Source: Bacteroidales bacterium
Lineage (GTDB): Bacteria > Bacteroidota > Bacteroidia > Bacteroidales > UBA932
Direction of reading: 5' to 3'
Length of the DNA stretch: 39,252 nt
Assembly (NCBI GenBank): GCA_024398105.1
Contig: JAKSJP010000023.1
Location: 1-39,252, forward strand
Part shown: piece after piece, positions 1 to 39,252 of the stretch
Layout of the letters: every line of letters begins with the position of its first letter
How positions within the stretch are numbered: the stretch's first letter is position 1
Position numbers and translations under genes: made by a program
The notes under the pieces: generated by a model
Seen by the model: only the letters and a program-made list of their open reading frames with translations
Told to the model about the DNA's origin: nothing
The model's database searches: none

Positions 1-282
1 GTATACGTAAGTAATTGAAAATTATATAATTGTTAAAATTTTAACGAATCATTGACAATGGTTATCAGTCCAATTCCAACAACTGAATTCTAATCTGAAA
101 TGCAACGCTCGGAGGTGGCAAAGAATATGAAAGTATATATTTGCTTTCATGACAAGAATGACATGCTAAACGAGCAGAACTCCGGAATAAGGACGACCTT
201 TCCCCAAATCCCTGGGAGTCTGGTTGCGGAGATCTGTCCGTTGGTGTTATGTATTTTGACCTGGTCAAAATGGGTTTCGCTC
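1..282. other. AT-rich intergenic leader upstream of lgt
   Basis: No convincing gene is seen here. A 74-codon open frame at 100-324 has no recognisable domain and runs through the lgt promoter, so it is not called. The stretch holds a 7-bp inverted repeat (ATGAAAG at 127-133, CTTTCAT at 144-150) around a TATATTTG box at 136-143, and the palindrome at 253-271. A gene ending left of the window may use part of it. Confidence 0.6.
253..271. promoter_or_regulatory. 19-nt perfect palindrome, candidate operator for lgt
   Basis: ATTTTGACC and GGTCAAAAT are perfect inverted copies around one central T. The site lies 12 bp upstream of the -33 element of the lgt promoter, where an activator would be expected to bind. 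The hairpin would have an impossible 1-nt loop, so a protein-binding site is more likely than an RNA structure. No regulator is identified. Confidence 0.4.
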
Positions 283-283
283 T

Positions 284-314
284 TTGCCATACATAATAAA
301 AGTGCGTATCTTTG
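284..314 (+). promoter_or_regulatory. Bacteroidetes-type promoter of lgt
   Basis: TTG at 284-286, 20 bp, then TATCTTTG at 307-314 fits the sigma-ABfr consensus (TTG about -33, TAnnTTTG about -7). The start codon of lgt follows 22 nt later. Confidence 0.7.
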
Positions 315-336
315 TCGGTACTAAACAAGAAAGAAC

Positions 337-1194
337 ATGTTTGACATTCTCGCAATACACTGGAACGCCGATCCGATCCTCGTGCATCTCGGCAATTTCG
401 GAATCAGATGGTACTCGCTGCTCTTCATCAGCGGTTTCATCCTCGGATGGTACATCTTCCAGTGGTTCTTCCGTCGCGAAGGAATCAAGGAGACCCTCCT
501 TGACCCGCTTCTCTACACACTCCTGATCGGAACGATCGTAGGAGCGCGTCTGGGACACTGCCTCTTCTACCAGCCGGACTACTACCTTGCCAGCTGGACG
601 GGCTTCAAGGAAATATTCATGCCATGGAAAGGCGGACTTGCCAGCCATGGCGGAGCGATAGCGCTGATCATAGCAATGATATGGTTCGCGCGCACGTACG
701 GAAAGAAGAACGGTTTCGATTTCGTGTGGCTGATGGACCATCTTGCCATTGCGGTGGCTTTCGCGGCATTCTTCATCCGAATGGGCAACCTCTTCAACTC
801 GGAGATCTACGGAGCAGTCACTGACCTCCCTTGGGGATTCATCTACGAGAGGAACATCAACCCCAACGACCTCTCGGACCCGGAGAGGCTCCCACACCAT
901 CCGACACAGCTCTACGAAGCCTTCTCATACCTGATCCTCGGTTTCATCCTGATCGCGGTCTACAAGTTCAGGCTTGACAAGTGCTTCAGGGGATTCTTCA
1001 TCGGAACCTTCCTGATCGGCTGCTTCGGAATGCGCTTCCTCATCGAGTTCGTCAAGAACGACCAGGTCGCTTTCGAGCAGAATATGACATTGAACATGGG
1101 ACAGCTCCTCAGCATTCCGTTCGTGCTTCTCGGAATCGGATTCCTCGTCTATGCGTACACGAAAAAGATACCTGCATCGGCTCTCAGAAAGTAA
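337..1194 (+). CDS. lgt: Prolipoprotein diacylglyceryl transferase
   Basis: Lgt transfers diacylglycerol from phosphatidylglycerol to the lipobox cysteine of prelipoproteins in the inner membrane, the first step of lipoprotein maturation. The 285-residue length is normal for the family. Several hydrophobic segments are visible. Family motifs are present: HGG near residue 104, the Lgt signature RMGNLFNSEIYG from about residue 148, HHPTQLYE, and an RFLIEF segment near residue 233 that carries the expected conserved Arg and Glu. The gene stands alone between its own promoter and a hairpin. Many substrates are encoded nearby (the adaptor at 3529, the gldH-like protein, the BACON and DUF5689 lipoproteins). 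Confidence 0.96.
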   Translation: MFDILAIHWNADPILVHLGNFGIRWYSLLFISGFILGWYIFQWFFRREGIKETLLDPLLYTLLIGTIVGARLGHCLFYQPDYYLASWTGFKEIFMPWKGGLASHGGAIALIIAMIWFARTYGKKNGFDFVWLMDHLAIAVAFAAFFIRMGNLFNSEIYGAVTDLPWGFIYERNINPNDLSDPERLPHHPTQLYEAFSYLILGFILIAVYKFRLDKCFRGFFIGTFLIGCFGMRFLIEFVKNDQVAFEQNMTLNMGQLLSIPFVLLGIGFLVYAYTKKIPASALRK

Positions 1195-1250
1195 GAAAAG
1201 TTCTTGATTCACAGGGGACGGAATGAGAATCCTCTCATAAGGTAAAAAAG

Positions 1251-1281
1251 AAACTCGGAAATTTTAAAAGTTTCCGAGTTT
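1251..1281 (+). terminator. Hairpin terminator after lgt
   Basis: AAACTCGGAAA (1251-1261) and TTTCCGAGTTT (1271-1281) form a perfect 11-bp stem with a 9-nt loop, followed by a moderately T-rich stretch (atcgtttta). It separates lgt from the efflux operon promoter that begins 14 nt later. Confidence 0.75.
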
Positions 1282-1294
1282 ATCGTTTTATATG

Positions 1295-1325
1295 TTGCAG
1301 CTATGCTAGAGTGGCAATATATTTG
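1295..1325 (+). promoter_or_regulatory. Bacteroidetes-type promoter of the efflux operon
   Basis: TTG at 1295-1297, a 20-bp spacer and TATATTTG at 1318-1325 match the consensus exactly. The TetR start codon is 20 nt downstream. No clear palindromic TetR operator could be picked out by eye around it. Confidence 0.75.
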
Positions 1326-1345
1326 CAGCCTTTATCTGACCAACC

Positions 1346-1963
1346 ATGGACATGAAAGAGAAAATATTGGAAGTCTCGAGGGCCCTCTTCGTCAAGAGGG
1401 GTGTCCGCGACGTGAACGTAGATGAGATATGCCGCGGCCTCGGCATATCGAAGAAGACGTTCTACCAATACTATGACAGCAAGGAAGACCTTGTCGGTAT
1501 CATGGTGGATGACCATCTCCACCGTATGATGGAGGATTTCATGGCAGACATCGCCGGCTGCTCTACGGTCGGCATCCTGTCAAAGGCCTTCAGCCATACG
1601 CCAAAGGTCAACATCATGCTGGACAAGAAGATCGCAGAGGATATGGACAGATACTACCACGATGTCTTCGTCTCCCATATGAAGAAGTCCGCAAAGCTCT
1701 TCAAGGAAACGATGGCGGGGTATATGGCCCGAGGCATCGAGGAAGGAGTGTTCCGCAAGGACCTGGACATACAGGCGACCATGGTCAACTTCATCCTTCT
1801 GCACAGGGAGGTGGTGAGGTACATCAGCGGCGACTGTATCTGCGAGGGACGCAAGGTGTCTGCCAAGGCTCTCGTTGCTTCCATGGCGGATATGGTCAGG
1901 CATACCATCCTCAGCGAGAAAGGCTGGGAGGAATATGACAACTATGAAAAATCAGTAGAATAA
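1346..1963 (+). CDS. TetR/AcrR-family transcriptional regulator
   Basis: This 205-residue protein begins with a TetR helix-turn-helix (residues about 5-50), including the typical GISKKTFYQYYDSKEDLV segment. The C-terminal part is a helical ligand-binding domain without recognisable specificity. ATG at 1346 is used here; ATG at 1352 is an equal alternative. It is the first gene of the run with a TolC-like channel, adaptor and RND pump, only 21 nt before the channel gene, so it most likely represses its own operon and is released by a pump substrate. The regulatory role is inferred from position; the family assignment is clear. Confidence 0.9.
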   Translation: MDMKEKILEVSRALFVKRGVRDVNVDEICRGLGISKKTFYQYYDSKEDLVGIMVDDHLHRMMEDFMADIAGCSTVGILSKAFSHTPKVNIMLDKKIAEDMDRYYHDVFVSHMKKSAKLFKETMAGYMARGIEEGVFRKDLDIQATMVNFILLHREVVRYISGDCICEGRKVSAKALVASMADMVRHTILSEKGWEEYDNYEKSVE

Positions 1964-1984
1964 GAAAAACAAACGGATTCAGTT

Positions 1985-3493
1985 ATGAAGATCAGACACA
2001 AATTGCTCGCGGTGGCAGCTACGGTGCTGCTCATTCCGGTCGGAGCATCTGCACAGTATGTCTCAGGCGTGCCTCAGAGCACTGAGACAGCTACGGTGCT
2101 TACCCTCGAGGATGCGCTCCGCATCGCTCTGAGCGAGAACATCGCAGTAAAGGTAGCAGACCAGGAAATCAAGAGAGCGGAATACGCAAAGAAGGGAACA
2201 TATGCATCCCTCTTCCCTCAGATCGACGCTTCAGGTGCCTTCCAGAGGACCATCAAGAAGCAGGTCATGTATATGGATTTTGACATGGGCGCATTCGGCG
2301 GCGGTGCCGGCGCAGGCTCGGGCGAGGATGTCGAGCTCCCTGACGGAGTAGAGCTTCCGGACGGCTTCGAGATGCCTGGAAAGGATGACTCAGGATCTTC
2401 GTCAAAGAACAACGGCGGATTCGAGGTCGGTAGATGGAACACCTTCAACGGTGGCGTCTCTGCTTCAATGCCTCTTATCAATGCGCAGCTCTGGAAGAGC
2501 ATAGATATCTCAGGTGACGCTGTCGAGCTTGCAGTGGAGCAGGCACGTTCTTCACGCCTTGACATGGTCACCCAGGTGAAGCAGGCATTCTACGGCGTGC
2601 TTCTCGCAAAGGAGGCGTTCAATGTGTACAAGTCGGTATATGAGAACGCAGTGGACAACTTCGGACAGATCGAGAAGAGATACAAGGTAGCGAAGGCATC
2701 GGAGCTTGAGTATACAAGGGCGAAGTCGAACGTGGCAAGCGCCATCCCTAACGTCTACAGCTCAGAGAGCCAGGTCATCCTTGCCCTGTGGCAGCTGAAG
2801 GCGGTCATGGGAGTGGACCTTGACATGGACATCGACGTGGCAGGCAAGCTTGCCGACTATGCGGACACCATGCTCCGTGACATCAATGAGGCAGGCCAGG
2901 CCGACCTTTCCGGCAACACATCTCTCCGCCAGCTCGCAATCCAGGCTGAGCAGATCGCCAAGACCGTCCAGCTCCAGAAGTATGCGACACTGCCTTCACT
3001 CGCAGTGGCATTCTCATACAGCATGAACGCCATGACCAATGACTTCAAGTTCTCCGAGTACAGATGGACCCCTTACTCATACGTCGGTCTCCAGCTCAGC
3101 ATTCCTATCTTCGCAGGAGGCCGCCGTTACAACGCCATCCGCCAGGCCCAGGTCCAGCAGAAGGAGCTCGACCTCCAGAAGATCAATGCCGAGAGACAGC
3201 TCCAGATCGCCGTACGCCAGTATGTAACGACCATGGAGACCTCTATGAAGAGCTATGCGTCAGCTCTCGAGGCTGTAGATCTCGCCCAGAAGGCCTATGA
3301 CATCTCCGCGAAGTCATATGCAGTCGGCAAGAGCACTGTCACTGACCTCAACGACTCTCAGCTCATGCTCACCCAGGCAGAGCTCGGCAAGTCCCAGGCC
3401 ATCTACAACTATGTGGTAGCAAAGTCAAACCTCGAGAAGACCATCGGTCACGACTTCCTCGACGATGAGGGTAATGTAGACCTCGGCCTCTAA
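1985..3493 (+). CDS. TolC-family outer membrane efflux channel
   Basis: Outer-membrane duct of a tripartite efflux pump. A signal peptide (ending near GASAQ, residue 24) is followed by the TolC/OEP fold: a first repeat starting TLEDALRIALSEN (residue 40 on), long helical hairpins rich in Ala, Gln and Lys, and a second repeat containing SIPIFAGGRR. The 502 residues are somewhat longer than usual because of a low-complexity insertion at about residues 101-148, rich in Gly, Asp and Ser with two VELPDG-like units. It probably forms an extracellular or strand-connecting loop. Gaps to the TetR gene and the adaptor gene are 21 and 35 nt, consistent with one operon. Confidence 0.93.
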   Translation: MKIRHKLLAVAATVLLIPVGASAQYVSGVPQSTETATVLTLEDALRIALSENIAVKVADQEIKRAEYAKKGTYASLFPQIDASGAFQRTIKKQVMYMDFDMGAFGGGAGAGSGEDVELPDGVELPDGFEMPGKDDSGSSSKNNGGFEVGRWNTFNGGVSASMPLINAQLWKSIDISGDAVELAVEQARSSRLDMVTQVKQAFYGVLLAKEAFNVYKSVYENAVDNFGQIEKRYKVAKASELEYTRAKSNVASAIPNVYSSESQVILALWQLKAVMGVDLDMDIDVAGKLADYADTMLRDINEAGQADLSGNTSLRQLAIQAEQIAKTVQLQKYATLPSLAVAFSYSMNAMTNDFKFSEYRWTPYSYVGLQLSIPIFAGGRRYNAIRQAQVQQKELDLQKINAERQLQIAVRQYVTTMETSMKSYASALEAVDLAQKAYDISAKSYAVGKSTVTDLNDSQLMLTQAELGKSQAIYNYVVAKSNLEKTIGHDFLDDEGNVDLGL

Positions 3494-3528
3494 GAATAAT
3501 TCCTAACGATAATAAAACAGAAAGATAT

Positions 3529-4566
3529 ATGAAAAAGTCAATCAGAACAGTGCTTTTCCTCTCTGTGGCTCTCGTGGCTGCAGGATGTAACAGCGGTAAG
3601 TCAGCCAAGACTGCACCTGCTGCAGAGGATCTCCAGGGTGGTGAGAAGGTAGTCCTCATCAACACCGCGCAGGCACAGACAATGGAAATCATCCATTCAG
3701 AAGTATATTCTGCGACCGTGCAGGCCAACGCAGTCAACAACATTGCACCTCAGACCGGCGGCAGGATCCAGAAGCTCAACGTGGAGGTAGGCGACTTCGT
3801 GTCAAAGGGTCAGGTACTCGCAGAGATGGACAGACTTCAGCTCGACCAGGCAAAGCTCAAGCTCACAAATGACTCGACAGAGCTCAGCCGTGTAAGGCAG
3901 CTCCTCGCAGAGGGTGCTGTCGCACAGGCAGACTTCGAGACTCTCGAGATGGCCTACAAGGTCAGCAAGTCGACCTACAACAACCTTCTTGAGAACACAA
4001 TCCTCCGTTCACCTATCTCTGGCGTGGTGACTGCACGTAACTATGACAAGGGCGACATGTTCGGCATGACAATGCCTCTCTATGTAGTCCAGGAGATCAC
4101 ACCTGTCAAGATCCTTGTAGGCATCTCTGAGAGCGACTATACCAAGGTGAAGAAGGGCGACGTGGTGAAGATCACCGCTGACGCAATTCCTGGAAGAGAG
4201 TTCCAGGGCCGCGTGAACAGGATCTATCCTGTAATGGACGCAGCTTCCCACACATTCACTGCAGAGGTGCTCGTAGGCAACTCGGACAGGGCTCTTCGTC
4301 CTGGCATGTACGTGAAGGTAGAGGTCACCTTCGGTGTGAGCGACAGCGTAGTCGTTCCTGACGAGGCAGTAGTGAAGCAGCAGGGCTCAGGCCAGAGGGC
4401 TGTGTTCGTGGTGAACGGCGAGACCGTCACAAGCCGCATCGTGAAGATCGGCAAGCACTTCGGCACCACCTACGAGATCGTCGAGGGCCTTTCAGAGGGC
4501 GAGACTGTGGCTACAAAGGGTAGCAACAGCCTCCGTAGCGGAAGCAAGATCAAGATTGCTGAATAA
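3529..4566 (+). CDS. RND efflux periplasmic adaptor lipoprotein
   Basis: Membrane-fusion protein of the HlyD/AcrA type that links the inner-membrane pump to the TolC channel. The N terminus is a lipoprotein signal with lipobox VAAGC (Cys20). It is followed by a lipoyl/biotinyl-like segment (GGRIQKLNVEVGDFVSKGQ), a short helical hairpin (about residues 100-145), the second lipoyl half (LRSPISGVVTARNYDKGD), a beta-barrel domain and a membrane-proximal domain with the typical RPGMYVKVEV and VVPDEAVV segments. At 345 residues it is of normal length. It lies 18 nt before the pump gene. Confidence 0.93.
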   Translation: MKKSIRTVLFLSVALVAAGCNSGKSAKTAPAAEDLQGGEKVVLINTAQAQTMEIIHSEVYSATVQANAVNNIAPQTGGRIQKLNVEVGDFVSKGQVLAEMDRLQLDQAKLKLTNDSTELSRVRQLLAEGAVAQADFETLEMAYKVSKSTYNNLLENTILRSPISGVVTARNYDKGDMFGMTMPLYVVQEITPVKILVGISESDYTKVKKGDVVKITADAIPGREFQGRVNRIYPVMDAASHTFTAEVLVGNSDRALRPGMYVKVEVTFGVSDSVVVPDEAVVKQQGSGQRAVFVVNGETVTSRIVKIGKHFGTTYEIVEGLSEGETVATKGSNSLRSGSKIKIAE

Positions 4567-4584
4567 TTTTAGAAAAGGTTTATT

Positions 4585-7500
4585 ATGAGCATATATAGAA
4601 GTGCGGTGAAGAATCCCGTGACGACGGCCCTGGTTTTCCTGGCCTTCGCTATCTTCGGACTCTTCTCGCTCGCAAAGACAGCGATCGCGCTGTTCCCTGA
4701 CTTCGACGCCAACGTCGTGATGGTGATGTCATATTACCAGGGAGCCAGTGCATCGGATATCGAGAACAACCTGACGAAGGTTCTCGAGAACTCCCTCAAC
4801 AGTGTGGAGAACCTCAAGAACCTCACATCCCGCTCAAGGGAGAACATCTCAATCTGTATCCTTGAGTTCGAGTACGGAACGGACATCGACGACGCGTCGA
4901 ACGATATCCGTGACAAGCTGGACATGGTCAGCCAGACCTTGCCGGACGGAGCTTCCACTCCGTTCCTCTTCAAGTTCAGTGCTGACGACATGCCTATCAT
5001 GATGCTCTCAGCTACCGCAAGCGAGAGCCTCCCGGGACTTGACAAGATCCTTGATGACAAGCTCACCACGCCTCTCGGCCGTGTGAACGGCGTAGGTACG
5101 GTGTCTGTCAGCGGTGCGCCTAAGCGTGAGATCCAGGTATACTGCGACCCTAGCAAGCTCCAGGCCTATGGTCTTACAGTCCAGACCATCTCGCAGATCA
5201 TCGCTGCTGAGAACAGGAACATCCCTTCAGGTACCATAGACATAGGTACCGAGTCATATACTCTCCGTGTCGAGAAGGAATTCAAGAGCCCTGACGAGCT
5301 TCTCAACATCGTAGTAGGCGCTTCAGGCGGCAAGCTTGTCTATCTCAAGGACGTCGCAACCGTATACGACGGTCTCGAGGAGAAGTCCCAGGAGTCGTAT
5401 ACCAACGGCGAGCGTTCTGCCATGATCGCGATCCAGAAGCAGACCGGCTCGAACACCGTGAATGTGATCAAGGACGTCAAGAAGAAGCTTGCAGAGATCC
5501 AGCAGGAACTTCCTTCGGACATTGAGATCACCACCATCGTCGACTCATCTGATTCGATCTACAATACCATCAACTCCCTCAAGGAGACCATCATGATCAC
5601 CCTTCTCGTGGTCGCTCTCGTGGTGTTCGTCTTCCTTGGAAGATGGAAGGCTACCTTCATCATCATCCTTTCGATCCCTATCGCGCTCCTCGGTTCGCTC
5701 GTCTATCTCTTCGCGACGGGCAACACCCTCAACATCATCTCGATGTCAGCGCTCTCCATTGCGATCGGTATGGTCGTCGATGATGCGATCGTGGTCCTCG
5801 AGAACGTGTCGACCCACCTCGAAAGGGGTGAGAAGCCGGTCGAGGCCGCTGTCCATGGTACCTCGGAGGTGGGTATCTCCGTAATCGCATCGACCCTCAC
5901 CATGCTCTGCGTGTTCCTCCCTCTGACCATGGTGTCAGGTATGGCAGGTATCATGTTCAAGCAGCTCGGATGGATCGTCAGCATCATCATGATCATCTCT
6001 ACCACAGCGGCGCTTACCCTCGTTCCTATGCTCTGTTCGCTGATGCTCAGCAACAAGCCTAAGACCGGCAAGCTCCACAGGATGATCTTCGATCCTGTCG
6101 AGGCAGCCCTCGCATGGATCTCTGAGAAGTACTCTGTCGTCATCCGATGGGCAGTGACCCATAGGAAGACCGTGATCTTCGGAGCTTTCGGAATCTTCCT
6201 TGGAGTGATCCTCCTCACAGTCCCAGGAATGGAGACGGAGTTCTTCCCTACACAGGATACAGACCGACTCAACATCAACATCGAGCTTCCTGTAGGTACT
6301 GAGCAGAGCGTCACCGGAGAGTTCGCCGCGAACATCGCAGAACGTTTCCGTAGAGAGATGCCTGAGATCAAGATCCTCCAGTACCGCTATGGCCAGGCAA
6401 GCTCTGACAATGCTTTCGCAAGCATGCAGTCAAACGGCTCATACATCATCTCGATGACAGTCAACATCGGATCCATGGAGGATCGTGAAAGGACCTCTAC
6501 CGAGATTTCAGACATCATCCGCGCCGACCTCAAGGAGTATCCTGAGGTAAAGAAGGCTACCGTGAGCGAGGGTATGGGCGGCATCGGCGGCGCTTCATCA
6601 GTCGCTCTTGAGATCTACGGCTATGACTTCGATGAGACTGACCTCGTCGCAAGAGAGATCCAGGAGAGGATGCAGGCCGACGAGAACTTCACACAGGTCG
6701 TGCTCAGCCGTGATGACTACACTCCTGAGTACCAGGTCGACTTCGACCGTGAGAAGCTCGCCCGCAACGGCCTCAACTCTACTGCTGTCGCAACGGCGTT
6801 CAGCTCTGCGATGAGCGGTTCAGTCATGTCTCTCTACCGTGAGGAAGGAGAGGAGTACAACATCCGCGTAAGATACGCCAAGGAGTTCCGCCAGAGCGTC
6901 GAGGACATCGAGAACATCATCGTATACAATGCGATGGGCCGTCCTGTACGCATCAAGGAGCTCGGTGACATCGTAGAGTCACAGGTCCCTCCTACAATCG
7001 AGAGAAAGAACCGTGAGAGATACATCACCGTCACCGGTATCATCGCCGACGGTCACTCGCTCAGCAAGGCAGTGGATGCGACAAAGGCGATCATCAAGGA
7101 TTCAAACATGCCTAACACCGTTACAGCCGAGATCTCCGGAGACTATGAGGACCAGCAGAAGATGTTCAAGGACCTCGTGCTCCTCATGATTCTCATCGTG
7201 ATCCTCGTGTACATGGTAATGGCATCCCAGTTCGAGTCGTTCATGAGTCCGTTCGTGATCATGTTCTCCGTACCGTTCGCATTCATCGGAGTGCTCCTCG
7301 GCCAGTGGGTTACAGGCACTCATCTCGGTGTCATGGCGATGATCGGTATCATCATCCTCCTGGGTATCGTGGTGAAGAACGGTATCGTGCTCATCGACTA
7401 TACCATCCTTATGCGTGAGAGAGGAATGAGCGTCGTCGACGCCATGGTGACCGCAGCAAAGAGCCGTCTCCGTCCTATCCTCATGACAACCCTCACCACC

Positions 7501-7692
7501 GTTCTCGGTATGCTTCCTATGGCACTCGGAACAGGTGAAGGCTCAGAGATGTGGAGATCTCTCGGTGTGACAGTATGCTGGGGTCTTTCCATCTCGACAC
7601 TCATCACCCTCATCCTCATCCCTTCTGTATATTGCGTGTTCGCGACAAGGCAGGAGAGAAGACAGAACCGTAAAAAAGAACTGGCAAAGTAA
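4585..7692 (+). CDS. RND-family efflux permease (AcrB/MexB-like)
   Basis: Proton-driven inner-membrane pump of the hydrophobe/amphiphile type; 1035 residues, the usual length. It starts with the typical first transmembrane segment and the FPDFDANVV motif. Transmembrane helix 4 carries GMVVDDAIVVLEN (about residues 396-408) with the paired Asp of the proton relay. The second half repeats the design, with FFPTQDTDRLNI after TM7 and GIVVKNGIVLIDYT in the later helix bundle. The DDAIVVLEN motif fits drug/amphiphile pumps better than metal pumps, but the substrate cannot be read from sequence. It overlaps the next gene by one base. Confidence 0.95.
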   Translation: MSIYRSAVKNPVTTALVFLAFAIFGLFSLAKTAIALFPDFDANVVMVMSYYQGASASDIENNLTKVLENSLNSVENLKNLTSRSRENISICILEFEYGTDIDDASNDIRDKLDMVSQTLPDGASTPFLFKFSADDMPIMMLSATASESLPGLDKILDDKLTTPLGRVNGVGTVSVSGAPKREIQVYCDPSKLQAYGLTVQTISQIIAAENRNIPSGTIDIGTESYTLRVEKEFKSPDELLNIVVGASGGKLVYLKDVATVYDGLEEKSQESYTNGERSAMIAIQKQTGSNTVNVIKDVKKKLAEIQQELPSDIEITTIVDSSDSIYNTINSLKETIMITLLVVALVVFVFLGRWKATFIIILSIPIALLGSLVYLFATGNTLNIISMSALSIAIGMVVDDAIVVLENVSTHLERGEKPVEAAVHGTSEVGISVIASTLTMLCVFLPLTMVSGMAGIMFKQLGWIVSIIMIISTTAALTLVPMLCSLMLSNKPKTGKLHRMIFDPVEAALAWISEKYSVVIRWAVTHRKTVIFGAFGIFLGVILLTVPGMETEFFPTQDTDRLNINIELPVGTEQSVTGEFAANIAERFRREMPEIKILQYRYGQASSDNAFASMQSNGSYIISMTVNIGSMEDRERTSTEISDIIRADLKEYPEVKKATVSEGMGGIGGASSVALEIYGYDFDETDLVAREIQERMQADENFTQVVLSRDDYTPEYQVDFDREKLARNGLNSTAVATAFSSAMSGSVMSLYREEGEEYNIRVRYAKEFRQSVEDIENIIVYNAMGRPVRIKELGDIVESQVPPTIERKNRERYITVTGIIADGHSLSKAVDATKAIIKDSNMPNTVTAEISGDYEDQQKMFKDLVLLMILIVILVYMVMASQFESFMSPFVIMFSVPFAFIGVLLGQWVTGTHLGVMAMIGIIILLGIVVKNGIVLIDYTILMRERGMSVVDAMVTAAKSRLRPILMTTLTTVLGMLPMALGTGEGSEMWRSLGVTVCWGLSISTLITLILIPSVYCVFATRQERRQNRKKELAK

Positions 7693-7985
7693 TGAAAGCA
7701 GTATTCATCTCATATAATCAGGCATATAACGAGGAAATCGTAGAGATTCTCGATGCCAACAACCAGAGGGGTTTCACCCGTTGGGAGGACATCCAGGGAC
7801 GCGGTGGCGTCGACGGTGAGCCTCACTATGGAAACCACGCCTGGCCGACCATGAACCATGCTATCCTCACTTTCGTCCCTGACGAGACCCTCGACAGGCT
7901 CATGGCTGACCTCAAGGCCAAGGACGAGGCTTTCAAGGACCTCGGCCTGAGAGCTTTCTCATGGGATATCGTGTCAGCCGTCTAA
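7692..7985 (+). CDS. PG0541-like small transporter-associated protein
   Basis: A 97-residue soluble protein without signal peptide or membrane segment. It resembles the PG0541 family, small proteins encoded after RND pumps in Bacteroidetes, whose biochemical role is not established as far as I know. Visible features are the start MKAVFISYNQAYNEEIVEILD, a central GFTRWEDIQGRG segment, HAWPTMNHAILTFV, and a C-terminal LRAFSWDI. This pattern would suit a small ferredoxin-like, PII-like fold, which is inference. Its ATG overlaps the pump stop codon (TAATG), so translation is probably coupled and the protein may be a cytosolic sensor or modulator of the pump. Confidence 0.8.
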   Translation: MKAVFISYNQAYNEEIVEILDANNQRGFTRWEDIQGRGGVDGEPHYGNHAWPTMNHAILTFVPDETLDRLMADLKAKDEAFKDLGLRAFSWDIVSAV

Positions 7986-8009
7986 AGGACTGACCTGAGG
8001 TACATATCT

Positions 8010-8039
8010 TTGAATTCCTGCCATAAATTCATATATTTG
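8010..8039 (+). promoter_or_regulatory. Bacteroidetes-type promoter of the trxA operon
   Basis: TTG at 8010-8012, 19 bp, then TATATTTG at 8032-8039; trxA begins 27 nt downstream. A second -7-like box, TATCTTTG, lies at 8005-8012 and overlaps the TTG. The promoter sits inside the inverted repeat 8012-8051. Confidence 0.7.
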
Positions 8040-8051
8040 TGGCAGGAATTC
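8012..8051. repeat. 12-bp inverted repeat overlapping the trxA promoter
   Basis: GAATTCCTGCCA (8012-8023) and TGGCAGGAATTC (8040-8051) are perfect inverted copies separated by 16 nt that contain the -7 box, and the stem is followed by TAATTTTATAAT. As RNA from the efflux operon it could be a terminator hairpin. As DNA it could be an operator spanning the trxA promoter. Both can be true. Confidence 0.65.
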
Positions 8052-8066
8052 TAATTTTATAATACT

Positions 8067-8381
8067 ATGGCAAAAGTTGCAACAAACGCTAATTTTTCAG
8101 AGATAATAGCTGGTGGCCTTCCAGTCCTCGTGGATTTCTGGGCTACTTGGTGCGGTCCATGCCGCGTGCTTTCACCGACCGTGGACGAAATTGCTGACGA
8201 GTACGCAGGCAAGGTCGAGGTCGCAAAGTGCAATGTAGACGATGCTGACGAGATCGCAATGCAGTACAGGATCATGAGCATCCCTACACTCCTTTACTTC
8301 AAGGACGGACAGCTCGTTGACAGGACTGTGGGTCTCGTTTCAAAGGAAGACATCGTAGAGAGGCTTTCAAAGCTTATCTAA
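8067..8381 (+). CDS. trxA: Thioredoxin
   Basis: General cytosolic disulfide reductase of 104 residues, the usual length for Trx1. The active site WCGPC is at residues 28-32 (Cys29 and Cys32), preceded by VLVDFWAT. The cis-Pro loop appears as MSIPTLLYFKDG. No signal peptide is seen, which places it in the cytosol. It is the first gene of a long run with gaps of 14 nt or less that reaches trmB, and it has its own promoter inside an inverted repeat. Confidence 0.96.
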   Translation: MAKVATNANFSEIIAGGLPVLVDFWATWCGPCRVLSPTVDEIADEYAGKVEVAKCNVDDADEIAMQYRIMSIPTLLYFKDGQLVDRTVGLVSKEDIVERLSKLI

Positions 8382-8395
8382 GTATTTCCCTCACC

Positions 8396-9076
8396 ATGAG
8401 ACTTTTCAGAACAGTGGCTGCGGTTGCTGCTCTCCTTATCGGATTGAGCGCATCTGCACAGAATATCGGCAGTACAAGGCTTGGTGTGACCGGTGGTTTC
8501 ACCTCGTCTGACTCCAATGCCGATATCTTCAAGACGAGTTCATACTCACTTTACCATGCCGGAGTGGCATTCCAGTATCCTTTCGCAGCTGGATTCGCCA
8601 TCCAGCCTGCTGTCGTATACCAGGTCAAGGGATCGACTCTCGACGGCCTCAAGGACAGCTCGCTGAGTGATATCGCGGGCAGCATCTCGAATCTCAGGAC
8701 CAAGGTCGGATTCGTAGAGATCCCGGTACAGCTTCAGTGGGGTCCGGACCTGCTTGCCTTCCGTCCATATGTGTTCGCTGAGCCTTTCGTAGGCTTCGCT
8801 GTCAACACAGCCAACAAGCTGACCGTGGCTTCGGTGACCGCTGAGACCGTCAAGGACTTCGGCGAGGCAGCCATCAAGCGTCTCGAGTACGGCGTAGGAT
8901 TCGGAGCAGGTATCGAGTTCAGCAGATTCCAGATCTCAGGAAGGTACTATATCAACTTCGGCTCGCTCTACAACGAGTCAGGCGAGATCACTCCAGTCGG
9001 AGAGACAATCAAGGCTGCATATAAGAACGGCAGGAATTTCAACGGATTCTCGCTCTCTGCGGCGGTATTCTTCTAG
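8396..9076 (+). CDS. Outer-membrane beta-barrel protein (porin/PorT-like)
   Basis: This 226-residue protein has a clear signal peptide (MRLFRTVAAVAALLIG, cleavage near SASAQ). It is followed by alternating amphipathic strands and ends in Phe, the usual C-terminal signature of barrels inserted by the Bam complex. Segments such as FVEIPVQLQWGPD and GVGFGAGIEFSRFQISGRYYINFG are typical of the 8-stranded outer-membrane beta-barrel (OMP_b-brl, PorT-like) family common in Bacteroidetes. The specific role is unknown. It lies 14 nt after trxA and 8 nt before the polyprenyl synthase gene. Confidence 0.82.
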   Translation: MRLFRTVAAVAALLIGLSASAQNIGSTRLGVTGGFTSSDSNADIFKTSSYSLYHAGVAFQYPFAAGFAIQPAVVYQVKGSTLDGLKDSSLSDIAGSISNLRTKVGFVEIPVQLQWGPDLLAFRPYVFAEPFVGFAVNTANKLTVASVTAETVKDFGEAAIKRLEYGVGFGAGIEFSRFQISGRYYINFGSLYNESGEITPVGETIKAAYKNGRNFNGFSLSAAVFF

Positions 9077-9084
9077 CAGGTAAG

Positions 9085-10059
9085 ATGGGAGCAGCAGAAT
9101 ATCTGGAAAAGGACCTTGCCCAGGTCCGGGAAATCATCCGCAGGTCACTCTCGAGCGACATAGACCTGCTTGACAGGACAAACGAGTCCCTCATCTCCCG
9201 TCCGGGGAAGATGATGAGGCCGTCGCTTGCCCTGCTCATGGCAAAGGCGTGTTCGGGAGGTAAGCTTACGGACGACTCCTACTCGTTCGCTGCTGCCGCC
9301 GAACTGCTCCACAACGCGACCCTCCTCCATGACGACGTGGCAGACAACAGTCCCAGCCGCCGTGGACGCCCGACAGTCATGTCTCTTCTCGGAGACAGGG
9401 CAGCGGTGCTTCTGGGTGATTTCTGGCTCGTCAAGGCGATGGACAGGATACTCGACTCGAAGACCCATGACATAGAGGGAATACGCTGCTTCGCCAAGAC
9501 TCTGAGCGACCTTGCCGAAGGCGAGATGCTCCAGCTCCAGAAGGCGTCCAGCTGCGACACCGTTGAGGAAGACTACTACAGGATCATCTACAACAAGACA
9601 GCTTCGCTCTTCGAGGCTGCGGCCGTCACGGCAGCGCTTTCGGTCGACGCACCGAAGGAATATACGGACGCTGCGAGGGAATATGCCGTCAACCTCGGCA
9701 TCGCTTTCCAGATCAAGGACGACATCTTCGACTACGACCCTTCTGCCCAGATCGGCAAGCCTGTCGGACATGACCTCCTCGAACAGAAGATCACCCTCCC
9801 GCTGCTCGGCGCGCTGGCTAATGCTCCCGGGGAGGAATCCGCAGCGATAAGGTCCATGGTAGCCCGTATCCAGGACAATCCTTCGCTTCGTGAGGAAATC
9901 GTCGCATTCGTGGAGAAGTACGATGGAATGGCCTACGCCCAGGAAAGGCTTGACGAGTATGTAGCAAAGGCTGTATCGAGCCTCGATGTGCTTCCGGAGG
10001 GGGAGGACAAGGACTATCTGGTCTGGCTTGCCCGCTACTCTGCCGGCAGAAAGATATAA
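9085..10059 (+). CDS. ispB: Polyprenyl (octaprenyl-type) diphosphate synthase
   Basis: Trans-prenyltransferase that elongates farnesyl diphosphate with isopentenyl diphosphate to make the side chain of respiratory quinones (menaquinone in Bacteroidales). The first aspartate-rich motif is DDVAD at residues 83-87 within HDDVADNSPSRRGRP. The second is DDIFD at about 212-216. After it comes GKPVGHDLLEQKITLPLL, the typical downstream segment. Length (324) is normal. Product chain length cannot be judged safely by eye, so the symbol is provisional. The gene sits in the trxA-trmB run, 4 nt before the holB start chosen here. Confidence 0.92.
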   Translation: MGAAEYLEKDLAQVREIIRRSLSSDIDLLDRTNESLISRPGKMMRPSLALLMAKACSGGKLTDDSYSFAAAAELLHNATLLHDDVADNSPSRRGRPTVMSLLGDRAAVLLGDFWLVKAMDRILDSKTHDIEGIRCFAKTLSDLAEGEMLQLQKASSCDTVEEDYYRIIYNKTASLFEAAAVTAALSVDAPKEYTDAAREYAVNLGIAFQIKDDIFDYDPSAQIGKPVGHDLLEQKITLPLLGALANAPGEESAAIRSMVARIQDNPSLREEIVAFVEKYDGMAYAQERLDEYVAKAVSSLDVLPEGEDKDYLVWLARYSAGRKI

Positions 10060-10063
10060 GACA

Positions 10064-11200
10064 ATGGGAAGATTCGCAGACATACCCGGAAACGGTAACG
10101 TCAAGAAGGCGCTGGCAGGCATGGTGGACAGCGGCAGGATCCCCCATGCCATACTGATGTATGAGAACGACGGCTGCGGAGCACTGATGCTCGCGCAGAC
10201 CTTCATGCAGTACGCCAACTGCACCGACCGCCATGACGGCGAGCCGTGCGGAAAGTGCCCGTCATGCAACCAGTTCTCGAAGATGATCTATCCGGATCTC
10301 CACTACACATTCCCTATCACGACAGGCACCAAGGTCTCAGGTGAGGCCAAGAACCTTGTCTGCGACATGTTCGCGCCTTATTGGAGGGAACTTGTGCTGG
10401 GGAATCCATACTTCCTCGAGAGTGAGCTCTCGTCAGCTCTGGGATTCGAGAAGAAGAGCGGACAGATACTTGTGGCCGAAGGCCATGACATCCTGAAGAA
10501 ACTCTCGATGTCGGCGGTCTCAGGAGGCTACAGGGCAATAATAATGTACTTGCCGGAGAGCATGAACACCCAGACGGCGAACATGCTTCTCAAGGCTATA
10601 GAGGAACCTTCGGAGAACACGGTCTTCATACTGATCACACATTCTCCAGAGTCGGTCCTCCCGACCATCTCTTCCAGGTGTCAGGGCGTCAGGGTGCTCC
10701 CTCTCTCCAAGGAAGAGGTCTCTGCCGAGCTTCAGGGCAGGTTCGGCGCAGCGGTCGAAGACGCAGACATGGCTGCGTCCCTCTCAGGTGGCAGCGTGGG
10801 CCTCGCCCTGCGCGAACTTTCCGAGAAGGAGGACGTGTCGGTCATGAAGGATCTTCTCCGCGACCTTCTCTACAACCTTGTACGCAAGGACCTGAAGGCG
10901 TCTCTCGAGACAGGCGAGGCCATAGCGTCGCTGGAATCAAGAGAAAAACAGAAACTTTTCTGTAACTTTGCTGCAGAGGCACTCAGGAATATCTTCCTTC
11001 TGCAGCAGGGTTTGGAAAGCATAGCCGCTGTTTCTGCTTCCGATGCTCCATGGATCAGGGAGATAGCAGGAAGCTGCAGCAAATCATTCAGCCGCAAGGC
11101 ATTGGACATCTTCAGCAAGGCAAGCATGCTGATCGACAGGAACGTGTCGCAGAAGATGGTCTTCGCCAATGTGGTCGACAGACTTTATATGAGTATCTGA
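10064..11200 (+). CDS. holB: DNA polymerase III delta-prime subunit
   Basis: Clamp-loader subunit of 378 residues. The open frame extends upstream to 9986 inside ispB, but ATG at 10064, 4 nt after the ispB stop, gives the natural N terminus MGRFADIPGN. A zinc-binding cluster is visible (CTDRHDGEPCGKCPSC, about residues 46-61), followed by DLHYTFP. The segment MNTQTANMLLKAIEEPSENTVFILITHSPESVLPTISSRCQ is the typical AAA+ box VII/sensor region. The Walker A position is degenerate (YENDGCGALMLAQ lacks GK[ST]), as is common for delta-prime. It overlaps the next gene by one base (TGATG). Confidence 0.92.
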   Translation: MGRFADIPGNGNVKKALAGMVDSGRIPHAILMYENDGCGALMLAQTFMQYANCTDRHDGEPCGKCPSCNQFSKMIYPDLHYTFPITTGTKVSGEAKNLVCDMFAPYWRELVLGNPYFLESELSSALGFEKKSGQILVAEGHDILKKLSMSAVSGGYRAIIMYLPESMNTQTANMLLKAIEEPSENTVFILITHSPESVLPTISSRCQGVRVLPLSKEEVSAELQGRFGAAVEDADMAASLSGGSVGLALRELSEKEDVSVMKDLLRDLLYNLVRKDLKASLETGEAIASLESREKQKLFCNFAAEALRNIFLLQQGLESIAAVSASDAPWIREIAGSCSKSFSRKALDIFSKASMLIDRNVSQKMVFANVVDRLYMSI

Positions 11201-12441
11201 TGGAAAACGAAAATATACAATACGACTGCTCGAGAGGCTGCATGGTCTCAAGGAACCAGGACAATGAACTGTCTGTGGCATACCGTCCGGGATGCTGCAA
11301 GCTCAAGGATGCGGACTGGCTTGACGGCGTAAGGCAGGAGCAGTTCTCTGACCTTTTCGAGGTGCGTTTCAAGAACACCAGGAAGGGCTTCTACCGCAAT
11401 GACTCCCAGCAGAGCATCAGGATAGGAGACCTCGTCATCGTCGAGGCGCAGAGTGGCCATGATCTCGGAATCGTGACCCTCGAAGGCCCGATCCTCGCAC
11501 GGCAGATGGCCAGCAAGGGGGTCGATCCAAAGACTACCGAGTTCAAGAAGATCTACAGGAAGGCCAGGCCTTTCGACATCGAGAACTGGCAGATGGCGAT
11601 TGCCCGTGAGCAGGATACCATGATCCGTGCCCGTCAGATCGCCGTGGAGCTTGGCCTCGAGATGAAGATCGGCGACGTGGAGTTCCAGGGCGACGGAACC
11701 AAGGCTATCTTCTACTATATCGCGGACGGCCGTGTCGACTTCCGTCAGCTGATCAAGGTGTTCGCAGAGGAGTTCCGTATCCGTATCGAGATGAAGCAGA
11801 TCGGTGCCCGCCAGGAGGCCGGACTGATCGGCGGTATCGGTGTCTGCGGAAGAGAGCTCTGCTGTGCGAACTACATCACCAACTTCAGGTCTATCACTAC
11901 TTCGGCGGCCCGCTGCCAGGACCTTTCGCTCAATCCTCAGAAGCTTGCCGGCCAGTGCGGAAAGCTCAAGTGCTGCCTTGACTACGAGGTTGCGACCTAT
12001 ATGGATGCGCAGACAAGGATTCCTAAGGTCACAGAACCGCTTGAGTTCGAGGACGGTCTTGCCTATCTTGTCAAGACGGACATCCTCCAGGAGGTCATGT
12101 ACTTCTCATACGACAAGAATTCACTTGCCAACATATATCCTCTCGACGTCCACGAGGTAAGAGAGATAATCAAGATGAACCGCAATGGCATCAAGCCTGA
12201 GTCCCTCAAGGAAGAGCCGGAACCTTCAAGTCCGGAGTTCCGTTCCGCAGTAGGCGATGACAGCATCTCGCGTTTCGACAATGCTCCTCGCAAGAAGAAG
12301 AACAAGAAGAAGGGCGGTCCTAAGGACGGTCCGCGCGAGCCTCGCAAGGATGGACACAGAGATGGTCCAAGGGAAGGACGCAGGGATGGCCAGAAAGGCG
12401 GACAGAACAAGGCTCCGAAACCACAGAAGCAGCAGGAGTAG
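11200..12441 (+). CDS. ricT: RicT/PSP1-domain protein
   Basis: A 413-residue PSP1-domain protein. The frame is open from 11050, but ATG at 11200, overlapping the holB stop, is the sensible start. The conserved core carries the cysteine motifs of the family: CGRELCCANY and CGKLKCCLDYE, which in Bacillus RicT help hold an Fe-S cluster in the RicA/F/T complex acting on RNase Y and sporulation. The role in Bacteroidetes is not established. The last ~50 residues are a Lys/Arg/Gly/Asp-rich tail (PKDGPREPRKDGHRDG and similar) that looks disordered and could bind RNA. Its place between holB and a gldH-like gene is familiar in Bacteroidetes genomes. Confidence 0.9.
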   Translation: MENENIQYDCSRGCMVSRNQDNELSVAYRPGCCKLKDADWLDGVRQEQFSDLFEVRFKNTRKGFYRNDSQQSIRIGDLVIVEAQSGHDLGIVTLEGPILARQMASKGVDPKTTEFKKIYRKARPFDIENWQMAIAREQDTMIRARQIAVELGLEMKIGDVEFQGDGTKAIFYYIADGRVDFRQLIKVFAEEFRIRIEMKQIGARQEAGLIGGIGVCGRELCCANYITNFRSITTSAARCQDLSLNPQKLAGQCGKLKCCLDYEVATYMDAQTRIPKVTEPLEFEDGLAYLVKTDILQEVMYFSYDKNSLANIYPLDVHEVREIIKMNRNGIKPESLKEEPEPSSPEFRSAVGDDSISRFDNAPRKKKNKKKGGPKDGPREPRKDGHRDGPREGRRDGQKGGQNKAPKPQKQQE

Positions 12442-12915
12442 ATGAGATTCCCCATAAAGACCGGAAGACTTATTGCGATGGCTCTCCTGCCATTGCTGGT
12501 GCTTTCGTGTGACCGTCCCGAGTCAGACGAATCCTATCTTAAGGCCTCGCACAGGGATGATCAGGGGAAATACTGCTTCACCCTGAAGATGGATGATCCG
12601 CAGTATCTCTACGATGTGGATGTATATATCTCCTCTTCGGCGGACAGACGTCATTACCTTCCTTTCTCGGAAGACGTGCTGGTCGAGTGGACCGCGCCTT
12701 CAGGTGCGAAGTTCGAGGAGACGGTGAGTTTCTCGTCAGAGACCGAGGTCCAGAAGACTTTCTTCTCGAAGGTCTACCTCTACCACTACCGCGCGGAACT
12801 GGTGCCGGTGGAATATGGTGACTGGGCGCTCAGCCTGAAGTTCCCGTCAGATTTTGAAGAAAACAACCACGCCAATGGAATTGGCATAAGACTTATAAGA
12901 AATGGGTCACGATAA
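12442..12915 (+). CDS. gldH: GldH-like lipoprotein
   Basis: A 157-residue lipoprotein with signal LIAMALLPLLVLSC (lipobox Cys near residue 23). The mature part shows the pattern of the GldH family: YDVDVYISSSADRRHYLP, then VEWTAPSGAKFEE, and a C-terminal GIGIRLIRN. Gene order also supports it, since a gldH-type lipoprotein often follows the PSP1 gene in Bacteroidetes. Sequence identity is too low to be certain by eye. In gliding species GldH is needed for motility; most Bacteroidales carrying it do not glide, so a general envelope role is likely. It starts directly after the ricT stop and overlaps trmB by 14 nt. Confidence 0.6.
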   Translation: MRFPIKTGRLIAMALLPLLVLSCDRPESDESYLKASHRDDQGKYCFTLKMDDPQYLYDVDVYISSSADRRHYLPFSEDVLVEWTAPSGAKFEETVSFSSETEVQKTFFSKVYLYHYRAELVPVEYGDWALSLKFPSDFEENNHANGIGIRLIRNGSR

Positions 12916-13747
12916 GCTCAGGAAATTCAAGGAGAACGAGTCGTTCTCATGCCTTCTCCAGCCGGAATCAGTTGAGGTTCTGGATGTCAAGGACGGTATA
13001 TTCGGTGTGAAGCCTCATGCGATCAAGGGCAACTGGAACGGTGAGATGTTCAAGGAGGACAGACCTATCGTCGTCGAGCTCGGCTGCGGCAGGGGAGAGT
13101 ACACCGTGGACCTCGGCAAGAGAAATCCTGACTTCAACTACATCGGTGTCGACATCAAGGGCGCAAGGCTCTGGAAGGGTGCGAAGTACGCTACCGAGAA
13201 CCAGATGGGCAATGTCGCTTTCCTCCGTACCAGGATCGAGTTCATCGAGGCTTTCTTCGCTCCAGGGGAGATCTCGGAGATCTGGCTCACATTCTCGGAT
13301 CCTCAGCTCAAGAGCGAGAACAAGCGTCTGACTTCGCCTCTTTTCCTTGAGAGATACCGCAAGTTCCTCAAGCCAGGCGGTATCGTGCACCTCAAGACTG
13401 ACAGCCAGTTCCTGCACCAGTACAGCAAGGCTGTGGCCCAGGCCAACGGCCTCGAGATCCTCGGCTGCACCGACGACCTCTACGGAGAGGGCAAGGCCGG
13501 TCTCTATGAGAGCGGCATCGCGTCAGTCTGCGGCAAGGACGCAGTCGATGCGCTCTTCGAAGTCCAGACATATTATGAAAGGATGTTCCTCGAGATGGGC
13601 CTGAAGATCACCTATCTCTCGTTCAGGATCGACCACGATGGCCGTTTCGTCTATCCTGAGGATTTCGACAGCGACTACTGGAGAGCTGTTGAGGGCAATC
13701 GCCGCTCGTTCGGTCACGGCGGAAATGTAGCTGAGCCGGAGGCTTAG
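12902..13747 (+). CDS. trmB: tRNA (guanine-N7-)-methyltransferase
   Basis: SAM-dependent enzyme that methylates G46 in the variable loop of tRNA. The SAM-binding motif VVELGCGRGEYTVDLG (about residues 57-72) is followed by YIGVDIKGARLWKGAKYA and the catalytic-region segment IWLTFSDPQLKSENKRLTSPLFLERY. These match TrmB of the Rossmann-fold type; Bacteroidetes members read SDPQ where many others read PDPW. At 281 residues it is longer than the E. coli protein, with an N-terminal extension of about 50 residues. It ends 2 nt before the convergent miaA stop, with no strong terminator between. Confidence 0.94.
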   Translation: MGHDKLRKFKENESFSCLLQPESVEVLDVKDGIFGVKPHAIKGNWNGEMFKEDRPIVVELGCGRGEYTVDLGKRNPDFNYIGVDIKGARLWKGAKYATENQMGNVAFLRTRIEFIEAFFAPGEISEIWLTFSDPQLKSENKRLTSPLFLERYRKFLKPGGIVHLKTDSQFLHQYSKAVAQANGLEILGCTDDLYGEGKAGLYESGIASVCGKDAVDALFEVQTYYERMFLEMGLKITYLSFRIDHDGRFVYPEDFDSDYWRAVEGNRRSFGHGGNVAEPEA

Positions 13748-13749
13748 CT

Positions 13750-14760
13750 TTACACCTCTACCCAGTGGATGCGCTTGCCGTCGCGCTCCATTCCCCTGAA
13801 CCAGGTCATCTGACGTTTCGCGAACTGGTGGATGGCATTCGCCAGCAGCGTACGCATCTCATCCAGAGTCAGGATTCCAAGCACATGCTGAGTGACGAAC
13901 TTGTACTCAAGTCCGTAGTAGATCAGGTCTTCCTGCGGGATGCCCTTGTCCAGAAGAGCCCTGACCTCGTCGACCATACCTTCGGAGATCCTTTCGTCAA
14001 GCCTGCGGTCGATACGTGCGATACGGGTCTCTCGGTCTACCAGGGTACCGATGAAATAGACGTTCATCGGGAGGAAGGACGAGCGGTGGACAGGATGCTC
14101 CTTCTCATACAGGGCGACTTCGATCGCCCTGACTATGCGCCTCTTTGATTCGAGTATGCTCTCGTCGGTGACGGTCTTCAGCTGGGCGAGCTCGGCCCTC
14201 AGTGTCTCGATGTCCTTCTTCTCCATCTCCTCGCGCCACTGGTAATCAGGCGGAATCTGAGGCAGGGTGTAGCCGCAGGTCGCAGCCTCGATATAGAGAC
14301 CCGAGCCTCCGCAGAGCACAGGGATTCCGCCTCTTGAGCGGATATCGGCATAGGCCTTCTCGAAATCCTGCTGGAAGTCATAGATGTTGTAGCGGACGCC
14401 TGCTTCGACTATGTCGATCAGGTGGTACGGGATCTCGCCATATTCGACAAGGTCCTTGCCCGTTCCGATGTCCATCCCCCGGTAGACCTGTCGGGAATCG
14501 GCGGACAGTATCTCGGCACCGGCGGCATCCGCAGCACGGCCGCCAAGGTCCATGGTACCATGGCCCTGCAGCAGCTCGTTGATCCGACGGCATAGCGAGA
14601 CGGCATAGCGGGTCTTGCCGGAAGCGGTAGGCCCCAGTACGCAGATCAGGTCGATCTCGCCCTTGAGATAGCTCTCGAGGACGGCCTTTACGTCAATTTC
14701 TTCTGCTGGCGGCAGTTCCGCAGGTGGCGGTACTCCGATGCTTGTTCTCACTCTTGCCAT
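13750..14760 (-). CDS. miaA: tRNA dimethylallyltransferase
   Basis: Adds a dimethylallyl group to the N6 of A37 in tRNAs that read codons starting with U. The P-loop GPTASGKT is at about residues 42-49, followed by ILSADSRQVYRGMDIGTGK, the RGGIPVLCGGSGLYIEA segment and the C-terminal QFAKRQMTWFRG, all typical of MiaA. The 336 residues include about 35 before the P-loop region, more than usual, with a Pro/Glu-rich stretch. The first ATG (14760) lies only 4 nt downstream of a TATATTTG box, so the mRNA may be leaderless or the true start may lie further in. Divergent from smpB. Confidence 0.93.
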   Translation of the reverse strand: MARVRTSIGVPPPAELPPAEEIDVKAVLESYLKGEIDLICVLGPTASGKTRYAVSLCRRINELLQGHGTMDLGGRAADAAGAEILSADSRQVYRGMDIGTGKDLVEYGEIPYHLIDIVEAGVRYNIYDFQQDFEKAYADIRSRGGIPVLCGGSGLYIEAATCGYTLPQIPPDYQWREEMEKKDIETLRAELAQLKTVTDESILESKRRIVRAIEVALYEKEHPVHRSSFLPMNVYFIGTLVDRETRIARIDRRLDERISEGMVDEVRALLDKGIPQEDLIYYGLEYKFVTQHVLGILTLDEMRTLLANAIHQFAKRQMTWFRGMERDGKRIHWVEV

Positions 14761-14764
14761 GGGC

Positions 14765-14791
14765 CAAATATAAGGAAATTATGTATATTTG
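14765..14791. promoter_or_regulatory. Divergent miaA/smpB -7 boxes arranged as an inverted repeat
   Basis: CAAATATA (14765-14772, TATATTTG on the minus strand) and TATATTTG (14784-14791, plus strand) are exact inverted copies 11 nt apart. Each fits the -7 consensus and points to one gene. No TTG is seen at the usual -33 distance for either, because the -33 region of one falls on or next to the -7 box of the other. Confidence 0.5.
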
Positions 14792-14812
14792 CGAACTCAA
14801 ACGACATCCAAT

Positions 14813-15271
14813 ATGCCAAAGGCAAAGAGCAAGACACAGATCAGCAACCGCAGGGCCTCGTTCGACTACGAGTTCCTGGAGACCTATACCGCCGGTATAG
14901 TGCTGACCGGTACGGAGATCAAGTCGATCCGTGGCGGCAAGGCCTCGCTCGTGGATGCCTTCTGCTATTTCGACGAGCGTGGACAGCTCTATGTCAAGGG
15001 AATGAACGTCGCGACCTATTTCTGGGGTTCGTGGGGCAACCATGACACCAACCGCGACCGCAAGCTCCTGCTAAACAAGAAGGAACTCCTCAAGCTTCGC
15101 CAGAGCGTGAAGCTCAAGGGCCTTACCATCGTGGCTGTCAAGCTCTTCATCGCCGACAACGGCTACGCCAAGCTCCTGATCGCCCTGGCCAAGGGTAAGA
15201 AGGAGTTCGACAAGCGGCAGACCATCAAGGAAAAAGATATCCGCCGCGAAATGGATCGAGGCGGATATTAG
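14813..15271 (+). CDS. smpB: SsrA (tmRNA)-binding protein
   Basis: Partner of tmRNA in trans-translation, which rescues stalled ribosomes. The 152 residues match SmpB from end to end: [29 protein letters not shown], then [26 protein letters not shown], and the Arg/Lys-rich C-terminal tail [20 protein letters not shown] that enters the empty mRNA channel. The frame continues upstream to a TTG at 14789, but that lies inside the -7 box, so ATG at 14813 is the start. No tmRNA gene is seen in the window. Confidence 0.96.
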
Positions 15272-15324
15272 AAGTACGGACCGGAATATACGGTACCATG
15301 GTATCGGAACTGAAGGCCTTCCTC

Positions 15325-16692
15325 CTAGAGAGCGAAGGCTTTCTTTATCATGTCTACGCTGTCAAGCAGCTCCCAGCCGAAGAACTGGATGGTCTCCTCG
15401 ACCTCCTTTCCTCCGCGGATGAGCTTGACGGTCTCTGTGTATGGGGTACGTCCCATGTGGCCGTAGGATGCGGTCGGCTCGTAGATAGGGTTCTTGAGCT
15501 GGAACTTGCTGATGATCTTCGCAGGACGAAGGTCGAACAGGTCGTTGATCTTTGAGGCGATGAAGCTGTCTACACCCATTCCTGCTGCCTGGGCTGCCTC
15601 CTTCACGGTCTCGCAGGCGCTGCCGTAGCTGTCAACGAAGATGCTGACCGGCTTTGCGACGCCGATCGCGTAGGATACCTGCACGAGCATCTCACCGGCA
15701 ACGCCGGCTGCTACCATGTTCTTTGCGATATATCGTGCTGCATATGCTGCTGAACGGTCTACCTTTGAAGGGTCCTTGCCTGAGAAGGCTCCGCCGCCGT
15801 GCGCGCCCTTGCCGCCGTAGGTGTCTACGATGATCTTGCGGCCGGTGAGACCTGTGTCGCCGTGAGGACCGCCGATCACGAACTTGCCGGTAGGGTTCAC
15901 GAAGAGGATGCAGTCGTCGTCGAAGAGGGCTGCGGTCTCAGCAGGAAGGCTTTCCTTCACGCGTGGGATGAGGACCTTGCGTACGTCGTCCTCGATTCTC
16001 TGGTGCATCGCCTGGTCTACTTTCTCCTGGCCATACTTCTCGACTGCGGTCTTGTAGTCGATCTTGCCGAGGCTGTGGGCGAGGAACTCGTCGTGCTGGG
16101 TAGACACTACGATGGTATGGATCCTGACAGGCTTGTTGGTATTGCTGTCATACTCTACGGTGTACTGGCACTTTGCGTCAGGACGGAGGTATGGCATCAG
16201 CTCAAGGCTGTTCTTGCGGATGTCTGCAAGGATGCGGAGAGTCAGGTGGGAGAGGGCGAGAGGAAGCGGCATGTACTCCTCTGTGTCGTTGTTGGCATAG
16301 CCGAACATCATGCCCTGATCGCCGGCACCCTGGTTGTCGGCGTCTTCTCTTACGACTCCTCTGTTGATGTCGCGGCTCTGCTCATGGATCGCTGAAAGCA
16401 CACCGCATGAGTTGCCGTCGAACATGTATTCTGCCTTGTTGTAGCCGATCTTGTTTATCACACGGCGTACTACGGTCTGTATGTCTACATATGCGTCGTC
16501 GCTGCGGACCTCGCCGCCGACTACTACGAGTCCTGTCGAGCAGAATGTCTCGCAGGCTACCTTTGATTCTGCGTCCTGACGGAGGAACTCGTCGAGGACT
16601 GCATCGGAAATCTGGTCTGCTACCTTGTCTGGATGTCCCTCAGATACTGACTCTGAGGTGAAGAGGTAGGTTGAAAGCTTTTTTTCAGACAT
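15325..16692 (-). CDS. metK: S-adenosylmethionine synthase
   Basis: Makes S-adenosylmethionine from methionine and ATP. The N terminus has [20 protein letters not shown] (ATP/metal binding), then [12 protein letters not shown] and, near residue 300, [23 protein letters not shown], the metK signatures. At 455 residues it is longer than the E. coli enzyme (384), with extra sequence in the middle and C-terminal parts as in other Bacteroidetes. The gene is read through a 5' region carrying a candidate SAM-II riboswitch and an intrinsic terminator, so it is probably switched off by its own product. It faces smpB across 53 nt. Confidence 0.96.
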
Positions 16693-16733
16693 GTCTTGTA
16701 TGTTTTAATCGTCAATTCCTGTGTGCAGGGCAC

Positions 16734-16761
16734 AAAAAAAGCCCCTGCGATATCGCGGAGC
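16734..16761 (-). terminator. Intrinsic terminator in the metK leader (expression platform)
   Basis: Read on the minus strand, GCTCC plus GCG pair with CGC plus GGGGC (one bulged A, ATAT loop), followed by seven T. It lies between the candidate SAM-II aptamer and the metK start, 42 nt before the ATG, and so fits transcription attenuation of metK. Confidence 0.75.
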
Positions 16762-16796
16762 CGTCAAAAAACACACAAATAACTACCTGGGTAGAA

Positions 16797-16850
16797 ACAT
16801 TTTAGCATTTTTTAGCGTGGTTGCAAGCGGGCAAATCTCTCCACGAAATC
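16797..16850 (-). ncRNA. Candidate SAM-II riboswitch upstream of metK
   Basis: On the minus strand the hallmarks of the SAM-II (metA) aptamer appear in order: stem P1 CGTGG (16845-16841), loop with GATTT (16837-16833), the block TTGCAA (16826-16821), P1 return CCACG (16820-16816), an A-rich link and GCTAAA (16806-16801). The known SAM-II crystal-structure RNA has the same GAUUU, UUGCAA and GCUAAA blocks in the same places. Its location just after the metK promoter and before a terminator supports it. The second (pseudoknot) pairing could not be confirmed by eye. Confidence 0.75.
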
Positions 16851-16855
16851 GAGCG

Positions 16856-16886
16856 CGAAGGTACGGGCTTTTTCTCAATTATCCAA
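16856..16886 (-). promoter_or_regulatory. Promoter of the metK leader
   Basis: On the minus strand TTG (16886-16884), 20 bp, then TACCTTCG (16863-16856), one mismatch from TAnnTTTG. Transcription would start at about 16850, directly at the 5' end of the candidate aptamer. Confidence 0.6.
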
Positions 16887-16894
16887 AAAAAACG

Positions 16895-16902
16895 TACCTT
16901 TG
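16895..16902 (+). promoter_or_regulatory. -7 box of the Oar-like receptor gene
   Basis: TACCTTTG fits TAnnTTTG and lies 45 nt before the start codon. No exact TTG is seen at the -33 position. The site overlaps the region of the divergent metK promoter. Confidence 0.5.
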
Positions 16903-16947
16903 TGCCTTGTTGTACGTAGCAAGTATTTTGTTTTAACATATTCAGTA

Positions 16948-19900
16948 ATGATGAGAAATTCCTTTATGAGGTTTTTCCTCGCGTGCATGACTCTCATGCT
17001 CGCAGGCGTTGTCGCCAATGCACAGGTGACAACATCTTCTATCGCTGGTAAGGTTGTGGATGCGGACGGCCCTGTGGCAGGTGCTGCTGTCATCGCGACC
17101 TACAATCCGACCGGTTCTAACTACTACACCGTTACAGACGCCAACGGTGCGTACCGCATCAATGCAGTGACCGCAGGTGGTCCTTATACTGTCATCGTCG
17201 ACATGCTCGGCTACAGGAAGGTCGAGAACACAGGCGTATACGCTCCTCTCTCTGAGGTAGTCTATGTAAACGCTGCCCTCGAGGTTGAGTCAATGGGTCT
17301 CGACGCAGTCGTATTCGTTGCAGAAGGAGCCGGCTCAAGCATGAACATCGAGCGCTCAGGTGCAGGTACTGCAGTGAGCCAGAAGACAATGGAGCAGCTC
17401 CCTACATCTTCACGTTCAATGAACGATGTCCTCAAGCTTACTCCTCAGGCATCGGTCACCTCAAACGGTCTCGCAGTCGGTGGCGGTAACTACCGTTCAT
17501 CTTATGTGACTGTCGACGGTGCTGCATTCAACAATGCATTCGGTATCGGTGGCAACCTCCCTGCAGGCGGTACTCCTATCTCACTCGACGCTCTCGAGCA
17601 GATGAGCATCAACATCACTCCGTTCGACGTACGCCAGTCAGGCTTCACCGGTGGCGCCATCAACGCTGTCACCAAGTCTGGTACCAACGAGCTCCACGCT
17701 TCTGTCTACAACTACTACAAGAGCGACGAGGTCACAGGCTACAAGCTCGGTGAGAACACAGTCAACCGTTCAGACTATCTCGACAACACTACCGGTATCA
17801 CCCTCGGTGCCCCTATCATCAAGAACAAGCTCTTCTTCTTCGTGAATTTCGAGTATTCACAGGACGTAACTCCTGGTTCTTCACTCAGAGTACGTGAGAA
17901 CGAGAATGAGGCATTCGGCGGCAACACCGGAGTCGTACGCCCTACACAGGCATTCATGGAGGAAGTCAAGACTTTCCTCGCTGACAAGTATGGCTATGAC
18001 CCAGGCCGTTACCAGGGCTACTCGCTCAGCACTCCTGACTGGAAGGTCATGGCACGTCTTGACTGGAACATCAACGACAACCATAAGTTCAACGTACGTT
18101 ACAGCCAGACAATGAACAAGAACTCCAACAGTCCTTCTTCATCTGTCAACCCTCTCAACCCTAACCCATACAACAGGAGCAACTACGGCCGTACATCTTC
18201 ATACGCTCAGTTCTTCGAGAGCTCACGCTACTTCCAGGAGCAGAACTTCATGTCAGTCGCAGCCGAGCTCAACTCACGTTTCATGGAAGGTCGTCTCAAC
18301 AACCTCCTCCGTGTCACCTGGTCACACCAGAACGAGCCTCGTAGCTTCGTAGGTGACGACTTCCCTACAGTCGACATCCTCCAGAACATCACCACTGACT
18401 ATTCAGGAAAGGATCTCGGTGGCGAGACAAGGGCACTCATCACTTCATTCGGTCCGGATCCATTCACTTATGGCAACCTTCGTGACGTACAGACAATCGT
18501 CGCTACTGACGAGGTAAGCTACCGTACAGGTATCCACAATGTGATCATGGGTGGCCAGTTCGAGTGGAACGATACCAAGAACGGCTTCATGCAGGGTGGT
18601 CTCGGATACTATGTATACAACTCTTGGGAGGATTTCAAGAATGACGCAACTCCTGCTGCATTCGCGATCACCCACTCTAACAGAGATGACCTCCAGCAGG
18701 TATACCCTGCATTCCAGTACATGCAGGCTTCATGGTATGCTCAGGATGAGGTTTCATTCAGCGACTACTTCAAGCTTACCGCAGGTATCCGCTTCGAGCT
18801 CCCTATCTATCCTACTATCGAGGGTAACGAGAACAAGGAGTTCACAGCACTCGGACAGGAGGGAACCACTCTCTATGGCCACAAGACATCAGACATGCCT
18901 CTCAACCGTGTGAACGTATCTCCACGTATCGGTTTCAACTGGGATATCCTCAAGAACAGGAATCTCGTCCTCCGCGGAGGTTCAGGTGTCTACACCGGAC
19001 GTATCCCGTTCGTATGGATCGTATCTGTAGCAGGTAACAGCAACTGCCTCCAGGCTCAGTACATCACCACTACCGACGGCAAGAACCCATCAGAGACTGC
19101 AGCCGGCGCTCCTAATTTCCATACCACCGTCCCTGAGATCCTCAAGGATGTCTACGGCGGATCATTCAAGGCACAGGATCTCTATGCTCCTACTGCTACC
19201 ACAGTCCTTGACAAGCATCTCAAGATGCCTACCACATGGAAGTCTTCACTCGCACTCGACGCACGTCTCCCAGGTGGAATCAAGGCTACCGTAGAGGGTA
19301 TCTACAACTACGATCTCTCTTCAGTATATGTCGACAAGCTCGGTCTTACAGAGGGATCAGCCGTAACTCTTCCTGGTGAGCCTGCTTCACGTCCATCATG
19401 GAAGAACGAGGGGCTCAATAACAGCCTCGGCCAGGCCGTACAGCCTTACTACATCTACAACCTCAACAATCTCCACGGTTACTACTATTCAGTCACCGCA
19501 CAGCTCCAGAAGGACTTCGGCTTCGGTCTCTCCCTCATGGCAGCTTATACCAGAAGCGACAGCAAGAGCCTCTCTGACGGTATCGGTGACCAGATCAGCT
19601 CTGCTTACAACACCATGACATACAACGTCAACGGTACAAAGATCGCCGAGCTCGGACATGGCACATATGTATCTCCTAACCGTGCGATCGCAAACGTAAG
19701 CTACAGAATCAAGGAGGGCAAGCACCTTGCTACGACTCTCTCAGCATTCTACGAGGGCTTCAACTATGGCTATGTAGGCAGCTACTCATACACAAGATAC
19801 TCTTACACAATGGCTAACCAGACAGGTGACGGCGGTGCACAGAACCTTATCTATATCCCTACCGATTCACAGCTTGACGCCATGCCGTTCTCTTCAGACG

Positions 19901-20259
19901 AGAACAAGGCTGCCTACAAGGCATTCCTTGCAAGTGACAAGTATCTCAGCGCACACAGAGGCGAGTACAGCGAGAGAGGTGCAGTCGTGATGCCATGGGT
20001 GAACAGAGTAAACGTAAAGGTTGCTCAGGACTTCATGGTCAACTGCGGCAAGAAGGTACATACTCTCCAGCTTGCAGTCGACATCAACAACATCGGCAAC
20101 ATGATCAACAGCAACTGGGGCGCATACCAGCGCATGAGCTCAGACCAGATCCTCAACTACTCTAAGGGTGCATACACCTTCACAGAGCCTACATGGTCTG
20201 TATACAACAGCACAGCGTCTACATGGAACATGATGATTTCAGCTAAGTACTCTTTCTAA
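16948..20259 (+). CDS. Oar-like TonB-dependent outer-membrane protein
   Basis: A 1103-residue outer-membrane receptor of the Oar type. ATG codons at 16948 and 16951 are both usable; upstream extension to 16900 would run into the -7 box. A signal peptide (cleavage near ANAQ) is followed by a carboxypeptidase-regulatory-like Ig domain (SSIAGKVVDADGPVAGAAV). A plug domain follows, with the Oar hallmark LDALEQMSINITPFDVRQSG and FTGGAINAVTKSGTN, then a long Tyr/Asn-rich barrel ending in Phe. Oar proteins serve in adhesion, surface signalling or uptake of large ligands; the ligand here is unknown. There is no SusD partner. It is a single-gene unit with its own terminator. Confidence 0.9.
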   Translation: MMRNSFMRFFLACMTLMLAGVVANAQVTTSSIAGKVVDADGPVAGAAVIATYNPTGSNYYTVTDANGAYRINAVTAGGPYTVIVDMLGYRKVENTGVYAPLSEVVYVNAALEVESMGLDAVVFVAEGAGSSMNIERSGAGTAVSQKTMEQLPTSSRSMNDVLKLTPQASVTSNGLAVGGGNYRSSYVTVDGAAFNNAFGIGGNLPAGGTPISLDALEQMSINITPFDVRQSGFTGGAINAVTKSGTNELHASVYNYYKSDEVTGYKLGENTVNRSDYLDNTTGITLGAPIIKNKLFFFVNFEYSQDVTPGSSLRVRENENEAFGGNTGVVRPTQAFMEEVKTFLADKYGYDPGRYQGYSLSTPDWKVMARLDWNINDNHKFNVRYSQTMNKNSNSPSSSVNPLNPNPYNRSNYGRTSSYAQFFESSRYFQEQNFMSVAAELNSRFMEGRLNNLLRVTWSHQNEPRSFVGDDFPTVDILQNITTDYSGKDLGGETRALITSFGPDPFTYGNLRDVQTIVATDEVSYRTGIHNVIMGGQFEWNDTKNGFMQGGLGYYVYNSWEDFKNDATPAAFAITHSNRDDLQQVYPAFQYMQASWYAQDEVSFSDYFKLTAGIRFELPIYPTIEGNENKEFTALGQEGTTLYGHKTSDMPLNRVNVSPRIGFNWDILKNRNLVLRGGSGVYTGRIPFVWIVSVAGNSNCLQAQYITTTDGKNPSETAAGAPNFHTTVPEILKDVYGGSFKAQDLYAPTATTVLDKHLKMPTTWKSSLALDARLPGGIKATVEGIYNYDLSSVYVDKLGLTEGSAVTLPGEPASRPSWKNEGLNNSLGQAVQPYYIYNLNNLHGYYYSVTAQLQKDFGFGLSLMAAYTRSDSKSLSDGIGDQISSAYNTMTYNVNGTKIAELGHGTYVSPNRAIANVSYRIKEGKHLATTLSAFYEGFNYGYVGSYSYTRYSYTMANQTGDGGAQNLIYIPTDSQLDAMPFSSDENKAAYKAFLASDKYLSAHRGEYSERGAVVMPWVNRVNVKVAQDFMVNCGKKVHTLQLAVDINNIGNMINSNWGAYQRMSSDQILNYSKGAYTFTEPTWSVYNSTASTWNMMISAKYSF

Positions 20260-20278
20260 AAGGTACGATTCATAAGTC

Positions 20279-20316
20279 AAAATGGCCAGTCTGTAAAGAT
20301 TGGCCATTTTTGTTTT
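20279..20316 (+). terminator. Strong intrinsic terminator after the Oar-like gene
   Basis: AAAATGGCCA (20279-20288) pairs with TGGCCATTTT (20301-20310). The stem extends inward through GTCT/AGAT (one G-T pair) to a GTAA loop, followed by TGTTTT. It isolates the Oar-like gene from the nuclease operon. Confidence 0.9.
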
Positions 20317-20337
20317 CCTTCATTGGCGTTAAATCGT

Positions 20338-20345
20338 TATATTTA
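20338..20345 (+). promoter_or_regulatory. Possible -7 box of the nuclease/TonB operon
   Basis: TATATTTA differs from TAnnTTTG only in the last base and lies 73 nt before the first gene of the operon. No good TTG is seen at -33, so this may be a weak or activator-dependent promoter. It is the only promoter-like site between the terminator and 20419. Confidence 0.35.
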
Positions 20346-20418
20346 CAACCTTTCCTGAAACCACCTTCGGTGAAGTGACTGTAGTAAGGATACCAAGAAA
20401 AACAAACTATACTGAGAT

Positions 20419-23400
20419 ATGAGAAAACTTAAAGATCTTTTCATTTCTGTTCTTGCGATGGCGATGGTCGCTGTTGCGTGTACAAGGGAAGATGACGCTC
20501 CTCTCGGAGCTCCGTCCATCACCTTTGAGCAGAATACTCTCGAATTTGAGAAAGCTGGCGGTGACCAGACTTTGGTGCTCACCAGCACAAGAGACTGGAC
20601 TGCAACCTGTGCGGAGTCATGGGTGGGCCTCAGCAAGGTGAGCGGCACCGGTTCTACAAAGAGCCAGCAGATCACCATCAGCGTAGACCCTAACGACGGC
20701 TACGACAGGTCCGCATCTATTTCGTTCGTCGCCGGTGACAAGCTCGTTACCAGAAACGTCATCCTCAGGCAGGCCGGCTCAGGCCCTGCTCCTGTCACAG
20801 GAATCTTCTATGAGGTCAACTTCAAGACCGCAGGATTCGCTGACTGGGAAGTCAAGGACGTCGTGAAGCCAGATGCAATTTCCGAGATCTGGAAGTACAA
20901 TGCATCCTACGGCCTTGTGGCTACAGCCTATGCAAATCCTACAAACTATGCATCAGAGAGCTGGATCTACTCTCCTGAGATTGACCTCACTGTCGTCCAG
21001 TCTGCGCATCTGTGCTTCTCACATGCGGCAAACTACTTCACCAATGTGAAGACAGACGTGACTCTCTGGCTTCAGGTCGAGGGAGAGGAAGGCTTCACCC
21101 ATCAGCTTGAGATACCTGTCTATCCTACAAGCTTCACCTATGTCGAGTCAGGTGACATCGACCTCCAGGAGTATGTAGGCAAGAAGATCCGTCTTGGATT
21201 CAGGTATACCAGCTCAGCCACAAAGGCTGGTACATATGAGATCCAGAACCTCAGGGTATCTACAGATCCGTTCGAGACAGTCATCCCTGAGATTCCTGAT
21301 GAGGGAACCGGAACAGGAACTGCAGAGGATCCTTATGACGTAGCAAAGGCAGACGCTGTCATCTCGGCAGGTGCGGCTTCTACTGACAAGGTCTATGTGA
21401 AGGGTATCATCTCAAAGATCAAGGAAGTCGATACAAACTATGGCAATGCGACATACTGGATCTCAGATGACGGCACAGAGTCCAAGCAACTTGAGATCTA
21501 CCGTGGCTACAACCTCAACAATGTCAAGTTCACTGCGGCAGACCAGATCAAGGTCGGTGACAATGTGGTAGTCTACGGCGTGCTTGTCGATTTCAACGGA
21601 ACACACGAGATGACCCAGGGCAACTACATCTACTCTCTCAACGGCGAGACCGGTGATGTCACACCGGATCCTGGTACTCCTGAGACACCGGAGGGAACAG
21701 TTGTCTACTCTAACGACTTCGACAAGGAGGTAGCCCAGGCTACCTACGGAACCGGCAAGTCATGGCCATATCTTGACCAGTTCGACGGCTGGAAGAACGA
21801 GACAGGCTCAGGCATCTCGACTGTCGATTACGGCTTCAAGGGTGTCAGTGCCCGTGCGAACAGCGCTTCTGACGGTAGTTACTCGAACTATAAGGGCTCG
21901 GGTTCCAACAACATCTTCTTCGGCTCGAATGCATATTTCATCGTCAAGAAGATCACTCTCGCCGAAGGCCGCAACTATGTGGTCACATTCGGCTCGGAGA
22001 AGTACCTCAATGGCGGAGACTCAAACTTCAACAAGGATGAGTTCAAGGTCTATGTCAGCAACGATGGCATCAAGTGGGTTGCCCTTGACTATCAGGTAGG
22101 CAGCAGCGATGCCAGCGGCAAGTGGAATATCAATACTTCAGACACATTCGCAGTAGGTGCTGACGACAATTCTCTCTATGTCTACTTCACTGCAAGCGTC
22201 GCAAGCGCATACAGGCTCGATGACGTAGTGCTCACCGCGGTCGAGGCAGAAGGCGCTGCAGTTGATTTCTCAGCAGGTATCACTCTCGAGGGCGGCGAGA
22301 CCCCTGACGAAGGCGGTGACCAGCCGGGAGAGGGTGGCGACCAGCCAGGCGAAGGTGGTGACGAGCCATCTGGTACCATGACCATAGCACAGATGTTCAA
22401 TGCTGCAGACGGATCGGAGGTCGAGTCAAATGAGATCTTCGTTGCGGCTGTGACATCAAGAGGCTATGTCGCTCTCGAGGACGGCAAGGCAGTCTATGTC
22501 TACCATAATTCTGCACCTTCTGTAGCAGTAGGCGACAAGGCTACCTTCAAGGGAACAAAGACAACTTACTATGGTCTCCCTGAGATCACATCTCCTACTA
22601 CTGTCAAGGTTTCATCCGGAAATACCGTCCCTTATCCTTCAGCAAAGGATATCACAGCAGGCTTTGATTCATACAACGCTTCAGAGGCTGAGTATATCAC
22701 TTTCGAGGCTACAGTGATTAAGGACGGCTCTTATACCAACTTCGAAGTTGCGGGCGCAACAAAGAACAAGGGTACTCTCTCTCACGCTCCATCAGCTGTC
22801 TTTGACAATTTCAAGGAGGGTGACAAGATCCGTCTCACAGGCTTCTTCAATACTCTCAACACCTCTAAGAACCTCGTCCAGGTCATCTACGTCTCTTCAG
22901 AAGTCCTTTCAGGTGAAGGCGGCGAAAACCCTGGTGAAGGCGGCGAGAACCCAGGAGAGAACCCTGGCGAAGGCGGCGAGAATCCAGGAGAAGGCGGTGA
23001 GAACCCTGACGTACCTGCAGGCGAGGTGAGCATCAGCGTCAGCGGCGCTGTCGTTACATTCCGAAGCGCTGCCGAGATCGTCGGCGAGTCTGTCACCTGC
23101 GACCTCAACGCACAGGGATGGGAGAATGCACAGACCGTCACTGAACTTACTCTTGCAGACGGTACCGTACTCACCTTCAGCAAGGGAACTAATCCAAGCA
23201 ACCCTCCTAAGTTCTACACAGCGTCAAAGGGCGTAAGACTTTACGCAAACAATACACTCTCAGTCGCAGGCTCGAAGAAGCTCGCGAAGGTAGTATTGGA
23301 ATGTGACAGCTACCAGGGAACCGACTATGTCGGAAATGATACTCTCTGCGCAACAGAGGAAGGCAATACCTGGGTCATCGACAACAAGTACGCTCAGACT

Positions 23401-23454
23401 TCAGGAGGCGTCCAGCTCAGAATCAAGACAATCACAATCTCATACGCTGAGTAA
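20419..23454 (+). CDS. Multi-domain surface lipoprotein: BACON, two OB-like and two jelly-roll-like domains
   Basis: A 1011-residue lipoprotein (lipobox ending VAVAC, Cys21). Domains in order: a BACON domain (about 33-117, with TRDWTATCAESWVGLSKVSG); a jelly-roll of the choice-of-anchor J kind (about 121-290, SWIYSPEIDL and GKKIRLGFRYTS); an OB-like domain (about 300-415, DKVYVKGIISKIKEV and GDNVVVYGVL); a second jelly-roll (about 426-614); a Gly/Glu/Pro linker; a second OB-like domain (about 653-828, GYVALEDGKAVYVYH); a second linker; and a C-terminal beta domain (869-1011). No catalytic motif is seen, so it is probably a binding protein. First gene of a five-gene operon, 6 nt before a nuclease gene. 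OB folds often bind nucleic acid, but the ligand is inference. Confidence 0.8.
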   Translation: MRKLKDLFISVLAMAMVAVACTREDDAPLGAPSITFEQNTLEFEKAGGDQTLVLTSTRDWTATCAESWVGLSKVSGTGSTKSQQITISVDPNDGYDRSASISFVAGDKLVTRNVILRQAGSGPAPVTGIFYEVNFKTAGFADWEVKDVVKPDAISEIWKYNASYGLVATAYANPTNYASESWIYSPEIDLTVVQSAHLCFSHAANYFTNVKTDVTLWLQVEGEEGFTHQLEIPVYPTSFTYVESGDIDLQEYVGKKIRLGFRYTSSATKAGTYEIQNLRVSTDPFETVIPEIPDEGTGTGTAEDPYDVAKADAVISAGAASTDKVYVKGIISKIKEVDTNYGNATYWISDDGTESKQLEIYRGYNLNNVKFTAADQIKVGDNVVVYGVLVDFNGTHEMTQGNYIYSLNGETGDVTPDPGTPETPEGTVVYSNDFDKEVAQATYGTGKSWPYLDQFDGWKNETGSGISTVDYGFKGVSARANSASDGSYSNYKGSGSNNIFFGSNAYFIVKKITLAEGRNYVVTFGSEKYLNGGDSNFNKDEFKVYVSNDGIKWVALDYQVGSSDASGKWNINTSDTFAVGADDNSLYVYFTASVASAYRLDDVVLTAVEAEGAAVDFSAGITLEGGETPDEGGDQPGEGGDQPGEGGDEPSGTMTIAQMFNAADGSEVESNEIFVAAVTSRGYVALEDGKAVYVYHNSAPSVAVGDKATFKGTKTTYYGLPEITSPTTVKVSSGNTVPYPSAKDITAGFDSYNASEAEYITFEATVIKDGSYTNFEVAGATKNKGTLSHAPSAVFDNFKEGDKIRLTGFFNTLNTSKNLVQVIYVSSEVLSGEGGENPGEGGENPGENPGEGGENPGEGGENPDVPAGEVSISVSGAVVTFRSAAEIVGESVTCDLNAQGWENAQTVTELTLADGTVLTFSKGTNPSNPPKFYTASKGVRLYANNTLSVAGSKKLAKVVLECDSYQGTDYVGNDTLCATEEGNTWVIDNKYAQTSGGVQLRIKTITISYAE
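22291..22374 (+). repeat. First Gly/Glu/Pro linker repeat inside the BACON/OB lipoprotein gene
   Basis: In-frame repeats encode variants of the heptapeptide GEGGDQP between the second jelly-roll and the second OB-like domain. It is likely a flexible spacer, and the 21-bp units could expand or contract by slippage without shifting the frame. Confidence 0.8.
22912..23010 (+). repeat. Second linker repeat, heptad GEGGENP
   Basis: Four units encoding GEGGENP, with one shortened GENP unit in the middle and a final D, 33 residues in all. It joins the second OB-like domain to the C-terminal beta domain. All units keep the frame. Confidence 0.85.
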
Positions 23455-23460
23455 CGGCAG

Positions 23461-24675
23461 ATGGGCAGATTCCGTAACATACTGACCCGCCCGGTGACAG
23501 TGCTTTTCGTGGCACTGTCACTGCTGTGCGTGTCATGTGGCAAGGACGACACGAGCACCATCCCTATCCTCAGCTTCAAGACCAACCCTGTGCCTAAGGA
23601 GGCCGGTTCGCAGCACCTGTCCGTTACGGCGACAGCCGACTGGTCTGTCTCTGTAAGCTATACAGGAAGCCAGAGCGACTGGCTGTCGACCAACAGGACC
23701 AGCGGGGACAAGGACAATGGTGACCTTGTTCTCAGGTACACCGAGAACCTCGAAGAGGAGGACCGTCTTGCGACGATCCGCGTACAGTCCGGCAGCAAGA
23801 GCTCAGAATACACTTTCACCCAGAAGGGCCACAAGGTCGAAGCTCCTGCGGGTACGGCACGTGTATGGATGGAACTCCCTGAGATCGACCCTCATAACAG
23901 CGGCTGTGCGTTCTTCACCCATACGATGACGGTAGGATCGGTTTCCACAAGGAACTATTCCTATTACTGGGACTATGCAGACAGGGTATCTCTCTGGGTG
24001 GCATATCCTCTCAACTCGTGGAACATCGGATCGTATTACGGCCGTTCGGATGCATGGGCGTTCGACCCTCTTCTCCCGGCTTCCCTGCAGTCAGATGTCT
24101 CAAGCGGCTATGGCCGTGGAAATGACGGTGACAGGTATGACAGGGGACATCAGATCCCTTCAGCCGACCGTCAGGGTTCCTATGCCAACAATGCCCAGAC
24201 CTTCTATGGCACTAACATGACTCCTCAGAACAACGGCTTCAATTCCGGTCTCTGGGCCCATCTCGAGGGCAGCGTCAGGAAATGGGCGGATAAGAGCGAT
24301 ACACTTTACGTCCTGACCGGATGCGTAGTGGAACCAGGCCTCAGGAAATATGTGACCGATGCATCATCCAACAAAGTCGCGATACCTGTGGCGTACTACA
24401 AGGCTCTTCTGAGGTACCAGCGTTCGTCGACCGTGGGCGTATCGGGTTCTGACTTCATGGGCTGTGCGTTCTACTTCGACCATGTCGAGTACAGCGCTGC
24501 CGGAAAGAACGACCTTCCTGTGTCCAGCGGTCTCTCTATTTCCATAGCGGAGCTTGAAAAGAAACTTGGATACCGTCTCTTCGCAAACCTTGACGCCAAG
24601 GTGGGAGAGGAGACAGCAGCAAAGATCAAGAACCAGAATCCATCCCAGGTCAGCTGGTGGTGGAATAACAAATAG
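23461..24675 (+). CDS. BACON-domain DNA/RNA non-specific endonuclease (NUC1 family), lipoprotein
   Basis: A 404-residue lipoprotein (signal ending LLCVSC, Cys26). Residues about 35-122 form a BACON domain (TADWSVSVSY and SDWLSTNRTSG). The rest is a NUC1-type beta-beta-alpha-metal nuclease: DRYDRGHQIPSADR (224-237) contains the DRGH motif with catalytic His230. It is followed by FYGTNMTPQNNGFNSGLWAHLE, which supplies the metal-binding Asn region. Such enzymes cut single- and double-stranded DNA and RNA without sequence preference using Mg. The lipid anchor means it acts outside the cytoplasm, probably at the cell surface. Gaps are 6 nt to the lipoprotein gene and 2 nt to the next nuclease gene. 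Confidence 0.92.
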   Translation: MGRFRNILTRPVTVLFVALSLLCVSCGKDDTSTIPILSFKTNPVPKEAGSQHLSVTATADWSVSVSYTGSQSDWLSTNRTSGDKDNGDLVLRYTENLEEEDRLATIRVQSGSKSSEYTFTQKGHKVEAPAGTARVWMELPEIDPHNSGCAFFTHTMTVGSVSTRNYSYYWDYADRVSLWVAYPLNSWNIGSYYGRSDAWAFDPLLPASLQSDVSSGYGRGNDGDRYDRGHQIPSADRQGSYANNAQTFYGTNMTPQNNGFNSGLWAHLEGSVRKWADKSDTLYVLTGCVVEPGLRKYVTDASSNKVAIPVAYYKALLRYQRSSTVGVSGSDFMGCAFYFDHVEYSAAGKNDLPVSSGLSISIAELEKKLGYRLFANLDAKVGEETAAKIKNQNPSQVSWWWNNK

Positions 24676-24677
24676 CG

Positions 24678-25748
24678 ATGAAAAAGATAATCACATCAGT
24701 ACTTGTGCTCCTAGCAGCTCTTCCGCTCGCATTCGCAGACGGGAAGAAGGAGGCATATGTCATCGGTTTCTATAACCTTGAGAACCTTTTCGACACCTAC
24801 CATGATGACGGAAAGAACGATTATGAATATCTTCCGGACGGCGCGAACCAGTGGACCGAGGACAAGTACGAGAAGAAACAGCATAACATGGCAAGGGTGA
24901 TCAGGGCCATGGCAGACGAGAACGGTACTTTCCATACTCTTCTCGGTGTAAGTGAGATTGAGAACAGGCATGTCCTCGAGGATCTCGTAAGCCAGCCGGA
25001 GCTCGCACCTGCCAATTTCCAGATCGTCCATTATGACGGACCCGACCGCAGAGGTGTCGACGTGGCTCTTCTCTACAGGCCGGAGAATTTCACGGTCATC
25101 GAGAGCAAGTCGATTCCTTTCACCTTCGAGAACTCCAATGTTGAGTTCTCACTCAGCAAGGAGGAGCAGGAAGACTTCCGTACCCGTGACATCCTGATGG
25201 TACGAGGCCTTCTCGGAGGAGAGATGTTCGCGATCTTCGTAGCCCATCTTCCTTCAAGGACAGGAGGAAAGGGAGGCGATCTCAGAAGCCGTGGCGGCGA
25301 GATCATGTATGCCGAGGCAAACCGTCTCATGGACGAGTTCCCAGGCATCAAGATCGTCTGCATGGGTGACATGAACGACAACCCTACCGACGACAGCATG
25401 GCCGTCTATATGCATGGCAAGGAAAAGATAGCGGACGTCGGCGAGAGGGACTTCTTCTCACCGTTCGTCTCTATGCTCAAGGCCGGATACGGTTCGCTCC
25501 CATATCAGGGACAGTGGAATATCTACGACATCATCGTCACTAATTCCGCAGTAGTGAACCCAGCCCCAGGTACTCTCGGGATCATCCCTATCGTCAAGAA
25601 GAAGTTCTACGCCAGAATCTTCCATCAGCCGTTCATGGTGCAGCAGGAGGGCCAGTACAAGGACCAGCCTAAGAGAACCTATTCCAACGGTACGTTCATC
25701 AATGGTTACAGCGACCATTATCCTACATACATAGTAGTAAGCAAATAA
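24678..25748 (+). CDS. Secreted endonuclease/exonuclease/phosphatase-family protein
   Basis: A 356-residue exported protein (signal MKKIITSVLVLLAALPLAFA) with the EEP fold shared by DNase I, exonuclease III and phospho-diesterases. Catalytic signatures are complete: YNLENLFD (Asn), SEIENR (Glu93), DRRGVDVALLY, VAHLPSRTGG (His), GDMNDNP (Asp231, Asn233) and the final SDHYP (Asp346, His347). The substrate could be nucleic acid, a nucleotide or another phosphodiester; the adjacent NUC1 nuclease favours nucleic acid. It has a plain SpI signal, so it is periplasmic or secreted rather than lipid-anchored. Gaps of 2 nt upstream and 11 nt downstream make it part of the operon. Confidence 0.93.
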   Translation: MKKIITSVLVLLAALPLAFADGKKEAYVIGFYNLENLFDTYHDDGKNDYEYLPDGANQWTEDKYEKKQHNMARVIRAMADENGTFHTLLGVSEIENRHVLEDLVSQPELAPANFQIVHYDGPDRRGVDVALLYRPENFTVIESKSIPFTFENSNVEFSLSKEEQEDFRTRDILMVRGLLGGEMFAIFVAHLPSRTGGKGGDLRSRGGEIMYAEANRLMDEFPGIKIVCMGDMNDNPTDDSMAVYMHGKEKIADVGERDFFSPFVSMLKAGYGSLPYQGQWNIYDIIVTNSAVVNPAPGTLGIIPIVKKKFYARIFHQPFMVQQEGQYKDQPKRTYSNGTFINGYSDHYPTYIVVSK

Positions 25749-25759
25749 AGAAATCAGAT

Positions 25760-28711
25760 ATGTTCAGAAAAGCAACAATGGCGGTCATCGCCCTCCTGTG
25801 TTCTCTGAGTCTCCTGGCTCAGGACTACACCGGCGGTGTGAAAGGAAAGGTCATCAGCCGTTCCGACAGGTCGCCTATCCAGCAGGCCAGCGTCACCCTT
25901 TTCCAGGGTGCCGTAGAAATTGCATCTACCGCTTCGGACACAGAGGGTGACTTCCTGATCGAGAACCTCGCGGACGGTATGTATGACCTCGTCATCAAGG
26001 CACCTGAGTTCCTTGACACAAGGGTCAACGTGACTGTGAACGACGGTTACGTAAAGAACATGTTCAACCTTTCGATGTCTCCATCCGTCATCGCACAGGA
26101 GCTTGATGCTTCCAATTTCGCGGAGTTTGACCTCGATGACTCAGGATACAGCGACAATCCTACCATCCTCTTCGGCCAGAACGATGTGTTCAACGAGATC
26201 GCCGGCTACAACTTCAGTTCAGTGCGTTTCCGTGCGCGTGGCTATTCGAGTGAGAGCCAGGATGTCTATCTCGCTGGAGTCAAGATGAACGATGCCATGA
26301 CCGGATCGGCTCCGTTCTCCCTCTGGAGCGGCCTCAACGAGCCTACCAGGACCAAGGACGCCTATGATGGCTCGGACGTCGCAACCTTCGCATTCGGCGG
26401 CTACAACGGAACCACGAACATCCCTGTCCTCGCATCCTATGTGAGAAAGGGCCTCCGCGGAAGCGTCCTGACCAACAGCGCGCTCTATCGCCTCCGTCTT
26501 ATGATGACCTATGCGTCAGGACCTCTTGACAATGGTTGGTCATACGCGTTCAGCGCATCGGCACGACTCGGCGGAAATGACTGGATCGACGGTATCTACT
26601 ACCGTTCGTTCGCCTACTATGCGTCGGCTGAGAAGAAGTTCAACGACGTCCACAGGATCGGAGCTGCGTTCATGGCAACTCCAGGCCAGAGAGGTGCGCA
26701 GAACTCTTCTACCCAGGAGGTCTACGACCTCGTAGGAGACAACATGTACAACTCTAACTGGGGATACCAGGACGGAAAGATGCGCAACGCCCGTGTCCGC
26801 AAGACACACGAGCCGATCGCCATCCTCAAGTACGACTTCACTCCTACAGAGGAGTTCAGCCTTGCTGCGACACTTCTCTACCGTTTCGGCAAGAACGGCT
26901 ACACCGCGCTTGACTGGTACGATGCAGCGGACCCACGTCCGGACTACTACCGCAATCTTCCAAGCTACTTCTATATGGAAGAAAGCGACTACAACAGACA
27001 GAATCCGTTCAAGGCAGCATGGGCTGCGGATGCATGGTCTACAGGTTACGACCAGAATCTCATCCACATCAACTGGGACCGTCTCTACAATGTCAACCAG
27101 AACAGCATCGGCGAGGGCGGAAGGCTCCGTTCGAAGTACGTCCAGGAAGAAAGACGCGTAGACCAGAGAGACCTCAATTTCGCAGTTTCATACAAGTGGC
27201 GTCCAGACAACCACTTCCAGCTCACAGGTGGCGCGGACGCGAAGATCAACAGGACTGAGAACTTCAAGGTCCTCGCAGACCTCCTTGGTGGTGAATACTT
27301 TGTGGACATCGACAACTTCGCGGAGCGTGAGTTCGCTTCTTCTGAAGGCAAGCTCCAGAATGACCTCGACTACTATTTCGCCCATGGACAGGCAAAGACT
27401 CTTGAGAAGGGTGACAAGTATGGCTATGACTACCTCGCCCAGGTCCGTAACGCAAGCATCTGGTCCAACGCCCAGCTTTCTTTCGGCAACTTCAAGGGCA
27501 ACGTCGCTGCAAGCCTCGGAGCTACTTCGTTCTGGAGAGACGGACTTGTACGCAAGGGTCTCTTCGCAGGTCTTGACGAGAACGGTAACGAGATCAAGGA
27601 CAATGCAGGCAATGTCCTTACGACTTACAACCCTCAGACCGGAGAGGTGATCAGCTCATACGGCAAGTCAGTGAAGAACAATTTCCTCACTTATGGCGTG
27701 AAGGCCGGTGCTGAGTATCGTCTTGGCGGCAGTATGAGATTCTATGGACATGTCGGCTATATGACCGAGGCTCCTAAGTTCAACAAGGCATATCTCTCGC
27801 CTAGGACCAGGAACTCTATCGTGAACGACCTCACCACTATCAAGAACTTCACAGCGGACATCAACTACCAGCTCACTCTCGGTACCTGGAATTTCCGTGC
27901 GACCGGTTTCTATACCACCATCGAGGACCAGACAGATGTGATGAGCTACTATGACGACCTTCAGAACGCATTCACGAACCTTGCTCTCAGCGGCATCGAT
28001 GAGCGTCACATGGGTATCGAGGTCGGTTTCAAGATTCCTACCCCTGTCCAGGACCTTGCCATCCAGGGTGCGGTCTCATATGGTGAGTACATCTATACCT
28101 CCAATCCTCGTATGACCCAGACTGTGGACAACAGCGCTGAGGTTACAATCCTCAACGAGATCGTTCCTTACTGGCAGAGCCATCCTGTCTACAAGAAGAA
28201 TGCTGACGGAAGCTTCATCCTTGATGACGAGGGCAACGGTATCTTTGACTATGACAAGAAGCACTACGTGCCTAGCACTCCGCAGCTCGCTGCAAGCATC
28301 GGTCTCGCATGGAACCGTAACTACTGGTTCATCGACGGAGATGTCGAGTACTTCGCCAAGTCATATCTTGACATGAACCCGGTCTACAGGACAGACTTCG
28401 CCGCTGCGGGTCCTGACCATCTGGAGACTCCTTCGGAAATCGAGTATATGTCTGCCCAGGAGGAATTCGACCCTGCGTTCCTTGTGAACCTCAATATCGG
28501 AAAGTCATGGTACATCGACCGTAAGTACCAGATCGGCTTCTCGCTCAATGCAAAGAACCTGCTCAACAACAAGACTGTCAAGACAGGCGGTTATGAGCAG
28601 ACCCGTCTCGTGGACAATACAGTCGGAAAGGAGAGATACTACCGCTTCGATTCCAAGTATTTCTACAACAACGGCATGAACTATATGTTGAACGTTTATT
28701 TCAGATTCTAA
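25760..28711 (+). CDS. TonB-dependent receptor of the nuclease operon
   Basis: A 983-residue outer-membrane receptor: signal peptide (cleavage near LLAQ, residue 20), a carboxypeptidase-regulatory-like domain (about 25-110, GGVKGKVISRSDRSPIQQASVTLFQG), a plug region (about 130-240, including SVRFRARGYSSESQDVYLAGVKMND), and a beta barrel rich in Tyr, Asn and Arg that ends YMLNVYFRF. It differs from SusC-type receptors in that no SusD-like gene is beside it; its neighbours are nuclease genes and a DUF5689 lipoprotein. The natural guess is import of a breakdown product of nucleic acid, or of the polymer itself, which is inference. Confidence 0.92.
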   Translation: MFRKATMAVIALLCSLSLLAQDYTGGVKGKVISRSDRSPIQQASVTLFQGAVEIASTASDTEGDFLIENLADGMYDLVIKAPEFLDTRVNVTVNDGYVKNMFNLSMSPSVIAQELDASNFAEFDLDDSGYSDNPTILFGQNDVFNEIAGYNFSSVRFRARGYSSESQDVYLAGVKMNDAMTGSAPFSLWSGLNEPTRTKDAYDGSDVATFAFGGYNGTTNIPVLASYVRKGLRGSVLTNSALYRLRLMMTYASGPLDNGWSYAFSASARLGGNDWIDGIYYRSFAYYASAEKKFNDVHRIGAAFMATPGQRGAQNSSTQEVYDLVGDNMYNSNWGYQDGKMRNARVRKTHEPIAILKYDFTPTEEFSLAATLLYRFGKNGYTALDWYDAADPRPDYYRNLPSYFYMEESDYNRQNPFKAAWAADAWSTGYDQNLIHINWDRLYNVNQNSIGEGGRLRSKYVQEERRVDQRDLNFAVSYKWRPDNHFQLTGGADAKINRTENFKVLADLLGGEYFVDIDNFAEREFASSEGKLQNDLDYYFAHGQAKTLEKGDKYGYDYLAQVRNASIWSNAQLSFGNFKGNVAASLGATSFWRDGLVRKGLFAGLDENGNEIKDNAGNVLTTYNPQTGEVISSYGKSVKNNFLTYGVKAGAEYRLGGSMRFYGHVGYMTEAPKFNKAYLSPRTRNSIVNDLTTIKNFTADINYQLTLGTWNFRATGFYTTIEDQTDVMSYYDDLQNAFTNLALSGIDERHMGIEVGFKIPTPVQDLAIQGAVSYGEYIYTSNPRMTQTVDNSAEVTILNEIVPYWQSHPVYKKNADGSFILDDEGNGIFDYDKKHYVPSTPQLAASIGLAWNRNYWFIDGDVEYFAKSYLDMNPVYRTDFAAAGPDHLETPSEIEYMSAQEEFDPAFLVNLNIGKSWYIDRKYQIGFSLNAKNLLNNKTVKTGGYEQTRLVDNTVGKERYYRFDSKYFYNNGMNYMLNVYFRF

Positions 28712-28714
28712 GCC

Positions 28715-29836
28715 ATGAAAAGATCATTCATCAGCATATTTGAAAGAAAGGCGGCGGCCATGAAGCCATTCGCAGGCTTCGCAGCTGCAGCCGTGCTTCT
28801 CGCTTCCTGCGAGGAATGGGAGCCGGTCTATACTCTGAAATATGACGAGCCGGCAAACTATGAGAGGGTTACCATGACCCCGACCCATACCATCGCGCAG
28901 CTCGCTGCGATGTATGAGATCGGTAATCCTAAGACTATCGAGGAGGATATCATCATCGCCGGAAAGGTCAATTCCAGCGACCAGTCCGGAAACTTCTACA
29001 AGAGTTTCTATATCCAGGACGAGACAGGCGGCATCGAGGTCAAGGTCGGAAGGAGCAGCCTCTACAGCGACTATAAGGAAGGCCAGACCGTCTATGTCGA
29101 TCTCCATGGTCTTACGATCGGCATGTATGGCTACAAGACTCTCAAGGAGTATGCGGACGGCCCTTCAGGAGGAAACGGACTCGTGCAGATCGGTCTTGAG
29201 GACCCTACGAACGAGTACGAGACTTCATATATCGAGGTAGAACCGATCATCAACGCACATATCTTCCGTGGCCAGGACGGTGACAAGGTGAAGCCGGTGG
29301 TACTCACAGAGAAGGATCTTCCAGGCAGGACAGCGACCCTCAAGGACAGCCCTGTGCTCGGCAAGCTCGTGACCATCAAGGGTCTTAAGTATTCGGACAA
29401 GATCTTCACCCTTGCCTATATCAACAGCAACCTTGACAAGAAGGCTTCATCGAACCGAATCTTCCTGTCTGACCAGACATGGGGAGTCACCACATGGGCG
29501 ATGTCCAAGAATCTCTTTGTCCAGAAGCTCGACGAGGGTGCTTTCGATTCTGTCAAGATCGGCAACTCAGGCGATTATAACTATGGTACCGTGGCAGACC
29601 ACAAGGATGAGATTCGCAGCAATGCCGCTGCCGCTACTGTCAGCCAGTATTTCACCTGCGGCAAGACCGAGCTCGCAGTCAGGACCAGCGGTTTCGCCAA
29701 GTTCGGCGACGCCGAGATTCCTGCAGAAGTCCTCAACGGCTCAGCCACCATCGACGTCACCGGTGTCCTCTCCCTCTACCAGGGCGACATCCAGCTCACC
29801 ATCAACAGCCTTGATGACATCGTAGTCAACAAGTAA
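28715..29836 (+). CDS. DUF5689-like OB-fold lipoprotein
   Basis: A 373-residue lipoprotein. ATG at 28715 or, giving a more compact signal peptide, ATG at 28760 (lipobox LLASC). The segment EEDIIIAGKVNSSDQSGNFYKSFYIQDETGGIEVKVGRSSLY, followed by GQTVYVDLHGLTIGMYGY, is the OB-like core seen in DUF5689 proteins. A second related part follows (about 200-370; LVTIKGLKYS and IDVTGVLSLYQGDIQLTINSLDDI). No enzyme motif is seen. It lies 3 nt after the receptor gene, in the position where a SusD-like surface lipoprotein would sit in a polysaccharide locus, and may do the same job for another ligand. Its stop codon lies inside a 21-bp tandem duplication. Confidence 0.8.
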   Translation: MKRSFISIFERKAAAMKPFAGFAAAAVLLASCEEWEPVYTLKYDEPANYERVTMTPTHTIAQLAAMYEIGNPKTIEEDIIIAGKVNSSDQSGNFYKSFYIQDETGGIEVKVGRSSLYSDYKEGQTVYVDLHGLTIGMYGYKTLKEYADGPSGGNGLVQIGLEDPTNEYETSYIEVEPIINAHIFRGQDGDKVKPVVLTEKDLPGRTATLKDSPVLGKLVTIKGLKYSDKIFTLAYINSNLDKKASSNRIFLSDQTWGVTTWAMSKNLFVQKLDEGAFDSVKIGNSGDYNYGTVADHKDEIRSNAAAATVSQYFTCGKTELAVRTSGFAKFGDAEIPAEVLNGSATIDVTGVLSLYQGDIQLTINSLDDIVVNK

Positions 29837-29863
29837 GACGGTGTAGTCAACAAGTAAGACGGT
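29822..29863. repeat. Perfect tandem duplication, 2 x 21 bp, across a stop codon
   Basis: Positions 29822-29842 and 29843-29863 are identical. The first copy holds the last four codons (VVNK) and the TAA of the DUF5689 gene. The second repeats them in frame behind the stop, so read-through would add only six residues (DGVVNK). Confidence 0.97.
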
Positions 29864-29902
29864 GGCTCAGGATTCTGATACTGGTCCGATGCCCCGGATT
29901 CT

Positions 29903-29985
29903 GACACAAAAGCGGACCTATGAGAACGGGCTCCCAAGAACTTGGGAAAAGGTCGCCCTAACCTCATAGGTCCGCTTTTTGTGTC
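29903..29985. terminator. Long fold-back hairpin, probable bidirectional terminator
   Basis: A 22-nt arm at 29903-29924 is the inverse of 29963-29985 apart from one bulged base. Inside are GGGC/GCCC (29928-29931 with 29955-29958) and CCCAAG/CTTGGG (29933-29938 with 29941-29946). Arm ends carry A4 and T5 runs, giving U-rich ends in both directions. It lies between the convergent nuclease operon and topB. Confidence 0.75.
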
Positions 29986-30179
29986 TTGCTGGCCCAGACC
30001 AAGCATCCTGTTTTATCGAGACCTGGTGCATCATTCTGCCACTGATTGCATGGGGAAGACATTTCTGCCCCAGGTCTCCTATGTTCCCACGAGACCTGTG
30101 CGCCGTTTTGTCTATGGGCTTGTCCTGTGCTTTGCTGGATAGCTGATGTGGTGGAAGGATGTGAACTGGATAGGCGAAA
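29986..30179. other. Intergenic stretch between the hairpin and topB, with GAGACCTG repeats
   Basis: No gene is supported; a 66-codon open frame at 29942-30142 has no recognisable features. GAGACCTG occurs at 30018-30025 and 30091-30098 and inverted (CAGGTCTC) at 30071-30078. The first and third form a 9-bp inverted repeat (GAGACCTGG with CCAGGTCTC). Meaning unknown. Confidence 0.5.
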
Positions 30180-32525
30180 CTACATCCAGCCCATCAGATC
30201 GTCGATTGTCGGTGGGGGAGGGGCCTCTTCAGAACCGGCCGGGGCGATGTCTACGTTCATAGGTTGTGAGCGCTGACCTGCCACACTGCTCGCCGCACTG
30301 CCACCCGCTGCACTGCCACCCGCGGCGGCCTGGGCCTCAGCGCGCTTCTCGTTGGTCTTTTCGAAATCGAAGGCGATGCGGCCCTCCTCATCGAGCTTGA
30401 GGGCGGCGTCGAATTCCTTGCCGGCCTTTGACTTGAAGCCCTTCAGGACCTGGGTCGTGCCGGTTGAGATGACTTTTTTCATGGTAGCTTCGCTCAGAAG
30501 CTTTCCCGCGACGGTACGCCAGAGCGGGTGGCCGCAGACCTTGCACTTCACATAGGTCTCGTTCACCCACATCGGGCCGCCGCACTTAGGGCACTTGATG
30601 GCGTCCGGCTCGGCCTCAGCCATGGCCGCAGCCCTCAGGGAGACGTCTGTGATCGACAGGATCTCCGAAGTCAGAGCCTTTACGTATCGCCTGATCGACT
30701 CATCGAAGGCCTGTGCCGAGACCTTGCCGTCGACAATCTTCGACAGGGAAGTCTCCCATCGGCCTGTCATCTCGACATTGGCGATATACTTGTCCTTGAC
30801 AGCCTCATAGATCGCGAGGCCCATGCTGGTCGGCACAAGCGACTTCTTCTCCCTTGTGATGTAGCCACGCTTGAGGATGGTCTCAATCTCTCCGGCCCTG
30901 GTCGCCGGAGTACCTATTCCTACGTCCTTCAATGCACTCTTGAGGTCTTCGTCGTCTACTTCCTTGCCGGCATGCTCCATCGCCTCCAGAAGGCTCGCTT
31001 CCGTGTGCAGAGGCTTAGGTTTGGTCTTTCCTTCGGTCTGCTCTACATCAGTGATGGTGGCAGTCTCTCCGACCGTGAAAGGCGGCAGGTTCTGCTCCTC
31101 GTCGTCAGATCCATCGTCTTTGCCTTTGCCGTCAGTTTCGCCATTGCCTCCTGCCTCAGCCGCTTTCGTCCCGGCCTTCTCCGGCTTGTCGTTCAGGACC
31201 GCTTTCCAGCCGGGGCGGACGATGACGTTGCCCTTGGCACTGAAGAGGATGTCATCTGCCATGAACTCGATGTTCGTCGAGACCATGTCGCATTTAGGGC
31301 TGACCGCCTCGAGAAGCCGGGCGATGACCAGGTCGTAGACCTTCTGCTCGATGTCCGACAGTCCCTGAGGCAGGACCTCGGTAGGGAGGAGAGCATGGTG
31401 GTCCGTAACCTTGGTGGCGTCGACGCTGTGCTTGTTGAGAGCGGTGCCCGCGAGAGAGGCTGCGTAGCGGCCGAACTTGCCATGGACCTCCTGCTGGGCG
31501 ATCAGCGAAGGCAGGGTCGCGAACACGTCTTCCGGCACGAACTTCGAACCGGTACGAGGGTAGGTGAGCACCTTCTTCTCGTAGAGCCTCTGGGCCGTGT
31601 CGAGGGTGTCCTGGGCGGACATGTTATATCTCTTGTTGGCTTCCTTCTGGAGGGAGGTGAGGTCGTGGAGATATGGAGGATTGAGTGATTTCTCCTTCTT
31701 CTCCATCTTGGTGACGGTCATCTGTCCAAGCGTGCGGACCTTCTCGAGCGCAGCATCGGCTTTCTCCTTGTCGAGGAAGCGCTCCTTGGTCATCGCCTTG
31801 AACGGAACGCTCCCGCTGTCGGCTCCGCTTCCCGACGCGCCATCCTTCACGGATGTCACGCGCAGGTTCCAGAAAGTCTGCGGGACGAAGTTCCTGTTCT
31901 CCAGATAGCGCTTGCAGACCATCGCAAGGGTAGGGGTCTGGACTCGTCCGAGCGAACGGACTCCCTTGCCGGCGATGATCGAGAGTGCCCTGGTGGCATT
32001 GATTCCGACCAGCCAGTCGGCCTCGCTGCGCGCCTTTCCTGCGGCATAGAGAGTGTCGAACTCCGAATTCTCATGGAGCTGCTGGAGGCCTTCCTTGATG
32101 GCCTTGTCCGTAAGGGACGATATCCAGAGCCTCTTGACCGGCTTCGTGCAGCCGACATAGGCATAGATATACCTCTGGATAAGCTCACCCTCACGCCCGG
32201 CATCGCCTGCGTTTATGATATATTCGCAATTGTCAAAGAGACCTTTGATGATATTCAGCTGACGTACATATCCCTCGTCGGGGATACGCTTTCCGTCCTT
32301 GACCGTCTGTCCCGGTTCAAGGAAGAAACCTTCCGGAAGAATCGGAAGGAATTCACTTTTCCATGGTACCTCGGACGCGGGCGTAGTTATCTGGACAAGA
32401 TGTCCGAACGCCCATGTGACGCTGTAACCGTTACCGGAAAGGTAACCATCCTCGCGCTTGTTCGCCCCCACTATCCTCGCCAGCTCCCTTGCAACGGACG
32501 GCTTCTCGGCAATGATTACTATCAT
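30180..32525 (-). CDS. topB: DNA topoisomerase III
   Basis: Type IA topoisomerase of 781 residues. The N-terminal Toprim domain starts MIVIIAEKPSVARELARIVGA, with NAGDAGREGELIQRY (metal-binding acidic residues). The active-site tyrosine is Tyr322 in TYPRTGSKFVPED, where many relatives have TDS. An acidic, Gly-rich insert (about 470-500, GNGETDGKGKDDGSDDEE) interrupts the core. After it come a four-cysteine zinc ribbon (CPKCGGPMW and CKVCGHPLW), a short topoisomerase C-terminal repeat domain and an Ala/Gly/Ser/Pro-rich tail. It relaxes and decatenates DNA with RecQ-type helicases. It lies 20 nt after the S41 protease gene and is probably cotranscribed with it. Confidence 0.95.
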   Translation of the reverse strand: MIVIIAEKPSVARELARIVGANKREDGYLSGNGYSVTWAFGHLVQITTPASEVPWKSEFLPILPEGFFLEPGQTVKDGKRIPDEGYVRQLNIIKGLFDNCEYIINAGDAGREGELIQRYIYAYVGCTKPVKRLWISSLTDKAIKEGLQQLHENSEFDTLYAAGKARSEADWLVGINATRALSIIAGKGVRSLGRVQTPTLAMVCKRYLENRNFVPQTFWNLRVTSVKDGASGSGADSGSVPFKAMTKERFLDKEKADAALEKVRTLGQMTVTKMEKKEKSLNPPYLHDLTSLQKEANKRYNMSAQDTLDTAQRLYEKKVLTYPRTGSKFVPEDVFATLPSLIAQQEVHGKFGRYAASLAGTALNKHSVDATKVTDHHALLPTEVLPQGLSDIEQKVYDLVIARLLEAVSPKCDMVSTNIEFMADDILFSAKGNVIVRPGWKAVLNDKPEKAGTKAAEAGGNGETDGKGKDDGSDDEEQNLPPFTVGETATITDVEQTEGKTKPKPLHTEASLLEAMEHAGKEVDDEDLKSALKDVGIGTPATRAGEIETILKRGYITREKKSLVPTSMGLAIYEAVKDKYIANVEMTGRWETSLSKIVDGKVSAQAFDESIRRYVKALTSEILSITDVSLRAAAMAEAEPDAIKCPKCGGPMWVNETYVKCKVCGHPLWRTVAGKLLSEATMKKVISTGTTQVLKGFKSKAGKEFDAALKLDEEGRIAFDFEKTNEKRAEAQAAAGGSAAGGSAASSVAGQRSQPMNVDIAPAGSEEAPPPPTIDDLMGWM

Positions 32526-32545
32526 CAGGTATATGTATTAAGAAA

Positions 32546-34174
32546 TTATTTGAGTTCCAGCGGCTTGTAAAGCTTGAGCGCCTCCCTGAGCTGGTCGTCA
32601 TAGCGTAGACGTATCTCGACTCCAGCCTCCTGGAACTGATATCTTACTACGATCTCCTCCTCGATGAAAGGCACGATCTCGTCCTTCTTGAGACGGAGGA
32701 ACTTCTCCTTGTCAAGGTCGATCGCCTTGTCGAGAGCCTCGAGCTCAGCCTTCACCGACTCTTCCATTCCGTCCTTCGCGAGCTCCCTCTTCATCTGGTC
32801 GAAGAGAGTCTTTGCGTTCGAGCGGTAGTCGAACTCCTTGGTCTTCGCATAGGCGATGAAATCCTCGTAGTCCTTGTCGCTCAGGTGGAAATCCTTGGCT
32901 GCAGGGATGGACTCATGCTTCATCACATAGTCAAGGGCGAAAGGCTCGATATGGCCTCCGAGCACGAGAGAGTAGACAAGACGGCTGTAGTCCTTCTCCG
33001 CCACCTCGATGTCAGGGGTGATACCGCCGCCGTCGCGTACGATCCTGCCGCCTGCCGTCCTGAACTCATGTGTGAGCGAGTCAGCGATATATCCTACACT
33101 GCCGTCCTCGTTCCTGTGTGCATAGTCTATTGCCTGCACGCATCGTCCGCTAGGAGTGTAGTACTTTGCGGTAGTGACCTTGAGGGTGCCGTTGTAAGGA
33201 AGGGACCTGATGCTCTGCACGAGACCCTTGCCGTAGGTCTTCTTGCCCATGATGACAGCTCTGTCATAGTCCTGGAGGGCTCCTGCCACGATCTCGGATG
33301 AGGATGCGGTGCCGCCGCTGACCATCACGATCATCGGGGTGGTGGTGTCGATAGGGTCGAGGGTAGTCTTGTGCTCTACAGGCTTGTCCATCTCCTTGCC
33401 CTTCTGGGAAACTACGAGAGAACCCTTAGGGATGAAGAGGGAAGCGATGTTGACCGCCTCGTGGAGGAGTCCGCCTCCGTTGCCGCGAAGGTCGAGGACG
33501 AGAAGCTTCATGCCCTGCTTCCTGAGCTTGACCACAGCCTCGCGCACTGCGCTTGAGACGTTCTCGGTGAATCCTGTCTGGAGGATGTAGCCTGTCGTAT
33601 CATTGATCATTCCGGCGTACTCCACGTCCGGAAGATGTATCCTTTCACGCTTGATGGTGACCTCTTCGACCGCTCCGCCACGGACTCTCTTGATCTTGAA
33701 CTTCACATTGGTGCCCGGAGTTCCCTTCATCCTGTCGCTGCACTCCTTGGTCTCGAGACCTATGGTCGAGACGCCGTCGATCTCCATGATCTGGTCGCCG
33801 CAGACAAGGCCGTTCCTGGCAGCAGGAGCGTCCGCATATGGTTCGTTGATATAGACATAGCCGTCCTTCTCAGGCTTGTAGATGACGGCGCCTATGCCAC
33901 CATAGACCTTTCCGATCTGCATCTGGAAATCCTCGTTCTCCTCCTCCGGTACATAGACTGTATATGGGTCGAGGCTCTCGAGCATGGCGTCGATGCCGTT
34001 TCTCTGCATGCGGTCGAGCGGAAGCGAATCCACATATGACCTGTTCAGTTCCTTGAGTATGGCGTTGTTGATCTCTGTCCACTGTCCGAGCTTGAAGCTC
34101 TGTGACTGAGCGAAGGCCGAAGTTCCCGCAAGGAGAGCAATGGCCATGGTAAGTATATGTCGTGTAATCTTCAT
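32546..34174 (-). CDS. S41-family C-terminal processing peptidase
   Basis: Exported serine protease of the CtpA/Tsp family, 542 residues from ATG at 34174; an upstream ATG at 34192 would add six residues before the signal peptide and sits above the -7 box, so it is rejected. Signal peptide MKITRHILTMAIALLAG is cleaved near AFAQ. A PDZ domain (about 80-170, PAARNGLVCGDQIMEIDGVST) is followed by the catalytic core: LRGNGGGLLHEAVNIASLFIPKG, the nucleophile Ser at about 293 in TASSSEI, and the Lys in KKTYGKGLVQ about 25 residues on. It acts in the periplasm on C-terminal tails of proteins. Probably first gene of a two-gene unit with topB. Confidence 0.94.
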   Translation of the reverse strand: MKITRHILTMAIALLAGTSAFAQSQSFKLGQWTEINNAILKELNRSYVDSLPLDRMQRNGIDAMLESLDPYTVYVPEEENEDFQMQIGKVYGGIGAVIYKPEKDGYVYINEPYADAPAARNGLVCGDQIMEIDGVSTIGLETKECSDRMKGTPGTNVKFKIKRVRGGAVEEVTIKRERIHLPDVEYAGMINDTTGYILQTGFTENVSSAVREAVVKLRKQGMKLLVLDLRGNGGGLLHEAVNIASLFIPKGSLVVSQKGKEMDKPVEHKTTLDPIDTTTPMIVMVSGGTASSSEIVAGALQDYDRAVIMGKKTYGKGLVQSIRSLPYNGTLKVTTAKYYTPSGRCVQAIDYAHRNEDGSVGYIADSLTHEFRTAGGRIVRDGGGITPDIEVAEKDYSRLVYSLVLGGHIEPFALDYVMKHESIPAAKDFHLSDKDYEDFIAYAKTKEFDYRSNAKTLFDQMKRELAKDGMEESVKAELEALDKAIDLDKEKFLRLKKDEIVPFIEEEIVVRYQFQEAGVEIRLRYDDQLREALKLYKPLELK

Positions 34175-34180
34175 AACACA

Positions 34181-34218
34181 CAAATATATCAAATTCTCAG
34201 CCAGAATTGCTAAATTTG
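34181..34218. promoter_or_regulatory. Divergent promoters of the S41 protease and rdgB
   Basis: TATATTTG on the minus strand (34188-34181) lies 6 nt before the protease ATG. TAAATTTG on the plus strand (34211-34218) lies 20 nt before rdgB. The boxes are 22 bp apart, so their -33 regions overlap each other's -7 boxes. No exact TTG is seen for either. The protease mRNA would be nearly leaderless. Confidence 0.5.
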
Positions 34219-34238
34219 TCTACACACTTTCCAATATT

Positions 34239-34853
34239 ATGAAGATAGTTTTCGCAACTGCCAACCAGGGCAAGCTCAGAGAGGCTGCCGGAATCCTCGG
34301 AGAGGGATATGAACTCGTGACCCCAGCGATGCTCGGTATAACCGAGGACATCCCTGAGACAGGCACCACACTTGAGGAGAACTCCGCCCAGAAAGCTGAG
34401 TATCTCTATTCAAGATGCCATACCGACTGCTTCGCCGACGACACCGGACTTGAGGTAAATGCGCTCGGCGGCGCTCCAGGCGTCTATTCGGCGCGCTATG
34501 CCGGAGGCGACGGACATGACTCCCAGGCGAACATGGACAAGCTCCTGCGCGAGCTCCAGGGCAAGGAGGACCGTACGGCACGCTTCCACACCATCGTGAC
34601 TCTGTACCATGGTACCGAGATCCTGCAGTTCGAAGGCGAAGTCCGCGGCCGCATCGGGACCGAGAAGAAGGGCGACGGCGGCTTCGGCTATGATCCTGTC
34701 TTCATCCCTGACATGGTCCCTGCCGAGGACGGTACCATCGTACCTAATACCGAAGGCCTTACCATGGCCGAGGTCCCTGCCGCGAAGAACGTCATCTCGC
34801 ACAGAGCCATGGCGCTCAAGGCCATGGCAGCTTATCTCCATAGCAAGGAATAG
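34239..34853 (+). CDS. rdgB: Non-canonical purine NTP pyrophosphatase (HAM1 family)
   Basis: Hydrolyses ITP, dITP and XTP to monophosphates and so keeps deaminated purines out of DNA and RNA. The frame is open from 34140, but ATG at 34239 gives the family N terminus IVFATANQGKLREA. Further motifs are FADDTGLEVNALGGAPGVYSARYAG (substrate and metal binding), GDGGFGYDPVF and the C-terminal ISHRAMALKAM. The 204 residues are normal. recO begins 17 nt later, so the two are probably one unit for genome care. Confidence 0.96.
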   Translation: MKIVFATANQGKLREAAGILGEGYELVTPAMLGITEDIPETGTTLEENSAQKAEYLYSRCHTDCFADDTGLEVNALGGAPGVYSARYAGGDGHDSQANMDKLLRELQGKEDRTARFHTIVTLYHGTEILQFEGEVRGRIGTEKKGDGGFGYDPVFIPDMVPAEDGTIVPNTEGLTMAEVPAAKNVISHRAMALKAMAAYLHSKE

Positions 34854-34870
34854 CCCCGGAACAAGGTACC

Positions 34871-35521
34871 ATGAGCTTTGACATCGAGCTGATCGTCCTC
34901 AGCTATACCCGTTTCGGCGAGAATTCCCTCGTCCTGCACACCCTGAGCCGGGAATACGGCAGGAAGGGGTTCATGGTACGTGTCGGCAAGAAAGCTTCGA
35001 TGGCGGGCTTCCTGCCTTTGAGCGTGGTCGAGGCGAAGGTCACGGAGAACCCTAAGTCGAATCTCTGGAAGGCCGGCGACGTCAGGATCCTTTACCCCTT
35101 GAACGGGATCAGGGGCAACATCTACAAGAACTCGATGACGATGTTCATGAGCGAGGTGCTCTACCGTGTCGTCAAGGACGGCGGCAATGAGGACGGGCTT
35201 TTCGACTGGTGCCTTGGCTCGATAATGACGCTTGACTCGCTGGAGAGCGACTTCAGCAACTACCACATCCGCTTCCTGCTGGAACTGGCGACGGCGCTGG
35301 GTTTCAGACCGACGGCAAATACCCTGATGCCTTTCGCGAAGAACCATTTCACACGTCTGGAGAAGATGGTCTCGCTGCCTCTGGCTGAGTCCATGCTGCT
35401 CCCTCTGACTGGCGAACAGCGCAACGGGATGTGCGAGGAGATACTCCGTTACCTCGAGGCCTGTACGGAGTCTTCCATCAATGTCCGCTCGCTCGGAGTC
35501 CTGAGCGAACTTTTCCATTAG
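34871..35521 (+). CDS. recO: DNA repair protein RecO
   Basis: RecO loads RecA on single-stranded DNA in the RecFOR pathway. An N-terminal OB fold (about 1-80; IVLSYTRFGENSLVLHTLSREYGRKGFMVRVGK) is followed by an alpha-helical domain with SEVLYRVVKDG and YHIRFLLELATALGFRP, typical of Bacteroidetes RecO. At 216 residues it is a little short for the family (about 240), and the cysteine zinc site found in some RecO proteins is missing. It follows rdgB by 17 nt. Confidence 0.87.
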   Translation: MSFDIELIVLSYTRFGENSLVLHTLSREYGRKGFMVRVGKKASMAGFLPLSVVEAKVTENPKSNLWKAGDVRILYPLNGIRGNIYKNSMTMFMSEVLYRVVKDGGNEDGLFDWCLGSIMTLDSLESDFSNYHIRFLLELATALGFRPTANTLMPFAKNHFTRLEKMVSLPLAESMLLPLTGEQRNGMCEEILRYLEACTESSINVRSLGVLSELFH

Positions 35522-35560
35522 GATTATGGATATTCCGATGAAAGAATGAATATTTTTGAC

Positions 35561-35568
35561 TAATTTTG
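35561..35568 (+). promoter_or_regulatory. -7 box upstream of the porin gene
   Basis: TAATTTTG fits TAnnTTTG, 18 nt before the porin start codon. A second match, TATTTTTG, lies at 35551-35558. No clear TTG is seen at -33 for either. Confidence 0.4.
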
Positions 35569-35586
35569 GCGTCCCCACATGATGAT

Positions 35587-36600
35587 ATGAGAAAAACCAT
35601 TCTTTCAATCTTATTGGCAGTTACGTCAGCATTCAGTGTCCTTGCGCAGAATTTTGTCGATGAGGCATACGTGGATATGAGGACAGGCTTCGCCCAGACA
35701 TTCTCAGATGGAGGCTGGACCGGCCGTTTCCATGTAGACTATCTGAACATCCATGCCAAAGGACATATAGCAGACAATCTCACATATACCTTCCGCCATA
35801 GGCTGACAAAGCCTGCCTATGCGGACAACAACCCGTTGAACGCGACAGACTTTGCCTGGATTACCTGGCAGGCTACGCCGAAGTTCTCCCTGACTGGAGG
35901 AAAGCATCCAGTGTGGTTCGGAAGCTTCGAGTTCGACGCGGATCCCATCGATGTCTTTTTCTGGTCAAAGTCGATCGCGGACCTTTATCAGTACTATACC
36001 CTCGGCGTGACGGGAACATATGAGGTCGCTCCATCGCAGAACCTTTCGTTCCAGTTCAGCCAGTCGCCGCTTTCAAGAGGAATAACCAATTGCTTCAGCT
36101 ATTCGCTTTATTGGAACGGCAGCTTCACACCATGGTGGAAGACGACATGGAGCCTCAATTTCGTCGACAACGAGGTCAGGACCATGATGAACTATCTCGT
36201 CCTCGGCAACCGCTTCGATATCAGGAATTTCATAGTAGAGCTCGACCTCATCAACAAGACGGCGATGCACCAGAGGAGACCATTGTTCTCGGATGGAGCG
36301 GTGATCCTCAATGCCAAGTATGAGATGGAGAAAGTAAATATCTGTCTTAAAGCTACATATGACGGCAACTGGTCAGGCAACTGCGTGCGTGACAGGTTCG
36401 GGAACGTCATCGAGAACTGGGATGTCGTCGTACCTGCCGGCTATGACGTGACGCAGATTGCTGCCGGAGCGGAGTATTTCCCGCTTGGAAACAGGAATCT
36501 CAGGCTGCATGCCTTCCTCAGCATGATATCGTCGATGGAAAATGCGTGCACTCTTGAGCTGGGCGCTACATGGAGGTTCGACCTCTTCAAAAGGAAATAA
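35587..36600 (+). CDS. Phosphate-selective porin-like (OprO/OprP) outer-membrane protein
   Basis: A 337-residue exported barrel protein. The frame is open from 35566, but ATG at 35587 starts a good signal peptide (MRKTILSILLAVTSAFS, cleavage near VLAQ). The body is a series of amphipathic strands in the style of the OprO/OprP porin family: WTGRFHVDYLNIHAKGHI, FAWITWQATPKFSLTGGKHPVWFG, and a final strand LELGATWRFDLF. The last residues are FKRK rather than a terminal aromatic. Anion or phosphate selectivity cannot be read from sequence. It lies 24 nt before a Gate-domain membrane protein gene and is probably cotranscribed with it. Confidence 0.75.
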   Translation: MRKTILSILLAVTSAFSVLAQNFVDEAYVDMRTGFAQTFSDGGWTGRFHVDYLNIHAKGHIADNLTYTFRHRLTKPAYADNNPLNATDFAWITWQATPKFSLTGGKHPVWFGSFEFDADPIDVFFWSKSIADLYQYYTLGVTGTYEVAPSQNLSFQFSQSPLSRGITNCFSYSLYWNGSFTPWWKTTWSLNFVDNEVRTMMNYLVLGNRFDIRNFIVELDLINKTAMHQRRPLFSDGAVILNAKYEMEKVNICLKATYDGNWSGNCVRDRFGNVIENWDVVVPAGYDVTQIAAGAEYFPLGNRNLRLHAFLSMISSMENACTLELGATWRFDLFKRK

Positions 36601-36624
36601 GGAAACAGGCAAACAGTATCACAT

Positions 36625-38340
36625 ATGGCAAAGAAAAAGAAACAGATTCCTACCGGTGTATGGTGCATACTTATCATCGTGGTCATCTTTGGATACATGG
36701 GATCCGTGATGGGCTTCACAAATATGCTCAATACTATCATGAAGACTGCCCATGATCTTCTGATCAACACGGTGTTCTATCTGATGGGAATGTGTGTCAT
36801 TACCGGTGCCCTTGGCAAGATTCTCGTCGAATTCGGCGTCGTAGACTTGCTTCAGAAGGCCCTCAGGCCTGTGATGAAGCCGTTGTTCAACCTTCCGGGC
36901 GTGTCTTCACTTGGTGCTGTCCTTACCTTCCTGAGCGACAACCCGGCTATCATTTCTCTCTGCCAGGACCGCAAGTTCTCTCAGTATTTCAAGAGATATC
37001 AGCATATTTCGCTCGTCAATTTCGGTACCACCTTCGGAATGGGCCTTCTTGTGATAATCTTCATGATGGGCCAGGGATACTTCACCGCTCCGTTCATCGG
37101 CCTTGCCGGTGCGGTCGTCGGCTGTATCATCACCACCAGGCTCATGCAGTATTTCACCTGCAAGGACTTCCCTGAGTACCGCGAGCAGAACGCCCTCAGT
37201 GATGAGGAGATGGCTGCTGTCGCAGAAGAGGATTCAGAAGAGGCAGAGGGTGAGAAGAAACACCAGTCTGCCTTCATCCGCATCCTCAACGCCCTTCTGG
37301 ACGGAGGTAAGACCGGTGTCGAGATCGGTCTTGCGATCATCCCTGGAGTGCTCGTCATCTCTACTTTCGTGATGATGCTCACATTCGGCGGCTCAGTCGA
37401 AGGTTTCGATGCCATGGGCAATGAGATCGTAGTCTATACCGGTGGAGCATATCAGGGAACGAAACTTCTTCCATGGCTTGCCGGCAAGATCAGCTTTGTC
37501 TTCAAGTGGCTCTTCGGATTCTCTGCCCCTGAACTCGTTGCATTCCCTATCACTGCACTCGGAGCTGTCGGCGCAGCCCTTGGTCTCATTCCTGAGTTTG
37601 CAAGCCAGGGCATCGTGGACGGCAACGCGATAGCAGTCTTTACAGCAATGGGAATGTGCTGGAGCGGCTTCCTCAGCACCCATGCGGCGACTCTCGATTC
37701 ACTCGGATACCGTTCGCTCATCTCCCGTGCTTATACCAGCCATTTCATAGCCGGCATCGGCGCCGGTATCTTCACTCACTGGCTCTATGTCGGAATCACC
37801 TTCGTCGGAACCCTGTTTACTCCGCAGCCAGTCTGGGAAGTGGAGGCAGACGCATGGAACATCATCCAGGATGAGCCTATCAAGGTACAGCTCCTCCAGA
37901 AAGAGGACAGCAGCTATGTCATCAGGAACTGGTTCGGAACAGGTACAGACCTTGAGTTCACCGTAAATGCCGACAGTTCTCTTACCGTGCTCAATTCATA
38001 TGCACAGCAGAATGATCAGTACTTCTTCGTACAGATCGATCCTAAGGCAAAAGAAAGAGGCGACCTCGCTTCCGCACGTATCTACACCCCTGAGGACTAT
38101 ACCAAGTTCTATGGCGGCAAGAACAAAGGACATATGTATGCGTTCGCATGGCTGCGCGACCCTGCCAACAGAATCATCACCGGCGGCTACTACGAGCTGA
38201 CCTGGGGTGGCGACAAGCGCGAGACAGATCCTGAATTCCTCGAAGAGGTCCGCATTTCCGTCGACTCAAGCCTTGACTCCCTTGCCCGTGTCCATGCCGA
38301 CTCCGTTGTCAGGAATCTTCCGGTCAAGCCGGAGGAGTAA
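36625..38340 (+). CDS. Gate-domain (nucleoside-recognition-like) membrane protein, CD0519/CD1768-like
   Basis: A 571-residue inner-membrane protein. After a short basic N terminus (MAKKKKQIPTG), about nine to ten hydrophobic segments carry two copies of a Gate/nucleoside-recognition pattern: MGMCVITGALGKILVEFGVVDLL with FLSDNPAIISL, and the later AIAVFTAMGMCWSGFLSTHAATLDSLGYR. An acidic cytosolic loop (EEDSEEAEGEKKH, about 205-217) splits the two halves. Residues about 405-571 form a soluble domain with no recognised family (SSYVIRNWFGTG on), probably outside the cytoplasm. Gate-domain proteins include nucleoside transporters and spore proteins; the substrate here is unknown. It follows the porin gene by 24 nt, suggesting a two-membrane uptake or efflux route. 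Confidence 0.75.
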   Translation: MAKKKKQIPTGVWCILIIVVIFGYMGSVMGFTNMLNTIMKTAHDLLINTVFYLMGMCVITGALGKILVEFGVVDLLQKALRPVMKPLFNLPGVSSLGAVLTFLSDNPAIISLCQDRKFSQYFKRYQHISLVNFGTTFGMGLLVIIFMMGQGYFTAPFIGLAGAVVGCIITTRLMQYFTCKDFPEYREQNALSDEEMAAVAEEDSEEAEGEKKHQSAFIRILNALLDGGKTGVEIGLAIIPGVLVISTFVMMLTFGGSVEGFDAMGNEIVVYTGGAYQGTKLLPWLAGKISFVFKWLFGFSAPELVAFPITALGAVGAALGLIPEFASQGIVDGNAIAVFTAMGMCWSGFLSTHAATLDSLGYRSLISRAYTSHFIAGIGAGIFTHWLYVGITFVGTLFTPQPVWEVEADAWNIIQDEPIKVQLLQKEDSSYVIRNWFGTGTDLEFTVNADSSLTVLNSYAQQNDQYFFVQIDPKAKERGDLASARIYTPEDYTKFYGGKNKGHMYAFAWLRDPANRIITGGYYELTWGGDKRETDPEFLEEVRISVDSSLDSLARVHADSVVRNLPVKPEE

Positions 38341-38387
38341 AGCTTTGACATAACAGTTCAGTATAGAAACATAACTGAGCCTGTTGC

Positions 38388-38415
38388 CGACTATTTCAAA
38401 GGTGGTGTTTTGAGT
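38388..38415. repeat. 28-bp direct repeat, left copy
   Basis: Identical over 28 bp to 38877-38904 (core TATTTCAAAGGTGGTG). The flanks differ on both sides. Together the copies bracket the palindrome cluster and the gpmI remnant, as a mobile-element end or a duplication junction would. Confidence 0.9.
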
Positions 38416-38433
38416 TAGATACTTCAAGGAGGT

Positions 38434-38482
38434 GCTGACCTAGGTCGGGTGAATTGCCCTTGACCTAGGTCGCTTGCTTTTT
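38434..38482 (+). terminator. Terminator-like hairpin built from two palindrome copies
   Basis: GACCTAGGTC at 38437-38446 pairs with the copy at 38462-38471, with inner GGG/CCC pairing and outer GC/GC closing across a bulged T. GCTTGC and a T5 run (38478-38482) follow. It could end transcription from the Gate-protein gene, or originally from gpmI in reverse orientation. Confidence 0.55.
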
Positions 38483-38555
38483 GTAAGGTGCTGATAGATA
38501 AGTACTTTCTGTTTCGGGGTGACCTAGGTCGCGGCACTTTCGTCTGACCTAGGTC
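38437..38555. repeat. Four copies of the 10-bp palindrome GACCTAGGTC
   Basis: Exact copies start at 38437, 38462, 38521 and 38546. They form two pairs with the same 25-bp step, and the pairs are 84 bp apart; sequences between copies differ. A looser GTAGGTCAG follows at about 38561. They could be protein-binding sites or hairpin arms. I did not see the 10-mer elsewhere in the window. Confidence 0.9.
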
Positions 38556-38640
38556 AGGCGGTAGGTCAGTCAGTCGGATAGTACGTCGGTCAGAGTCTTT
38601 CGGTTTATGAGCCTTGGCTGCTTTGCAGCTTAAGCTATCT

Positions 38641-38880
38641 TTAGATCAGCGGCTCAGCGGTCATCTTTGCTGGCTGAGGGATACCCATGATCTTGAGGAT
38701 GGTAGGTGCCACGTTGCAGAGGGCGCCGTCCTTTACCTCCTTCACGTCCTCGCCGGCGTTCACTACGATGAACTGCACTGGGTTGAGTGAGTGAGCGGTG
38801 TTAGGGGTTCCGTCAGGGTTGACCTCGTAGTCAGCATTGCCGTGGTCAGCTGTGATGAGGACAGCGTAGTCGTGAGCGAC
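38641..38880 (-). pseudogene. gpmI: 3' remnant of phosphoglycerate mutase (2,3-diphosphoglycerate-independent)
   Basis: On the minus strand, 79 codons and a TAA read [19 protein letters not shown], then [20 protein letters not shown], then a C terminus with [19 protein letters not shown]. This is the end of GpmI, including the metal-binding ADHGNAD motif and the NTAHSLNPV segment (normal length about 510 residues). Upstream the match stops at the edge of the right 28-bp direct repeat, and the frame meets a TGA about ten codons further on. The remaining ~430 codons are not in the window. It has no start codon and cannot make a working enzyme. An intact gpmI may exist elsewhere or beyond the right edge. 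Confidence 0.88.
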
Positions 38881-38904
38881 TATTTCAAAGGTGGTGTTTT
38901 GAGT
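38877..38904. repeat. 28-bp direct repeat, right copy
   Basis: Perfect match to 38388-38415, with a 489-bp offset. Its left end coincides with the point where the gpmI remnant loses similarity to the enzyme, marking a recombination or insertion junction. Confidence 0.9.
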
Positions 38905-39046
38905 GAGAACTCATAATTTGTGGCATGGTCAAAGTTTTGGATAAGGTATTCTTGGGCCCGGCATGTTTTTCCGTTAGGGCATATCAGCTATTCTTGAAAA
39001 AATAATCGGTTATAACTATATTTTGTTGCGTCTGTCAAAACGCATA

Positions 39047-39090
39047 TGATTCCCTCATTCCTGTAGGAATTTTTTACCCATAGGGAATCA
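39047..39090. repeat. Nested stem-loop
   Basis: TGATTCCCT (39047-39055) pairs with AGGGAATCA (39082-39090). Inside it ATTCC-TGTA-GGAAT (39057-39070) forms a small hairpin followed by a run of T, as in a terminator. Confidence 0.7.
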
Positions 39091-39118
39091 CTTAAAACAC
39101 TGATATTCTGCTAATTAA

Positions 39119-39157
39119 CCATTTCCCTATAGTGAGATTCTGCCTATAGGGAAATGG
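39119..39157. repeat. 14-bp perfect inverted repeat
   Basis: CCATTTCCCTATAG (39119-39132) and CTATAGGGAAATGG (39144-39157), 11-nt loop. It shares the TAGGGAA core with the preceding stem-loop (39047-39090). There is no T run, so it is more likely a protein-binding or recombination site than a terminator. Confidence 0.8.
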
Positions 39158-39211
39158 CTAACTTACAGTGACATAAATACTTAGGTGCGTTCGAAACTGT
39201 ATCGTCCTAAA

Positions 39212-39239
39212 AAAAGTTTACCAAAAAAGGTACACTTTT
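39212..39239 (+). repeat. Imperfect hairpin directly before an edge ATG
   Basis: AAAAGTTTACC (39212-39222) and GGTACACTTTT (39229-39239) are inverted with one mismatch and a 6-A loop. An ATG follows immediately at 39240, so the hairpin could limit ribosome access or block read-through into that frame, as in some transposase genes. Confidence 0.55.
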
Positions 39240-39252
39240 ATGGAAGCTAAGA
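39240..39252 (+). CDS. Possible start of a gene cut by the window edge
   Basis: ATG followed by three complete codons (MEAK) before the window ends. The hairpin touching the ATG and the repeat-rich setting suggest an insertion-sequence transposase, but four residues cannot show this. Confidence 0.2.

What the first reader, a model, noticed from the sequence alone, without database searches (positions are those of the whole stretch)
20419..29836. Operon with two exported nucleases, OB-fold lipoproteins and a TonB receptor: a candidate nucleic-acid foraging locus
Five genes with gaps of 6, 2, 11 and 3 nt encode a BACON/OB lipoprotein, a NUC1-type nuclease lipoprotein with an intact DRGH motif, a secreted EEP-fold enzyme with a complete catalytic set, a TonB-dependent receptor without SusD, and a DUF5689 OB-like lipoprotein. 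All five have export signals. Together they could bind extracellular DNA or RNA at the surface, cut it and import the pieces, with OB lipoproteins in place of SusD. Domains are read from the sequence; the joint function is inference. Alternatives are escape from DNA nets, biofilm DNA turnover or phosphate scavenging.
Basis: partly seen in the sequence, partly recalled or inferred. Interest (0 to 1): 0.8.

Follow-up and report, generated by a model that had tools for sequence, protein, structure and literature searches.

The report
DNA-uptake receptor operon with nucleases
A Bacteroidota bacterium carries an operon whose outer-membrane receptor and partner lipoprotein are the counterparts of two proteins that a duck bacterium needs to take up DNA, here bundled with two DNA-cutting enzymes, so it is more likely a DNA importer than a generic feeding system.

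Summary
The five genes, coordinates and gaps are as stated. The core, an EEP nuclease gene beside a TonB-dependent receptor gene followed by a DUF5689 lipoprotein gene, is a conserved cassette: both neighbours flank the receptor in 119 of 130 distinct loci examined. The receptor is near-universal in the family that includes Riemerella (285 of 286 good genomes). It is the reciprocal best match of the protein identified here as R. anatipestifer RA0C_RS04915. Deleting RS04915 or the adjacent DUF5689 gene RS04920 abolishes natural transformation (PMC8459023). The gene on the other side, RS04910 by gene order, encodes the EEP enzyme and is not among the 16 deletion mutants tabulated there. R. anatipestifer ComEC shows no nuclease domain, so EEP is a candidate for the missing strand-degrading nuclease. 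In the window's genus and one outside genome the cassette is a one-strand operon with an OB/BACON lipoprotein and a NUC1 nuclease (one clade). Best reading: a pilus-free, TonB-driven outer-membrane DNA importer. Transformation or feeding in this organism stays open: its ComEC is a compact core, and one other genome has the cassette without a ComEC match. 'Foraging' is partly supported.

The parts
20279..20310 (+). terminator-like hairpin that separates the operon from the upstream receptor gene
   Evidence: 14-pair stem with T-rich tail; pattern match only
20419..23454 (+). ORF1: lipoprotein with BACON, choice-of-anchor-J and OB-like segments; carries module types found C-terminal to DUF5689 in some relatives
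   Evidence: Pfam/NCBIfam; BLAST to the C-terminal part of DUF5689 lipoproteins L083, L084 and to L081, L095; lipobox read by eye
23461..24675 (+). ORF2: BACON + NUC1-type (Endonuclease_NS) nuclease lipoprotein, DRGH intact
   Evidence: PF01223 1.2e-35; Serratia nuclease and EXOG among PDB sequence matches; catalytic His kept in 13 of 13 aligned rows
24678..25748 (+). ORF3: exported EEP-fold nuclease/phosphatase (Exo_endo_phos_3), counterpart of the gene at the place of RA0C_RS04910
   Evidence: PF19580 6.4e-88; EEP tree
25760..28711 (+). ORF4: TonB-dependent receptor, counterpart of RA0C_RS04915; proposed outer-membrane DNA channel
   Evidence: reciprocal best matches; model
28715..29836 (+). 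ORF5: DUF5689 OB-fold lipoprotein, counterpart of RA0C_RS04920 (DUF5689 part); proposed surface DNA receptor
   Evidence: PF18942 9e-44; model matches OB folds over residues 44-195
29908..29979 (.). 17-bp perfect inverted repeat ending in a T run between ORF5 and the convergent DNA topoisomerase gene; likely terminator
   Evidence: topoisomerase by Pfam

Best explanation
The operon encodes an outer-membrane DNA-uptake machine of the kind R. anatipestifer needs for natural transformation, in an expanded form. Proposed steps: the DUF5689 OB-fold lipoprotein (ORF5), helped by ORF1, binds extracellular DNA at the surface; the NUC1 lipoprotein (ORF2) cuts it there; the TonB-dependent receptor (ORF4) passes it across the outer membrane using TonB; the exported EEP enzyme (ORF3) trims it or removes one strand in the periplasm; a helix-hairpin-helix protein and ComEC then take single strands onward. 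Shown by experiment elsewhere: need for the receptor and the lipoprotein, and an effect of TonB, in R. anatipestifer. Shown here: reciprocal best match of the receptor, conserved linkage of EEP, receptor and DUF5689, the OB fold and the receptor fold of the models. Inferred: DNA as cargo of ORF4 itself, the step of each nuclease, surface location, and that this organism transforms.
For: Deletion of RA0C_RS04915 or RA0C_RS04920 takes transformation from 5.4e-5 to below detection (PMC8459023). Locus identity: in G503 the order recA, dinB-type, three succinate dehydrogenase-type genes, comEC, 145-aa ORF, carboxyl transferase, EEP, receptor, DUF5689 agrees with the published tags 04870 (RecA), 04895 (ComEC), 04915 and 04920, and a published R. 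anatipestifer primer matches G503 exactly. Reciprocal best matches at about 29% identity. Receptor in 292 of 296 genomes of that family. EEP adjacent and DUF5689 downstream in 119 of 130 distinct loci (by set 77 of 80 named, 16 of 18 further and 28 of 34 unnamed). EEP and receptor trees both set the window's genus plus L079 apart as one clade. tonBA loss lowers transformation without a loss of iron acquisition (PMC8383284 abstract). ComEC of G503 and of seven genomes of the window's order has no metallo-beta-lactamase hit at E<=0.001. Own genome has DprA and a relative of a G503 helix-hairpin-helix protein.
Against: ComEC of this genome is 370 aa without the OB (DUF4131) domain and short at the C-terminal end of the Competence domain; six further genus members read have 349-394 aa. 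G038 (99% complete) has the cassette and no ComEC match. Ten of 36 genus members have no receptor match and an eleventh only a weak one, though many are incomplete. Flavobacterium johnsoniae has all homologues yet was not transformable as tested (PMC8459023 discussion). ORF5 scores 76 against the NCBIfam M949_1556 cut-off of 475. Identity to the tested receptor is only about 29%. Eleven of 130 distinct loci lack one or both neighbours. Two exported nucleases would also suit degradation for food. ComF, the DUF1343 protein and type IV pili were not searched in this genome.
Confidence: 0.62

Rival explanations
1. Nucleic-acid foraging: the same parts bind, cut and import DNA or RNA fragments as a source of phosphate, nucleosides or carbon; in the window's lineage the old transformation importer was turned to feeding by adding NUC1 and a second, operon-borne EEP copy.
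For: Two nucleases in one operon, one of them a lipoprotein by motif; compact ComEC in the genus; cassette without ComEC match in G038; the added genes form a single derived state.
Against: The counterparts of receptor and lipoprotein are needed for transformation (PMC8459023); the receptor is near-universal in the Riemerella family, where EEP is adjacent but no NUC1 was found within 3 kb (0 of 18 further and 0 of 80 named loci). Whether nucleotide-use genes are linked to the cassette was not tested.
Confidence: 0.27
2. Surface clearing of DNA: the nucleases degrade biofilm DNA or DNA nets and the receptor carries an unrelated ligand; the genes share regulation only.
For: NUC1 and EEP look exported by motif; no biochemical data on any member.
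Against: Linkage of EEP, receptor and DUF5689 is kept through a change of strand and order and across families, and loss of the receptor itself abolishes transformation in R. anatipestifer.
Confidence: 0.08

Closest known systems
R. anatipestifer natural-transformation outer-membrane locus RA0C_RS04915/RS04920 (PMC8459023)
   Same: Counterpart receptor; DUF5689 lipoprotein directly downstream; EEP gene directly on the other side (RA0C_RS04910 by gene order)
   Different: Window has EEP on the same strand inside the operon, plus NUC1 and a BACON/choice-of-anchor lipoprotein; its DUF5689 protein lacks the choice-of-anchor-J part
SusCD-type and BtuB-BtuG-type importers of Bacteroidota
   Same: TonB-dependent barrel with lipoprotein partner; fold matches include BtuB1 with BtuG1 (8blw)
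   Different: No SusD family found; lipoprotein is an OB-fold DUF5689; nucleases are linked (that other importers carry glycan or vitamin enzymes or binders is recalled)
Pneumococcal EndA strand-degrading nuclease
   Same: A nuclease separate from ComEC prepares DNA for uptake (PMC3764208 abstract, PMC12455585 passages); recalled: EndA also belongs to the NUC1 superfamily
   Different: Different envelope, lipoprotein anchor, no orthology tested; role of ORF2 and ORF3 inferred
ExeM/NucH extracellular nucleases
   Same: Combination of OB-like and EEP domains (recalled for ExeM)
   Different: Here on separate proteins; NCBIfam cut-off far from met

Membership tests
R. anatipestifer-type EEP/receptor/DUF5689 cassette | receptor that is the counterpart of RA0C_RS04915 | tested here: met
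   reciprocal best matches, about 29% identity; the tag is assigned by gene order and primer
R. anatipestifer-type EEP/receptor/DUF5689 cassette | DUF5689 lipoprotein gene directly downstream of the receptor | tested here: met
   ORF5, 3 nt downstream
R. anatipestifer-type EEP/receptor/DUF5689 cassette | EEP (PF19580) gene adjacent to the receptor | tested here: met
   ORF3, 11 nt upstream; groups with cassette EEPs, apart from 5 paralogues
R. anatipestifer-type EEP/receptor/DUF5689 cassette | required for DNA uptake or transformation in the host | not testable with these tools
   no experiment on this organism; known only for R. anatipestifer (PMC8459023)
M949_1556 family lipoprotein (NCBIfam NF052645) | score over the curated cut-off of 475 | tested here: not met
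   ORF5 76.1 bits; G503 protein 599.3. ORF5 is not filed in this subfamily
SusCD-type importer | SusD-family lipoprotein next to the receptor | tested here: not met
   no SusD family among Pfam matches of ORF1-ORF5 at E<=0.01
TonB-dependent receptor | plug and large beta-barrel fold | tested here: met
OB-fold protein (DUF5689) | OB fold | tested here: met
NUC1 / Endonuclease_NS nuclease | PF01223 over cut-off with catalytic His, Asn, Glu | tested here: met
   123.6 bits, cut-off 23; alignment; roles of the residues recalled
ExeM/NucH extracellular endonuclease | NCBIfam NF033681 cut-off of 300 | tested here: not met
   ORF1 16.5 bits, ORF3 no match
Complete natural-transformation pathway in this genome | ComEC with channel domain | tested here: inconclusive
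   PF03772 over cut-off, but 370 aa, model positions 1-237 of 270, no DUF4131, no MBL
Complete natural-transformation pathway in this genome | DprA | tested here: met
   PF02481 220 bits
Complete natural-transformation pathway in this genome | HHH protein like RA0C_RS02645 | tested here: met
   336-aa protein with two HHH_3 stretches; phmmer 1.5e-40 to a 447-aa G503 protein at about 528 kb, near the place expected for RS02645; tag identity inferred
Complete natural-transformation pathway in this genome | ComF, DUF1343 protein, absence of type IV pilus | not tested

The most novel reading that the evidence does not exclude
EEP-receptor-DUF5689 is a pilus-free, TonB-powered DNA import module used across Bacteroidota in place of the type IV pilus secretin, and the adjacent EEP enzyme (with NUC1 in the window's lineage) supplies the strand-degrading nuclease that ComEC of these bacteria lacks.
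Probability: 0.4. Interest if true: 0.88.

Novelty: new variant of a known kind. Interest (0 to 1): 0.7.

Why it matters
How Bacteroidota such as Riemerella, in which no pilus homologues were found (PMC8459023 introduction passage), bring DNA through the outer membrane is open. The transposon screen names a receptor and a DUF5689 protein and leaves the dsDNA-to-ssDNA enzyme unknown. This locus ties that screen to a conserved three-gene cassette, names an adjacent nuclease that is not among the tabulated mutants, and shows an expanded form in another order of the same class. If right, it gives direct tests of DNA import, and so of gene flow, in a large group of bacteria.

Tried and rejected
SusCD membership: rejected, no SusD family. 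ExeM/NucH membership: rejected, far under cut-off. Relation of ORF1's OB-like segment to DUF5689 by profile comparison: probability 0.5%, inconclusive. Solved relatives by sequence: none for EEP or ORF1; for the receptor profile only its N-terminal carboxypeptidase-like domain; for DUF5689 one short doubtful match. Nucleotide-use neighbours: the window has Ham1, Porin_O_P and a Gate-domain protein 4-8 kb downstream; I did not test whether such genes are linked to the cassette elsewhere. Promoter scan: 6 sites against 6.5 expected, uninformative. A strict regex for the EEP histidine gave 3 of 9 in the genus; it excludes the window's own AHLPSR form, so I do not use that count. Literature: nine searches; in that library DUF5689 occurs in one paper only, and none of the listings showed me a paper that links the EEP gene to transformation, though no search was made with the EEP name itself.

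Limits: the 80 named loci are the best 80 of at least 581, mostly Chryseobacterium and kin; two of the 18 further loci repeat named ones (L118/L202, L151/L206), so the distinct count is 130 of 132. The 34 unnamed loci were chosen by me from genomes with a receptor match, nine of them from the window's genus. The HMMs were trained on some of the loci later counted. L113 is cut by the contig end on the EEP side. Genus numbers rest on 1.5-kb flanks. Some genomes have two or three matches (for G486 and G534 the second is a weaker, partial one), so 'one per genome' is the rule, not without exception. The receptor tree was a quick one with long branches and no outgroup. That the window's order is Bacteroidales is my guess; no call names it.

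Full report
What is there. The five ORFs stand at the given coordinates on the + strand with gaps of 6, 2, 11 and 3 nt. The window is contig 16 of a 2.43-Mb, 48-contig genome, 91.8% complete. Domains: ORF1 BACON and choice-of-anchor J with OB-like segments; ORF2 BACON and NUC1-type nuclease; ORF3 EEP nuclease/phosphatase PF19580; ORF4 a receptor with the carboxypeptidase-regulatory domain; ORF5 DUF5689. A terminator-like hairpin lies before ORF1 and a 17-bp perfect inverted repeat with T run after ORF5, before a convergent DNA topoisomerase gene, so the five genes are probably one transcript.

The lead. A full-text search for DUF5689 finds one paper (first seen), PMC8459023, a transposon screen for natural transformation in Riemerella anatipestifer. 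I read its abstract, passages, section 18 and the discussion. Markerless deletion of RA0C_RS04915 (outer membrane, pfam13620) or of the adjacent RA0C_RS04920 (DUF5689 and DUF5017, choice-of-anchor J) takes transformation from 5.4e-5 to below detection. The authors speculate that RS04920 binds dsDNA and RS04915 lets it through, and state that the enzyme making ssDNA is unknown.

Is the window's receptor that protein's counterpart? A family search found a receptor match in 292 of 296 genomes of one family, 285 of 286 good ones, 31 of 33 genera, most with a single match. One of them, G503 (one contig of 2,164,087 bp), has around the receptor: recA, a dinB-type polymerase gene, an iron-sulphur, a flavoprotein and a cytochrome subunit gene of the succinate dehydrogenase type, comEC, a 145-aa ORF, a carboxyl transferase, a divergent EEP gene, the receptor, then DUF5689 with DUF5017. 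Counting one tag per gene in steps of five this gives RecA 04870, ComEC 04895, EEP 04910, receptor 04915, DUF5689 04920; the four functions that the paper gives to tags (RecA, ComEC, receptor, DUF5689) agree. A published R. anatipestifer primer matches G503 exactly, and also G516, in 2 of 6 genomes of that genus. The window receptor's best match in G503 is this receptor and the reverse holds, at about 29% identity. The DUF5689 protein there scores 599 against the M949_1556 model (cut-off 475); ORF5 scores only 76, so ORF5 is a divergent counterpart, not a member of that subfamily.

Linkage. In 26 of 26 genus loci, own included, NUC1, EEP, receptor and DUF5689 stand in this order. Over larger loci, EEP next to and DUF5689 downstream of the receptor both hold in 77 of 80 named loci, 16 of 18 further loci of the Riemerella family and 28 of 34 unnamed loci, or 119 of 130 distinct ones. 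The six unnamed loci without both are L074, L077, L080, L082, L096 and L097; two of these (L080, EEP 1.5 kb downstream; L097, contig end next to the receptor) are partial cases. The misses elsewhere are L113 (contig end), L168, L178, L200 and L209. In 78 of 80 named loci EEP is head-to-head with the receptor. EEP on the same strand with NUC1 is one clade in the receptor tree (11 rows, SH-aLRT 100). L079, sister to the genus, keeps both a divergent EEP 4.4 kb upstream and an operon EEP; in the EEP tree these fall in different groups. So the operon probably arose by insertion of ORF1, NUC1 and a second EEP copy between the old EEP and the receptor, and the old copy left the locus in the genus (inference). 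NUC1 lies within 3 kb in 12 of 34 unnamed loci (all 9 of the genus, L079, L080, L081) and in 0 of 80 named and 0 of 18 further loci.

Distribution. The receptor is found in 62 of 395 genomes across the phylum at E<=1e-60 and in 38 of 61 genomes, own included, at E<=1e-20. In the genus, 25 of 36 other genomes have a strong match, one has a weak one and ten have none; many are incomplete. It is accessory here and near-universal in the Riemerella family.

Rest of the pathway. The own genome has DprA and a 336-aa helix-hairpin-helix protein that matches a 447-aa G503 protein at 1.5e-40, near the place expected for RA0C_RS02645. ComEC is the weak point: 370 aa, channel domain only to model position 237 of 270, no DUF4131. 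Six further genus ComECs read have 349-394 aa and 40-45% identity to it, with a common end, and all 24 other genus genomes searched have a match, none with an open frame over 406 aa. So the compact form is a shared trait, not a local break. Seven ComECs of 526-709 aa from other families of the order and that of G503 carry DUF4131 and the channel but no beta-lactamase hit. PMC12455585 (passages) notes that ComECs without one or both side domains exist, that it remains to be shown whether species with them transform, and that pneumococcus uses EndA for strand degradation. This makes the adjacent EEP enzyme a natural candidate for the missing nuclease; that is inference. RS04910 occurs once in the main text of PMC8459023, as an upstream gene whose transcription did not change, and is not among the 16 markerless mutants of its Table 2.

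TonB. In R. anatipestifer, loss of tonBA or tonBB lowers transformation, and the tonBA mutant, unlike tonBB, shows no decrease of iron acquisition (PMC8383284 abstract and passages). The authors think of nutrients; a TonB-driven DNA receptor would explain it directly (inference).

Nucleases. NUC1 keeps the catalytic His in 13 of 13 rows, while the Asp of DRGH is Ala, Ser, Thr or Gln in 8 of 13; the window keeps DRGH. The effect on activity is unknown.

Against. G038 (99% complete) has the cassette but no ComEC match, the only one of 41 genomes without it. F. johnsoniae has the homologues and was not transformable as tested. The operon nucleases fit feeding as well as uptake. I therefore put DNA import as the shared core of both readings, transformation ahead on the evidence of the counterpart genes, and feeding as the main rival in this lineage.

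Noticed in passing
window 16792-16850 (-): SAM-II riboswitch (58.3 bits, gathering 44) directly upstream of an S-adenosylmethionine synthetase gene at 15325-16692 (-).
   Followed up: partly
window 16900-20259 (+): A second large outer-membrane receptor (OMP_b-brl_4, CarboxypepD_reg) just upstream, cut off by the hairpin at 20279-20310; a similar protein shows among the few genes printed around the cassette in L086 and L092.
   Followed up: partly
L179, L212-L217: The genus has a shared compact ComEC of about 350-394 aa, channel core only; whether it moves DNA is unknown.
   Followed up: partly
L095 (G038:C13): Complete cassette in a 99% complete genome in which no ComEC match was found.
   Followed up: no
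L079 8449-16583: Locus with both a divergent and an operon EEP gene, an apparent intermediate between the two gene orders.
   Followed up: yes
L085-L092 (NUC1 genes): The Asp of the DRGH motif is replaced by A, S, T or Q in 8 of 13 rows while the His stays.
   Followed up: partly
L071, L073, L160, L162, L169-L171, L173, L175: Some loci have a second, distant EEP gene 1.4-4.1 kb downstream of the receptor on the opposite strand; the five put in a tree form a separate clade.
   Followed up: partly
L194 13231-14634: The G503 counterpart of ORF5 is an M949_1556 family lipoprotein; a 2015 paper, seen only as a title in a reference list, ties M949_1556 to antigenicity and pathogenicity of R. anatipestifer.
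   Followed up: no
window 34140-38340: Ham1-type nucleotide pyrophosphatase, Porin_O_P and a Gate (nucleoside recognition) protein close to each other downstream; may be unrelated.
   Followed up: no
L157: A Flavobacterium-like cassette in a contig filed under a Candidatus Nitrotoga MAG; probably a binning error.
   Followed up: no
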